Assembly: GCF_026914265.1 (NCBI RefSeq)
Contig: NC_069124.1
Span: forward strand, 5,324,713 to 5,388,712
Direction: 5' to 3'
Origin: Mya arenaria
Taxonomy: Eukaryota > Mollusca > Bivalvia > Myida > Myidae
DNA: 64,000 nt
Shown here: one piece after another, positions 1-64,000 of the stretch
How positions within the stretch are numbered: position 1 is the first letter of the stretch
Layout of the letters: each line of letters opens with the position of its first letter
Notes under the pieces: generated by a model
Databases searched by the model: none
What the model was told of the DNA's origin: nothing
Seen by the model: the letters and a program-made list of their open reading frames with translations, nothing else
Made by a program: the position numbers and the translations under genes

Positions 1-9
1 TATATCATT

Positions 10-428
10 GTGACCCGGGCTATTCTGTGTTTGTACATGTATGTCATTGTGACCCGGGCTATTCTGTGTTTGTACATGTATGTCATTGTGACCCGGGCTA
101 TTCTGTGTTTGTACATGTATGTCATTGTGACCAGGGCTATTCTGTGTTTGTACATGTATGTCATTGTGACCAGGGCTATTCTGTGTTTGTACATGTATGT
201 CATTGTGACCCGGGCTATTCTGTGTTTGAACATGTATGTCATTGTGACCCGGGCTATTCTGTGTTTGTACATGTATGTCATTGTGACCCGGGCTATTCTG
301 TGTTTGTACATGTATGTCATTGTGACCCGGGCTATTCTGTGTTTGTACATGTATGTCATTGTGTCCCGGGCTATTCTGTGTTTGTACATGTATGTCATTG
401 TGACCCGGGCTATTCTGTGTTTGTACAT
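10..428. repeat. 39-bp minisatellite, about 10.7 copies
   Basis: A head-to-tail array of a 39-bp unit (core gtgacccgggctattctgtg followed by tttgtacatgtatgtcatt) with very few substitutions between copies. The period is a multiple of three and no copy has a stop in two frames, so it gives long open frames (13-residue periodicity) that are a by-product of the repeat. It ends about 70 bases before the first flippase exon and so lies in an intron of that gene. Confidence 0.95.
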
Positions 429-500
429 CTCCTCTTGGCAGATAGTAGAAAATGTTACTGTGCCTCTAATGCATGTTGCCTGGCTCGCTGTATATTGCAG

Positions 501-3500
501 TTTTGGTTTGCATTACAAAACGGATTCTCTGGACAAATCCTCTTTGAACGATGGACAATCGGATTCTATAATGTGGTATGTAGAAAAAATGTAGATCTAA
601 TTGCTACTGGACTAATGTGTTATTAATAACATATATTGCTTGATGAGCTGTAATCTTACTAAAATACTTAACCTTTAGAAACTTATCCTCTAAATCTAAA
701 TTTCTATCCAAACCTGCATGTATATTGTTATATAGAAAGCATTTAAGTACAAAAAATGTGTTTGTTTAACTGTAATTTTTGAAATGTATTTGAGACTATT
801 CAGGTGTTTGAAATGCTGACTAGATTCCCAATTAAATACCCATATCAGACTCTAATCGGCTTCATTTTGAATTAAACAAAATATTTTATAAATTTTAATG
901 TTCTCAACCTTAAATTTATTATAAACATACAGTATTATGTAGTTTATGTTTGTTTCAGATTTTCACTGCCGCGCCACCGCTAGCCATGGGTCTGTTTGAT
1001 CGATACTGTAATGCTGAAAACAGACTAAGATTTCCAGAGTTGTATAAATATTCACAAAATGCTCAACAATTCAATGTTAAAGTAAGCTGGAATTCATGTT
1101 TAACTTTTTAAACACAAATGATTTATCTTTAAACCTTGACAGATGTTCTTTGTCATTCTAATCAAGTGTAAATGGTCACTAACAATGAGTAACAATAAAT
1201 TCTTCTAAGGTTATATTGAATTGAAAATGATCATAGGTTTATTAATTAAGAATATGTCTTTTGATATGAAATTGCGTTTGGAGATGTTAGCGCCTATGAA
1301 CCTTTGTGATTTAGTAGAAATTGTTTAATTTCATGAGGGTTTTATTTTTCACGATTCTATCACGTCATTAATCAAAATCGTTGATCAGTAAGGTACACTG
1401 TTTTCAAACTGCCCTTCATATGGAAGTATTATATATCAACATGGTATTTGCAAATAGTTAACCTTGAAAAATATCTCACAATGAAATTCATTTAAGGTAA
1501 ATATTCAAATATTTCAGGTATTTTGGATGTGGATAGCCAACGCCATTTATCATTCCATTCTCCTCTTCTGGATGCCTATCCTAGCTCTACAACAAGGTAA
1601 TGGTTAAATGATCATGGCATTGTAAGAGTCGAGGCGTGTGTTGTATATTGGTACCCAAGACGTTGTTGGTTTGAGCCCACCAGGTTTCTTTTGGCCTTTC
1701 TACCCAGGAAATGTACTTGATCAGGATACTTTAAGCTCATCATGAAATAAATTAGTATAAACTTAACTAAACATGCCATATATGTTCTTACAATGATGAG
1801 CAAGCTTTACATAACTATGTCAGTTTGGGGATTGGGTATTTGAATTTAATCATAGTTTACATTGAAGTTTTTCTAAGAAGAACCGAATTTGGCTTAATTG
1901 TTGAACTGCAAGCGTTAAAAGTTATTTTTATTTTTGTAAGCTATGAATTAAAATTTAGCCATACATGTTTTTTTCCCATTCCAGATGTAGCCTTCTCTGA
2001 CGGCAAAGTTGGAAATTACCTATTTGTAGGAAACTTTGTCTATACAGTAAGTTACTGAATATTTTGTGTCTTTTTTGAGTCAAGTATGATTTTTTAAAAA
2101 TAAGATGCTCTCTTTTTGATGAAGTTGTGATATAATTTGAACACTTATTTTTGCTCTATTTCAGTATGTAGTTGTGACAGTGTGTCTCAAAGCTGGACTA
2201 GAGACGAGTGCCTGGACCTGGGTATGTCATAAACTTTCATATCCATTTAAAATGTTAAAAAATAATGCTTTCAAACGCTAAATGTGCTTCAGAAGGGGAC
2301 CAATAGACAGACGGTTGCCAAGCGATTGTTGAAAGAAAATGTTTCAGTGTTAGATCGCAAGAAATTTCACCTCATGAACACCAAAAGTAAATATTCTACA
2401 TGTACAATACACCTTATGGTGCTCACTTGGTGAGATATTATTTACAGGGTTATTGGGTGACCCAATATGGGATATACTGGGCAATGGTAACCATATCGGA
2501 TGAGAGCGAAGCTCAAACCCGAATGTGGTTGCCTGCGCCCCTTATATCCCATATCAGGTCACCTACTACGTAATGTATATATCATGTCGACAACCTCTTT
2601 ACATGTTTAATTGTTTCATTTATTCATCGGAATATTCATCAGAAAATAAACGCCATTTTGGTACGATATAAATTTGGTGACTTAATATGGAAAAATAGTC
2701 CTGATATTTTGTGATCTTTCATTGAAACAATTACCCTCTCGCTTTAGTCATTTTAAGCATGATGTTTTGTTTGTTTTTGTCCATAGATAATGGCAAAGCC
2801 TTTAGATTTACTCAGTCTTTTCACTAACATGCAAGAAGCAAATGTCATCTGTTTTGCTTGAATGTTTTTTCCATTTATTCCCTCTATAACTAAGAAAACT
2901 GTGATGGGCTTTTTTAATATAATTTTATGCTGATAAGGCAGTTATGATAGCCTTCTTATTTCTGTTCCTGATTGTGTATAAGATATCAGTGTAATGTAAC
3001 CATGCTATATTGTTTCCCAGCTCACCCACCTGGCAATATGGGGCAGTATAGCCTCCTGGTTCCTGTTCCTGATTGTATACAGCCATGTATACCCACACAT
3101 CAACTTAGCTCCGGAGATGCTTGGAATGGTAAGTTCTAGGATCTTTTGGGCTCCCCAATATTTCTGTCTTACATGTTGACTTCATTAAAAAATATCCTTG
3201 CCAAAAATATACACACAAAAGTAGCAGAAAGGTTGTTCTGTCTAGTGTCTCCAGGATACATGGTGTACCATGCTTGATGGACAGTGTATTTGCAGAACAA
3301 CAGTTAAAGAATATTTTCAATAGCTGAATGACGCTTAGATGACAATTCCTAATATTGTAGATGTGTAGCAACTGAAATGGCATGTTTTATGCTGGAGCTG
3401 ATTGTGTAAAATGCTTTATTTCAGGACAGTATGGTTCTGGGGTGCTCCATATTCTGGATGGGCCTACTGCTCATTCCCTTCACCTGCCTCATCAGAGACA

Positions 3501-6500
3501 TCGCTTGGAAAGTGTATGTATCCTCCTACCATTTGTCACCAAGTCTTTCAAAGATTGTCTCTTCTGGTTGTTTGTTAACAAAAGAAAGCAGTATTGGTAT
3601 AGATTTCTGGTATGGAAAAACTTTTCTGAAATTTGCTCAATAAAGAAAAACAAGTTAAGTTAAGAATTATTAATCTAGAATGGTCAGTGTGTTGAATGCT
3701 TTAGGAACTCATTGATACCCATCAGTGCTGGTACCTCCTTAGCACAAGTATGACTGTTTAGTTCATAATTCCACCATTTATCCTAGTATACAATGTTTTT
3801 ATTATGTGTACGATTGGAATCTAATATTGCAGGTTGCGGCGTACGATGTTCAAGACGTTACGTGAGAAAGTACAGGAGGCAGAGATTGCCCACGTCGACC
3901 CGACGACAATCGTCCTTCAAACCACCAAGAAAAGGTACTGGATCAACATATGGTTATGAATTATGTTTGAAAGTAATTAAATGATGTTCAATATTCTAAA
4001 TAAAAAGGTTTAGGGTGAAGAGAAAGCTGATATCAACCAGACAACCATTTTGTCCTCAAAACTACAAAGTAAAGCTACAAGGAAAGCTGTAGAAACCTCT
4101 TAATTGTATATATTACCATCCCTGCTGTTCATGTCTCATTAGTTGTCGATTTAAAAGAAACTGAATGTATTCCATCAATGGATCAGCAGTTGAGAAACGT
4201 ACCATTGGACACATTCGAATTTTAATTTAACCATTTTTGTACTGGAAGAGAGGCATACATAAAAGTATGAATTCTAAGTGGTGTATATTGTTTGTCCCTA
4301 GGCTAACGGAAACAGCCCGTCTTCTCCGGAATGTATTCTCCCGATCCATGAACCGAGTTCCCACCCAGGACCAACCTCGTAAGTTAACGGCTCATCAAAT
4401 TCATATAAACCATTGGTAGACTTTCTATAGTGAAATTTGGTTCACCTTCAAGTTTGGTTAAGATTTTATCATTTGAATAATTCATACTCAAGTTGGCATT
4501 ACTAAAATTAGTACCTTAATCATTTCTTACTTTCTTGCTGTTTTTTCTTCATAACATTGTTAATGTCTTGCTTTTGTTAAAAGAAAATCAACCTTTGTGT
4601 GTTACTGATAAATGAAATGAGTGTACAATTGATTGTGTTTAAATTCAGTTCAGGTATAACGTAATGGACCAGTAGCCTAAGTAATTATTGAGACATTTTG
4701 TGATGTTTTAGTGGGGGTTTACCAGTTAATCCATTGGATGACACAACCATGGGCTTATATTCATTTACAAAATTTAGTCAACTGATTGTTTGTTTGACAA
4801 CTGGCGTCTGGTCAATTAACTGATACTAGTCTAGGCGCTTAACATACAAATTAAACTTACTCCATACCTGTTATGTGTAACAACAATGGTTGATGACTTC
4901 ATTGTTACTTTTATGTTTTAAATTTTGTTATTGTTGTTGTTGAATGAATGTCACTGTTTTCTAACAGAACCATCACCAACACCCTCCAGAGTCTCTCGTT
5001 AGTATAAACTTAAACTTCCATACTGCATCATGTATAGCCATGCTTAATACTGAAGATAGCTTTTAATAAGCAGTGAGTGGTAATATTCTCACATATATAT
5101 TTCTATTCCATCAAGTCTTGAATTGAAAACTTTTGTGTAAAAAGTAGAATATCATATATTTTGCGGTAATGGTCAAAACATAAATTCCATGAAAAAAGCA
5201 CCTTACAAATTTAAAGCAATCTTCAGTATCGAGATTTCGTGCACAGAACACAACCAGATGCCTCATTGCGTAGAACTATCTGAATGAATATCGTCATCTG
5301 TTTGGATTACAACAAGCAAAGGTTTTAACTTCATGTGGTCTTGTATAGTTTGACTGAAAATGGCATTAAAATTGGCAGAAAGGCAGAGTTGTAGCCTGAT
5401 ACATTTAATAGTAAGAGCATGTCTGCTCCATATCTCTTGAACCTTTGGATAGATTTTGAATAAGTTACCACAAATGTTCATCATACTGAGACAATGTGTA
5501 GAGCACATGTAATAACCAGCTAGGTTCAAGGTCAAGGTTACACTTGGTCAAATGTCATATAAATACATTTTTTATCTGCTCCATATCACTTAAAATCACT
5601 CTCCATGAATGTTCACCATATTGAGTTGATCTGCAGAGTGCATGTTACCACCAGCTCAGTTCAAGTTCAAAGTCACACTTAGAGGTCAAAGGTCATATGA
5701 CTAAATTTCGTGTCCACTCCATATCTCTTGAACCCCTTGAAGGATTTTGAATTAACTCTGCACAAATGTTAACCATATTGAGATGATGTGCAGTGGGTTA
5801 GGACTACCAAAACAACCGCCTAGTTTCCGAATGGAAATAGTTTACCATTCTTTTGTCCAGATGGCCTATGAGGTATTCATGACTTGTACAGTAAAATATG
5901 AATAATGATGAAAATTATTGCATTTAGAAAAGGCCACATGCAGTTATTCCTTATTTGCATCCAATGCATTGTTTTAAATTTGATTGAAATCAAAACATAC
6001 AGACTTTGTATCTTGCTTTACCATTCAACTTTTATACTTGTATTAGGTAGCACCCACATTTCAGGACAGAAATCATCTGTTACAGTTGTTTAGGTACTTT
6101 GCATGAAAAACAATTCATTAATAATAGGAGTAAAACCATAACAGGAACTTAATAATTTGGTACTCCGGTCTAAGTATAACATGATCTAGAAATTATAGTT
6201 ATTGGATGTTGGATCTAAGTATAACAAGATCAGAATATTTCGAGGTATTTGTACACTGTGTGTCGAAATGTAAAAATTGATACAGTAAACAAAACAGTAT
6301 ACATGTAGGTGAAAGTGTTGCATGAGATGTTATGTGAAAAAACCTAAATAGAAAATGCTTTAAATGCTCCTTTCTATGACCTTTAACCTTTAATGACATA
6401 TTACATATATAAACGGTGAACACAGTTTTGCATTCTCTTAAATACTAATATGTCTAACTTGCTAGCCTACTCGAGGGATCTAGTAATATAGAGTCGGTAT

Positions 6501-9500
6501 GGTATGCTAACAGAAGTAGTTATTTGGAGTTGGGATATTTTACTGGAAAGAAGTTGACACCACACATCCTTCACCTTTTTCCAATGAAAAAAGAAAAAAT
6601 ATGGTCAGGTCTTATCATTTTGGAGCCCGAACCAGGGCTGGTATTCAATATTGGTCTTTATTGGATCTCAGAACGATGTAGCTAATCGGATTACTTGTTA
6701 TTTAAAACTGACCAATAGAGTGAATGAACTCAATGATGTATAGGATTAACTTAATTTAATTATATTGAATACCACCCCAGAAAGGAATATAGGGTCATTT
6801 TCTTAGGGCTATATAAGAGCTATGCTTTAAAGCATGTTTCACAGTCTACCGCATCAGTCTGCTCCTTGTTGATATAAGAAAAATAATCTCACCCTGTCCT
6901 GCATCAGTTTACATTGATCATCTTATAGAGCAGTTGGTATATGTTCATCAAATCTCACTCATAGGATCATTTCAGACAATTCATTGCTGGCATGTAGTCA
7001 AATCACTCTAGAACTATTTCTGAAGTTATTCCCCTTGATGACATTTTTATACCCCCGACAAACAAAGTTTGAAAGGGGTATATTGGAGTCACCCTGTGGT
7101 TGGTCGGTAGGTCGGTCTGTCCGTTGCAATTTACCTTGTCCGAAGCATAACTTAAAAACTACGGGATGGAATTGGATTAAACTTCATATAATTGTAGAGC
7201 ATAATGAGAGGAAGTGCAGTGTACAATAACCATAACTCTATTCTTGCTAATTACTGAGTTATTTCCCTTTGTTACTTTTTTTTTGTCCAGAGCATAACTT
7301 GAATAGTTCTGGATGGAATTCATTAGAAATTCATTCAATGGTAAAGCACAATGAGAGGAAGTGCAGTGTTCAAGAACCATAACTCTACTTTAGCTAATTA
7401 CTGAGTTATTGCCCTTTATTTGTATTTTTTGCTGTCAATTTTTTTTTCCAGACATTAACTTCCAAACTACTAGATGGAATTTATTGAAAATTCATACAAT
7501 GGTAAAGCACAATGAGAGCAAGTGCAGTGCACAAGAACCATAACTCTATTTTAGCTTAATTACAGAGTTATGGCCTTAAATACTTTTTTTCTTGTCCCCA
7601 GCATAACTTGAAAACTTTTGGATGGAATTTAATAAGGCTTCATACAGTGATAGATCATAATGAGAGGAAGTGCAGTGTACAGGAACCGCAATTCTATTTC
7701 AGCTAATTACAGAGTTACTGCCCTTTGTTACTTTTTCTTGTTCGGAGCTTAACTTGAAAACTATTGGATGGAATTTAATAAAACTTCACACAGTGATAGA
7801 TCATAATGAGAGGAAGTGCAGTGTACAGGAACCGCAATTCTATTTCAGCCAATTACAGAGTTATTGCCCTTTGTTACTTTTTTCTTGCAATTTACCTTGT
7901 CTGGAGCATAACTTAAAAACTACTGGATGGAATTGGATTAAACTACATACAATGTTAGAGCATAATGTGAGGAAGTGCAGTGAACAATAACCATAACTAT
8001 ATTCTTGCTTATTACTGAGTTATTGCCCTTTGTTACTTTTTTTTGTCCGGAGTATAACTTGAAAAGTACTGGATGGAATTCATTGGAACTTCATACAGTG
8101 GTAAAGCACAATGAGAGCAAGTGCAGTGCACAAGAACCATAACTCTATTTTAGCTTAATTACAGAGTTATTGCCTTTAATACTTTTTTCTTGTCCCGAGC
8201 ATGACTTGAAAACTATTGGATGGAATTTAATAAAGCTTCATACAGTGATAGATCATAATGAGAGGAAGTGCAGTGTACTGGAACCGCAATTCTATTTCAG
8301 CCAATTACAGAGTTATTGCCCTTTGTTACTTTTTTCTTGTCCGGAGCATAACTAGAAAACTACCGGATGGAATGTAATAAAACTTTATACAATGGTACAG
8401 CACAATGAGGAGTTCAGTGTACATGAATCATTACACTATTTTAGCAAATTACAATGACGATAGTCCATAAAATAAAGTTGTCATTTATAGGTTGGCTTTC
8501 CAAATAGTTGACTGCAATTTCATATCAGGGCGGCATTCGGGGGTATTAATCACCTTCAGTGATAGCTCTAGTTTATTTAACAATATGTTGACCACATCTC
8601 TCAGACTTAATCTTTGAATTAGTTATGCACCTTGCTGAAATTAGAAAAGCAACAATGTTCAATGTAAATGAAATTTTTTAATATCATACACAAAAATGAA
8701 ATCCGACTCCTGTATCCAGGTAGCCTCTGGGAGTATTTATCACTCTTGTTCAACTTATTTTGATTTCTTCTACCCATCATATGAATATGGTAAAGAAAAA
8801 TGGTGATCAGAGTTATTTAAATGTTTGATGTTGGGGTTTTCAATTACAGTATATGAGATAAAAGGTTTTTATTCATTGTTTTTTCCCATCTTATTATTTC
8901 CACTTGCATTATAGGCTATGGCTTTGATTAAATATCTTCCATTCAAATCATGTGTACTTCCTGAACTATAAAGGCTGATTATTATATTAAAGTTACTGTA
9001 GCAATTAATTTATAAACTATAAAGTTCAAGGGTTTAAACCACTAAGTGACATTAAAGTTTTGGTAACTTCTAGCCTAAGGCCAGGATATTTATAATTATT
9101 TATATCAAGCAATGCTTAATGCATCTGTTATCTACATTTCAGATGGTTTTGCCTTTTCCCAGGAGGAGCATGGCTCAATTGCACAGGTACAGTGTTGGTT
9201 GAGAATTTGTTTTGTAAATGTTAACAATCAGTTAAATTCAATCATCCTTTTAGAAGAAAAATTTGAGGTATTGACATAGCTTTAGTGTCAGAGCCGGCAT
9301 TGATATCTTGTGCAACAACTTAAAGCTTTTCCATAACAAAAAAATAAATATTTGCATGAAGAGTGATACACATGTTGCCAGAGAAAATATGCACATTTAA
9401 ATCAAGGTCCATTACTCTGACTGTAAGCATTATCAAGTTATGCCCCCTTTTTCAACTGTAGAGACAACAGACAAGCCTACACGTTACCTCTTTGGGCCTC

Positions 9501-10018
9501 TGGTTAAGTACATTTATTTGCAGGGACCAGCAAGAAAACATGTGGGCAAAAACCTTAACAGGCTTGAGCAGTTGAAGAAAGTTAAACAGAGTAAAACTTG
9601 TATACATATGTTATCAACATCTGTGGTTTTTCAAAGAAAATGGTGCACAAAAACGTCAACCTGAGCTATTACTCAAAACTGTTGAAAATATCTAAATAAA
9701 ACTTGGTACATATGTTGCCAGTAACAATGCATTCATGTTCTGCAAGGCCAATACTATAGGCCCAGTAGTTGTCGAGAGATACCATTTGTTCGAATAGGGT
9801 GAAAACAGCTAGCATTGGCGTTTGTTCCATGGCACTAGTTTTAATTACATGACGCACAAGAAGTTCTGAAAGAAGGTATTACCAATGTCGTCCATAAAGA
9901 AGTGATCTTGCTCTCTCTAAAGTATGCTACATAGGATATTACATATTGTGTATCATTGTTTCAGGCGGAGCTTATTCGTGTATATGACACAACCAAAGAG
10001 AAACCCCAGGGCCACTAG
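501..10018 (+). CDS. ATP8A1: Phospholipid-transporting P4-ATPase, ATP8A1/2-like (C-terminal part, 5' end outside window)
   Basis: C-terminal 299 residues of an aminophospholipid flippase, which moves phosphatidylserine to the cytosolic leaflet together with a CDC50 subunit. Exons: 501-575, 959-1081, 1518-1596, 1985-2046, 2165-2221, 3021-3128, 3425-3513, 3833-3934, 4302-4378, 4968-4997, 9143-9186, 9965-10018 (stop TAG). They total 300 codons in one phase-consistent frame. Family hallmarks seen in order: [64 protein letters not shown] and CLIRDIAWK, covering the last membrane helices. The tail has [11 protein letters not shown], the conserved G(F/Y)AFS motif known to mediate C-terminal autoinhibition in Drs2/ATP8A, and ends in the [10 protein letters not shown] signature. 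The catalytic DKTGT region lies upstream of the window. ATP8A1 and ATP8A2 cannot be told apart here. Introns hold several repeat elements; the last two introns are the largest. Confidence 0.94.
2455..2563. mobile_element. Short hairpin element (MITE-like relic) in flippase intron
   Basis: About 21 bases at the left end (ggtgacccaatatgggatat) match the reverse complement of the right end (tatatcccatatcaggtcac) with two mismatches, around a short centre. This is a foldback typical of a small non-autonomous DNA element. No clear target duplication was found. Confidence 0.55.
4968..4997 (+). other. Candidate 30-bp cassette microexon of the flippase
   Basis: Flanked by ctaacag and gttagt, it encodes ten residues ([10 protein letters not shown] across the junctions). 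Length 30 and phase 1 on both sides mean that including or skipping it keeps the frame. It sits in the flexible tail just before the GFAFS autoinhibitory motif. The donor is weaker than consensus, which fits optional use. Only transcripts could show that it is used. Confidence 0.55.
5420..5810. repeat. Diverged ~150-bp tandem repeat
   Basis: Three diverged copies begin with ctccatatctcttgaac-like sequence at about 5427, 5578 and 5715. Each continues through a shared aaatgttca(c/t)catattgag block and a caaggtcaaggt/caaaggtcatatg block. It lies in the large penultimate intron of the flippase gene. No coding capacity. Confidence 0.65.
6635..6778. mobile_element. 144-bp MITE, copy 1 (GGTATTCAATAT termini)
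   Basis: The left end gggctggtattcaatatt and the right end tatattgaataccacccc are imperfect inverted repeats. A second copy with the same termini lies at 10714-10857 in the 3' flank of the same gene. No coding capacity. The superfamily is not assigned because no convincing target duplication is visible. Confidence 0.65.
7049..8546. mobile_element. TIR-bounded element with internal ~150-bp tandem array
   Basis: It begins atacccccga and ends tcgggggtat, a perfect 10-bp inverted repeat. After a head with ggtcggtaggtcggtctgtc it carries about nine copies of a ~150-bp unit. Each unit contains gtccggagcataacttgaaa, aactactggatggaatt, cataatgagaggaagtgcag and attacagagttattgccctt-like blocks. Unit starts fall near 7137, 7287, 7444, 7593, 7740, 7898, 8044, 8192 and 8339. 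It is non-coding; apparent open frames inside repeat with the unit. It lies in the penultimate flippase intron. Confidence 0.7.
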
Positions 10019-10713
10019 GAGAAGGGACCATGGCTGGTAGAGTTTTAGAGCCCTCAGTTGATAGGGATTTTAGAAACTCATTGACTGACAGATGAATGTG
10101 AAGTCTTCTGGGACCATGCTTGACTGAAATTAACTATCCCACAGATATATGACGAGAATTGATAAACCCACTTATATAGCAACATTGAATTTCCCACCGA
10201 TGCTACAGATATTGAAAAAATGAAACCTTTAGAAAATATTGGAATTTATTGAATCAAGTTTTCAAGATCAGCTTGATTGGCTCAATTTGTTTGTTATGAA
10301 AAGTGTAAAACAAATTGATGTGAATGAAAAAAGCTGAGAAGAAGCACATGAAGCTATGGAAACACCTCTATGCCAGACTCTTTAATAAGAATTCATGGGT
10401 GTTGATGTTTTCTTAAAATCAACACAACCACACCTGGATATATGTATATATTGAAAATGTTGTGGGCACCATCTCACAACCTTTCCTTACTGCATTTTGC
10501 AGTTTATGTGCAATATTTATTTGGTGTTTTGAAGTTGTCTTTGGTTGTGTTTTCTTAATTGTGATATTGTATTTGAACTTCAGATATGATTATCATAAAG
10601 ATAATAATATACTTAGAAATTAGTGTAGGAAGAATCTAGATGTGTTTATCATTTCATTATGTTAAACCATTGGCCCATACTTGTGCTCTGATTTTGGATG
10701 TGAAGATTGGCCC

Positions 10714-10857
10714 GGGCCAGTATTCAATATTGATCTTATCCTTTTCCTTAGACATGCCTTATTGATTCCATTCAGTCTATTGGTCAGTTAAATGTACAGG
10801 CCAATCAAAACACTTAAATTCTAATCTTAAATTTAAGTTGGTCATTGAATACGGCCA
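10714..10857. mobile_element. 144-bp MITE, copy 2 (GTATTCAAT termini)
   Basis: The left end gggccagtattcaatattga and the right end ttggtcattgaatacggcc are inverted repeats of the same type as at 6635-6778. The interior is A/T-rich and non-coding. The two copies have diverged, so this is an old insertion. Confidence 0.6.
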
Positions 10858-12089
10858 GAGAGGTTAGGAATCAGATTATTTGTGACTTCATGAAGTCATA
10901 GCACATGGTACTATCCCTTTATGAAGTACAGTGTGTTTTTCTCTCTCCATTTTATGAATGAGGCCGGACTCTTTTTACTTGGTAAAACTGTGTAATTTTT
11001 TAACCTTAATTGGGAATTAATATTGTCTAGAATGCGCAAAAAATACACAGATCAGATAAAAGAATGTTGTATTATTTCAGTTCTCCAATACAAAAATGGT
11101 TCGGAGGTCTTTTTTTAAATTAAATTTGATTTTTTTTTTTATTCCCCAAAACGTAAAACAAGGAATTTCATTTTTACATTTGAGAAAAAGTTTCAGCATC
11201 GTGGATGCCTTGATTGGGCCCTATATAGGTCAGAAAAAAATAATGTGACCATTCAGTATGAGACAAAAAAACAACAACAATATCAGCGCACCTGTTGTTC
11301 TGTTTGGATCTTGTTTTATTGAGAGTTTTACTGTTCATTATGTAATGGATTTATCAGTGCTTAAGTATTGTTTCCAATGTCTTACTGTATTTCCTGCTGC
11401 TGTGGGCATGCATTTAAACTACAGGATGTTTTCAAGTGTTGAAAATGTGTTGAAAGTGTTGTTATTTCAAGATTTTTTTATTTAACCCCATGTTGAATTA
11501 ACCAGTAATTACAAATAGCAGTTAGATTATGTTGAAAAGCCCTGTACTATTAAATGGTCTTTTATGAACTTGAAATGCTCAGTATTTGTACATGAAATGC
11601 TACCGGAGATATATTAAAACAGTTTTATCATGTTTAGTACTGTTGTTATAAAGTAGTGTATACTGATTTAATAGTCATTAATTTTCTAACTGTATAATAT
11701 TTCCATTGTAAGATGTCGTTCACTGACTTGTTTTATAATACAGAATTCAGTGAAGCCTTGTTGTATATTATAAGTTTAATGTGATAGATGTTTTATATAT
11801 ATTTTTGTCTTTTAACTTTTCTGGTTGTAAATTCTGACTGTTTGCTCTGTATGATTGAACTTTTAAAATATACAATTTGAGAACATGCACTGAAAATAAT
11901 AAACAGTTTTCTGGTGGGGTGGGGGAAGAGGATAAGGGGTGAAAATAAATATGAGGTATTGCAATAGATTTGGTGTCATCTTTATTATTGTTCAAAAGCT
12001 TTAACGTTGGCCATTACGCCAAAAACCATTCAAGACGTAGTACACAGACCGCATCAACATCATCATGTCTATACCAGTGACACTCTGTA

Positions 12090-12325
12090 CACGTGCATCA
12101 ACACCCATCCCCCGTGCTTCAAGATCCATCCCCCGTGCTTCAAGATCCATCCCCGTGCATCAAGACCAATCCCCTGTGCTTCAAGATCCATCCCCCGTGC
12201 TTCAATACCCATTCCACGTGCATCAACACCCATCCCCTGTGCATCAAGACCCATTCCATGTGCATTGAGACCCATCCCCATGCATCAAGACCCATCCCAG
12301 GTGTATCAAGACCCATCCCCCGTTA
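12090..12325. repeat. ~21-bp minisatellite
   Basis: About eleven imperfect copies of gtgcatcaagacccatcccc. Because the unit is 21 bases, it opens long frames on both strands; none has a gene context. Confidence 0.9.
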
Positions 12326-13019
12326 TGGTCTGATCAAGACAAATGAGCGGTGGCATCCTCTTGCAGTTGTTTATTCAACTATTTTAACAAGACATTCAAC
12401 ATGATTTACAGTTGCCACAGTTGCCACACTCCCTTTCAGCATGGCAGCAGTACCACTTTTCTAGACTTTACAGTCAGCTATTAAATACAGTGCATTTATC
12501 TACTGTTACATTCAACTTATATTGTTAAAATAAAGTACCAGTAGCTATTCAAAATGTAAAAGTCAGCTATTTATTACAGTGCATTTATCTATTACATCTA
12601 TGTTATATTATATTCAACATATATTGTTAAAATACCTTAAAATATTGGTCCAGATCATTAAACAGAAGTTATAGATAATTCAACTTTTGTTACAGTACAA
12701 GGTAATCAGCTTCTGTGGTCAGTCTGACTGCAGACATCAGTTCTAGTACAATAACTGCCATTGCATTTTGAATATAACACCTGTGTTTGCCAATAGATTC
12801 CATATCATACACTCATGTCCAGCAAACATGTGTTATTAATTGATTATAAAATATATCCACTCTATGAGCCTTGTGGTATGTCAAACTATGGTCATTAAAT
12901 ACAGATAAAAAAAGAGAAGTTTGCTTGAGGTATGTTTGAATGTATCTCTGTTTTATATATAAGTTTTATTTATTAATATATTCAACTGTCCAAACAATAA
13001 TATTACAGCGCAGATCTGT

Positions 13020-13295
13020 ATATGGTATACATGTATGTATTGTATTCATGAATGTATTCTATAAATGCATGTAATGTACACATGTATATATTCTATACAT
13101 GTTGGTATTCTATAAGTATGCATTATATACATTTGTGTATTCTTTAAATGTATGTAATGTGCATAAGTATATATTATATACATGTATGTATTAGAGTGTA
13201 TGTATGCATTCTAAATGTATGTATCCTATACATGTATGTATTGTATATGTTGGTATTCTATACATGCATGTATTCTATACATGTTTGCGTTGCCA
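13020..13295. repeat. Imperfect tatacatgtatgtattc simple repeat
   Basis: A run of degenerate copies of a 17-25-base unit based on tatacatgtatgtattc. It just precedes the distal AATAAA. Low-complexity sequence without coding evidence. Confidence 0.8.
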
Positions 13296-14208
13296 TAAGT
13301 ATCTCATTTCTAGTCAGTTTTGATGATATTTATATGTGTGTGATATGTCACTATTTTCTTTAATGTGTTTTGTTATGTATTATTACAAATCTTGACAATA
13401 AAGGCTGTTCAACTCTCTGTTCTGTTCATTACGTTTTCTTTAATTCAATATAAAGTTCACTCTTCCAATTAGGCAACTATTAGTGATATACAAGTAAATG
13501 ATATACAGGGTGAATTAAAACTATACTCGTATATATAACCATACAGATACTAGTCGGAAGACCACTCGTGAGTATTTGACTCATGGTTGTTTAAGTCACA
13601 GATATGAAACCACTTTTGTACTTTGGAATTCGACATTCTTTGAAGATGGTTTGGACTGTTGATCCGAACTACATGTAGTTTAGGATATGGCTGCATAAAA
13701 CAACGGCAAATATGAAAACTTATAAAAATATTACCAAAAACAGTAAGCATGGTTCGACCATTTAATGTCGATAAAGACTGGATAAGATGGCCTTATCGAC
13801 GAGCTTATCGAAGTGTTACTCCGCTGTTACAGCGGCTGGACCCATATCTCGACTTGACACTTTTAATGTTGATATAAATGCAGTGTGGGTGATGGTGATA
13901 GTCGGTTATCTCCGAACAACGGTACGGTGTTTTAAGTTCACCTGCATCGTGCCATCTTTATGTGTCACTAAATCATGAAATAGATGTAACATCTAATATA
14001 ACGCAGCTCAAAGGTTCCATAGTTTCTACTGTTAATGGTTACTACTACTAAATTGTGGTTGCTACGTAGAACAAAAACCGGACCATTTTTCTCGAAGAGT
14101 TCTTGAGTTCTGTGGCAGAGTGTGACACAACATCGGATTCCTTTTGAGCAGGTGTATCTTCAAAAGCAATCAGCAGGGAGTGAATGCTTGATCGTTGACC
14201 CAATCAGA

Positions 14209-17200
14209 ATGGAGACTTACCAGGAAAATGGATTACTGCACGAAATGTTCATGCGTCAGGCGGCACGGACCCCGGAAGTGGTGGCCGTCGTGGAGGCATC
14301 GGGCCGCCAGGTGACGTTCGGAGAGCTAGATCGCCAGACAAACGCCCTCGCTCACCACCTGCAGGCGCTCGGCGTGCGACCGGACACGTGCGTCGGTATC
14401 TATATGGACAAGTGTATCGAATACGTGGTGGCGTACATCGGCATCCTGCGGGCAGGCGGCGCTTACATGCCGCTAGACATCTCCTACCCGGAAGTTCTTC
14501 TGAAGGACATACTTGCAGATGCCCAGCCAGTGGCCGTGCTTACAGAGGGCGGACTTATAGACAAACTGGAAGGTTTATGTTGAGATTTTCACTATTGCCC
14601 CCATTAATAATGAAAATATTTGAAAAATTCTAACCAATTCAATAAATATTATGAAAACCCGTATGCGCACAGAATTAACTTGTACTTGCCATCAATTTTA
14701 TCCAATTTCATATTTGCATAGAAGCAAGAGCCACTGTATGTTTGCGCCTTTAACTCTAAAACAATTTCCTGTCAATAGGCACGAAGAACGTGTTGGTAAT
14801 GGGCCCAGGTTGGGAGAAAGGCCCACTGAAGACCCCACAACAGGACATAGCCGCGCCCACACTGGACAATCTCGCGTACATCGTCTACTCCTCGGGAACT
14901 ACCGGCAAACCAAAAGGTACGAGCTAAGTCAAATAAATACTAGGTTTGTTTCGTTGCTCTGTGTTTCAATGTCATACAATAGAAATAACGAGGTAGTATG
15001 TTTTGATGACAGTCAATCATATATGAGGTTATACATTTAATATGTTAAACTAGCTAACTGTAGAATGCTTGATTGTATATGCACCTCTTCTGTTCAAACT
15101 CTCTGCAAAACACGTCTTTTTAACTTTATGCGTAATATTACTTTGGCCTTATAAATTCATGTTTCCAATAAGATGAACAAATAACGTCATAGAGGACGAT
15201 TTTAGGTCATGTCGACTTTTGACAGTAAAGAGCGACCGTTTCCTGTTTTGAATTGCTAACTCCACCAGTTAATCTGTATGAATTACGTATTTTAAGATAT
15301 AGAACCGTGACATATCTTTAACACTGTAATTTATCCGAAAGTGGAGCAAATAAAATAAATGTCCCTCCCTCCCCCTAAAAAAATCAAAAAAATCTTGCAT
15401 CGGCATTTCTATGCTTTCCTTCTAGACGTTCAATACGCTTGTTTTAATTCGAAACATATCATGTACTAATGATATCTTGGACCACTATAACTATGCTCTT
15501 TCGAAGGATTTCTTTCATCGGCGCATATTTGCGTTCCGCGTCATCTACATTTATTGACAGAAATTGTTCATGGGGGAATGAACCCGTCACGTGTTCGACC
15601 TATATATGCCGAGGTATGGGAGTCGGGGAGGTGGACGTTAGCCTAAAGCGTATCATATTCCACATAAAACATATCCCTGTTGAAGGAGCACCACCAATAT
15701 TTACAGGTATCCGTTGCCCGCACCGAGGGGCGGTATTCTCGTACACAGCCCGTCACGTGTTCTACCCATACGGAGAGGAGGAGAGGGAGGCGTGTAACGT
15801 ATTCTTCGTCTGGGAGATGCTTAGGCCTCTTATCAAAGGTAGACTAAAAGCTTAAATTGGCTTCTTTGTTAACGATTGTGCAATACAAATAACTAGAATA
15901 TAAACTTTTAAAGATAACTTAAAAAGATAATCCCTTAATCCAACATACCAACTATTTTAATGCCCGGTTAAAATAAAACACCAACCTCTTCTTTAGCACC
16001 TTGAACTACGATCCACCCCTACCATGCTAGGGTAACCACATAATACCATCATACAATTGTTACTGTCAGAAGTTCATTTTAGTGACCAGAAAATATAATT
16101 ATCTTTATATTAGAATATGTAATATATTCATTTAGCACTAAATTTAATTATACACCACCCGTCTCGCAGGAGTGCCCCTGTACATAATCCCAAGCACTGT
16201 GATCTACGACCCGCCCCTACTGTGCAAGTTCCTCTGTAATAACAAGATAACCCGGATGTTGTTCACGCCGTCCCTGCTCGAGGCCGTCCTGAACACACCA
16301 GACCTTGATCTTCAAACATTGCTCCTACATATGAGGTATGAACGATCTAGTGTAAACTGTTATTTATACTGTTTAACTGTTTATAACTTTATATATACGT
16401 AAATGAGATTCTTTCAAGATAATAGGTTATCACTGAAAAAATGATCGTGCCTCTTATATAAACACCATAACAGCAGTCTGATACAGTATGGGATGGCATT
16501 CGTTAATGTTATTAAAGTTGTAAATCTCAACGTATCGTTGAAACATGCCGATAATAGACATCATGCAACTGTGCACACATAAACATCAATTATACAAATG
16601 TAAGCCGTCCTCCACGGATGTAGTTACTATAGGCACATTAACGTTCACTTCTGCTCTTTCAGGACAATTATATTTTGCGGTGAGGTGGTGACGACATCAC
16701 TGTTCGCCAAATGCCTGAAACTTTTACCATGGATACAGTTCGTGAATCTGTACAGCGTCTCCGAGTGCCACGACGTCTGTTACGAGGATCTTAATAAATA
16801 CTTCGCCGATAACAAGGTAACATTAGTCACGCATTTCTGTGCTGGAAGTGTAAAAAATGTTAATAGTGTTTCATTAGTAAATGGAGATATCTGTTTGTTA
16901 CTTTGTCTTTTCATTTGACGCACTGTGGCACTGATTACTAGTTTCCAAAGCACAACTAAGTACAACTGTTTCCAATGGTGTGCATGACTCGTCCGTTCAT
17001 GGACACGTTAGAAACAAATCATTCCTTTCTAGTTTTTGTGTAATGCATGCCCTTGTTTTGCAGGATGCCATTGTTGCCCGGAAGTTCTGTCCGGTGGGTC
17101 GAGTAATTCCACAGGTTAATGTTGTCATCTTGGACGCCGACCTCAACCCGCAGGCGGTCGGCAGCTCAGGCGAGGTAAGTGCGTCTCAAAAGAATTGGTG

Positions 17201-20200
17201 TATATTCACATAAACTGGGTATTTCGAACTCGCAATGTATAACATACAGCCTACATGCAGTCTCTTTTAGGGTTAGTATATGGTTCGGGCTATGATTCTC
17301 TCTGAAAGGCTTTAAGTCAGTAGAAAAAAAAATCTTAAACTGTTCTTTTCACCCCATTAAAAAAGGCAAGGGAGTGAAAAATAAAATAAAAACTACAGTG
17401 ATTGCATACAGGTTGGCTCCCTTTGACTGTTTTTTTTTTACTTGGTAACAAGAGCAATTTTGATAATGTTAATAGCCATAATCCAGTAATGCATGCCGAT
17501 ATTGGAGCCGAGCTCTCACTATTAAGCTTTATGCTTACATGCTTACTACCCACAGATCTACGTCGGCGGCCCAACCCTCGCCTTAGGGTACCTGAACCGA
17601 CCGGAAATCCAAGCGAAGCGGTTCATTCCCCGGCCAGCCAGCGTCCCGGAAACGTGTGGGTCGACACTGTACCGCAGCGGCGACTGGGGCTACATGCTGT
17701 CTGACGGAAGCCTTGAAATCTGTGGCCGCTGTGACTCCATGGTGAAAGTCAGAGGATACTCAATCGAGATCCAGGTAATGTGTCCAACGTTAGAATAATT
17801 AAACTCCTTCTGGTCATTAAGTCATTCCTCTCAACATAATTTTGTTTGTCGAATCAATCAATTAATCAATGAAGCAATCAATCAATCAAACAATCAAACA
17901 ATCAATCAATCAATCAATCAAAAGTCAATGTTTAAATCAACTAACTAACCAATCATCCCGCCTTTGAAACAATTTATCGACTGACGAACCAACAAGCAGT
18001 CACTCGATTAAGCTAACCATCTAGCAATCAGTCAAACATTAAATTCAACTTAACAGGCAGTTGAGGCAGCTCTGATGGAACTACCAATGGTGCACAGCTG
18101 CGTTGTTTTGGTAAAAGGAGCAGAAGGAGAAGACAAGTTTCTGGTCGCCTACATCGTGCCATCACAGGAGACCAACCGGAAACTAGTCAGGGATGCGCTC
18201 AAAAAGCGACTCCCATTCTACATGATACCCTCCTACTTTATGTTCCTATCAAAGTAAGTCGTGTTTAGCATTATGATCTGGTATGTATAAGATTAAAATT
18301 AATTCGTGTGTTGTTGTTTTTATCATTAACGCGCAATGTTTATAATTAAAGAACCATAACTGATAGTTCAGCAATTAAAGAAAATTTTATTTCATAAAAC
18401 CCCCAATGTGGATCCGTTTTATAGAATTCCAGTGGTCGCTGCGACGGGTAAACTGGACAAAGCTGCGTTACCACCCTACGATGCACAGACGGTCACTGAC
18501 GTCATCAATGAAGGACGACCGACAACAGAGACTGAGGTTGCCATGGCAGCCGTCTGGTGCAAGGTGCTCCAACTGAAGGAAGCAGACATACACGAGGGCT
18601 TCTTTGACCTTGGAGGGTATTTGATTGCCAAATCTTGAAGATCTTATAAATATTTTCTGTGAGAACGATTGTTGATAACACCACGGACATATTAACTGAT
18701 ATACTGTATGTCCGTGATATCACGGCTCCATAATCTACAACAATCCTGTTTTTGATGAAAAAGACACAACTCAATGAGGATGGCATTATGAAAATAAGTG
18801 TTATGATAGGAAAACCGTATCTGTTGCTGGGCATACACACTATTAGATCACCCAATCTCCGTTTTAGGGTAATAAGATTGTAGATTCATATTAACTTTTC
18901 TTTTTACTATTATCAGACATTCGCTGCTTGTGGCGGAGCTTATCAACAAACTCACGGCGCTGTTTGACGTTAAGTTGAACGTGGAGGACCTGTTCACGTG
19001 CCCGACCGTAGCGCGCCTCAGTCAGCTCGTGGACGCCAGAAAGGGCCGCACGGAGCAGCCGAAAACTTCCGTCGCGGAGTCAGTCGACCTTATGGCAGAG
19101 GTGGAGCGACATGACTACATGATCGTTAAGTAAGTCCTTGTTATCACCGATGTTGATTAAAGGGAACAGCTTCTTGTTTATACTTACTGTAAGTTTAGCC
19201 AACACTCATCTTTCAATTCCGCTCCTGGATTTCGTATAAAGCAGTACTGGGCTCCATTTTAAAAGGCCACAGGTAAACGTCTCTGACGCTGCAAGGATCG
19301 AACCTGAAATATTTGGGAAGAGGCAGACACCGCTTTATTTATGACGCAAATAGAACTTGTTTTTGCAGACTCGCGATAAGGGTCAAATTGTAAAATTATC
19401 ATTTAATATAAACACCATCGCGTTGCTATGTGATTTTGTTTGTTCATCATTAAAGAATAATTCAGTTTTGAATAATAATATATACCTTTTGTTCTGCAGT
19501 ATTGACATGCAGCTGCGCGCGTTCTGGCGGATGTTCGCGGTTTACCAGGAGCGGCGGTTTGAAAAGGGTCGTGTCCTCCTGACCGGGGCTACAGGGTTTT
19601 TGGGAGCCTTTCTTCTCAAGGAACTACTAACACAAACCAAGGTACAAATGCATTTTATATGAGTGTATTCAATGAAATAACGTACGTCGGATTTATACAC
19701 ATCCATGTTTGCTTACATGTATGTGTGATTCGTCCACAAAATTTGCCTAAATACACACATGAAACTAATTTGAAGCCATTCTGGCAAATTAGGAAGATTT
19801 CATCAGGTACTCACATACCTCTATTTAGGGAGAGGGTCTTATCTTTGCATTAAATACAAAAATGTTCTTGTGTCACACTGCAAAATGACGACATTTAAAA
19901 TTTATTTATTTTTTGTTTAATTATGTACTGGCATAATGCATCATGAACAAGTTTCATTACGAACTTAATAATCTTTGCGAATTACCGCAGGTGTTTGTGT
20001 TTTGTGTGTGTCGTGAGTGGCCGGACGCCACCCCGGCCGACCGGCTGCGCCAGACCCTCGTGAAATTCGGCATTCTCGCACCAGAAGGGAACACCGGGAC
20101 GCCTGAACAACAGGAAATGGAGCGACTGGTTTCAAAACGGGTGATGCCTATGAAAGGTTTGTACCATACTAGTCACATATTTTACCACATCAAGTAATTT

Positions 20201-22892
20201 TTGGAGAAGAAACTCGTACATATATGTCCATAATTTCAGACGCAAAACTAATTTTAACATTGCGTCATTGCTGCATCTAAATAGTTGTAATTTACGTGAG
20301 TTTTCCATGTTGACCGTCTACAGGTGACGTAGCGCTCGTGCACCTGGGCTTATCGGACGAGGACTACACGTACATGAGCTCAGACGTCGACCTCGTCGTT
20401 CACGCCGCCGCCAGCGTCAATCTCGTATATCCATACACGGTAAGTGTAACAACAAGTGTCTGGTTGAGAGAGAACGCCATTTTCTCGAGTTCTTAGAGCT
20501 AGAAATTCTTGGTCTTTATGCCGTGGTCTATCATTCAATGGCTCTGACGTCAATCTCGTATTTCATAATGTGCGCTCTGAAAAAAGGTCGAATAAAATGG
20601 ACATGAACTAGCAGTGTTCAATCTGGCCAGGCTTTATACATCCTCACACCTTTTCTTGAAAACACGTTTTTGTCCTTCAGGCTTTGGTTGGGCCGAACGT
20701 GCATGGCACAGCGAACGTCATCAAGTTTGCCTGTGCAGGGAAAATCAAACCCATACACTACATCAGGTACTTCAAATATTCACTAAAATAGATATATAAC
20801 AGCAACTGAACATGCATGATAATGATGTGGATATTGTCAGAAGGCATTTTCATATACGATCCGGAAGTCAGTGTCAATTTAGAGATACATGTACTAAGTT
20901 CAGTATTAATGCATTTACAATACAACGTATATTCATCATATTTTTTTTTGTTTTCTCTCTGTCCAGCACAGATGCTGTTTTCCCTGGAGGAATGACCATG
21001 TGCAGCGAGGAAGACGACGCCCTCGGATACGCTGGCCGCCTCGAAGATGGCTACTCGAGGAGCAAGTGGGTCGCTGAGCAGCTCGTGCGCCGCGCCATGC
21101 AGCGAGGCCTCCCCGCCACCATTTACCGCCTAGGTACGTCTATGTTTGTAAGCGTGCGTGTCAAATACCCAAGTTGTCTTGTGACGCAAAGAGCCACGTT
21201 AATGTTTTTAGTCGCAATATGTGTTACTTCAGTTTGAGCTGTCGTGATTGGAACGATTTTTAGAAAATGATAGTTTCAATTATAGTTTTCAAATCGTCCA
21301 TAATTGATACGTTTTCATTCATCAATAGGCAATATGTCTGGTGACCGCAAGCAAGCATTCTGGAACCCACAGGATTTTACACTGCTTATGTTACAAGCGT
21401 CTATAAGACTCGGGCTTGCACCGGATGTGGACTGGGATATGGAGATGACGCCCGTCGACTTCGCAGCTGAGTTTGTAGTCGCTATGACCAAAAGGTCGGG
21501 ACTTAGCTTGGGGAAGACCTTTCATATAATCAACGACAAACCGCTCAAGTCAAGGTATGTCAACTTCCGGCATTTTCCGGCATTGCTAATAACAACAACA
21601 ATCCTCATACAAAGTTTGCACTTGGTTGAACATCATGGACGTCGTTTTTTTTATAAATTTGATAGAAATAAAGTGTTTTCCTATCTATTTTCTTTGCAGA
21701 TTGGTGTTCGAGTGGATGAATGCGCACGGCTACCCTATTCAGTTTGCGACATTTCATTCTTGGAGACAGAGGTAGAAAATCTCTTTATTGATACTTTCAT
21801 TTATTTCTTATTAACAAAATGAAATTAGCGTTGTAACAATGTGGATTGAAATGTCAATCGATTCATGTTCGTACCGTTTTATCAAACGTTCACAAATCCT
21901 TTTGTTTTCAGAGCTTTAGAGGAATTCGGTACAGAAAATAAAGACAGTCTTCTACGCAGAGTAATAGAATCATATATAACGTACGTATCTGGAAGTTATA
22001 CCTAAGTGAAAAAATAAACCATGATATAGCCATATTATACCACCGCTTTACAAAGTAAAGTGCGGGCTATAAAGGAATCGCACACGTCGTCACGACCGTC
22101 CGTCCGTCGGTCGGTCGGTCCGTCCGTCCGTCCCGTGTCTTATTCCGGGCCACACCTTTCTCATTCATATTCCGATTTTTAAATTATTTGGCAGAACTTG
22201 CCACCATAGTATAAGAACTTGTCTCGCACAAGACCCGTGTCCCTACCTTCATGGTCAAGGTCACAGCAACCTTCTGAACTTTGTATGTTTCGCTATATAA
22301 GCCTTAACGCTATAAGTGCGTGTCCCGGTCTTAATCGGATCCAATGTTTATGATAATGATCATTAGATCCGATGAACTACTTGTAAACAAATAGCATGAT
22401 AAAAATGGTATAAAACATTGAACTAATCCAAAATCGTTCAACATTTGTACCTTTTTTTTGCGAAATTGTTTGTGAATCCAATCTTTTTCTTTCAAATGCA
22501 GAGCATTAGCCTATTCACCTGTTTTAATACATAATAAAATCATTTTATTCGGCCAGGGCAGAATACAGTCCTGTATCCCTTCTTATTAAGTATATACATA
22601 ACAAAATATGTTTATTGATTTTTTTCTTACCGATACTGCCACCTATCATTAAATCTATTACTTAATATTTTTCAGCAACGCTGCATTTTTCTCCAACTTA
22701 AGTTCATACACGGCCGACACCCTTCACAAAACCACCTCACAAATTGGCCTGTCCTTTCCCTACTTGGACTGTGAACTTCTGGCCGTCTACTTCAAGCATC
22801 TTAGTTCCAGAGGGATTATTCAGAGAACTCGACAGAGTTCAACCATAGGTGGAGTAAATTTTCATCGTGTTCAACGACATTTGAATTACTAA
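14209..22892 (+). CDS. NRPS-like carboxylate reductase: adenylation - carrier - thioester reductase (A-T-R)
   Basis: Predicted to adenylate a carboxylic acid, load it on a phosphopantetheine arm and release it reductively as an aldehyde with NAD(P)H. Exons: 14209-14572, 14779-14916, 15707-15838, 16170-16335, 16663-16816, 17064-17174, 17556-17774, 18057-18253, 18425-18616, 18917-19129, 19500-19641, 19991-20156, 20324-20439, 20681-20766, 20967-21133, 21329-21554, 21700-21771, 21912-21980, 22676-22892. They give 1048 residues plus stop. Motifs: YSSGTTGKPKG (A3, ~157-168), NLYSVSE (A5, ~295-301), LYRSGDWG (A7, ~393), GRCDSMVKVRGYSIE (A8, ~412), GKLDKAAL (A10, ~503), FFDLGGHSL with carrier Ser560, LLTGATGFLG (R-domain Rossmann, ~656), DLVVHAAASVN, and GYSRSKWVAE (catalytic Tyr/Lys, ~829). 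There is no condensation domain. Start: the first in-frame ATG (14209) leaves a normal compact N-terminus; the frame is open upstream to 14107, so an extra 5' exon is possible. It resembles Lys2 and fungal ATRR; substrate unknown. The SDR gene follows in the same orientation. Confidence 0.88.
17850..17925. repeat. (ATCA)n microsatellite
   Basis: Interrupted run of aatc/atca tetranucleotides in intron 7 of the A-T-R gene. Confidence 0.9.
22030..22270. repeat. Dispersed (GTCC/GTCGG)-rich repeat at the duplication breakpoint
   Basis: It starts caccgctttacaaagtaaag, then has cgtccgtccgtcggtcggtc-type simple repeats, then accttcatggtcaaggtcac. This layout resembles the head of the element at 7049. 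The left edge of the 5.5-kb tandem duplication (about 22227) falls inside it, and the caaggtcacagcaaccttct part recurs at the start of unit B near 27825. Confidence 0.55.
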
Positions 22893-23023
22893 ATAAGTTC
22901 ACGTAATTCTGGATCAACCCTCGTTACGGCTCGTATTATAATTTATGTAGCAGCTTGTATGCTTCCCGTTTAGCCATTTATTTTGTTACGTCCCTTTGTC
23001 TCGGAACTGCCATTTACCACTCA

Positions 23024-26000
23024 ATGGCTGAGAACAGTGCTACATGTAAGAATTTTCTTATTTTCCTATTTATTGATGAATACATGATGATTTATTGTTA
23101 TCCTTTTTGCTATATGAATGAAAGTATACATGTGTGAATTGAATACATGTGTTTAACATAATTAACATGTTTAATTATGCATTAATGCTTTATATGACTT
23201 CGTATTTGATCACGGATATTTGAATAATAGTATGTCAAGTTAGTGATTCTAAAATGCCGTCCAGGCTTTTTTTAATGATGCTTGCCTGGTCCATTTTAGA
23301 ATGACTACATAGTATGTATACATGTGTATTGTGAAAAGATGTCATTATGTTTTGTTTTAGAAGGCCATATTGAAAGTACGATGCTTTATAGTTGACACTG
23401 TAATTATGTCATAATGTGTTACCTTCTTAAAAAAAAAATGTTATTATTTTCATTTTACAGCCGTTCGAAATGCCAACCATAATATCAAATCAAATTTCTT
23501 TTCACAGGGAAGAGCCTGGATGGCAAAGTGGCTATTGTCACTGGCGCGTCCAGTGGTATTGGTAAAGCTATTGCCACGGCGATGGCTGCAGCGGGGGCTA
23601 AGGTTTCTATGGCGGCCAGACGGACAGACAGGCTGCAGGAAGTGGAGACAGCGATCGCAAACAAAGGGGGCGTGGCAATATCAGTCAAAACGGACGTAAC
23701 AAATAGGGAAAATGTGCGTTTATATGGGTAAAGACATTCGGAACTCCTCGGCCATTTTTTTCAAAAACAACCTCGGATGTATGCAGGTACATCAGTTGAA
23801 GTAGTTCGTAAAATTTTGAATTATATCATTAATTAAATGTAGTGTTTTAGAGTTTTATTTATTGATCTAAGTTTAAATTGATTGCCATTGAATTGTTTTA
23901 TTGCAAACATATTTAAGAATCCCAAGAGTAATGTCACAAAGTTTAACTGCTAAATAAAATTACTACGCGATCTACTTGCAGCGGACTTAAACGTACCACT
24001 TTTTGAGTATGTAAACCGTCCAAATACATCCGAGGTTGTTTTTGAAAAAAAATGGCCGAGGAGTTCCGAATGTGGGTAAAGATTGTAATAATTCCACCAA
24101 GTGTTGCATAACTTGGCATGGCCGTAGGAATTGATAAAATCTATCGGATCAACGTAATATGTTCAGATTCATTGGCATTGTTTTTGTTTATTAGAATCAT
24201 CAAAGGACAATAATAACATGCTGGTGCAATTTAGATGAGGGAACATTGTCAAATGTGACCTTTGTAAAGTATCCTCTTATCATTAGCTGTGACCTTACCG
24301 TGTAGTATTCAGGTGACAGTGTAAGATAATAGTCATATAAGGCTGTCCTTGACATAAGGTTAAGCCGGGGAGAAGGCCCTAACTGATGCATGCTTGATTT
24401 TATAATTTCGGTTTAATATTGTGTTAAACTTTGCATTGATATTCTCATTGTCAAATGTGTTTCCATGCAATAAAATATTGTAAATAAAACCAGTCCCCGA
24501 CAATGTACCCTTAACACAAGGTCTAACATTTAGCAATAATCATTGCAACTTATTTTTCTTTTAACACCTTCATTCACTATACCTTCTATCTTTAAAGGTC
24601 AAGGAGCTGTTGAGGCACACTGAGGCGACACTGGGGCCGGTAGACATTCTGGTGAACAATGCGGGCACCATGTACTACACCATGATGAAGAATCTACATG
24701 AAGATGAGTGGGACACACAGATTGACGTCAACATCAAGGCACGTTAAACACAGTTCTCAGACAACAATTACGAAATCTTAAAGAGTATATGCACGTTTGT
24801 TTTAAACACATGCCCGAATAACTGAAAGCAATCGCGTTTAAAAACATCCAGCAACAGTGAATGTATTCATATATGGCCGAAAATGGTGAAAAAATCACCA
24901 ATATCAATATGAACAGAAAGATAAACCCATTATCGCATGGGTGACTGCATTTTAGAAGTAGAACCCTATAATTAGAGCATTTTAGGGTGAATATAGTTAA
25001 TCAGACAGCTCCATTTCAATAATTACATTAAATCGTATAAACACGCTAGTATCATTTAACTGTCAGATGACCATTGTTTGTAGGGTTTAACGAACTGCAT
25101 TGGCGCTGTGCTAAGCGGAATGATCCAGCGACAAACAGGACACATCATTAACATGTCGTCAGATGCGGGGAGAAGGGTATCAGTATTCTTTCATTTCTAA
25201 AATGTGTATCCTAACTTGTGTTTGGTCTTCATCGCCATTTGTATACAACTTGGATTAGTTGTCCACTTGATATCTTAAAGCTACTTTGCAAAATCAAATT
25301 ATCTGATTTCCAGATTTCTGTTTTGAGTACTGGCATCGATAGATACACTGTTACATGTATATAAATGAAGAAATGTGTAATAACATTCCCCTCTACCAGG
25401 GTTTCCCGGGCCTAGCAGTGTACTCGGGGACGAAGTTCTACGTGGAGGGGCTGTCCCAGGCCCTGAGGCACGAAATGTCAGGGTCAGGGGTAAGGGTCAC
25501 GTGTATACAGCCTGGGGACGTGAAAACAGAACTTCTCCAACATAACTCGGACACAGAGGTAGGTCAATAACAATAACATTTTGAACAGTTCCACGTTGCT
25601 GTTTAGTTCCTGTATTAGACCATACTGTTGATGATAGTAAAGAGATACAATAAGTACATACATGAAGTTGAACAGCATCAGGTTTAGGTTTAAAAAGGAT
25701 CAAATGATCAGAAATTATCTAGGTAAATACATTAAGTTATATATACATTAGGTCAATTACCTTTGAAGACTCACTAAGTCGAAAGTATCGCACAAAAAAA
25801 ATCAAAGAATATAAATATCACCTTAGAAATTAAAAGAATCAAAGTATGTAAATATATGTTATTATTTGAAGTTCATTTTAATTGTACAATCTATTTCCCC
25901 AGGCACAGGATCAGTTTGACGGAAGCAAAAAGTGTAAAATCCTGGAGCCTGAAGATATAGCGAGGGCCGTGGTGTATGCCGCCTCCCAGCCAGCTCACGT

Positions 26001-26046
26001 CGGCGTCAACGAAATCCTTATAGAACCCAGGGAAGCTCCGATATGA
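23024..26046 (+). CDS. Short-chain dehydrogenase/reductase, YdfG-like (probable aldehyde reductase partner of A-T-R)
   Basis: Classical SDR of 254 residues. Exons: 23024-23045, 23508-23713, 24598-24738, 25084-25176, 25400-25558, 25903-26046 (TGA). Cofactor site [16 protein letters not shown] after the second strand favours NADP(H); DILVNNAG; catalytic Ser in [13 protein letters not shown] gives Tyr and Lys; the [15 protein letters not shown] segment is typical of the YdfG/3-hydroxyacid dehydrogenase branch. The start ATG in a 22-base first exon is a choice. The second exon is phase 1 and would also splice in frame from ATAG at 22848 in the last A-T-R exon, giving a 1281-residue A-T-R-R fusion. 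The third exon uses a GC donor. Poly(A) signal AATAAA near 26288. It lies 131 bases after the A-T-R stop on the same strand, so it probably reduces the aldehyde A-T-R makes. That role is inferred from position and family. Confidence 0.85.
23734..24073. mobile_element. 340-bp MITE with 48-bp inverted repeats and 8-bp target duplication
   Basis: Ends acattcggaactcctcggcc and ggccgaggagttccgaatgt continue as inverted repeats for about 48 bases (23734-23781 and 24025-24073). Flanked by gggtaaag at 23726-23733 and 24074-24081. Unit B has the empty site with a single gggttaat, which confirms an insertion after the duplication. The 8-bp duplication would fit hAT, though the repeat ends allow 8-10. 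It lies in the second SDR intron. Confidence 0.88.
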
Positions 26047-26560
26047 ACACAGGGACAATCTGATTAAAGCCCAGGGAGGCGTAAATTTATGAATGGAGAT
26101 ATTTACTGTGACAGCTGAAATTGATTTAAAAGACTAATATATGTATCTGGCTAACACGCCAGGAAGGGAACAGTCATATAATAAAACAGATCGATGTATA
26201 ATTATTATGAAAGAAACATTATAAACTGGGGAAGTGAACGCAAGAAAACTAGATTTTTTCAAAAATTGTGTTTGAGTGTTTATTCAAAATAAAATAGATG
26301 TCTGTACCATAAAATGTATATGGTACTCATGATGTCTCATGCAATAAATAAATCATATCTTCTTCTTTTTATTAAGGTCATTCCACGTGATGTTTCAGTA
26401 TACATGTTCGTTTCGTCATTGATTTAAAAGACGGCATATGATAGATTTGAGGAAAGAACGTCTTGCATATTAACTGACCAAACATGTGCCGATGAACTAT
26501 TTCACCGGACATAATCACTGGAAAAAATCTTCTACTGTAGATCTACATACTTTTTGAACT

Positions 26561-27687
26561 TCACTTTAAATCTACCGAGTATTTGATGAAGGCAGCATCA
26601 GTCTATGACTGAATTTGTGCTAGCCGCTGGACAACCCTGGATGGAACCTCAATTTTGTTAGATTTCTCTTCGAAGTTATGTTTTTGTTGCCGTTTGAACT
26701 TTTCACCGACTTTTCTTGCGTCTTCTTGGTCATTTTCGTCGTCTGAAAGCAGACCCGCGTCTCTATCACCCAGAAGCTTTTTAAAACCAGAAGACAAAGA
26801 GTTCGCCTCCTTTTGGAGAGCTTCTAGACACGCTTTAACACTATCATAATCACGTGATATCCCTTTTGTACTGATGACGACCTCATCTGGCAGTTTTGAG
26901 TAAAGGTAGTGGACCATTAAGAGTACATCATCATTGCACCTGCAATAAAATCGACAGTCATAATTTAAGGTTCAAACTATGCCTACTATAGTGATAGAGA
27001 CTGTAGGACAGTGGCTGTTTATAATTTCATTAAATATTCTACTTGAGTCACAGATCTACATGTAAGCAACGCTCCAACACGCGTTCTTGGAGGAAAACAT
27101 CCTGTGCAGAATGTCGCCGGAACTAGGGCAGTTATGTCTATGTTTTCTGGTTCATCGTTTAAAGGGGTGAAAAATGTTCTCCATTCTGTGAGTATAAACG
27201 TTTTTTTATACGTTTCAACGATACTTTTTAGAAACGACCTTGTGCACCGAAGTAAGAGCAATTCATTGTTTACGACTTGCTAAATGAGTTACTATCACTA
27301 ACTTTTGTACAATATAATATTATTATTGTTAAAATTATTGATCTGTTTTATAACTTCATGGTATACTGTCACTTTACACGAACCCATAGTATTATATTGT
27401 TACAAATATTCAACTTTCAAAAGAGCTTAAGTGAACAAGGTTAACAAACTGAGCCAAGAACACAGCATCTCTGGCTGGCGCTCCCGGTCGCTGCTCCCTG
27501 AGTCTTAACTGAACGCCAGAAAGAGCGGGGCGGTCGCTCATATAGCTGTCAAGGTAGTGATTGTAGCGGAGGCGACAGCGGTCCGTCAGCAGGGTTTCAA
27601 TGCGACACAGGACACTGGGGGAGGCGCAGATCTCCAAGTCGGTTGCCGACTGTATGGCCATGAAAGCAAGTCGGTCGTACCGGACAT
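26561..27687 (-). pseudogene. Orphan copy of the last two FANCB exons (unit A)
   Basis: 27450-27687 and 26561-26939 match FANCB exons 8 and 9 at 32107-32344 and 31343-31721. No other FANCB exon lies between this copy and unit B, so it is cut off from the gene body. In the exon 8 copy the acceptor AG used by the intact gene reads TG. In the exon 9 copy a stop at 26603-26605 removes the last 14 residues. The last exon otherwise stays open and very similar, so the copy is not ancient. Confidence 0.85.
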
Positions 27688-28148
27688 CAAATGATATGTA
27701 GGAGGACATAGTACCCTTTAGTTGATAAACCGAATTTGTATTAAATAACTTCAGTATTAAATTGGCATACAACATCACCCCTTTCTGTTTGCATTCACAA
27801 GACCCGTGGACTTACCTTCATGGTCAAGGTCACAGCAACCTTCTGAACTTAGTAAGTTTTGCTATATAAGGCATGATAAAAAATGGAATAAAACATTAAA
27901 ATTAATAAAAAAAGTTTAATATTTGTACCATATTTTTTGCGAAATTGTTTGTGCATCCAAGTTCTTTCTTTCAAATGCAGAGCATTAGCCTATTTCCCTG
28001 TTTAAATACATGATAAAATCATTTTATTGGGCCAGGGTAGAATACATTCCTGTATCCCTTCTTATTATGTATATATATATATCAAAAAATATTTTTTTCT
28101 GACCGATACTTACACCTAAACTTAAATCTATTACTTAATATTTTTCAG

Positions 28149-28370
28149 CAACGCAGCATTTTTCTCCAACTTAAGTTCATACACGGCTGACACACTTCAC
28201 AAAACCACCTCACAAATTGGCCTGTCCTTTCCCTACTTGGACAGTGAACTTCTGGCCGTCTACTTCAAACATCTTAGTTCCAGAGGAATTATTCAGAGAA
28301 CTCGACAGAGTTCAACCATAGGTGGAGTACACTTTCATCGTGTATTATATCAAAAGAAGTGTCCAACATT
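28149..28370 (+). pseudogene. Orphan copy of the last A-T-R exon (unit B)
   Basis: Corresponds to 22676-22892 and encodes the reductase C-terminus (SYTADTLHKTTSQIG, then LLAVYFKHLSSRGIIQRT). It has a good acceptor (tttttcag), but no other A-T-R exon is nearby upstream. Unlike unit A there is no stop after the HFHRV stretch: the frame runs on through the linker and into the first SDR exon of this unit. It could serve as an alternative 3' exon of A-T-R only by splicing over the whole of unit A. Confidence 0.75.
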
Positions 28371-28452
28371 AAATGTAGCAGCTTGCTTGCTTCCCGTTAA
28401 GCCATTTATTTTTGTAACTTCCCTTTGTCTCGGGACTGTCATATACAATTCC

Positions 28453-30789
28453 ATGTCTGAGAGCAGTGCTATAGGTAAGAATTTGCTTATTTTTCTGTTT
28501 ATTTATGACTACAAACGTTGGAAAAATCCAAGTGTGTCATCAATCAATCTTTCTTTCCCAGGGAAAAGCCTGGATGACAAAGTGGCTATTGTCACGGGCG
28601 CGTCCAGTGGTATTGGTAAAGCTATTGCAACGGCGATGGCTGAAGCGGGAGCTAAGGTTTCTATGGCGGCCAGACGGACAAACAAGCTGCAGGAAGTGCA
28701 GACAGCGATCGCAAACAGCGGGGGCGTGCCAATATCAGTCAAAACGGACGTAACAAATAGAGAAATGTACGTTTATAAGGGTTAATATTGTAATAATTTC
28801 ATCAAGGGTTGCATTATTTGGTCTGGCCATATGAAATGATAAAATCGATCGCATCAAACGTAATATGTTTAAATTCATTAGCAATGTTTTTGTCTTATTA
28901 GAATCATCAAAGGAATAATAACATGCTGGTGCATTTTAAATAAGGGAAAAATGTCAAATGCGACCTGTGTAAAGTATCCTCTAACATTAGCTGTGACCTT
29001 ACAGTGTAGTATTCAGGTGACAGTGTCACATAATCGTCACATAACGTTAACGGACCTTGGCATAAGGTTAAACCCGGAAGAAGGCCGTAACTGATGCATG
29101 CTGGAGTTTATAATGTCGGGTTACATATTGTGTTAAACGTTGCATCGATTTTCTCATTGACGTTTTCATGCAATAAAATATTATTAAGCCAAGCCCTTGA
29201 CAGTGTACCCCTCACCCCAGGGTCAAACATTTAGCAATAATCATTGCAACTTATTTTTCTTTTAACAACTTCGATATACATATAAACTTCTAACTTAAAA
29301 GGTCAAGGAGCTGGTGAGGCACACCGAGGCGACGCTGGGGCCAGTAGACATTCTGGTCAACAATGCGGGCACCATGTACTACACCATGATGAAGAATATA
29401 CATGAAGATGAGTGGGACACACAGATTGACGTCAACATCAAGGCACGTTACACACAGTTCTCAGACAACAATTATGAATCTTATATATACATGATTATTT
29501 TAGCACGTGTCCTGATTACTCAAATCAATCGCGTTTAAAGAACATCCAGCAACAGTGAATGTTTTCATGTTTGGCCGGACAATTACCAAGAAAATGCATC
29601 AGTATGAATGAATCTTGTAAGAAGATAAAGGAACTCATTATCGCCTCGGTGACCGCACATCAGAAGTAGAACCCTATAACTACAACATTTTAGGCTATAA
29701 TGTAGTAAATAAGAAAGCTCATTTACACTAAAGTACCAACTATAAACATTAATTACATTCAATCGTTTAAACACACTAGTATCATTACGGTAACTGTCAA
29801 ATGCCCATTATTTGTAGGGTCTAACAAACTGCATTGTCGCTGTGCTCGGCGGAATGGTCCAGCGGCAAAAAGGACACATCATTAACATGTCGTCAGATGC
29901 GGGGAGAAGGGTATCAGTATTCTTTAATTTCTGTGTCAACTCTGTAACTTGTGTTTTGTCTTTAGCACCATTTGTATACAACATTAAAAAGTGGTCCCCA
30001 TGTTATCTTAACGCGACTTTGCAAATTCAAATTATCTGATTTTCAGATTTACGTTCTGAGTACTGGCATGGATAGATACACTGTTACATGTATATAAATG
30101 AAGAAATGTGTAATAACATTCCCTTTTACCAGGGTTTCCCGGGCCTAGCGGTGTACTCGGGGACGAAGTTCTACGTGGAGGGGCTGTCCCAGGCCCTGAG
30201 GCACGAGATGTCAGGGTCAGGGGTAAGGGTCACGTGTATACAGCCTGGGGACGTGAAAACAGAACTTTTCCAACATAGCACGGACACAGAGGTAAGCCAA
30301 TGCCATGTTGTGTGATAATTTCGAAGTTGGCCTTCAGCCACTGTGGTTTAGTCCCTTATTAGACCAAACTGTTGATAGTAAAGAGATACAATAAGTACAC
30401 TGGTAATCGACATCAGGTTAGGTTTTAGAAAGGATCGAATGATCACAGGGAACATCTAGGTAAATACATGTAAGTAAATATATACATTAGGTCAATTACG
30501 TTTGAGCACTCACTAAGTCGAAAGTATAAGCACGCACAAAACTATTAATGAATATAAATATCACCTTAGAAATTAAAAGAATCAAAGTATGTAAATATAT
30601 GTTATTATTTGAAGTTCATTTTAATTGTACAATCTATTTCCCCAGGCACAGGATCAGTTTGACGGAAGCAAAAAGTGTAAAATACTGGAGCCGGAAGATA
30701 TAGCGAGGGCCGTGGTGTATGCCGCCTCCTAGCCAGCTCACGTCGGCGTCAACGAAATCCTTATAGAACCTAGGGAAGCTCCGATATGA
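28453..30789 (+). pseudogene. Decaying second copy of the SDR gene (unit B)
   Basis: Exons match the intact gene: 28453-28474, 28562-28766, 29302-29442, 29818-29910, 30133-30291, 30646-30789. Two lesions are visible. One A is missing just before the donor of exon 2 (gaaat against gaaaat), which shifts the frame if the same donor is used. In the last exon TAG at 30730-30732 replaces a Gln codon and removes the last 19 residues. A donor three bases further on (tac then gtttat) would restore the frame past the first lesion. Catalytic motifs ([18 protein letters not shown]) are intact, and the GC donor of exon 3 is kept. A truncated product is possible but a relic is more likely. Confidence 0.75.
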
Positions 30790-31342
30790 ACACGGGGACA
30801 ATCTGATTAAAGCCCAGGGATGCGCAGATTTAAAACATGAGATATAACTGTGACAGCTGAATTTGATTTGAAGGAATACTATATGTATCTGGCTAACACG
30901 CCAGAAAGCGAACAGTCATATATTATAACAATTCCGTGTATAATTATTATGAAAGAAACATAATAAACGGGCAAACTTTTATAATATTGTTTTATATCTG
31001 TATGGAAACGGAACGCAAGAAAACGAGTTTTGTTCAAAAGTTGTGTTGGATTGTTTATCCAAAATAAAATAGATGTCTCTAGCATAAAATGTTTATATGA
31101 TGCACATGATGATTTTAATGCAATATATCATTGGCAAACATTTACTAGTTTCTATTAAGGTCATTCCACGTGATGATTCAGTATACAGGTTTGTTTTGTC
31201 ATTTATTTATAAGACGGCACATGATAATTTTGAGGAAAGAACGTCCTGCATATTAACAGACAAGTATATTCAAATGGTATATTTCACCGGACATTATCAC
31301 TGGACAAAATCTTCTACTGTAGATCTACATACTTTTTGAACT

Positions 31343-34300
31343 TCACTTTAAATCTACCGAGTATTTGATGAAGGCAGCATCAGTCTGTGACTGAAGTTGT
31401 GCTAGCCGCTGGACAACCCTGGATGGAACCTCAATTTTCTTAGATTTCTCTTCGAAGTAATGTTTTTGTTGCCGTTTGAACTTTTCCCCGACTTTTCTTG
31501 CGTCTTCTTGGTCATTTTCATCGTCTGAAATGTGACCGGAGTCTCTATCACCAAGAAGCTTTTTTAAACCAGAAGACAAAAAGTTCGCCTCCTTTTTGAG
31601 AGCTTCCCGGCACGCTTTAGCACTATCAGAATCACGTGATATCTCTTTTGTACTGATGATAACCTCATCTGGCAGTTTTGAGTAAAGGTAGTGGACCATC
31701 AACAGTACATCATCATTGCCCCTGTAATAGAATTTAAGGTTCAATCTACGCCTATTACAGTGAGAGAGACTATAGGCCAGGGGCTGTTTTTGTTTTCATT
31801 AAATATGTTATTTTGAGTCACAGATATATAAGCAACACTCGAACACGCGTTCTTGAACGAAAACATCCTGTGTGGAATGCCGCCAGAACTACAAGCAACA
31901 CCCATGACTTTTTTATATTTTTTAATCAGTTAATAACTGAAATTAAAAACTATTTGCTTTATGTGTAATTAACACGTACGTTTGCACAATATTAGTTAAA
32001 ATTCTTGATCTGTTTTATAAACTGTCACTATATACGAACCCAAAGTATTTTATTCTTTAAAAATATACAACTTTTCAAAAAGCTTAAAAAAACCATATTA
32101 TCATACTGAGCAAAGAACACAGCATCTCTTGCTGGCGCCCCCGGCCGCTGCTCGCCGAGTCTGAACTGAACGCCAGAAAGAACGGGACTGTCGCACATAT
32201 AGCAGTCAAGGTGGTGACTGTAGCGGAGGCGACAGCGGTCCGTCAGCAGGGTTTCAATGCGGCACAGGACACCGGGGGAGGCGCAGATCTCCAAGTCGGT
32301 TGCCGTTTGTATGGCCATGAAAGCAAGTCGGTCGTACCGGACATCTAATGATATAGAGGACACATTACCCTTCAGTTGAGAGACCGAATTTGTATGAAGG
32401 TATTTTTAGTATTAAATTGGCATAAAACATCATCCCTTTCTGCTCAACATTTGTTTTGTTTTATAAATAAGCAACTCAGAGCAGACGTCCGTCAATTTGT
32501 CAACAGCATCTAAGGCGGGAATATCTAATTTATTAAATAGATTTTAAAGTATAAACGTAATCACTCTATAAATAGCGTACCGTCCCAATCCCCCATTTCG
32601 GATTCCGCTGTATCGGCCGTGCCCTTGACTACGTCCAGCGCGTGGTTTCCCTTCAAAACGTCCGCAACGGCCAACGTTACTTGCCCGCACGGTCGAGTGA
32701 ACACTCGGGAATTTCCTTCACGTCTACTGCTTAGGCTATCTAGTACAAGTAGTTCGTTTGTTAGGACTTGCCAGTTGAGGATTAAAGTCAACTCGACTTT
32801 TTCTCCGTCAAATCTTGGCACTGACGTGACACTGAGTAGAGTTTCTTCACATGGTTTTGACGGCGAGTTGCTCGCGTGCACTTCATCAACCCCAGTTGCG
32901 TCGTTCTGATAAATGAACGGTAGTTTACAAATTAATTAGTTTTCGGGAAAAAAAACTTTTATCATACTAATAGTTTTAATTCAACGTTTAAAGTTGAGGT
33001 CGCAAAAGCATGGACACGAAACCAGACTACTACATATTGGAAGAGTAAGGCATACCTCCAAAGCGCCTGGCTCGCTGGAACTGTGCCCATCACCACACGA
33101 CTGATCAGGTGGTTCGATCAGTACACATCGGGCGTTGCTTGTTGTCATGGTTACACCCGACCCTCTCGCTGGAACCAGGTCTAGCCACGCCCTGACTTTT
33201 CTTAAGATAAAACAGAAAACAAAACAATAAGTTTTGCAAAGGAAAAGTCATATGACTTTCTGTGAAAATTATAAAAAGAAGAAGAATTATTTGTTTGAAA
33301 TGTATTTATTTTAACCGTGGACATTGCTGTAGTAACAGAAGTTGGGAACGAAATTAGCAAGTAGACGATTGCTCGATTCAATCTCCTCAGGGATGATATT
33401 TTGGTACCGTAAACATATCTGTTATAGTCTAAGAAATCATTATAAACAGTGTCATATTTGAAGGAATGCGTATGCTGGGCCATAAACTACCATCCACGGA
33501 CAATACATCCCATGGACATAACATCCCATGTCATTTTGACCTGGTGGTCCCCGCCTCCTTCTGGACATTATATCCAAATAAGTTTGTCAGTATGAGCACA
33601 CATTTATCACCACATTTTTTTCACAAATTATTAAATTATTTCTATCTAAATGTAAATGAGTGTTACCAAACAGTGAATAGACTGTCACTGTCAAAATGAT
33701 GTGGGAGGATTTGTCCATTGAATATTTTGTCTTATTTTCGGTTTAGTGTAATATCAACATACCGGGTGACTATCTTCATGTACATGTTTGATACATATGT
33801 TCAGAAAACTAGTCAAGATCACCATACCGTTCCGTTTTGTAAGAGATGACGACCCCAACACACCATTTATGCAGATACGTCTTCTGCCAGACATTCTTGA
33901 CATCGAATATAAAGCCCGGGGATTTGGTTCTTGTTGAGATCGTAATGTCAGTTTCCCCAGTGATGAGTGGCAGAAGATCGTACTGATAAAATACACATGC
34001 ACAATCTATATAATTTATATAAGAAACAAGTACGATTTGAGTCCCAAGAAACTGTTAAAATGATAAAAATCTTACAAACAATTAAAAAATATATACAATT
34101 ATACGTCACACTAATGTTAACAGCAGTTTAGGTTTCGGAGTGAGAGATAACTTGACAGAAAGTGCAACCTTGCCTTCGCAATTTAGCAATATCTTACTGG
34201 AAACTGAAAATTGTACCAGTATAGCAATGACCTTTTCGCACATAATTGTGTACGAGTTAGTATGGAAAATATATTTCGTTCCCTGCTTATTCATGTTCAA

Positions 34301-36304
34301 ATCTGATCAGCAACGATTCAAAAGAAAGGAAACTCGTACCGATGTTCCTGAGATGTGGGCGTCTCCACCCTCGGCCAGGTGAAGCTGGCGAGTGAGGGTT
34401 GCCGAGAGAAACTCCTCCAGTCGTCCGCATTCTTGAACCCTCTCCTGGTATATCAGCTCTTCAGTCTAAGAAAATCTCATTAAAGTAAGTCTATTTGGCA
34501 CACACCTCACACATAAGTGAACACATTAACGGTATACACGTACCGAAATACCAGTGATGCTTGAGATGCGCGTCTAGCAGCGGTGAAAATAATAACTCAG
34601 TCATCAACGTTGAATCGCCAGCTACGTTTTCGACCATATTGGACAAGACCGCAAAGAAGATTTTGCAATATACAATTGTATTTAATTTTAAAAGAATTTC
34701 AAGACTTACTTGTAGTCTTTTATTGAGCGCTCTAACAGCAGTCTGAACATTTGAATGGCCATCTCGTCCGTCGTTGTCTGTGTCTGCAATAAAGAGTGTT
34801 TACAATTTATTTTTCATTTCACACTTAAATAGTATAAGCTCCTTTTTGTTGAAGGTCAAAGAGGGTTCATTTTGAGAGGCCACGAGGCCCTCCAATTGAG
34901 TTGCTTGATTATAGAAGTTAATATATCTACCTGTTTGCACAAATATAAAGATGACTCTTATAGTGGCCGCATACATACCATTGTCTGGAGTCATAAGATT
35001 GAAGCTTGCATCAAACAACAATCCCTTCACACCATCCTCGGGATAACTCTTGAATAGCAGGAACTGGTCGGAGCCGTGTTGGAAAAAATCTCCTTTCACA
35101 AGATGAACAGCCGATAATGCTTCAACCTTTGTCTGAAGTTTTGAAAGCACACGAATTTGTTTTTAAACTGTGCAACACACGGTGACAGATTCAGTTATAT
35201 TCTAAAGAAATTTTAGAGCCCAGACGTTAACGTGTGAATGTACGGCACATTGTGACACACTATAATTCTCTTTCAGAGGAATTGACATGGGGACAATTCC
35301 CCCCCCCCCCCCCCCCCCCGTTTTCCCTTGCCGAGATTGTGCCAAGCGGCCATTTAGATACAAATTACATCTGAGAAAAAACTTCAAACTATATGTGCAA
35401 CGGAATAGTCAATACTTACATTAAAAGTTTGGTCCACAATAGTGTATACGATATCACTGCCGATCACATAAAGCTCATTGCTGACTTCAATGTAACTGAT
35501 GGGTGTTTGGAAGAGTTGGACGCACCTCTGTAACTGTCCATTCACCAGGAAGATAATGTAGCCTTCCTCGGTGCCAATAATTACCGACGTTTGCAATACA
35601 CAGTCTTCTCCGCTTTCTGACACTTTTGTCAGTTTCAAAGCGGATATACAGGAAACGTACTCTTTTGGAATAAATGCGTTCACATTTATTTCCTTAAAAC
35701 TTCCGTCTTTGATCTGAAAGTAACAGAGATCAACGTCACCGGATCTTTGTTTCCTTTGACAGAACACGAAATAGGAGTTTTCGTTGGATTTCAATTGTAT
35801 TTGAAAAACTTTGGTAATTCTGCATCCCTTAGCAAGTTTATAAGAACATTCTGAGCAGGTACCATCAATTTCACTCCTATAGAAATACAGGCGCCCATTG
35901 CTATTCATAAGAACACTTGGTCCGTCACTTAAACACACCAGCGTCCCTTCGAAAAAATGAGTACTGTCTGGTAATTTCCGGAGAATACGGAAGCTTTCAT
36001 TTGGCGCATCAACACACGCTATATAAAACTTAAATCCATCATCGCTCACTTTATTATTAACTTTCAGCAGGCAAAAGGTAACTAGTTTACTTGTAAGGAT
36101 TTCTTTAACTCTCGAAGAACAAATAATTTCTACTTTCACTTTCACTTTCGGATTCCACACGAATGATCCACAAGAAACAATTTCACCTCGTAAATCAACT
36201 TTAAATTTTCGAGCTTTACATTCATTGTTCTTATCATTGCCTAGGCAAACCACAAATCCTCCACAACATTGAACACAATCGCGTTGTGAAGACATTATAA
36301 GCAC
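31343..36304 (-). CDS. FANCB: Fanconi anaemia core complex subunit FANCB homologue
   Basis: FANCB forms the B-L-100 catalytic module of the Fanconi core complex with FANCL and FAAP100. That module ubiquitinates FANCD2-FANCI at DNA interstrand crosslinks in the nucleus. Exons, in transcript order: 36304-35420, 35132-34979, 34783-34710, 34465-34340, 33982-33828, 33200-33056, 32905-32581, 32344-32107, 31721-31343. Phases agree and the sum is 826 residues; human FANCB has 859. From memory of the human protein I can align the propeller part (GTLVCLSDGPSVLMNSNGR), LVKGDFFQHGSDQFLLFKSY, VWQKTYLHKWCVGVVISYKT, NDDVLLMVHYLYSKLP and the charged C-terminal helix (GEKFKRQQKHYFEEKSKKIE). Similarity is low but collinear throughout. 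Met4 (36295) is an alternative start. The 3' end lies in duplication unit B; a broken copy of the last two exons lies in unit A. Divergent from the giant gene downstream. Confidence 0.82.
35299..35319. repeat. Poly(C) tract, 21 bases
   Basis: Uninterrupted run of 21 C in the first FANCB intron. Length may be unstable or affected by sequencing error. Confidence 0.9.
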
Positions 36305-36655
36305 TACCTGCTTCAGTTCATGGGCGCCGCCATATTAGAAACGAGTGTAAACTACGGCAACCGGGTCACTGGTATACAATCTCGTTAGCGGAAACAAAAT
36401 TTCGAATGCAAAAAATAGTTTTTCTATTTTATTTCCCCTAATTCTATCTATGACTGATAAATATAACTATAATGATATTACTAGCGGTGACTTAATGTAG
36501 AGGCCGTAGACCAATGTGTATATGGTCTGAGTCGGCCTTCCGATGATACAATAAATCATGCGGTTTCAAGCTTGAAGCTAGCATGGTGGCAGCCTTTCTT
36601 AACAAGGATTATTCTCCGTGTGAAACATTGGCCATGAGTACATTAGTGAACAATT
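36305..36655. promoter_or_regulatory. Putative divergent promoter region between FANCB and the giant gene
   Basis: FANCB starts leftward at 36304. A candidate non-coding first exon of the rightward gene ends at 36655 with a strong donor (caatt then gtaagtag). If joined to the acceptor at 38134 it would carry only a short upstream frame starting at the ATG of gctagcatggtggcagcc. No TATA box or other promoter motif is claimed. The call rests on divergent gene order and one donor. Confidence 0.3.
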
Positions 36656-38134
36656 GTAAGTAGAAAGTTACAAACTGAGTGTGTGCCAAATTCTGTAGAA
36701 AACTAAATGACATAAACTTGTCAGTCCAATTTCATTAATCAATGAACTGCGTTTCGTTTTGTTTTAAGCTATCAGTTACACACAGACTATGGTATTAGTT
36801 TTCATAACTTGACTCGCACAATTCCGTTTCATTTCTGGCCTTCTGAATTCACTTCTTTTTGTTGCTCATGGATAGTACTAAGGTTTGGATAATTCTCTGA
36901 ACGGTAATAAATAAAACAATTACAATCTGGTATTTACAATATCGATAAGAATAATGATTTTTAGCCAAAAAGGCAACAGTTGTGAATTTAAAATATGTTT
37001 TATAGCAGTGATAACATTTCACTACCTATTTATATGTCAATATATGTAATTTGTATAAAGTTATAAGTTATTAACTTCTATGTTTTCATCGAAAACAAAT
37101 AAAGTAAATGTAATATTGAATTGGTTTTTGTGAAAATACACATTAAAACCCCAAAATGTAAACATTATGAATGTCGCTTTAGTTATGACCATTGGAAAGC
37201 TGGACGTTGATAAAAAAAATGCTGATATTTTTAATGGAAATCGTCATGGTGATTCAATTAAAAAAAAATCAAATTACTTTGAATGCACACCGCAACGAGA
37301 GGCTATCTGCGCACCAGCCTGGGATGACGAAAACATTTCAGTTTAGTTTAAACATATTTATTTTACAACGATTTTGTGATTCAAGTTACAACAACATTAT
37401 ATTCATCACTCTTGTTGGCACGATTTTACACAAGAGTGTGAACTCAATTTAATAAAACTGTCGTACTAACAAAATGAACGTTTTGTAAATTATAAATTTA
37501 CGTTGCAGTTTCAAGAAATATTACTCTTTCGGATTGTCAGAATGTTTGTGTTCATAAACCTGAACAAATATGCACGCTCCACCCTGTAAAATGGCGGCAT
37601 GGCATGCCTTTAACGCTCATCCATGCGATAATCTGGTAATCTAAGAGTCCTTTCACCGCTATTGTTTTAGCAGCGGTTGACAAATTATAACTGGCATATT
37701 TATGGTTGGTTCAAATGAAAAGTTTTGTTTACATTAACGTAAATAACAAATGAGGAAGATTCGCTTCTATACTACACTGTTGACATTATCTATGCAAATT
37801 ATGTCAAGCATCGAGACAAAACGAAATGAAGACCCTCCTTAAAGTATATATTTATTCCAGAGCACGTTGTGAGATAAACCAACCATTAATCATTCTTAAC
37901 ATCACTGATTGATTCCATGTATCACCGACATTATAAATAACGTAGCAATTATTTTCCATATTATCACATGCATTATAAATAGCATAGCGATGTGATTCCA
38001 TATATCACCGACTTATAAAAAGCGTAGCGATTATTTTTTGTTAGGTTGTCATGGTATCAATAAGAGTTTTGTGGAAAAATTTTAATCTGTTTATTCCGAT
38101 TTTCAAGTTTATTTGAGTATCTGTCTATTTACAG
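36656..38134. other. AT-rich non-coding stretch, probably first intron of the giant gene
   Basis: No coding exon or repeat that I can support. Short near-repeats with a cgtagcaatta/gcgtagcgattatt theme occur around 37930-38035. It ends in ctgtctatttacag, a good acceptor, directly before the 5'UTR piece at 38135-38165. Confidence 0.4.
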
Positions 38135-38165
38135 GATGCGATAAAACACGTCTACACTACTCCCT

Positions 38166-41100
38166 ATGGAAACTTCTAAGGAATTACCACCACATTTGGT
38201 AAACAGCATTCGAGGACTTCATACAAATGACGAGACTTCTTCTGAGTCGGAACAGGAAACGGAACCCAATACCTGGTCACATGACACCCCAAGGTCGGTT
38301 TCCAGTGATGACTCGTCGGCGTTAACCTCGCCACGTGCGAACCTTCTATGGGACCACGCGTTCGATGTTTCCGAGGCAGAGCCCGCGACATGCAAGTCTC
38401 CACAGGAGCGTGAACACGAATGGAGACGGTTCTACAATAAAACTGATGATGATAAATTGATAGCTGATAAACATCAGAAACTACATGAACTATCGAAGAA
38501 GACTGACGAAAAAAGTGAAAACGTCAGTGAGTCAACACAAAGATCCGAAAACAAGGCACCAATGAGTGGACTTCCAGATCTCATTGCGTCTACATCAACC
38601 ACGGTCGATCAAGCGCAAAGAGGCCATGATTGGTCACCGGCTCCGGATGCTTCCCCGCCGCCACTTCCGCACACTGCGCCACCAGAAATTGGAATAGTTG
38701 ATTTTCAGGCTGGCAGTCCGCCCCCACTCCCGTGCACAAGTCCTCCACATTTATCCCTTAGCTGGCCCTTGACTGGTAAACATGTCACACAAGCGCAGAT
38801 AGACGAAGGAATTAAGAGAGTAGACGCAATGTTACAGAACAGTGATAAGATCCTTCACACATTCGAACAGACTGACAATAAAGACCGAGATCAGAAGTTT
38901 GAGTCCCAAGCCAGCGATCATTGCATATACGACGATGCCAGCAGTAGCGCCGGTGATGAAGACTATGATCCATACTTGGGCGACTCAAACAATGATTATG
39001 ACGGAGTCTACAACGTACAGACCAATACTGTCATGGAAACTAATAAAGATGAGACGTATGCCGGTTCAGATGAGGAGTTTGACAAGATATTGCAGCAGTT
39101 AGACCAAGCAGAAGATCTTGAGTCTGAATTTGATGCCATCCTGAGAGCTTTGAACGCAGAAAGAGAACCACAGGAAACGTATGTACAACGATTTGCGGAA
39201 CGTCGTGACAGGTATGGCTTTATTTTGTCACCAGTCATGGAAGCCTCTTCGCCCTCACCGTCTTTGCTGTCTGGCTACAGTGGCGTGTCATGTGCGTCAC
39301 CAGATCGATTTGACACATTCAGAATGTCTCCAGCCATTGGCGCTAAACCGGAACTAGATTTAGCAAGTTTACGTGTTAAATCCCCAGATCTGAATAGCAG
39401 GCACCTCGCTTCCCCGCAAGGACGGGACGACCATGACTATACTGTGCCAATATTCCAAGCGAGGAGAGCGATAGTTATCCCAGAGGTTGGCTATGGGTGG
39501 GATAGTGGGGACGACCTTCTAAGCCCAACCGTGAGTTGTGAGTGGGACAAGGATGAACATGGTGGACTGAACACACCTCCTGTCTCTACAAGCGGCATCA
39601 ATTTCACTCAGTTTGGAACACGCATTGGAGGTGGATGGAGACAAACTGATGTGGCGATTCATGAAGAGAATGAAGATCAATCCGATGACACTGTTGAAGC
39701 AAACAGTGATTCCGATACAGACACAACAATTGAAAGTGATCCGGACAGGAACTCTAAACTAAACAGTTCACATAACTCAGTATTTTTGACAGATCTTGAA
39801 AATACAATTGGAGAAACAAGGCTGACGCCACGCACCAATGAAGACGAAATCAACCACAACTCAGCTGACGAGCTATTGGAATTAGAGGAGGAGATTGACA
39901 AAATCACTCATGAACTATCCCAAATAAACAGAAGAAACGAATCATTATTTGATGACAGTTATGATGACTTAGAGGCCTCAAAACAGGTTGAAACTAGCGA
40001 CACAAATATTAGTGTTGTTTCTCTTGAAAGCAGCTTAAATGATAGTTATAAAGGTTTCAGTGCAGAACTGTACAAAATACACCATCAAGCGGATCGGACC
40101 GAAATCACTGGAGAAACAATGTTCCGTAGTCCAGTAGTAAGATTGGACTCAAAGCAAACACTGACGACCTCAGATGATGATGAAAGTCATTCGACAGAAA
40201 GCAATGAAGACGCTGAAGATGAATACAGCGAATCAGATGATGAAAACGTTGATTTTGAGGAATTCAAAACCAAACCGGTGCCGAAACCGCCAATATTACC
40301 TTTTACAGAACAGAATGAAGACTCGAAAGTTTTAGAGGTCTTGTCACCAAGATCAGCTATTATTCTATCGGGCGGCATGTTTCCCCATGAGACAGAGTCG
40401 TCTTCTTATACTTCTAGCACCGATGATGAAGAATATGAAAGAACTGACAGGCAACTTACAGTCAAACAATATACATCAGGTGACTCTGATACAAGTGCTA
40501 AAGATACACTGACTACGGGCCAAGATGTCATTAATAAAGAATCAGATACTGGAAATAAGAATGAATCTCAAGTAAAGGTTTCATTTAGACAAATGTACGA
40601 ACTTAAGTCACCTCCCCAGAATCAATCTGAAACAGTATCGAGTCCATCCAAGTCGATAACAATACACAGTCCGATGGATTATTATTTGCTTGAAGATACT
40701 AAAATAGACACTGCTCGCAAAACTGAACTTAGACAATCACCAAGAATATTTGGCAGATACTATGCAGAAATGGACAAAGATATTGTCAATGAAGTCAGAT
40801 CTCCTCGTGAAAAAGAAAATGCAATAAATTTCGAAAATAATGAGATAAATAATACAAAACCTGAGGTTGATTATCTAAAGAAGCGCCAGCAATTAGAAGA
40901 CTCTTTTACTGATGTAGTCCTAACAAAGAAAGAACAATTACCCTTCATGACTCCTCCTGATAAACAAGCCAAATCAAAGGAAAGTCAGCCATCTGCCGTA
41001 AAAATTAAAATCGGACATTTACACAGATCAAGTTCAGCACGGTCAAAGGTGAAACGTGGATATGTTCACGAACTGTCCGAAATATTTGATCAAAAGAAAG

Positions 41101-44100
41101 ACCACACAGAGAAACATGTAGTTGTTAAAAAGGAAAACATTAAACAAGAACAGGCTATTATCCGTAAGTCACCAGAGAAACTCACAGCAAATGAGAACAT
41201 TATAATAACCCAGGAGGATTCTCCAGCTGAACTATTTACGATGCAAGAGTTTAATTCGAGTCAAGGTTTTGAAGTTACACCACTTACAAAAGTTGAAACT
41301 TTTCATGAGCAGAATGTGACATTAAATGAAGTTCATAAACACGAACATGTAAAATATAGGAATACAGACGATACTCACGATGATAATTTTCATGATAATG
41401 TGCACAGCAACAGCGACCTAGAGGACACAATTGAAGCGCAGATGAAATTGTATGAAGACCACTTGAAAACAGCTGACACAAGTGGGGACGAAGCCAATGA
41501 CAATGATTATTTAAATGCAACAGAACCCTTTGAACCTCATGTAGGGCTATGTAGTTTGGATATGCCTTTACAATTCACGCAAACATATGCACTCAATCTT
41601 GCCGCAGCAAACATTTCTGAAGGCTCTGCCATTGAAGTAGCAAAACAGGAAAGAGTAAAAGAAGATAGAAGATATATGGAACAGGCTATAGATGACGAAG
41701 AAATTCCAGAGATCATCGATGGTGATTCATCTGACTTGAGTTCTGACGAAGAATATCATAATGAATACCACCTCACTGGAAATATTATACACCCAGAGAG
41801 AGATGGCTTTTCTTCAGTTTCTAGTACTGGTAAAATACACACACGTAATGATAACAACAAAGCTATCTATAACGTTGGCATTACACAACAAAAGACTGGC
41901 GACAGTCAGGAGATTTTTAAACGCATAGATCAATTGTCAGGAAGTTTAAAGCATGGTGCTACTAAGAGGTTAAATACGGAAAGGCCACTTAAAGGAAAAG
42001 ATGTTATGTCACCCGTTATGTGGCGATTTCCGATGTCAAAACATGATAGTACGAACAAAGATTCAAACTATAGCGGATCAACTAAAGGAGTTTTGTTTGA
42101 TATAATTTCGCGAATAGATGATAGATTTCGTAACACGGCCATTGACAAAAGTCCGAGCAAACAGCAAGACAACAGAACACCTGACAAACAAAATAATGAC
42201 GAGAGAAAAGATGGAGCTTTTGTAGAAAGATCAATTAAAGGTTTCGACAGTGAAGGATTGGATACGAACTATCGGCAGTCACTAAATTGTAAAAGCACAC
42301 ACCCAACAGAAGTCACAGGGTTTGAAATAAGATATCCAGCGTCGATCAGTCGTCGACTCTACGGTCCATACTGTCGCCTGCGAGGCATAGACCCGTTGGG
42401 GACGAGCGATAGCGATGATGACAGTACAAGCGGGACAACTCCACAAGCCTTGTCAAAATTTAGTGAAGGAGACAACTGGCGCGGACCGTATTATTTATTT
42501 CAGCGACATGAGCAGAATAATAATGAGGATGACAGTCTATTGAGTAATTACCGACCCACGAGACGTGAAAGTGAATTTTCAAACGAAAACCACTCGGGGA
42601 TTACAGATTATAAATATTTAGATAGAAATTATTCTGTCTGCAGCTCGCCAAGATCTGTCACAGTGGAAAGTGATAAACACTTCATAAGAAGTTTATCCCC
42701 CACTGTTACTAATACCGAAGACGATGGTTTCTCCCTTGTAAGTTACGATGTTAAAACTCCACTTTCACCGCTGGCTTACCAACAGCGTATCAACAACGGG
42801 TCAAATACGATTACCGATTTGAAAATAAATGAAGCACAGCACGACACTGGTGAAGAAAATAATACCTTAACAAATGCAAAACGTAACTCTCATATCAAAC
42901 ATAAATTACTGTGTACCGGTGCGCAAAGTGGTAAACACGAAAGCTACTCGTTTGAGTCTACATCAAATTTTGAAACAAATTTTCAATCTAGCAGAGTGGG
43001 CGACAGTGATAACACAAATGCAAGTTGCACATATGATTTAGGCGGTGAAAATAATGAGGGTTATAGTGGTTATTCACAGATGGACAATAAAGGTGAGATG
43101 AAAAATGATCTTCATCAACGTGCTTTTGGTGTTCACATGCCTGCCGAAACGACATCAAGAGAAATTGCAAGTCAACGGTCGGCCATGAGTGATGGGAAAC
43201 TGTCAAAGACAGGTAGACCGGTGAATTTACATGGATTTAATAACATTCCTTCACTGGAGAAAACACAAGATGCTGAGAACGCGCAGATGTCCTCGGGCGG
43301 ACATTTAAGTAACGAATCTACATGCAGCAAGAACGATAACGAATCGCCGTCGGCGTCGGCGCGCACACACACTTTAGTAGTGGTCCAAACTCCGGGATAT
43401 CAACAAGTCCTAGAAGATGAGAAAGGAAAATTAAAAGTATGGCCGTATTCGGATATTGACAATCCGGATAAAGTACCGGTCACTCTACATAAAGCTAAAA
43501 GAGGTATTCATTTATCTGTCAGTAAAGGGATGAGTGAGAAAAAGTCGAGGATGACTGTATTTCAAAGTGCGGAACATAGTGCTGAGAAACCAGAAGGCAG
43601 GATGGTGAACAAATATAAAACAAGCTCGGTGCTTTCTGGCGACGGCAGCATGGGCGGGATAATGAAAACGCACGGGGAATCCGTGCAGTCAGTCCTTCTG
43701 CAAGATGCGAACGGCAACGCCTTGTCTGAGGAAGAGTTGTCGGCCCTCTTGCCAAAGATTGCTGAAACCATAAGTAAACTGGACTCCACAGAGACGGAAG
43801 AAATTCTGCCAGGAATTACTCAAAATATCACAAAACTTAAAAACGGTGGTAATCTAGTCATTACTACAATGACAAGGCGTGTTGATGAAGAAGAAACTTC
43901 TTCTGGTCACGGCTCGCCGGTGCCTGACCATCCCGTTTTGGATGTGGACGATTTGGAAAAAAGTAAACTTTATTTAGTACAAGATTCGAAAGGTGAGTTC
44001 TATTACGTCGAGGACGTTACAAGTGAATCCCAAGAAAGTGCTTATTTCAGTAACTCTCGCAACACTTCCGAGAGCGTAAGTGAGAGTGAGGGTAGTCCAA

Positions 44101-47100
44101 TATTTGATCGTATTTCGAAGGTACAGCCTTTAGGCGGAAGTGGGATCGAAGAGTCGACGGCTGCAGAGATTCTGAGCGCCATGTACGGCGGAAGTGGCCT
44201 CCAGGAACTAGAAGAAAATGAGGAAGAGTGGTCGGATCGCACGTATGAATACGACTTCCCTCGAAACGGCAGGGGGTATAGCAAGGACCGGTTTGTTACC
44301 CCGTACATGGTAGAAGAACCAAACACCTTACCTAGAATTAATGAATCGACGAATGAGAAATACGAGTCCTCTTACCGGAATTCCGGTGGGGAGGCCTTTG
44401 TTTATGGCGGCGGTCTCGCACAGAGTTACAGTCAGATGACGCACGGTGTTGTTCCTGTGGACGACACCAGCAGCCTTCAATCCGCGAACGTTCAAAACAC
44501 GGTTTCCGGCGGGAAAACTATCGAGCGGTATACATTTGAATCTGAGACGACCGAGTTTCCACCAGCGGTTCCGGTCAGCCTACCGCCACAGCTCCCACCC
44601 GCACTCGACTACGCGGACAACCAGTTTTCAATGATGAAAGTTGATATGGCTCCTAAAATGCAGGAGGAACGCATTCCAATTAAATACAAGCCTCTCAGTG
44701 AATCAGAACCGGAAAGGCCTATATATAAGACGGTCGCCACAATTCAAACAAAGGTGAAGGAGCCGCCTCCGCCAAAGAAAGAACACAAAGAACATATAGA
44801 AAGAAAGAAATACAAAATTGTATCTTCTAAAGCCACTGAGGAGCAAGAATCACATATGAGATTTGATGATTTTGACTATAACTTTCATACAGAAAATGTG
44901 GAATACAAAGTATCACCAAGTAAGGCACAGACGCAATATTTCGTTCGCAATACAACCAATACAGAGCCTACAAACAGATCTGTTTTTAGAACTGAAAAGA
45001 AATTCGAGATTGGTAGAAATTCAGACCAAAAGTTTAAATCGGAAATACACGTGCGACCACAGCCGGAAGCCGTAGAAGAGAGCAGCTATACGTACGACGA
45101 AATGCGCTCCAGAATGGAACAGGAGCGGAGTGACTCGAGCATGCACGTCGTGCGAGGAAGCTACTTGATTAAAAACACTCTCGACGAAGACGACGGAGCC
45201 TTGGATGACAATATCAACATGTTTGACGGCCGCTTTGAACTTTGCAAAGACAACCCATTGTACAAGAGTGACGAGGATCTCCGGATGGACCGGAAGTCGA
45301 GCGATCTCGAGCGCGCGCAAGAACGTTTTAACCGAAAACTCACTCAGGACCTTACGTTCGAAACGGTGGACAGGTTCATGAAGAAGAAAAATAGTGAGTA
45401 AAGTCTTTATTTCTTCTTCATTTAAAACATCTCAATCTCAATCTCAAGTCATTTTACCACATAAAACATCTCAATCTCAATCTCAACTCATTTTACCACA
45501 TAAAACATCTCAATCTCAACTCATTTTATCACATAAAACATCTCAATTTCAACTCATTTTACCACATAAAACATCTCAATCTCAATCTCAATCTCAACTC
45601 ATTTTACCACATAAAACATCTCAATCTCAACTCATTTTACCACATAAAACATCTCAATCTCAATCTCAACTCATTTTACCACATAAAACATCTCAATCTC
45701 AATCTCAACTCATTTTACCACATAAAACATCTCAATTTCAACTCATTTTACCACATAAAACATCTCAATCTCAATCTCAACTCATTTTACCACATAAAAC
45801 ATCTCAATCTCAATCTCAACTCATTTTACCACATAAAACATCTCAATTTCAACTCATTTTACCACATAAAACATCTCAATCTCAATCTCAACTCATTTTA
45901 CCACATAAAACATCTCAATCTCAACTCATTTTACCACATAAAACATCTCAATCTCAACTCATTTTACCACATAAAACATCTCAATCTCAATCTCAACTCA
46001 TTTTACCACATAAAACATCTCAATCTCAACTCATTTTACCACATAAAACATCTCAATCTCAATCTCAACTCATTTTACCACATAAAACCATAGCGTTGTT
46101 CAAATATTGCATGTTTTTATACTTTTTGAAAACGTATTATCTCATCGAATGTGTTATTGAAATAGTTTGACATTATTTCAAAGAAAACTTATTCTAGAGT
46201 ATTAATATACTTTTAAATTAGTAATTGTCAAAAGGCCATAAATTGTACTCATTACAAGAACATTTTTGGCTGTATAATATTTTTCCATTGGAATCTAGAC
46301 CAAAGATTTAATCAACATATTCAATGATAGAATGCGGTTAAAAAAATGTGTAAAAACATTTTATTTCAATAAATGTTGATATCATAAAACATTTATGGTA
46401 AAATGAGATGAGATTGAGTGTGAGATGTAACGTATTTTCGTGATGTTGGGGCATATTTTTTGTCAGATAGAACCTATACATGACGGTGTAATCCCTTCCC
46501 TATCAAAATATGTTTCATTCGTAATATAATGGCAGGTGGTCCATTAAATACTTATTAAGTAAAGGTTAATCATATTTAAAAAAAAGGGTTAAGATTCGTG
46601 TCTATTTAATATCTTTTTCCCGTAGCTTGCAATAATAAATGGTGTTTAAGCATAAATATCTCAGTTGAGGCCAAAAAATCTATTCATTACTTCGAATTAT
46701 ATACGTGGTCATTTAAGACACATTAATTCTACTCACAAAATACAATTACAATATACTAATTTATATTATATTGGGTTTCCACAAAGAACATCACCTATTC
46801 AAGGGTCTAGTAACTTCTGAGCAATGCATTGTCTAAATGGTCGTCAGTTTGAAGCATTCCTTTGTATCAATCTTTTTTTGATGTAAAAACTTAAAAATGA
46901 AACTATTTTGTTAAAAGTGCAGCATTCTATGTTCACGAGTGGAACGCAATTTATTAAAGTTACTGCAACCTTGTTACATTTGATTGCCAAATTTACTTAT
47001 GAATAGGTTTCTGTATTCTATGAATGACTAGTTTGTATTAACTCATTCAATCGAAAACATTTTAATGCTAAAAATTTGAATAAATGCACTATCGAATTCA

Positions 47101-50100
47101 TTACATATAATCGCCTATACAGTTGAAAATCATAAAACTAACATTCCTATTTTTATTGAGGCCATAAAGCTTAAACATAATCGTGCACTTATTAAGGAAA
47201 AGGCGCAATTGATTTAACTTTAATCCTTAAGTCCTGATTTTCCTAATCTGTATTTTAATTATTTGACTTTTTACACGCAGTTATGTCAGAATTCTTTAAC
47301 CCAGAGTCAAGATGTTTTAATCTATTATAGTTTCCTTTTCATACTTTACTTTAATACAAAATCAATTCAGTAACAGTCAATTGTAGTCCATTTTCGAAGT
47401 TAATTGAGCGTAGACCAAAACACCTTCATTGCATCAAGAGGCCTTAATAAGATGAAAATGCTGCATTCGATCAAGCCCAACAAAGCTTTAAAATGATGCA
47501 TTCATTACCATTTTATGAGTGAATATAGCTTAAAACTTCAATATCTAGGTGTAGGCGTCTTTTAAGTCAAGTTTATATCTGCACCAAGGAGAGGAACAAA
47601 TAATTGAAAAGGAAAAAACACACAACTTTAGTTAAACATCATTTATTTTGAGATAGCTCTTTAGGCCAACTGGTGGGGTCGACATGAAATTGTTTAATGT
47701 CATTAGGATGGGTGACTACCTTCTTTCTGACAGTATGTTTTGTGACACATAGTAAAGAACAGCTGAGTGTTTTACATACTTCATAGGCCAAGCAAGCTTT
47801 CTTTCATATCAATAGTACTTTATAACTTAATGCAAAAACAAGTAAAAATATTCACAATAAACATGCCCTATTCACATAAATAAGCTGGGGTTTTTTGACG
47901 TGAAAAATATATTTAAAGAAATGCTTTTTTTCACTTTTTTACATATCATTTTTTAATAAAACTTTTGAAAAACTTATGATAACATAAATGGAGAATATTT
48001 GGAACATCTACAATGTTACTATTACAAAAATGTTATGAACGAATCAAAAACTGCAACTGCTTCCGAAACCGAACCAACCAAAGTAGTTTGAGGACAGGCG
48101 AGCGATTTAGGGCAATAATTGTACTCTTGGAAAAAATCGCTTTTATATACCCTGACTTATAAATCAGAATTAATGACAAAGCATGCAATTTAATTGGTCT
48201 CAACTCCCAAACTCTTGACATTGTACGAGTCTACAAAGTCCGATGACGCCATGTTGTATCCCAGACTGTGCTTGTAGCCAAGTCAGAATATAACGACTTT
48301 TAATCGGAAATGACGTCAGAAATTTGAACAGTATATTCGTATGAAGTCAGCGTAATATGTGACGTAATTTGGCGGAATTTTATAGATAAATGTGGAAGAA
48401 AAGCATGTTGTAAGAGATACATAAAACGTTTGTAAACGTACATTGTAGACGGTGCGCCGACCGTGTGTACCTGTTATTTTAGAACCCGTAATTTTTCAAT
48501 ACTCATTTATTTTACAGACCTAAAGTTCATACTGTCTATGCAGAATACTTTGAAGAAGATATTCATGAGTTTTAAAATGTTTTGAACGAAAAATATAGAA
48601 AATATGTAAGAAGTCCACGTAATTCTGGATCACCCCTCGTAATATGAACAGTTTCAGGTGATTTTGGGCTTAACCAAGTTGCATGTTTTGCTAGTGGTTA
48701 TGCATTGAGGTGTTATATTAAATAGGATTTTACTGTTTTCACATTATGCCCTAAATCGCCCACCTAACCTCAAACCACTCTTGATTCAAATACGAATGTG
48801 TAACAATAATGAATTTATGAGTGTAACCATATATTTATGGCGCAATTTACATTTTGGAACCTTTCGTACACGGAATGGGCGAGCGATGCGCATCCGACGA
48901 TGTATGGATACATAATGGTGTACGATGTGTTCAAATTCATGGGCGTAACCATATATTATCGGTGTCCCAAATAAAACATGGTACACCAAAAGTCATTTGG
49001 AAAATGAATGAATGGAGAATAATGGAATTTTTAGCCGTGGTTATTCCTTCATTGGCTCACATGAATCGACCAACCTTCATACACGTTAAGGACCAGAAAC
49101 ATATTAAAGTGAGACGCAATGGGGGCCTAATTAATGTTACAACTACAACGGTTGATGAATGATTATTCAAAATTTTAGCTGCACAGATAATGCAGTATGA
49201 CAAGTTACCTGTCTACACCACATATTACAGGAATGCTTGTCAGGGCGTGCGATGTGAACATTAAAGTGTACGGTCATGTTAACACTGAATGAACAAGACA
49301 TTTCAAACTGCAGCCCATAAACCCCATCTGCAAACAACACACTACAGCTTATCATTTACGGATTTGGGAACATTTTAACTGGAAAGGCCATCTACCCGTT
49401 AATTTAAACATTTTAAAGGTCAACTAGGTCATTAAGCACATTGACAAGTACTTATTTGCCTACAAAAATGAATGTAGTACATTACTATTTTGTGTAAAAA
49501 CAAATCTTTAGTTAACAGTTCAAGCGCATATATCAAGTCTGCATCTTTATACCGACGGCAAATTATTGAACCTGGTGAGCTGGTGACTGTTTCAATTTAA
49601 CATTTGCCATGTACTAGAACCGGTGCCAATATAGCGTGCAAAAACTGATCAGGCAAACAACAAGTCAGAGTCGTCGCCTTATTTACATTGAAATACCTGC
49701 TTTCAAGATACAACATTTAGTCAGATTTTGACACGTAACCTGTGGCATTTTGAACTATTATAGTTTAACATACATAACGATACGTGGATCATTGTCATCA
49801 TCGTGCATGATTATCGTTCAAGAACTACTTAACCATTTCAACACAGTTATTATTTAAACTAAATGCTTGAACGTTTCGACAGCATCATATAATTATTGCG
49901 CCGTAGGTTAAGTGCTATGAACTGTTGACGGTTCGAAACCCTGCAGAGTAATGATCTGTTGTTGGGTTTTGGAGGGGAATGTCTGCTGTAGGCCCATTTA
50001 CAGTTACCACTTAAATTTAGCTTTTAATTCTTATAATTGTTTCTTTCAAGCTTTTTTAGGTTTCATTTTTTTATTTAATTTTTTATTACAAAACACTCTA

Positions 50101-52407
50101 CAGTACATAAAATACATAAGCTCATTTGAACTTCGAACATCTTAAGCTGTGTCTGTCTCTTTTGTTGGAATAAGACGCTAGCTTGCCAGTGGCGGTATAA
50201 TCACACTTTGTCTAATGTTATAAAAAACAATCAGCGGAACAAACTCTGCGATTTTGGAGGTGATTTGTTTGGTTGAAGTATCGTTCTGTTTTCAGTTTAA
50301 TGAAAATAACAAACAGCGTGATGTATGGTACATGTTTCGAACACATGACCACAACTATCGACATGTCCGGCTCTCCATCACCAAGGCTTTGTTGCCTCGA
50401 ACAATTAAGGAATTCGTTATAACACTTGAAACAATCCTACTTATCACATGTTATAATGTAATTCACCAAAAAAAATCAAAATCTATCAATACAAAAGTAC
50501 ACTTGCGACCCAATACGTAAACTATGACAATAAATTATGCGATCTTGTGAACTAGTGTCAATCCAGGGGTCGCAGGTTCAATCCCCCGCCTCAGCACTAA
50601 CAAAAATAACACTAAACGTGGGTCCCATGTGCCAGTTCTATACACTGGTAGGTGATAATTTACAACCGTACCAAGGTGTCGGGCACGGAGCCCCATTTAA
50701 CCTGGGCTTTCAGTTGTGTAAGGTTTTATATGTAATTTATCGTTGAGATACAACCAATTAATTTGGTTTAAATTATTCTCTTAACACCTGCACAATATGT
50801 CCATATATTGTGTATATCTCGTTTCCAAATCGGTAAAATTAGTAAATTAGTATATCGGTTCCGTTACTTCCATTTATTCAACACAGTAGATTGTTGGTAG
50901 GCTGAGTGTAGCGCATGTGTACTGTATGTTTAACTTATTTGACTGTCGATATTTTGGTTTGTAGTAACTTTCATCTAGGCAATGTTTGATACTCATGTTA
51001 CTTCAACAATATTTATAGTGAATTGACGCCAGCTCTAGTAGTCATACCTATACGATCAAAGATTTAACAATGTGATGCACATATATGGTTGAATATTTCT
51101 CACACAATCTAATTGCCACAGGAAAAAAAACGTATACGTTAATGAGGCATTCCACAAATACGAATCATAAAGATCTAAATAATACCAGATAAGTTAATAA
51201 AGAACGCGAAAAAGAAGTATTTTTGCGTTATTCATAAATCTTATTTGTAATCGTAATATAAATATATCATATGGATTTTAGGTAAAGAACAGATGATTGC
51301 ACCCATTCTTATGCAGCATGTTTTTTAGATGTAACATGAATATTCAATACCGGCAATTGTGAAGATCGAAGTCCATACCACGGCTATCATTATCCTTACC
51401 ATCGACATCATTGTTCTACTTCTGATCACCCCCTTGGTTGTCGTAATTTGTGGGATACTGATCTTATCACCGAACGTACAACAAAAGTCGTACGATCACG
51501 ATTGTCGATCGAATATTAATCGAGTGTCAGAATTTTCAATTTAAAATAATATACAATGTACTTGTAAATCTGAAATGTCGACTAAGATTTCCACCCAGGT
51601 GTTTTGTTTAAAAAGATGTCGTTACAACCAAGGACAGAGGTTTCGAAAAATTGATCGTACAATTCGACCGTTGATAAGATGTCCCCGATGTGTTCTGGCT
51701 CATTTATCAGTTTTATTAAGCGTTCTTGTAACCGTGGTGCCTAAACTGCTAACATGGATGTGGGCTTATAATTTCTCTTAATATCATAAAACCCCTCAAT
51801 ATTTCTATTTTCAGTCGAGCGCGAGCCTGAGCAACCCCGTCAGAGCCTGACTGAGCTTCTCTTGAGCCGTTTGTCCCGCGTGGACAGAAAGCACATACGG
51901 CAGACTATTGACGTCAAACACGACCACCAGGACATCTACGGGGACCCACGCTTCATGCACGCGGACGGCGAGACGTCATATGGAACCGCCGGCACTAGCA
52001 ATTTCGACACTGTCGGGGAAAAAGTAGATTTAATTCTAAAAGGTGGGAAAGCGTTTATTACCGTGATAGTTACGGCGGAGAGAGTTACTCCAGTGGACAT
52101 TGAGTTTAACGTATGGCGGAAGAACCAAGCGATAGTGACAAGGGTGATTGAGGTGGATCTCCTAGCGACGGAGCAGCGTCGGCGGCTCTATTACAAGGTG
52201 ATGGAGTCGCCGACGGGCCGGTCGCACGGCGCATACTCGTCGACAGGGCAGCACGAGACTGTGCTCGACAGCTACGAGACGTTGGAGCTGTTCACCAAGA
52301 TCCTCGGGGCCGCCGATGGCGAGGGTGACACAGAGACGACAGAGGTGAAGACGCGATACGGACGGACGACCCGCCCTCTCGCACCTGACGTCGATTTACT
52401 TTACTGA
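38166..52407 (+). CDS. Giant acidic, Ser-rich protein of unknown function (2606 residues, two coding exons)
   Basis: Not recognised. Coding exons 38166-45393 (7228 bases) and 51815-52407 join in phase (AAT A / TC GAG) at a gtgagt donor and ttttcag acceptor. The ATG at 38166 is preceded in the same frame by TAA within the exon, which fixes the start. Residues 1-1700 are rich in Ser, Asp, Glu, Asn and Thr and look disordered. Two proline clusters near 160-200 read SPPPLPHTAPP and SPPPLPCTSPP, and many Ser-Pro and acidic Ser sites suggest phosphorylation. From about residue 1700 codons become more GC-rich and the sequence looks more structured (KLYLVQDSKGEFYYVEDV; PPPPKKEHKEHIERKKYKIV). The last exon adds about 198 residues with strand-like segments (GEKVDLILKGGKAFITVIV; DIEFNVWRKNQAIVTRVIEV). 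No signal peptide or membrane segment is seen. If the 6.4-kb intron is retained the protein ends two codons past the donor. A scaffold or cytoskeletal role is only a guess. Confidence 0.85.
45415..46089. repeat. Compound minisatellite, 33/39/45-bp units with inner TCTCAA copies
   Basis: About 18 tandem units of cataaaacatctcaatctca followed by actcattttacca. Units differ mainly in having one to three or more copies of the inner hexamer tctcaa (sometimes tttcaa), giving lengths of 33, 39 or 45. It begins about 20 bases after the donor of the giant exon, so it lies wholly in the intron. All unit lengths are multiples of three, hence a long stop-free frame with no ATG of its own. Confidence 0.93.
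49895..49950 (+). repeat. tRNA-like stretch (possible SINE head)
   Basis: An A-box-like taggttaagtgc is followed about 25 bases later by ggttcgaaacc, a match to the Pol III B box. No cloverleaf could be folded by eye, so it is more likely a tRNA-derived SINE relic than a tRNA gene. Confidence 0.35.
50535..50600 (+). repeat. tRNA-like stretch with B box (possible SINE head)
   Basis: ggggtcgcaggttcaatccc contains a B-box match. The A box is poor. Probably a SINE relic. Confidence 0.25.
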
Positions 52408-53666
52408 TAAAACACGGATTGCCTGGGATTTTTTTTTTTTGGTTATTAGTGCAATTATATTTGGGCGAAGAGAACTGCGGTGTGTTGTGGATAAGCCAGT
52501 ATGGATTTATAAACTTCGATGATTTCCGAAGGCGGGTGTTGCCCAATACTTCTCGTGTTTACTATTGCTGACGTATATTTACGAGTTTACGTTGTAGGAA
52601 GTGCGGGGGCTCTTCTTACCCGACTCTTAAGATTTTACTGTGCCAAATAAGTGTGAACTTCAAATAAATTGTTGTAAAGATACTCGTGGAAAAAAGAAAC
52701 CGAGCATGATACGGAACATCAAAATATATGTTCGCTGATTATACATTGTTTACCTCAATTATTTAAGCTTTTATGCGACTCTGATACAGAGGACATGTGA
52801 CAATTTTCAGAATTGCATCACCTGTTAATTTTTGTATTTTGATTGAAGGTTTCTCTAAGATGCAGTAGATATAGCATGTGTTGTGTTGCATGCACAGTTT
52901 CTTTGTTCCGCTAGTGGGAATATTTTCCGAAACTCATAATAGTATGTATATTTTCTTCTCGATCAGAGTTCATACATTGATGAGCGTTGTTTTCATAACA
53001 TACAGTGTACATAGTGTTTTGGTGATTAAGTTATGCAACATGCAGCTTACTTTAATACTGTTAATAGTGCTTTATGTGTCTGTAACTTGCTGTTTTATTG
53101 TCAAGAGATTTACTGTATTTCCATAAAATCTGCATTATCACGTCTTGCCAGAATGCACAAAATTCAATCCTATTGTATTTACTTTGTATAAATGATATAT
53201 GTCTAAATGATTTCCATAAAGTTGTTGAGTTATTTATGAAGATGTATCCTATAAACCAGTGCGTAGATCTGGACCACGTGTTCGGTACGTTTTTGTACAT
53301 TGAATATGGTTTAATGTGATGTTATGGAATAATAATCTATTTATTACATACACCATACTCTTGGCGGTATTACCTGTTAACGAACGAATAAATGGAAACA
53401 AGCATCCACAGAGCGTTGTTGATTTATGAAATGAAGCTATAAGTAAACAACAAAACTACCTTTGATGAAAGGGAGAAAACTCTTAAAACACTCTTTCATA
53501 CAGTAAATACCACAATATTCATGGACAGTATAAAACACACACCTATGCCAAACAGTGTAACCTAACCTAGTAGTCCGATAAATATAGGCTGCAACAAGGT
53601 AGAGAGTTTGACAACTCTATGGACCCCGCCCTTCCGCCTGCCAAAGGTAACCACTCGTACCCATTT
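52408..53666 (+). other. 3'UTR and downstream flank of the giant gene
   Basis: AATAAA at 52663-52668, 256 bases after the stop, is the likely poly(A) signal. A T10 run lies just after the stop codon. No coding sequence is supported in the rest. Confidence 0.55.
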
Positions 53667-53670
53667 TTAA

Positions 53671-53985
53671 AGCTGCACTCTCACAGATGGACTGTTTTGA
53701 CAATTTATTTCATTTTTTTGTCTTAGAATGAGCCAATTTGCTTAAAGGTCTGACAACCAGTGATATAGGACTGGTGACAAAAGATCAGGTCGCAATTTTC
53801 CATATTTACGTTCGAAATTGATGTTTTATGCCAATAACTCATTTATCTTAAAGTGTTTGTAACGCTTTTAGCCATGTCACCAGTATTATATCACTGGTTT
53901 CCAGATATTTAAGCCAAAATTTGTTCATTCCAATACACAAAATCAAAAAAGTTATCAAAATGGTCAATCTGTTAAGAGTGCAGCT
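53671..53985. mobile_element. 315-bp MITE with TTAA target duplication
   Basis: Ends agctgcactctcacagatgg and caatctgttaagagtgcagct are inverted repeats. They are flanked on both sides by TTAA (53667-53670 and 53986-53989), as for piggyBac or Kolobok-type elements. It includes an internal near-palindrome around accagtgatatagga/tatatcactggt. Non-coding. Confidence 0.82.
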
Positions 53986-54601
53986 TTAATATGGACTCTT
54001 GAAAGCAAGGAATGGTAAATTGTATGTTCAATATTTAATAATACAAACAATACAACATCTGACAAACATGACATATATGTGTAGGAATAAAGAACAAAGC
54101 TAACACATTGCACTTTTGAGCATCAAGGAAGTTAACAATAATATTCTTCAAGCAAAATAATGATAAATTCATGCATTAGAAAATGTGACCTTTTTGAACA
54201 GATAACAATATATATATGTATTACTTCTTATATGAATGACTTTTGCTTATTGACTTTTAATGGTTTCTACCATATCCTGGATTTTGAACTAATGCAGGCT
54301 TTTACATGATGTGTTGAACGAGAAAAAATATAACTGGAGTAATAGTGGAGTAAAATTGACTGTACAGAGTGTTGTTCATTAATGTTGCTCCTGTCTTCTG
54401 ATCATTTATATATTATCCCTGATTACAAATAACTTTCAACAAACAGTCTCACAATTCTCATCAAAACTCTACATAAATAATTCAACCAAACTGCAACAAT
54501 TCTACTTATCAACATCCTTACACTTCAACTGGACTTGTTTGACATTCATACTCTTTATATCAACAACTACTATTCCAGAGATCATAAAGTTTTAAGGCAC
54601 G

Positions 54602-57600
54602 CTATCTTCTCTTGTCCTTCTTGGAAGGTTTTGATGTGCTTCCTCCGCCCAGCCAGCCGGCCAACTTCTCAGAGATGTCTGGCATCGCCGACCGATCGTT
54701 CAGCGCCTTCATCTGACTCTGCATCTCCTGAAATAAAACAACAAATTTGAACACCTGTGTTACAGAGACACTAATTATGACCAAGTTTCAGGAGGGAATG
54801 GTGAAAATGGTTTAATTATATTGATAACTATAACTGCTCAGACTGCAGCTTCATAAAGCAAAGAAATCCATGTAAGTTTTATTTTTTTCTGCCTGTAAGT
54901 TACATAGTAATGGCTATTGACAGACAAATTTAATCTTTGGTTATTTATCAATCTTGAAGAAACTTGTGTTTGCACATCTGTTGTATTATAAGTATTTACA
55001 CCTTTGTACCTTATACCTTAACTTAATAAGTAAGGTATAAATTGCTTTGAGGTTCTTTCATTGATTTTAAGGCAATAGCAGTTCAAGAATCAACATTGAT
55101 TGAATCTGTGTGTGCACCACTTCATTATATTTATACACCATGCAAATAAGCTCCAATAATATATGTCTGTAAGACTTACAGTGTAAGTTACACAGTTCTA
55201 GTTTGGGATTGACAAATTTAAGGGCATTTTCTATTAACTGTATATGGTAATTACTCTCATTAACCTGATCCTATTCTGGCATGCACCACTGCACTATAGT
55301 TATTCACGCTTCAAAAGAGTTGCATAAGTTTCTGTTCATAAGATACATGGCAATGGCTATAAATGGATATCAATTAAAGGGGAATAACTCAAGTGTTATC
55401 CTTCTTCTTCCGTACTTGTACTGAGCTCACTCTGAAGTGTTATGGTACGGTGTGTATGTACAACAAGGATAGTGTGAGGCCCGCAAGTATTTACAGTGCA
55501 GGTTTAAAAATAAAAGCATTCCCTGAATCCCTCGGCCAGACCCCTCTAGAATACCTCAACGCTATCAGCAGTGGTCAGTGCTGCTGGAAGAACATGACCA
55601 GTTTGGTGTTAGTGCAGCCTTCTACCAGTGGTTACCAGTCTAGGTCACTGAACATCTGCCTAGTGTAGTCGCCCTTCAAAAATCTTGCAGCATGACGCTG
55701 TACGGCTTCTAGTTGGTCCATATTGGTCTTCGTGTATCGTCCCATGCTGGGCTGGCAAACTCTAGGATTGGCCTTACAAGAGTTTGGTAGTATTGTGCCT
55801 TGATATTTGTTGTGGGCATCTTGATAGGTTCCTTCTTAGGACAAGCAGGTTGTTGATTCCTTTTTATGCAGTCTTGGATACATGTTTGTTCCAATAGAGC
55901 TTCTCATGAATGCCGAGGTACCTTGCATCATGGAGTTGTTCACCACAGATGTAGTATGGCAAGATGATGAGGCTTCTTTTCCTAGTAATCTTATGAACCC
56001 ACATTTTGGGTTAAAAGATATGAAGCAGTCTTTCTCCCACTGCTGGAGCTGATCCAGGTCTATTTGCAGGGCATGGGAGTCTTTATTTTTGTAACCTTCA
56101 AGTAAAGGAGGCCGTCATCTGCAAAGAGTCTGTATGTGAATGTTGCTTTCGTGGGGAGGTTATTTATGTATAGGAAGAACAGTAGTGGACCAATTACTGA
56201 TCCCTGTCGAAGTCTGGATGTTGCTGGCACGGACGCAGAGGTTGTTCCTTTAAAAGAGCGGGCTTTAACCAGGTTTTTCTGTCTATGGCTGGAGAGGAAA
56301 TCTCTGATCCAGAACAGGTAAGGCCTGAGGATACCATAATAGTCAAGCTTGGCTGCTAGGCACTCGTGCTAGACCTTCTCAAAGGATTTACCTAAGACAA
56401 CTAGTATGGCCTCTATTTGTTCACTTCTTCTAGGCCTTTGGCCAGGTTGTTCAGTGTAAGGACAAGCTGTCTCTCTGTTAAAGAGTTTCTTGTGGGAGCC
56501 ATGTTGTTGTTCGCATAATATATCATGTTTGTCAAGGTGTTTCATGATGTGGCTATGTATAATGTTCTCTACAACCTTGCAGCAGGCAGATGTAAGTGGT
56601 ATTGGCCTGTAGCTGGGTCACTGTGATCTCCCTTTTTTAAAATGAGGGTGATATTTGCCTGCATCCTGTCTGTGAGCATCTTGCCCTGTCTGATTGAAGC
56701 TTAAAATAGAAGGGTTAAGAATGGAGTTCATGATGTGGAGATGTCTTTGTGGGAATGTTGTGTGGGCTAGTCACTTTGTACCAGTCTAAGTTTGCTAAAA
56801 GTTTGTGGACTCGTTCACCGTGGCATTGCAGGAAGACAGATTGGCCTACCTCTGGTATGTGGGAGTTGTCCTCTTTGGTAAAAACATTTCTGAATTGGGC
56901 GTTTATGATAGTGGCCTTGGCAGCAGGACTGCTGTGAGAAACACCTTATTTCAAGCGGGAGATTCTGCAGCTTTCACTAGGGAGTAAAGTTCTTCTAGTT
57001 TCTGATGTCTGTGTAGTTGTTGTAAGCCTTCCTGCATTTAATGTTACTAAACAGATCTTGATGAAACTTCTGCGTGCTTCAGAGCAATGAAGTAATACAT
57101 AATCAATACATATATGTCTACATAAGCAATTCCACTGAATATACAAATAAGGCTTTTTTAATAAAGAAGAAGGAAATTAACTTTTCATTCAGAATAATAG
57201 TAGGAATAAGTGGCTTTAAAAATAAGAAGGGAAACAAATTCAGAGGGAGTCAGAAATAGATTGTTGTTAATGGATTAATTCAAGCCTATTTTTCATTAAA
57301 ATAAGGAACTCAATCACGATTTAAATAGTCTTAGAAGTAACCCGATTCAACAAAAAGCTTAAAAGTTAAGTTTTTCTTATGTTTGTGTATGGGTCCTTGT
57401 GGGTGTGAGGCTTTGTTGTCATTCTTTATTTTTTTCCTTAACTATACCGGCTTGGTTCACACCCCTTCAGATGCATTACCAGAAAAAAATAGGTGCCCAA
57501 ACATGAGGGAGTCCCTTTAAGGACAATGAGGGGGTAAGACTTCATCTGGATCAAACTTAAGCATGCTACATGTACGGTTATACACACTTTATATAAAGAG

Positions 57601-58594
57601 AATTATTTCTGTATATAACTTTGATAGAAATATCTCCAAAGGAAAGGAGGGACAGACAACGCCATAAATACATACCTCCACTGCATTTGTTTTTTTATAC
57701 AAGTTTCTTTAATGTACGTTGGTTTGTTACATTACTCATTAATTTATTAACTCATTTAATATCTCGGAAAATCATTTTGTATGAAAACAAACAATGTATC
57801 AATCATTTTAATTGATACTCAGACAACAGATAGATGGGATGACAGACAGACCACATCATAACAAGCAACTATGGTTTACCTTTTGTGCTTCTGGATCTGC
57901 AGCATTCATCATCTTTGGGAGAACCATTATCATCACCAATGGCAAAACCATCGTCAAAACCTGCAGTTCAAGTAGTCATGAATAAAGAATGTTTGATATG
58001 TATAAAAAAATAAAATATTTAGAATAAATTAGAACAACTACATTTAGACAACCTACAAAAAAGAACTAACACTTGATAAAAAAATATGTTTTTCTCTACT
58101 TTGTTACTATCAATTGAACATATCATTTATTCTTCTTATCCCATATCTTGAAAAACATGTGTCAAAGGACCTATCAAAGATATGCATGATGTCGCCATAT
58201 GTACTGATTCAAACAATAAATATATTAAATATGTGAGTCACTAAAACGTGATATTGATTAAGCAAATTTTACAGCTACCAGTATGCATCTGCCTTTTTAC
58301 ATTGTGTGATGCATGTTTATCCATCAAATTCATACCATCGGATTCATTAGGAAATCTGTAAGTTTCCACTGTTCACGTTTCTGGAAATAGTTTGGCTTTC
58401 TCCTCTCGCGAAACTCAAGGGGGTAATGGACAGTCTTGACCACAGATGGCTGGAGGTGATTGACCTTGCGAGCTCTCTTCTTGCCTTTCCCATTGATGTC
58501 CACTCTCATTGGTTCAAACAAGTAGTCTGGATTTTGAACATCAACCACATAGGTTCCTGATGGGATTCCATTTATGACAAAACTTCCATCACTT
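54602..58594 (-). CDS. EMC7: ER membrane protein complex subunit 7 (3' exons; 5' end outside window)
   Basis: EMC7 is a lumenal-domain, single-pass subunit of the EMC insertase of the endoplasmic reticulum. Exons in transcript order: 58594-58336, 57960-57880, 54727-54602 (stop TAG). The first encodes the end of the beta-sandwich (INGIPSGTYVVDVQNPDYLF, then DINGKGKKRARKVN) and FQKREQWKLTDFLMNPM. The second encodes the membrane helix VLTMVLPLVMIMVLPKMMN. The third encodes the cytosolic tail PDISEKLAGWLGGGSTSKPS ending in KKDKRR. This matches the vertebrate protein's order and motif (WTDFLMNPM, then a hydrophobic helix, then PDVSE and a Lys/Ser-rich end). The first exon begins after two bases of a codon, so at least one 5' exon lies beyond the transposon block or the window. 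The intron at 54728-57879 carries a LINE relic. Confidence 0.93.
55390..57060 (-). mobile_element. Degraded non-LTR retrotransposon (LINE, CR1/Jockey-like reverse transcriptase)
   Basis: On the minus strand, translated pieces follow the reverse transcriptase order: FRNVFTKED near 56900; YRPISLTSACCKVVENI near 56580; RQGSVIGPLLFFLYINNLP near 56170; the catalytic box LFADDGLLYL near 56110-56130; YYQTLVRPILEFASPAWD near 55770; QLEAVQRHAARF near 55700; and a C-terminal FSDLDW near 55640. Several stops and frame changes break it, and the 5' part (endonuclease, ORF1) is absent, as expected for a 5'-truncated LINE. It lies in an EMC7 intron in the same orientation as the gene. Confidence 0.85.
57061..57879. 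other. EMC7 intron, no feature recognised
   Basis: AT-rich; no exon, inverted repeat or array supported. Confidence 0.5.
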
Positions 58595-59912
58595 CTGTAA
58601 CAGAGAAGAAAAATACATGATGTATTTCAGTGTCAAATATTGTGCGTTATTGTTTGTTCCTTTATTTGTTCATTTATATAACACCTCTTATTTAACCATT
58701 ACACAGTCGCTCTATGGTGAGCACTGAAGACAAAATGGAGTTCAATGTCAAATTTCAGCAAATAAAGAGTTTTAGCACATGCAATAAAAAAGTATGTTTG
58801 ATGTATGCAATAGAAAAAATAATATAAACATTGAATATTTTAGAATTGCTGTTTATCTGTGTCTGAAATATCTGGGCATTGCATGGAAGAACTTAACTAA
58901 CTGTACCCTGACCAAATTTTTCATTCAACAATGAACCACATTTATGTACATACTCATACATTTTCCAAAACTACAAGTGCCATACATTTAAACTTTTTTA
59001 TTATTGTAGTCACAGGGATGATAATAGAGCCAAGTTGCCAATCCTGAAAATTTCTGCATGGGGTTCAGGGGGCCGCTGAAGGCCCCCGATGGGTCCAGGG
59101 CAAAGCCCTGGTGTGGGGTTAAGGGGGGCGAAGCCCCCCGAAGCTTTCCGTATTTCAGGGATTCTAATACCCTTTTTTGCCTTAGAATGGAGTACACCTT
59201 TCGGTTTGGTAGATATAATTATGTTCAACACGAGACATCCACAATCAGAACAATTATCAGGAATCTTAGCAGTGAAGTTTAACACCTTTGTCTTAAAACA
59301 AAGTTAAATTTACTTTTTTTACCTGAAGTCACAGGCGTAAGACATGTACCTGACATTTTGGTTCAGTTGTCCACTTCCCATAATACTCAACTGGCTATGA
59401 TCAAATGCCTGTGTATGAACAGTCTACACTGTGGGATGTTTGATTTATAATAGTGAACAACATATCGATTATCATGCTTGCAAATGTTTATTGTAAAAGT
59501 GTTAATTATTCAATTTTAAGTATCATATAAAGAGTATTTATTCCATTTACTGCACATTTGATGAGAATGTATTGTTATTAATTATTATATATATTATTCC
59601 AAGTAATATCCAAGCGGGACTTAAATGCTTTGGCAGCGTAGCCGTTGTGGACATTGTGGACTTTGACGTATTCTGGTCCCTAAGCAAGATTTTTTCCCCT
59701 CATGGTGTTACATGAGTCCAGTAGCACAAAAACTTGATTGTCCCATGGCAGTTCAAGTCTCTCAAATAGGATTTCAAATTCTATGAAAATTGATTCAGAA
59801 TCAGCCCTAGTGATTTTTAAGGAGGCCAAATGTCTCAACACTATTTCTTTCTCTATAGCAGAAAAATAGCTGCAACAGTTTTCTCATTGTGTTTGTTGAC
59901 TTGTCTTAGTTG

Positions 59913-60926
59913 CAGGGATGATAACAGAGCCAAGTTGCCAATCCTGAAAATGTCTGCGTCGGGTTCAGGGGGCCGCTTAAGGCCCCCGATGGGTCCAGGG
60001 CAAAGCCCTGGTGGGGGGCCAAGGGGGGCGAAGCCCCCCGAAGCTTTAAGTATTTCAGGGTTTCTCATACCCTTTTTTGCCTTAGAATAGTGTTCAAGGA
60101 GTACACCTTTCGGTTTGGTAGATATAATTATGTTCAACAGGAGACATCCGCAATCAGAACAATTATCAGGAATCTTAGCAGTGAAGTTAAACACCTTTGT
60201 CTTTAAACAAACTTAAATTTACTTTTTTACCTGAAGTCACAGGCATAAGACATGTACCTGACATTTTGGTTCAGTTGTCCACTTCCCATAAAACTCAACT
60301 GGCTATGATCAAATGCCTGTGTATGAACAGTCTACACTGTGGGATGTTTGATTTACAATAATGAACAACATATCAATTATCAAGCTTGCAAATGTTTATT
60401 GTAAAAGTGTTATTTAAATGCAGGGATGATAACAGAGCCAAGTTGCCAATCCTGAAAATGTCTGCGTCGGGTTCAGGGGGCCGCTTAAGGCCCCCGATGG
60501 GTCCAGGGCAAAGCCCTGGTGGGGGGCCAAGGGGGGCGAAGCCCCCCGAAGCTTTAAGTATTTCAGGGTTTCTCATACCCTTTTTTGCCTTAGAATAGTG
60601 TTCAAGGAGTACACCTTTCGGTTTGGTAGATATAATTATGTTCAACAGGAGACATCCGCAATCAGAACAATTATCAGGAATCTTAGCAGTGAAGTTAAAC
60701 ACCTTTGTCTTTAAACAAACTTAAATTTACTTTTTTACCTGAAGTCACAGGCATAAGACATGTACCTGACATTTTGGTTCAGTTGTCCACTTCCCATAAA
60801 ACTCAACTGGCTATGATCAAATGCCTGTGTATGAACAGTCTACACTGTGGGATGTTTGATTTACAATAATGAACAACATATCAATTATCAAGCTTGCAAA
60901 TGTTTATTGTAAAAGTGTTATTTATT
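59913..60926. repeat. 508-bp tandem duplication of the transposon left end
   Basis: 59913-60420 and 60421-60926 look identical by eye over about 500 bases; each starts cagggatgataacagagcc. Each copy has three GC-rich hairpins (about 59966-60040 in the first): ggggccgcttaaggcccc, ccagggcaaagccctgg and ggggggcgaagcccccc. Confidence 0.85.
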
Positions 60927-60992
60927 CAATTTTTATATATCATAAAGAGTATTTATTCCACTATCTGCACATTTGATGAGAATATAATATTA

Positions 60993-61430
60993 TTAATTAT
61001 TATATATATTATTCCAAGTAATATCCAAACGGGACTGTACATGCTTTGGCAGTGAGCCGTTGTGGTCATGTGTGTCGCCAATGTCTATGAGGTGAGGGAC
61101 AAGTTGACATATTCTGGTCTCAAAGCCAAAAAAAATTCCCCTCATGGTGTTACAGGAGTCCAGTAGCACACAAATTAGATTGTCCAGATTGTCCCACGTC
61201 AGTTCAAGTCTCTCAAACAGGCTTTCAAATTCCTTGAAAATTGATTCAGAATCAGCCCTTGTGATTTTTAAGGAGGCCAAATGTCTTGACACTATTTCTT
61301 TCTCTATAGCAGAAAAATAGCTGCAACAGATTGCTCATTGTTTGTGTTTGTTGACCCGTCTAAATTCAAACAAAACTGAGTTTCACTTAACTCCTCCACA
61401 AGTTCATCATCGAAATGGCTTGCCTCTCCC
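60993..61430 (-). pseudogene. hAT transposase fragment
   Basis: On the minus strand, one frame encodes SETQFCLNLDGSTN and a second SRHLASLKITRADSESIFKE, running to WDNL, DSCNTM and PHLIDIG. This order and the two Asp positions fit the RNase H-like core of hAT transposases (first Asp in a D-x-STN context, second before SCNTM). Zinc finger and C-terminal dimerisation parts are not seen. Non-functional. Confidence 0.65.
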
Positions 61431-63590
61431 TAAGTCATCTTATATGATGCTGTACACCTTTGAAGTTTTAATTCGCTGAGAGCTTTTGTATCTTTGGCAA
61501 GTGTCTTAAGTAAGACTCACTACATGTGGTAACAGGGAGTATGGAAGGTCATGTTCAGCCATAAATCCAAGTATCATGGCCTCTGCATTGAATTGTCAGT
61601 CATTGACAGGAACAACTGGATGCACTGGCCGAGGTGTCTGTTCATCCCTGACTTTTGGAACCATCAACATACCTGGAAATTCAAATTACAACTATAGAAA
61701 TTAAATCTCACTCAAACTGGGTCCTCTAGAAGTTTTGTTGAACTGTCTCAAATAGAAAATAAACTGACTGCTCTTACTTAAATTAATATATATTACTACT
61801 ACAAAATAATTTTATGTATTCATTTGTTTTTAAATTTTCATTTGAACCTTCCAATATTATAGACAACAGCCACTTCTTATTGAAAACAATGCTTCAAACA
61901 TTATGGGAACAATAAAGAAACGGTTTAACAGCGTAAACTTCAATCGGCCAAATAAAATTTGTAAAATGAAAATCGATTATTATGACATAATCCGAATCGC
62001 GATGTCCGAAATATTGCTACATGCGCAAAAGCCATTCTCAGTTTGATCACATTCTATTAACTTAAAAAGAAACGTTTCGGGAATTTCTCTTAAAAATAAA
62101 TAGCAAATATACCTTTAAATCGACGAATGGATGTTTTTAGAAGTTGGTGGTGGTCGTTTTTTTTCCAATACTCGTTTATTCGTCTTCGTCGTCTGTCATA
62201 TCCGGATACTGTCTTCTAGTCCCATCGGTAATTTCCGTAATCACCCGATGCTAGCTTAACCAATCATATAGCTCGACTGCCAAGACGTAAATAGGTTCGA
62301 TAATTTCCGGCTTTACACTTCCGGAAAACTCACCTTTCGTACCCATATTGTTCGATCTGAGCTCGAATCGCTGCCAGTACCTCCCCCCTAGAAAAAACTC
62401 AACGGATTTACATTAATCTCAAAATCGTTCCGTGAGGCCTTAAATCCGGAATTCCGGATTAATCCGGAATTTTACCATCCCTGTAGTTGAAACAAAACCG
62501 AGATCCATTAACCCCCACATGTTCATCATTGAAATGGCTAGCCACTCCGTAAGTCATCTTGTATGATGCTGTACACCTTTGAAGTTTTTATTCGCTTTTG
62601 TATCTTTGGCAAGTGTCTTAAGTAAGGCACACTACTGTGGTGCCAGGGAGCATGTTCAGCCATAAATCCAAGTATCATGGCCTCTGGATTGAATTGTCAA
62701 TTGACAGGAACAACTGGATGCACTGGCTGTGGTGTCTGTTCATCCCTGACTTTTGTAACCATCAACATACCTGGAAATACAAATTACAACTATAGAATTT
62801 AAATCTCACTCAAACTGGGTCCTCAAGACGTTTTGTTGAACTGTCTCAATAGAAAATAGAATGACTGCCTCTACGTAATATGTATTACTACTACAAAATA
62901 TGTATTCATTTTTTTTTAAATTTGAACCAAACCAATTTTCATTTGAACCTCCCATATAGAATAATAAAGAAACGGTTTACAGCGTAAACTTCAATCAGCC
63001 AAATAAAATTTGTAAAATAAAAATCGATTATTATGACACAATCCGAATCGGGATGTCCGAAATAATGCTACATGCGCAAAATTCATTATCAGTTTGATCA
63101 CTTTCTATTAACTTAAAAAGAAACGTTTCGTGAATTTCTCTTGAAAATAAATGGCAAATATACCCTTAAAATCGACGAATTGATGTTTTTAGAAGTTGGT
63201 GGTGGTCGTTTTTTTCCCAATTTTCCAATACCCGTTTATTCGTCTTCGTCGTCTGTCATATCCAGGTACGACCATCCGGATACTGTCTTCTAGTCCCATC
63301 GGTAATTTCCGTAATCACCGGATGCTATCTTAACCAATCATATAGCTCGATTGCCCATTCGAGCTCCGAATGCTCGATTGCCAAGACGTAAATAGGTTCG
63401 TTAATTTCCGGCTTTACACTTCCGGAAAACTCACCTTTCGTACCCATATTGTTCGAACTGAGCTCGATTCGCTCCTGTACCCCCCCCCTAGAAAAAAACT
63501 CAACGGATTTACATTAATCTCAAAATCGATCCGTGAGGCCTTAAATCCGGAATTCCGGATTAATCCGGAATTTTATCATCCCTGTAGTCA

Positions 63591-64000
63591 GCTGATGATC
63601 AATTATAATCAACAATTGATCGGAAAGGCCTACATCGGCGACAATCGATAGTGAAATTTGAACAATCGATTAAAGAAACAAGGGACGTAACTGCTACCAA
63701 CTTATTTACTTATTTCTGGTTAATGCTAGTTTATGTTGAAATGTTAAGGTGTTACTATGTTAAGTTATGTACTCATATTCTTATCAAGGAAAATTCACTT
63801 CAGTACCTTATTACAAATTTACTTTGTAATTTAACTGCTAAAGGATTGGTTCTCAACTTTTCATGTTTGTGGTTTAAAAGTGATTTTTGAAACATGTTAC
63901 CGTTTACTTTTAACCATGTAAGAATTTAGTTTTAGTAAAACAGAAACTGCTCTTGTAAAACATATAGAATATTCAACTGCTTGTTGTACTCGTTACTGAC
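63591..64000. other. No feature recognised
   Basis: AT-rich, no exon of EMC7 or other gene, no repeat supported up to the window edge. Confidence 0.5.

Follow-up and report, generated by a model that had tools for sequence, protein, structure and literature searches.

Organization of the locus

The locus described here lies inside a chromosome-scale contig (C3) of the Mya arenaria assembly (18 contigs, 1.216 Gb), within a window, meaning the whole stretch of DNA that was analysed, of 64,000 nucleotides. Another contig of the assembly, C18 (17,947 bases), bears COX1 with in-frame TGA codons, a trait of animal mitochondria. Nineteen exons on the plus strand, rebuilt from exact sequence anchors (14209-22892), encode a protein of 1048 residues with adenylation (A), carrier (T) and reductase (R1) domains. 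The reading frame opens with an ATG at 14209 and closes with a stop codon that ends at 22892, and all 18 introns are of the GT-AG type and in phase, which bears out the 19-exon A-T-R gene of the preliminary description of this DNA.

The A domain begins in exon 1 (14209..14572), which carries the start methionine, and continues through exon 2 (14779..14916) with its SSGTTGKPKG motif, exon 3 (15707..15838), exon 4 (16170..16335), exon 5 (16663..16816), exon 6 (17064..17174) and exon 7 (17556..17774), which contains YRSGDWG and VKVRG, to its C-terminal part in exon 8 (18057..18253). Exon 3 holds a shortened loop, NVFF-VWEM, at the place of Asp235 in gramicidin synthetase 1, and exon 5 reads YSVSECHDVC, with acidic residues on the pocket side. 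The lysine of GKLDK and the start of the carrier domain are found in exon 9 (18425..18616). The domain continues in exon 10 (18917..19129), where the GGHSLL motif spans the junction; it begins at residue 557, so that its serine is Ser560, the carrier residue originally named. R1 occupies exon 11 (19500..19641), which has the cofactor motif TGATGFLG, exon 12 (19991..20156), exon 13 (20324..20439), exon 14 (20681..20766), exon 15 (20967..21133) with YSRSK, exon 16 (21329..21554), exon 17 (21700..21771), exon 18 (21912..21980) and, for its last part, exon 19 (22676..22848).

An SDR, here called R2, follows on the same strand. Its five exons are a (23508..23713), with TGASSGIG, b (24598..24738), c (25084..25176), d (25400..25558), with YSGTK, and e (25903..26046), with the stop codon. 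The intron at 24738-25083 is of the GC-AG type, and the GC donor is kept in both copies of a tandem duplication described below. R2 can be entered in two ways. A candidate ATG of its own at 23024, 131 bases past the A-T-R stop codon as had been noted before, opens a short exon (23024..23045) with the donor GTAAGA. Alternatively, exon 19 may end at a TAG/GTGGAG donor at 22848, in phase 1, and its splicing to 23508 gives an open A-T-R-R chain of 1281 residues with no internal stop, the product that the phase of this donor had first suggested. If the donor is unused, exon 19 runs on through a tail (22849..22892) that contains the A-T-R stop.

Two repetitive features lie elsewhere in the window. 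A short tandem array with a spacing of 21 bases occupies 12069-12323, within an otherwise noncoding stretch, and repetitive open frames built of KTSQSQLILPH units (45382-46170) directly follow a long ORF at 38145-45401.

Domain composition and family scores

In the joined chain of 1281 residues, Pfam places AMP-binding at 15-368, AMP-binding_C at 430-497, PP-binding at 535-596, NAD_binding_4 at 656-903 and adh_short at 1041-1234. At E<=0.01 Pfam lists 15 families, and a condensation domain is not one of them, as the preliminary description had held. The order A, T, R1, R2 of this chain likewise matches the fungal ATRR with which the locus had been compared.

The thioester reductase model TIGR01746 scores 270.8 bits over residues 654-978, above its curated cut-off of 213.35. 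R2 is a classical SDR (adh_short, 194 bits), with TGASSGIG at 1046 and YSGTK at 1189, and its matches among solved structures are headed by clavaldehyde dehydrogenase. The amino acid adenylation model TIGR01733 reaches 301.7 bits, just below its curated cut-off of 317.4, which is in keeping with a pocket that does not take an amino acid. None of the structures matched by the A-T-R part is named ATRR in the 60 inspected of 238 distinct matching sequences, and a query of solved structures with the pocket only returned 3 general A domains.

Scoring against the Lys2 and carboxylic acid reductase (CAR) models, the profile check proposed at the outset, bears on whether the A-T-R part could be a Lys2-type aminoadipate reductase or a bacterial-type CAR with an unrelated SDR beside it. 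Both models do match, Lys2 (TIGR03443) with 397.3 bits and CAR (NF041592) with 191 bits, but these scores lie far below the curated equivalog cut-offs of 1030.1 and 1300, and the A pocket lacks Asp235. Such an identity is therefore regarded as very unlikely.

The adenylation pocket

Aligned to 1AMU, the A domain shows a three-residue gap over the Asp235 loop, which reads NVFF-VWEM, and Asp235 itself is absent. The ten-position code obtained from this alignment is --WLICLVCK. The segment SECHDVC contains both a Glu and an Asp, and the column of the acidic pocket residue is uncertain owing to a one-residue insertion. The A domain of ATRR, which acts on glycine betaine, is described as lacking Asp235, with a shorter loop of hydrophobic residues and an acidic residue in the pocket (PMC7496086, excerpt). 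By alignment, the clam domain shares two of these traits, the missing Asp235 and the shortened hydrophobic loop. From the missing Asp235 it can be concluded only that this position holds no alpha-amino group.

A partial tandem duplication

Absent from the preliminary description is a tandem duplication, in which about 22.2-27.7 kb of the window is copied at 27.8-32.4 kb. The second unit includes exon 19 and all SDR exons and leaves out exons 1-18. Its exon 19 (exon 19') lies at 28149..28321 on the plus strand, followed by counterparts of the five SDR exons (28562..30789, plus strand). In this second SDR copy, exon a is one base short, which breaks the frame, and the last exon contains an in-frame TAG at 30730-30732; as assembled, it is a pseudogene. 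The duplicated unit also carries part of a coding region on the minus strand (26603-27811 and 31343-32405), in which one ORF, together with two adjoining ORFs, had no match in Pfam.

The two units differ widely in what they have kept. Their aligned noncoding columns are 79.7% identical, while exon 19 is identical at 167 of 173 positions, with 5 synonymous changes and 1 nonsynonymous change (dN/dS 0.06; P=0.0034 under neutrality for a nonsynonymous count this low). Not one of 2308 noncoding windows of 173 columns reached the 96.5% identity of exon 19, the maximum being 93.6%. A neutral, orphaned exon 19' should by itself have gathered 9 to 13 nonsynonymous changes; exon 19 and exon 19' together show 1 (P 0.001 to 0.00003 against the orphan). 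The SDR as a whole has 18 synonymous and 18 nonsynonymous differences between copies (dN/dS 0.29, P=0.0005), and exons a, c and d taken singly do not depart significantly from neutrality (P 0.22, 0.10 and 0.36).

This constraint suggests that the exon 19 of the second unit remained in use over most of the period after the duplication. As exon 19' encodes just the last part of R1, it would serve a purpose only if exons 1-18 were spliced to it. A possible alternative source of the pattern is gene conversion limited to exons, which could mimic constraint.

One chain or two genes

Whether the A-T-R part and R2 form one protein was left open in the preliminary description. A single chain is now favoured over two genes, since exon 19 is constrained in both tandem copies, which points to its use together with the SDR, but the donor at 22848 is weak: at 0.95 bits it falls below all 21 reference donors, the lowest of which scores 1.98. 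In the rival arrangement, two adjacent genes would lie side by side, with products that may still work one after the other as a split ATRR, the first encoding an aldehyde-forming A-T-R enzyme that ends at 22892 and the second a separate SDR that starts at the ATG at 23024. The exon opened by that ATG has the better donor (5.51 bits) and joins the SDR in phase to give 254 residues, and an SDR of this type is known as a stand-alone protein in a bacterium (134 of 245 residues identical). Yet the two sequences needed by a two-gene model show no constraint between the copies. The start exon is identical at 18 of 22 positions, and within its 7 codons all 3 changes are nonsynonymous. The stop tail of the A-T-R part is identical at 28 of 44, its 15 codons differing by 12 nonsynonymous and 4 synonymous changes, and its stop codon is absent from the tandem copy. 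If the genes were separate, a copied exon 19 would also be expected to decay, whereas it has been kept. Between 22849 and 23507, moreover, neither AATAAA nor ATTAAA occurs and only a weak AGTAAA is present, at 22853, while polyadenylation-type signals are found 3' of the SDR (ATTAAA at 26063, AATAAA at 26180). Two genes are thus considered possible but not probable, and a single-chain ATRR, counting a glycine betaine enzyme and one for another substrate together, is judged likely.

Three simpler arguments were set aside. The phase match at 22848 had seemed to prove a fusion, and the own-start exon a separate SDR gene. Of 688 noncoding frames sampled, however, 180 reach, ahead of any stop, a donor in phase that equals or exceeds the one at 22848, and own-ATG exons as good as that of the SDR occur in 88 of 246 sampled noncoding stretches of 615 nt. 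At these chance frequencies, agreement in phase is uninformative for both models. A sharp fall in identity between the copies exactly at the 22848 donor was also considered and dropped, since the fall comes about 22 bases later: the first 22 bases past the donor are identical at 20 positions and the next 22 at 8.

Bacterial contamination or an assembly artefact deserves mention, as mollusc NRPS genes reported from short scaffolds have met with doubt on the former ground (PMC10531068, excerpt). Against this stand the 23 introns of the gene and its place within a chromosome-scale contig, and the noncoding parts of the tandem copies differ by about 20%, a divergence that makes two haplotypes of one locus unlikely. 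Either explanation is thus extremely improbable.

Proposed reaction and substrate

The best explanation of the locus, given roughly an even chance in its full form, is one gene of 24 exons (exons 1-19 and the five SDR exons), joined by the splice that we infer from 22848 to 23508. Its product would be an A-T-R1-R2 protein of 1281 residues, most likely converting glycine betaine to choline. The A domain would adenylate an acid without an alpha-amino group for Asp235 to bind, glycine betaine being the likeliest, and this acid would be loaded onto the phosphopantetheine arm at Ser560. R1, as a thioester reductase, would then release the aldehyde with NADPH, and R2, as a classical SDR, would turn the aldehyde into the alcohol, here choline. 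This succession of acid, adenylate, thioester, aldehyde and alcohol is taken by analogy from the domain families. A search of the clam genome for the PPTase family returned 0 matches, with one candidate scored; being exon-wise, the search says little about a gene split by introns.

From its predicted domain order and pocket, the locus is probably a mollusc ATRR acting as a glycine betaine reductase. A single-chain ATRR for a different acid, such as a betaine other than glycine betaine, a sulfonium acid or a simple acid without an amino group, is unlikely, even though the loss of Asp235 excludes only an alpha-amino group held there and the A domain of BurA, with the same type of pocket, takes a sulfonium acid (PMC7496086). 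Those ATRR proteins for which function has been studied are connected with glycine betaine in the excerpt of PMC11050029, where the link for the nematode protein comes from a yeast growth test and RNAi rather than from an enzyme assay.

The duplication invites a further, doubtful extension, in which a single-chain ATRR lets the clam recover choline from the betaine that it keeps as an osmolyte, and the gene can end in two ways, or could until recently. Exons 1-18 would be spliced either to exon 19 and R2 or to exon 19' and the second copy of R2, the frame of which has since been lost.

Relatives and the origin of R2

Searched with the A-T-R part, the clam genome gave 22 places, of which 20 belong to the present locus and two are intronless relatives on other contigs (C8 and C11) with 27-29% identity. 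The relative on C11 is an ORF of 1629 residues (L034:2809-7698, minus strand) and that on C8 one of 1285 residues (L033:2066-5923, minus strand), both of which have the A, T and R domains, and the C11 ORF carries an N-terminal formyltransferase domain as well, which would make it a formyl-A-T-R enzyme in an animal. The A pockets of the two retain Asp235, reading DASTIAAVCK on C11 and DASTIAAICK on C8.

An exon-wise search with the SDR found at least 36 places in the clam genome, 10 at the locus and at least 26 elsewhere, the latter at 27-37% identity. An SDR of an uncultured Rubrobacteraceae MAG (L035:5986-6735, plus strand) is closer, sharing 134 of 245 residues (55%) with R2. That R2 resembles a bacterial SDR more than the 26 others of its own genome suggests, on sequence identity, that an ordinary animal SDR was not recently copied to form R2, and gives a hint that the domain came from a separate source. 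The bacterial SDR stands alone, with no A-T-R gene among the surrounding ORFs listed; it follows ORFs that, by eye, resemble sulfatase and adenylylsulfate kinase genes. It is the one bacterial relative found with near-exact patterns, and no direction of transfer is claimed. Among the prokaryote contigs, 8 stretches matched the pattern, of which 1, this SDR relative, was confirmed and none carried A-T-R-R, in a search by near-exact patterns, which covers close relatives. Among the viral contigs, 3 stretches matched the pattern and 0 were confirmed as relatives.

Implications for choline metabolism

If the enzyme reduces betaine, a marine mollusc could run the route from choline to betaine in reverse. 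The textbook animal route is one-way, by choline oxidation (PMC10577664, excerpt), and the literature search brought up one animal exception, the ATRR of nematodes (PMC11050029). Glycine betaine from Manila clam extract has been described as the factor that a parasite needs (PMC10577664). PMC10531068, as excerpted, surveys animal NRPS genes and gives mollusc examples on short scaffolds, where contamination is in doubt; an intron-bearing NRPS-like reductase is now placed on a chromosome-scale mollusc contig.

Comparison with known systems

Part of the clam chain has a counterpart in the PRK07201-type double reductases, in which a male-sterility-type reductase is likewise followed by a classical SDR. 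Their model (NF005539) matches residues 655-1234 at 208.8 bits, short of its cut-off of 549, and the family, unlike the clam chain, has neither an A nor a T domain. The A domain of BurA resembles that of the clam in its missing Asp235 and short hydrophobic loop, and an acidic pocket residue is described for BurA, which differs in being part of an assembly line, whereas the clam protein would be an A-T-R-R reductase (PMC7496086).

A close counterpart is fungal ATRR, which reduces glycine betaine (Hai, Huang and Tang 2019, as cited in PMC11050029 and PMC7496086). The clam chain and this enzyme have in common the order A-T-R1-R2, the lack of a condensation domain and an SDR as R2, which is YdfG-like in the fungus. 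Compared by description, their A domains also share the absence of Asp235 and the shorter hydrophobic loop. The clam gene differs in its many introns and its partial tandem copy, and its single chain is predicted.

An ATRR in an animal is not new as a kind, as A-T-R1-R2 proteins are reported from plant-parasitic nematodes (PMC11050029). The nematode MiATRR has 1306 residues, compared with 1281 in the clam, and 32.62% similarity to the Aspergillus protein; it was examined in a yeast growth test, and five of its pocket residues differ from those of the fungus. The same source credits the 2019 survey with finding atrr genes in fungi and in several protists and several invertebrates. The nematode protein has functional data, whereas the clam enzyme, from a mollusc, is predicted from its sequence. 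The matches listed in the literature search included no report of ATRR from a mollusc, and a mollusc ATRR with a copied gene end, as proposed here, is new within the literature searched.
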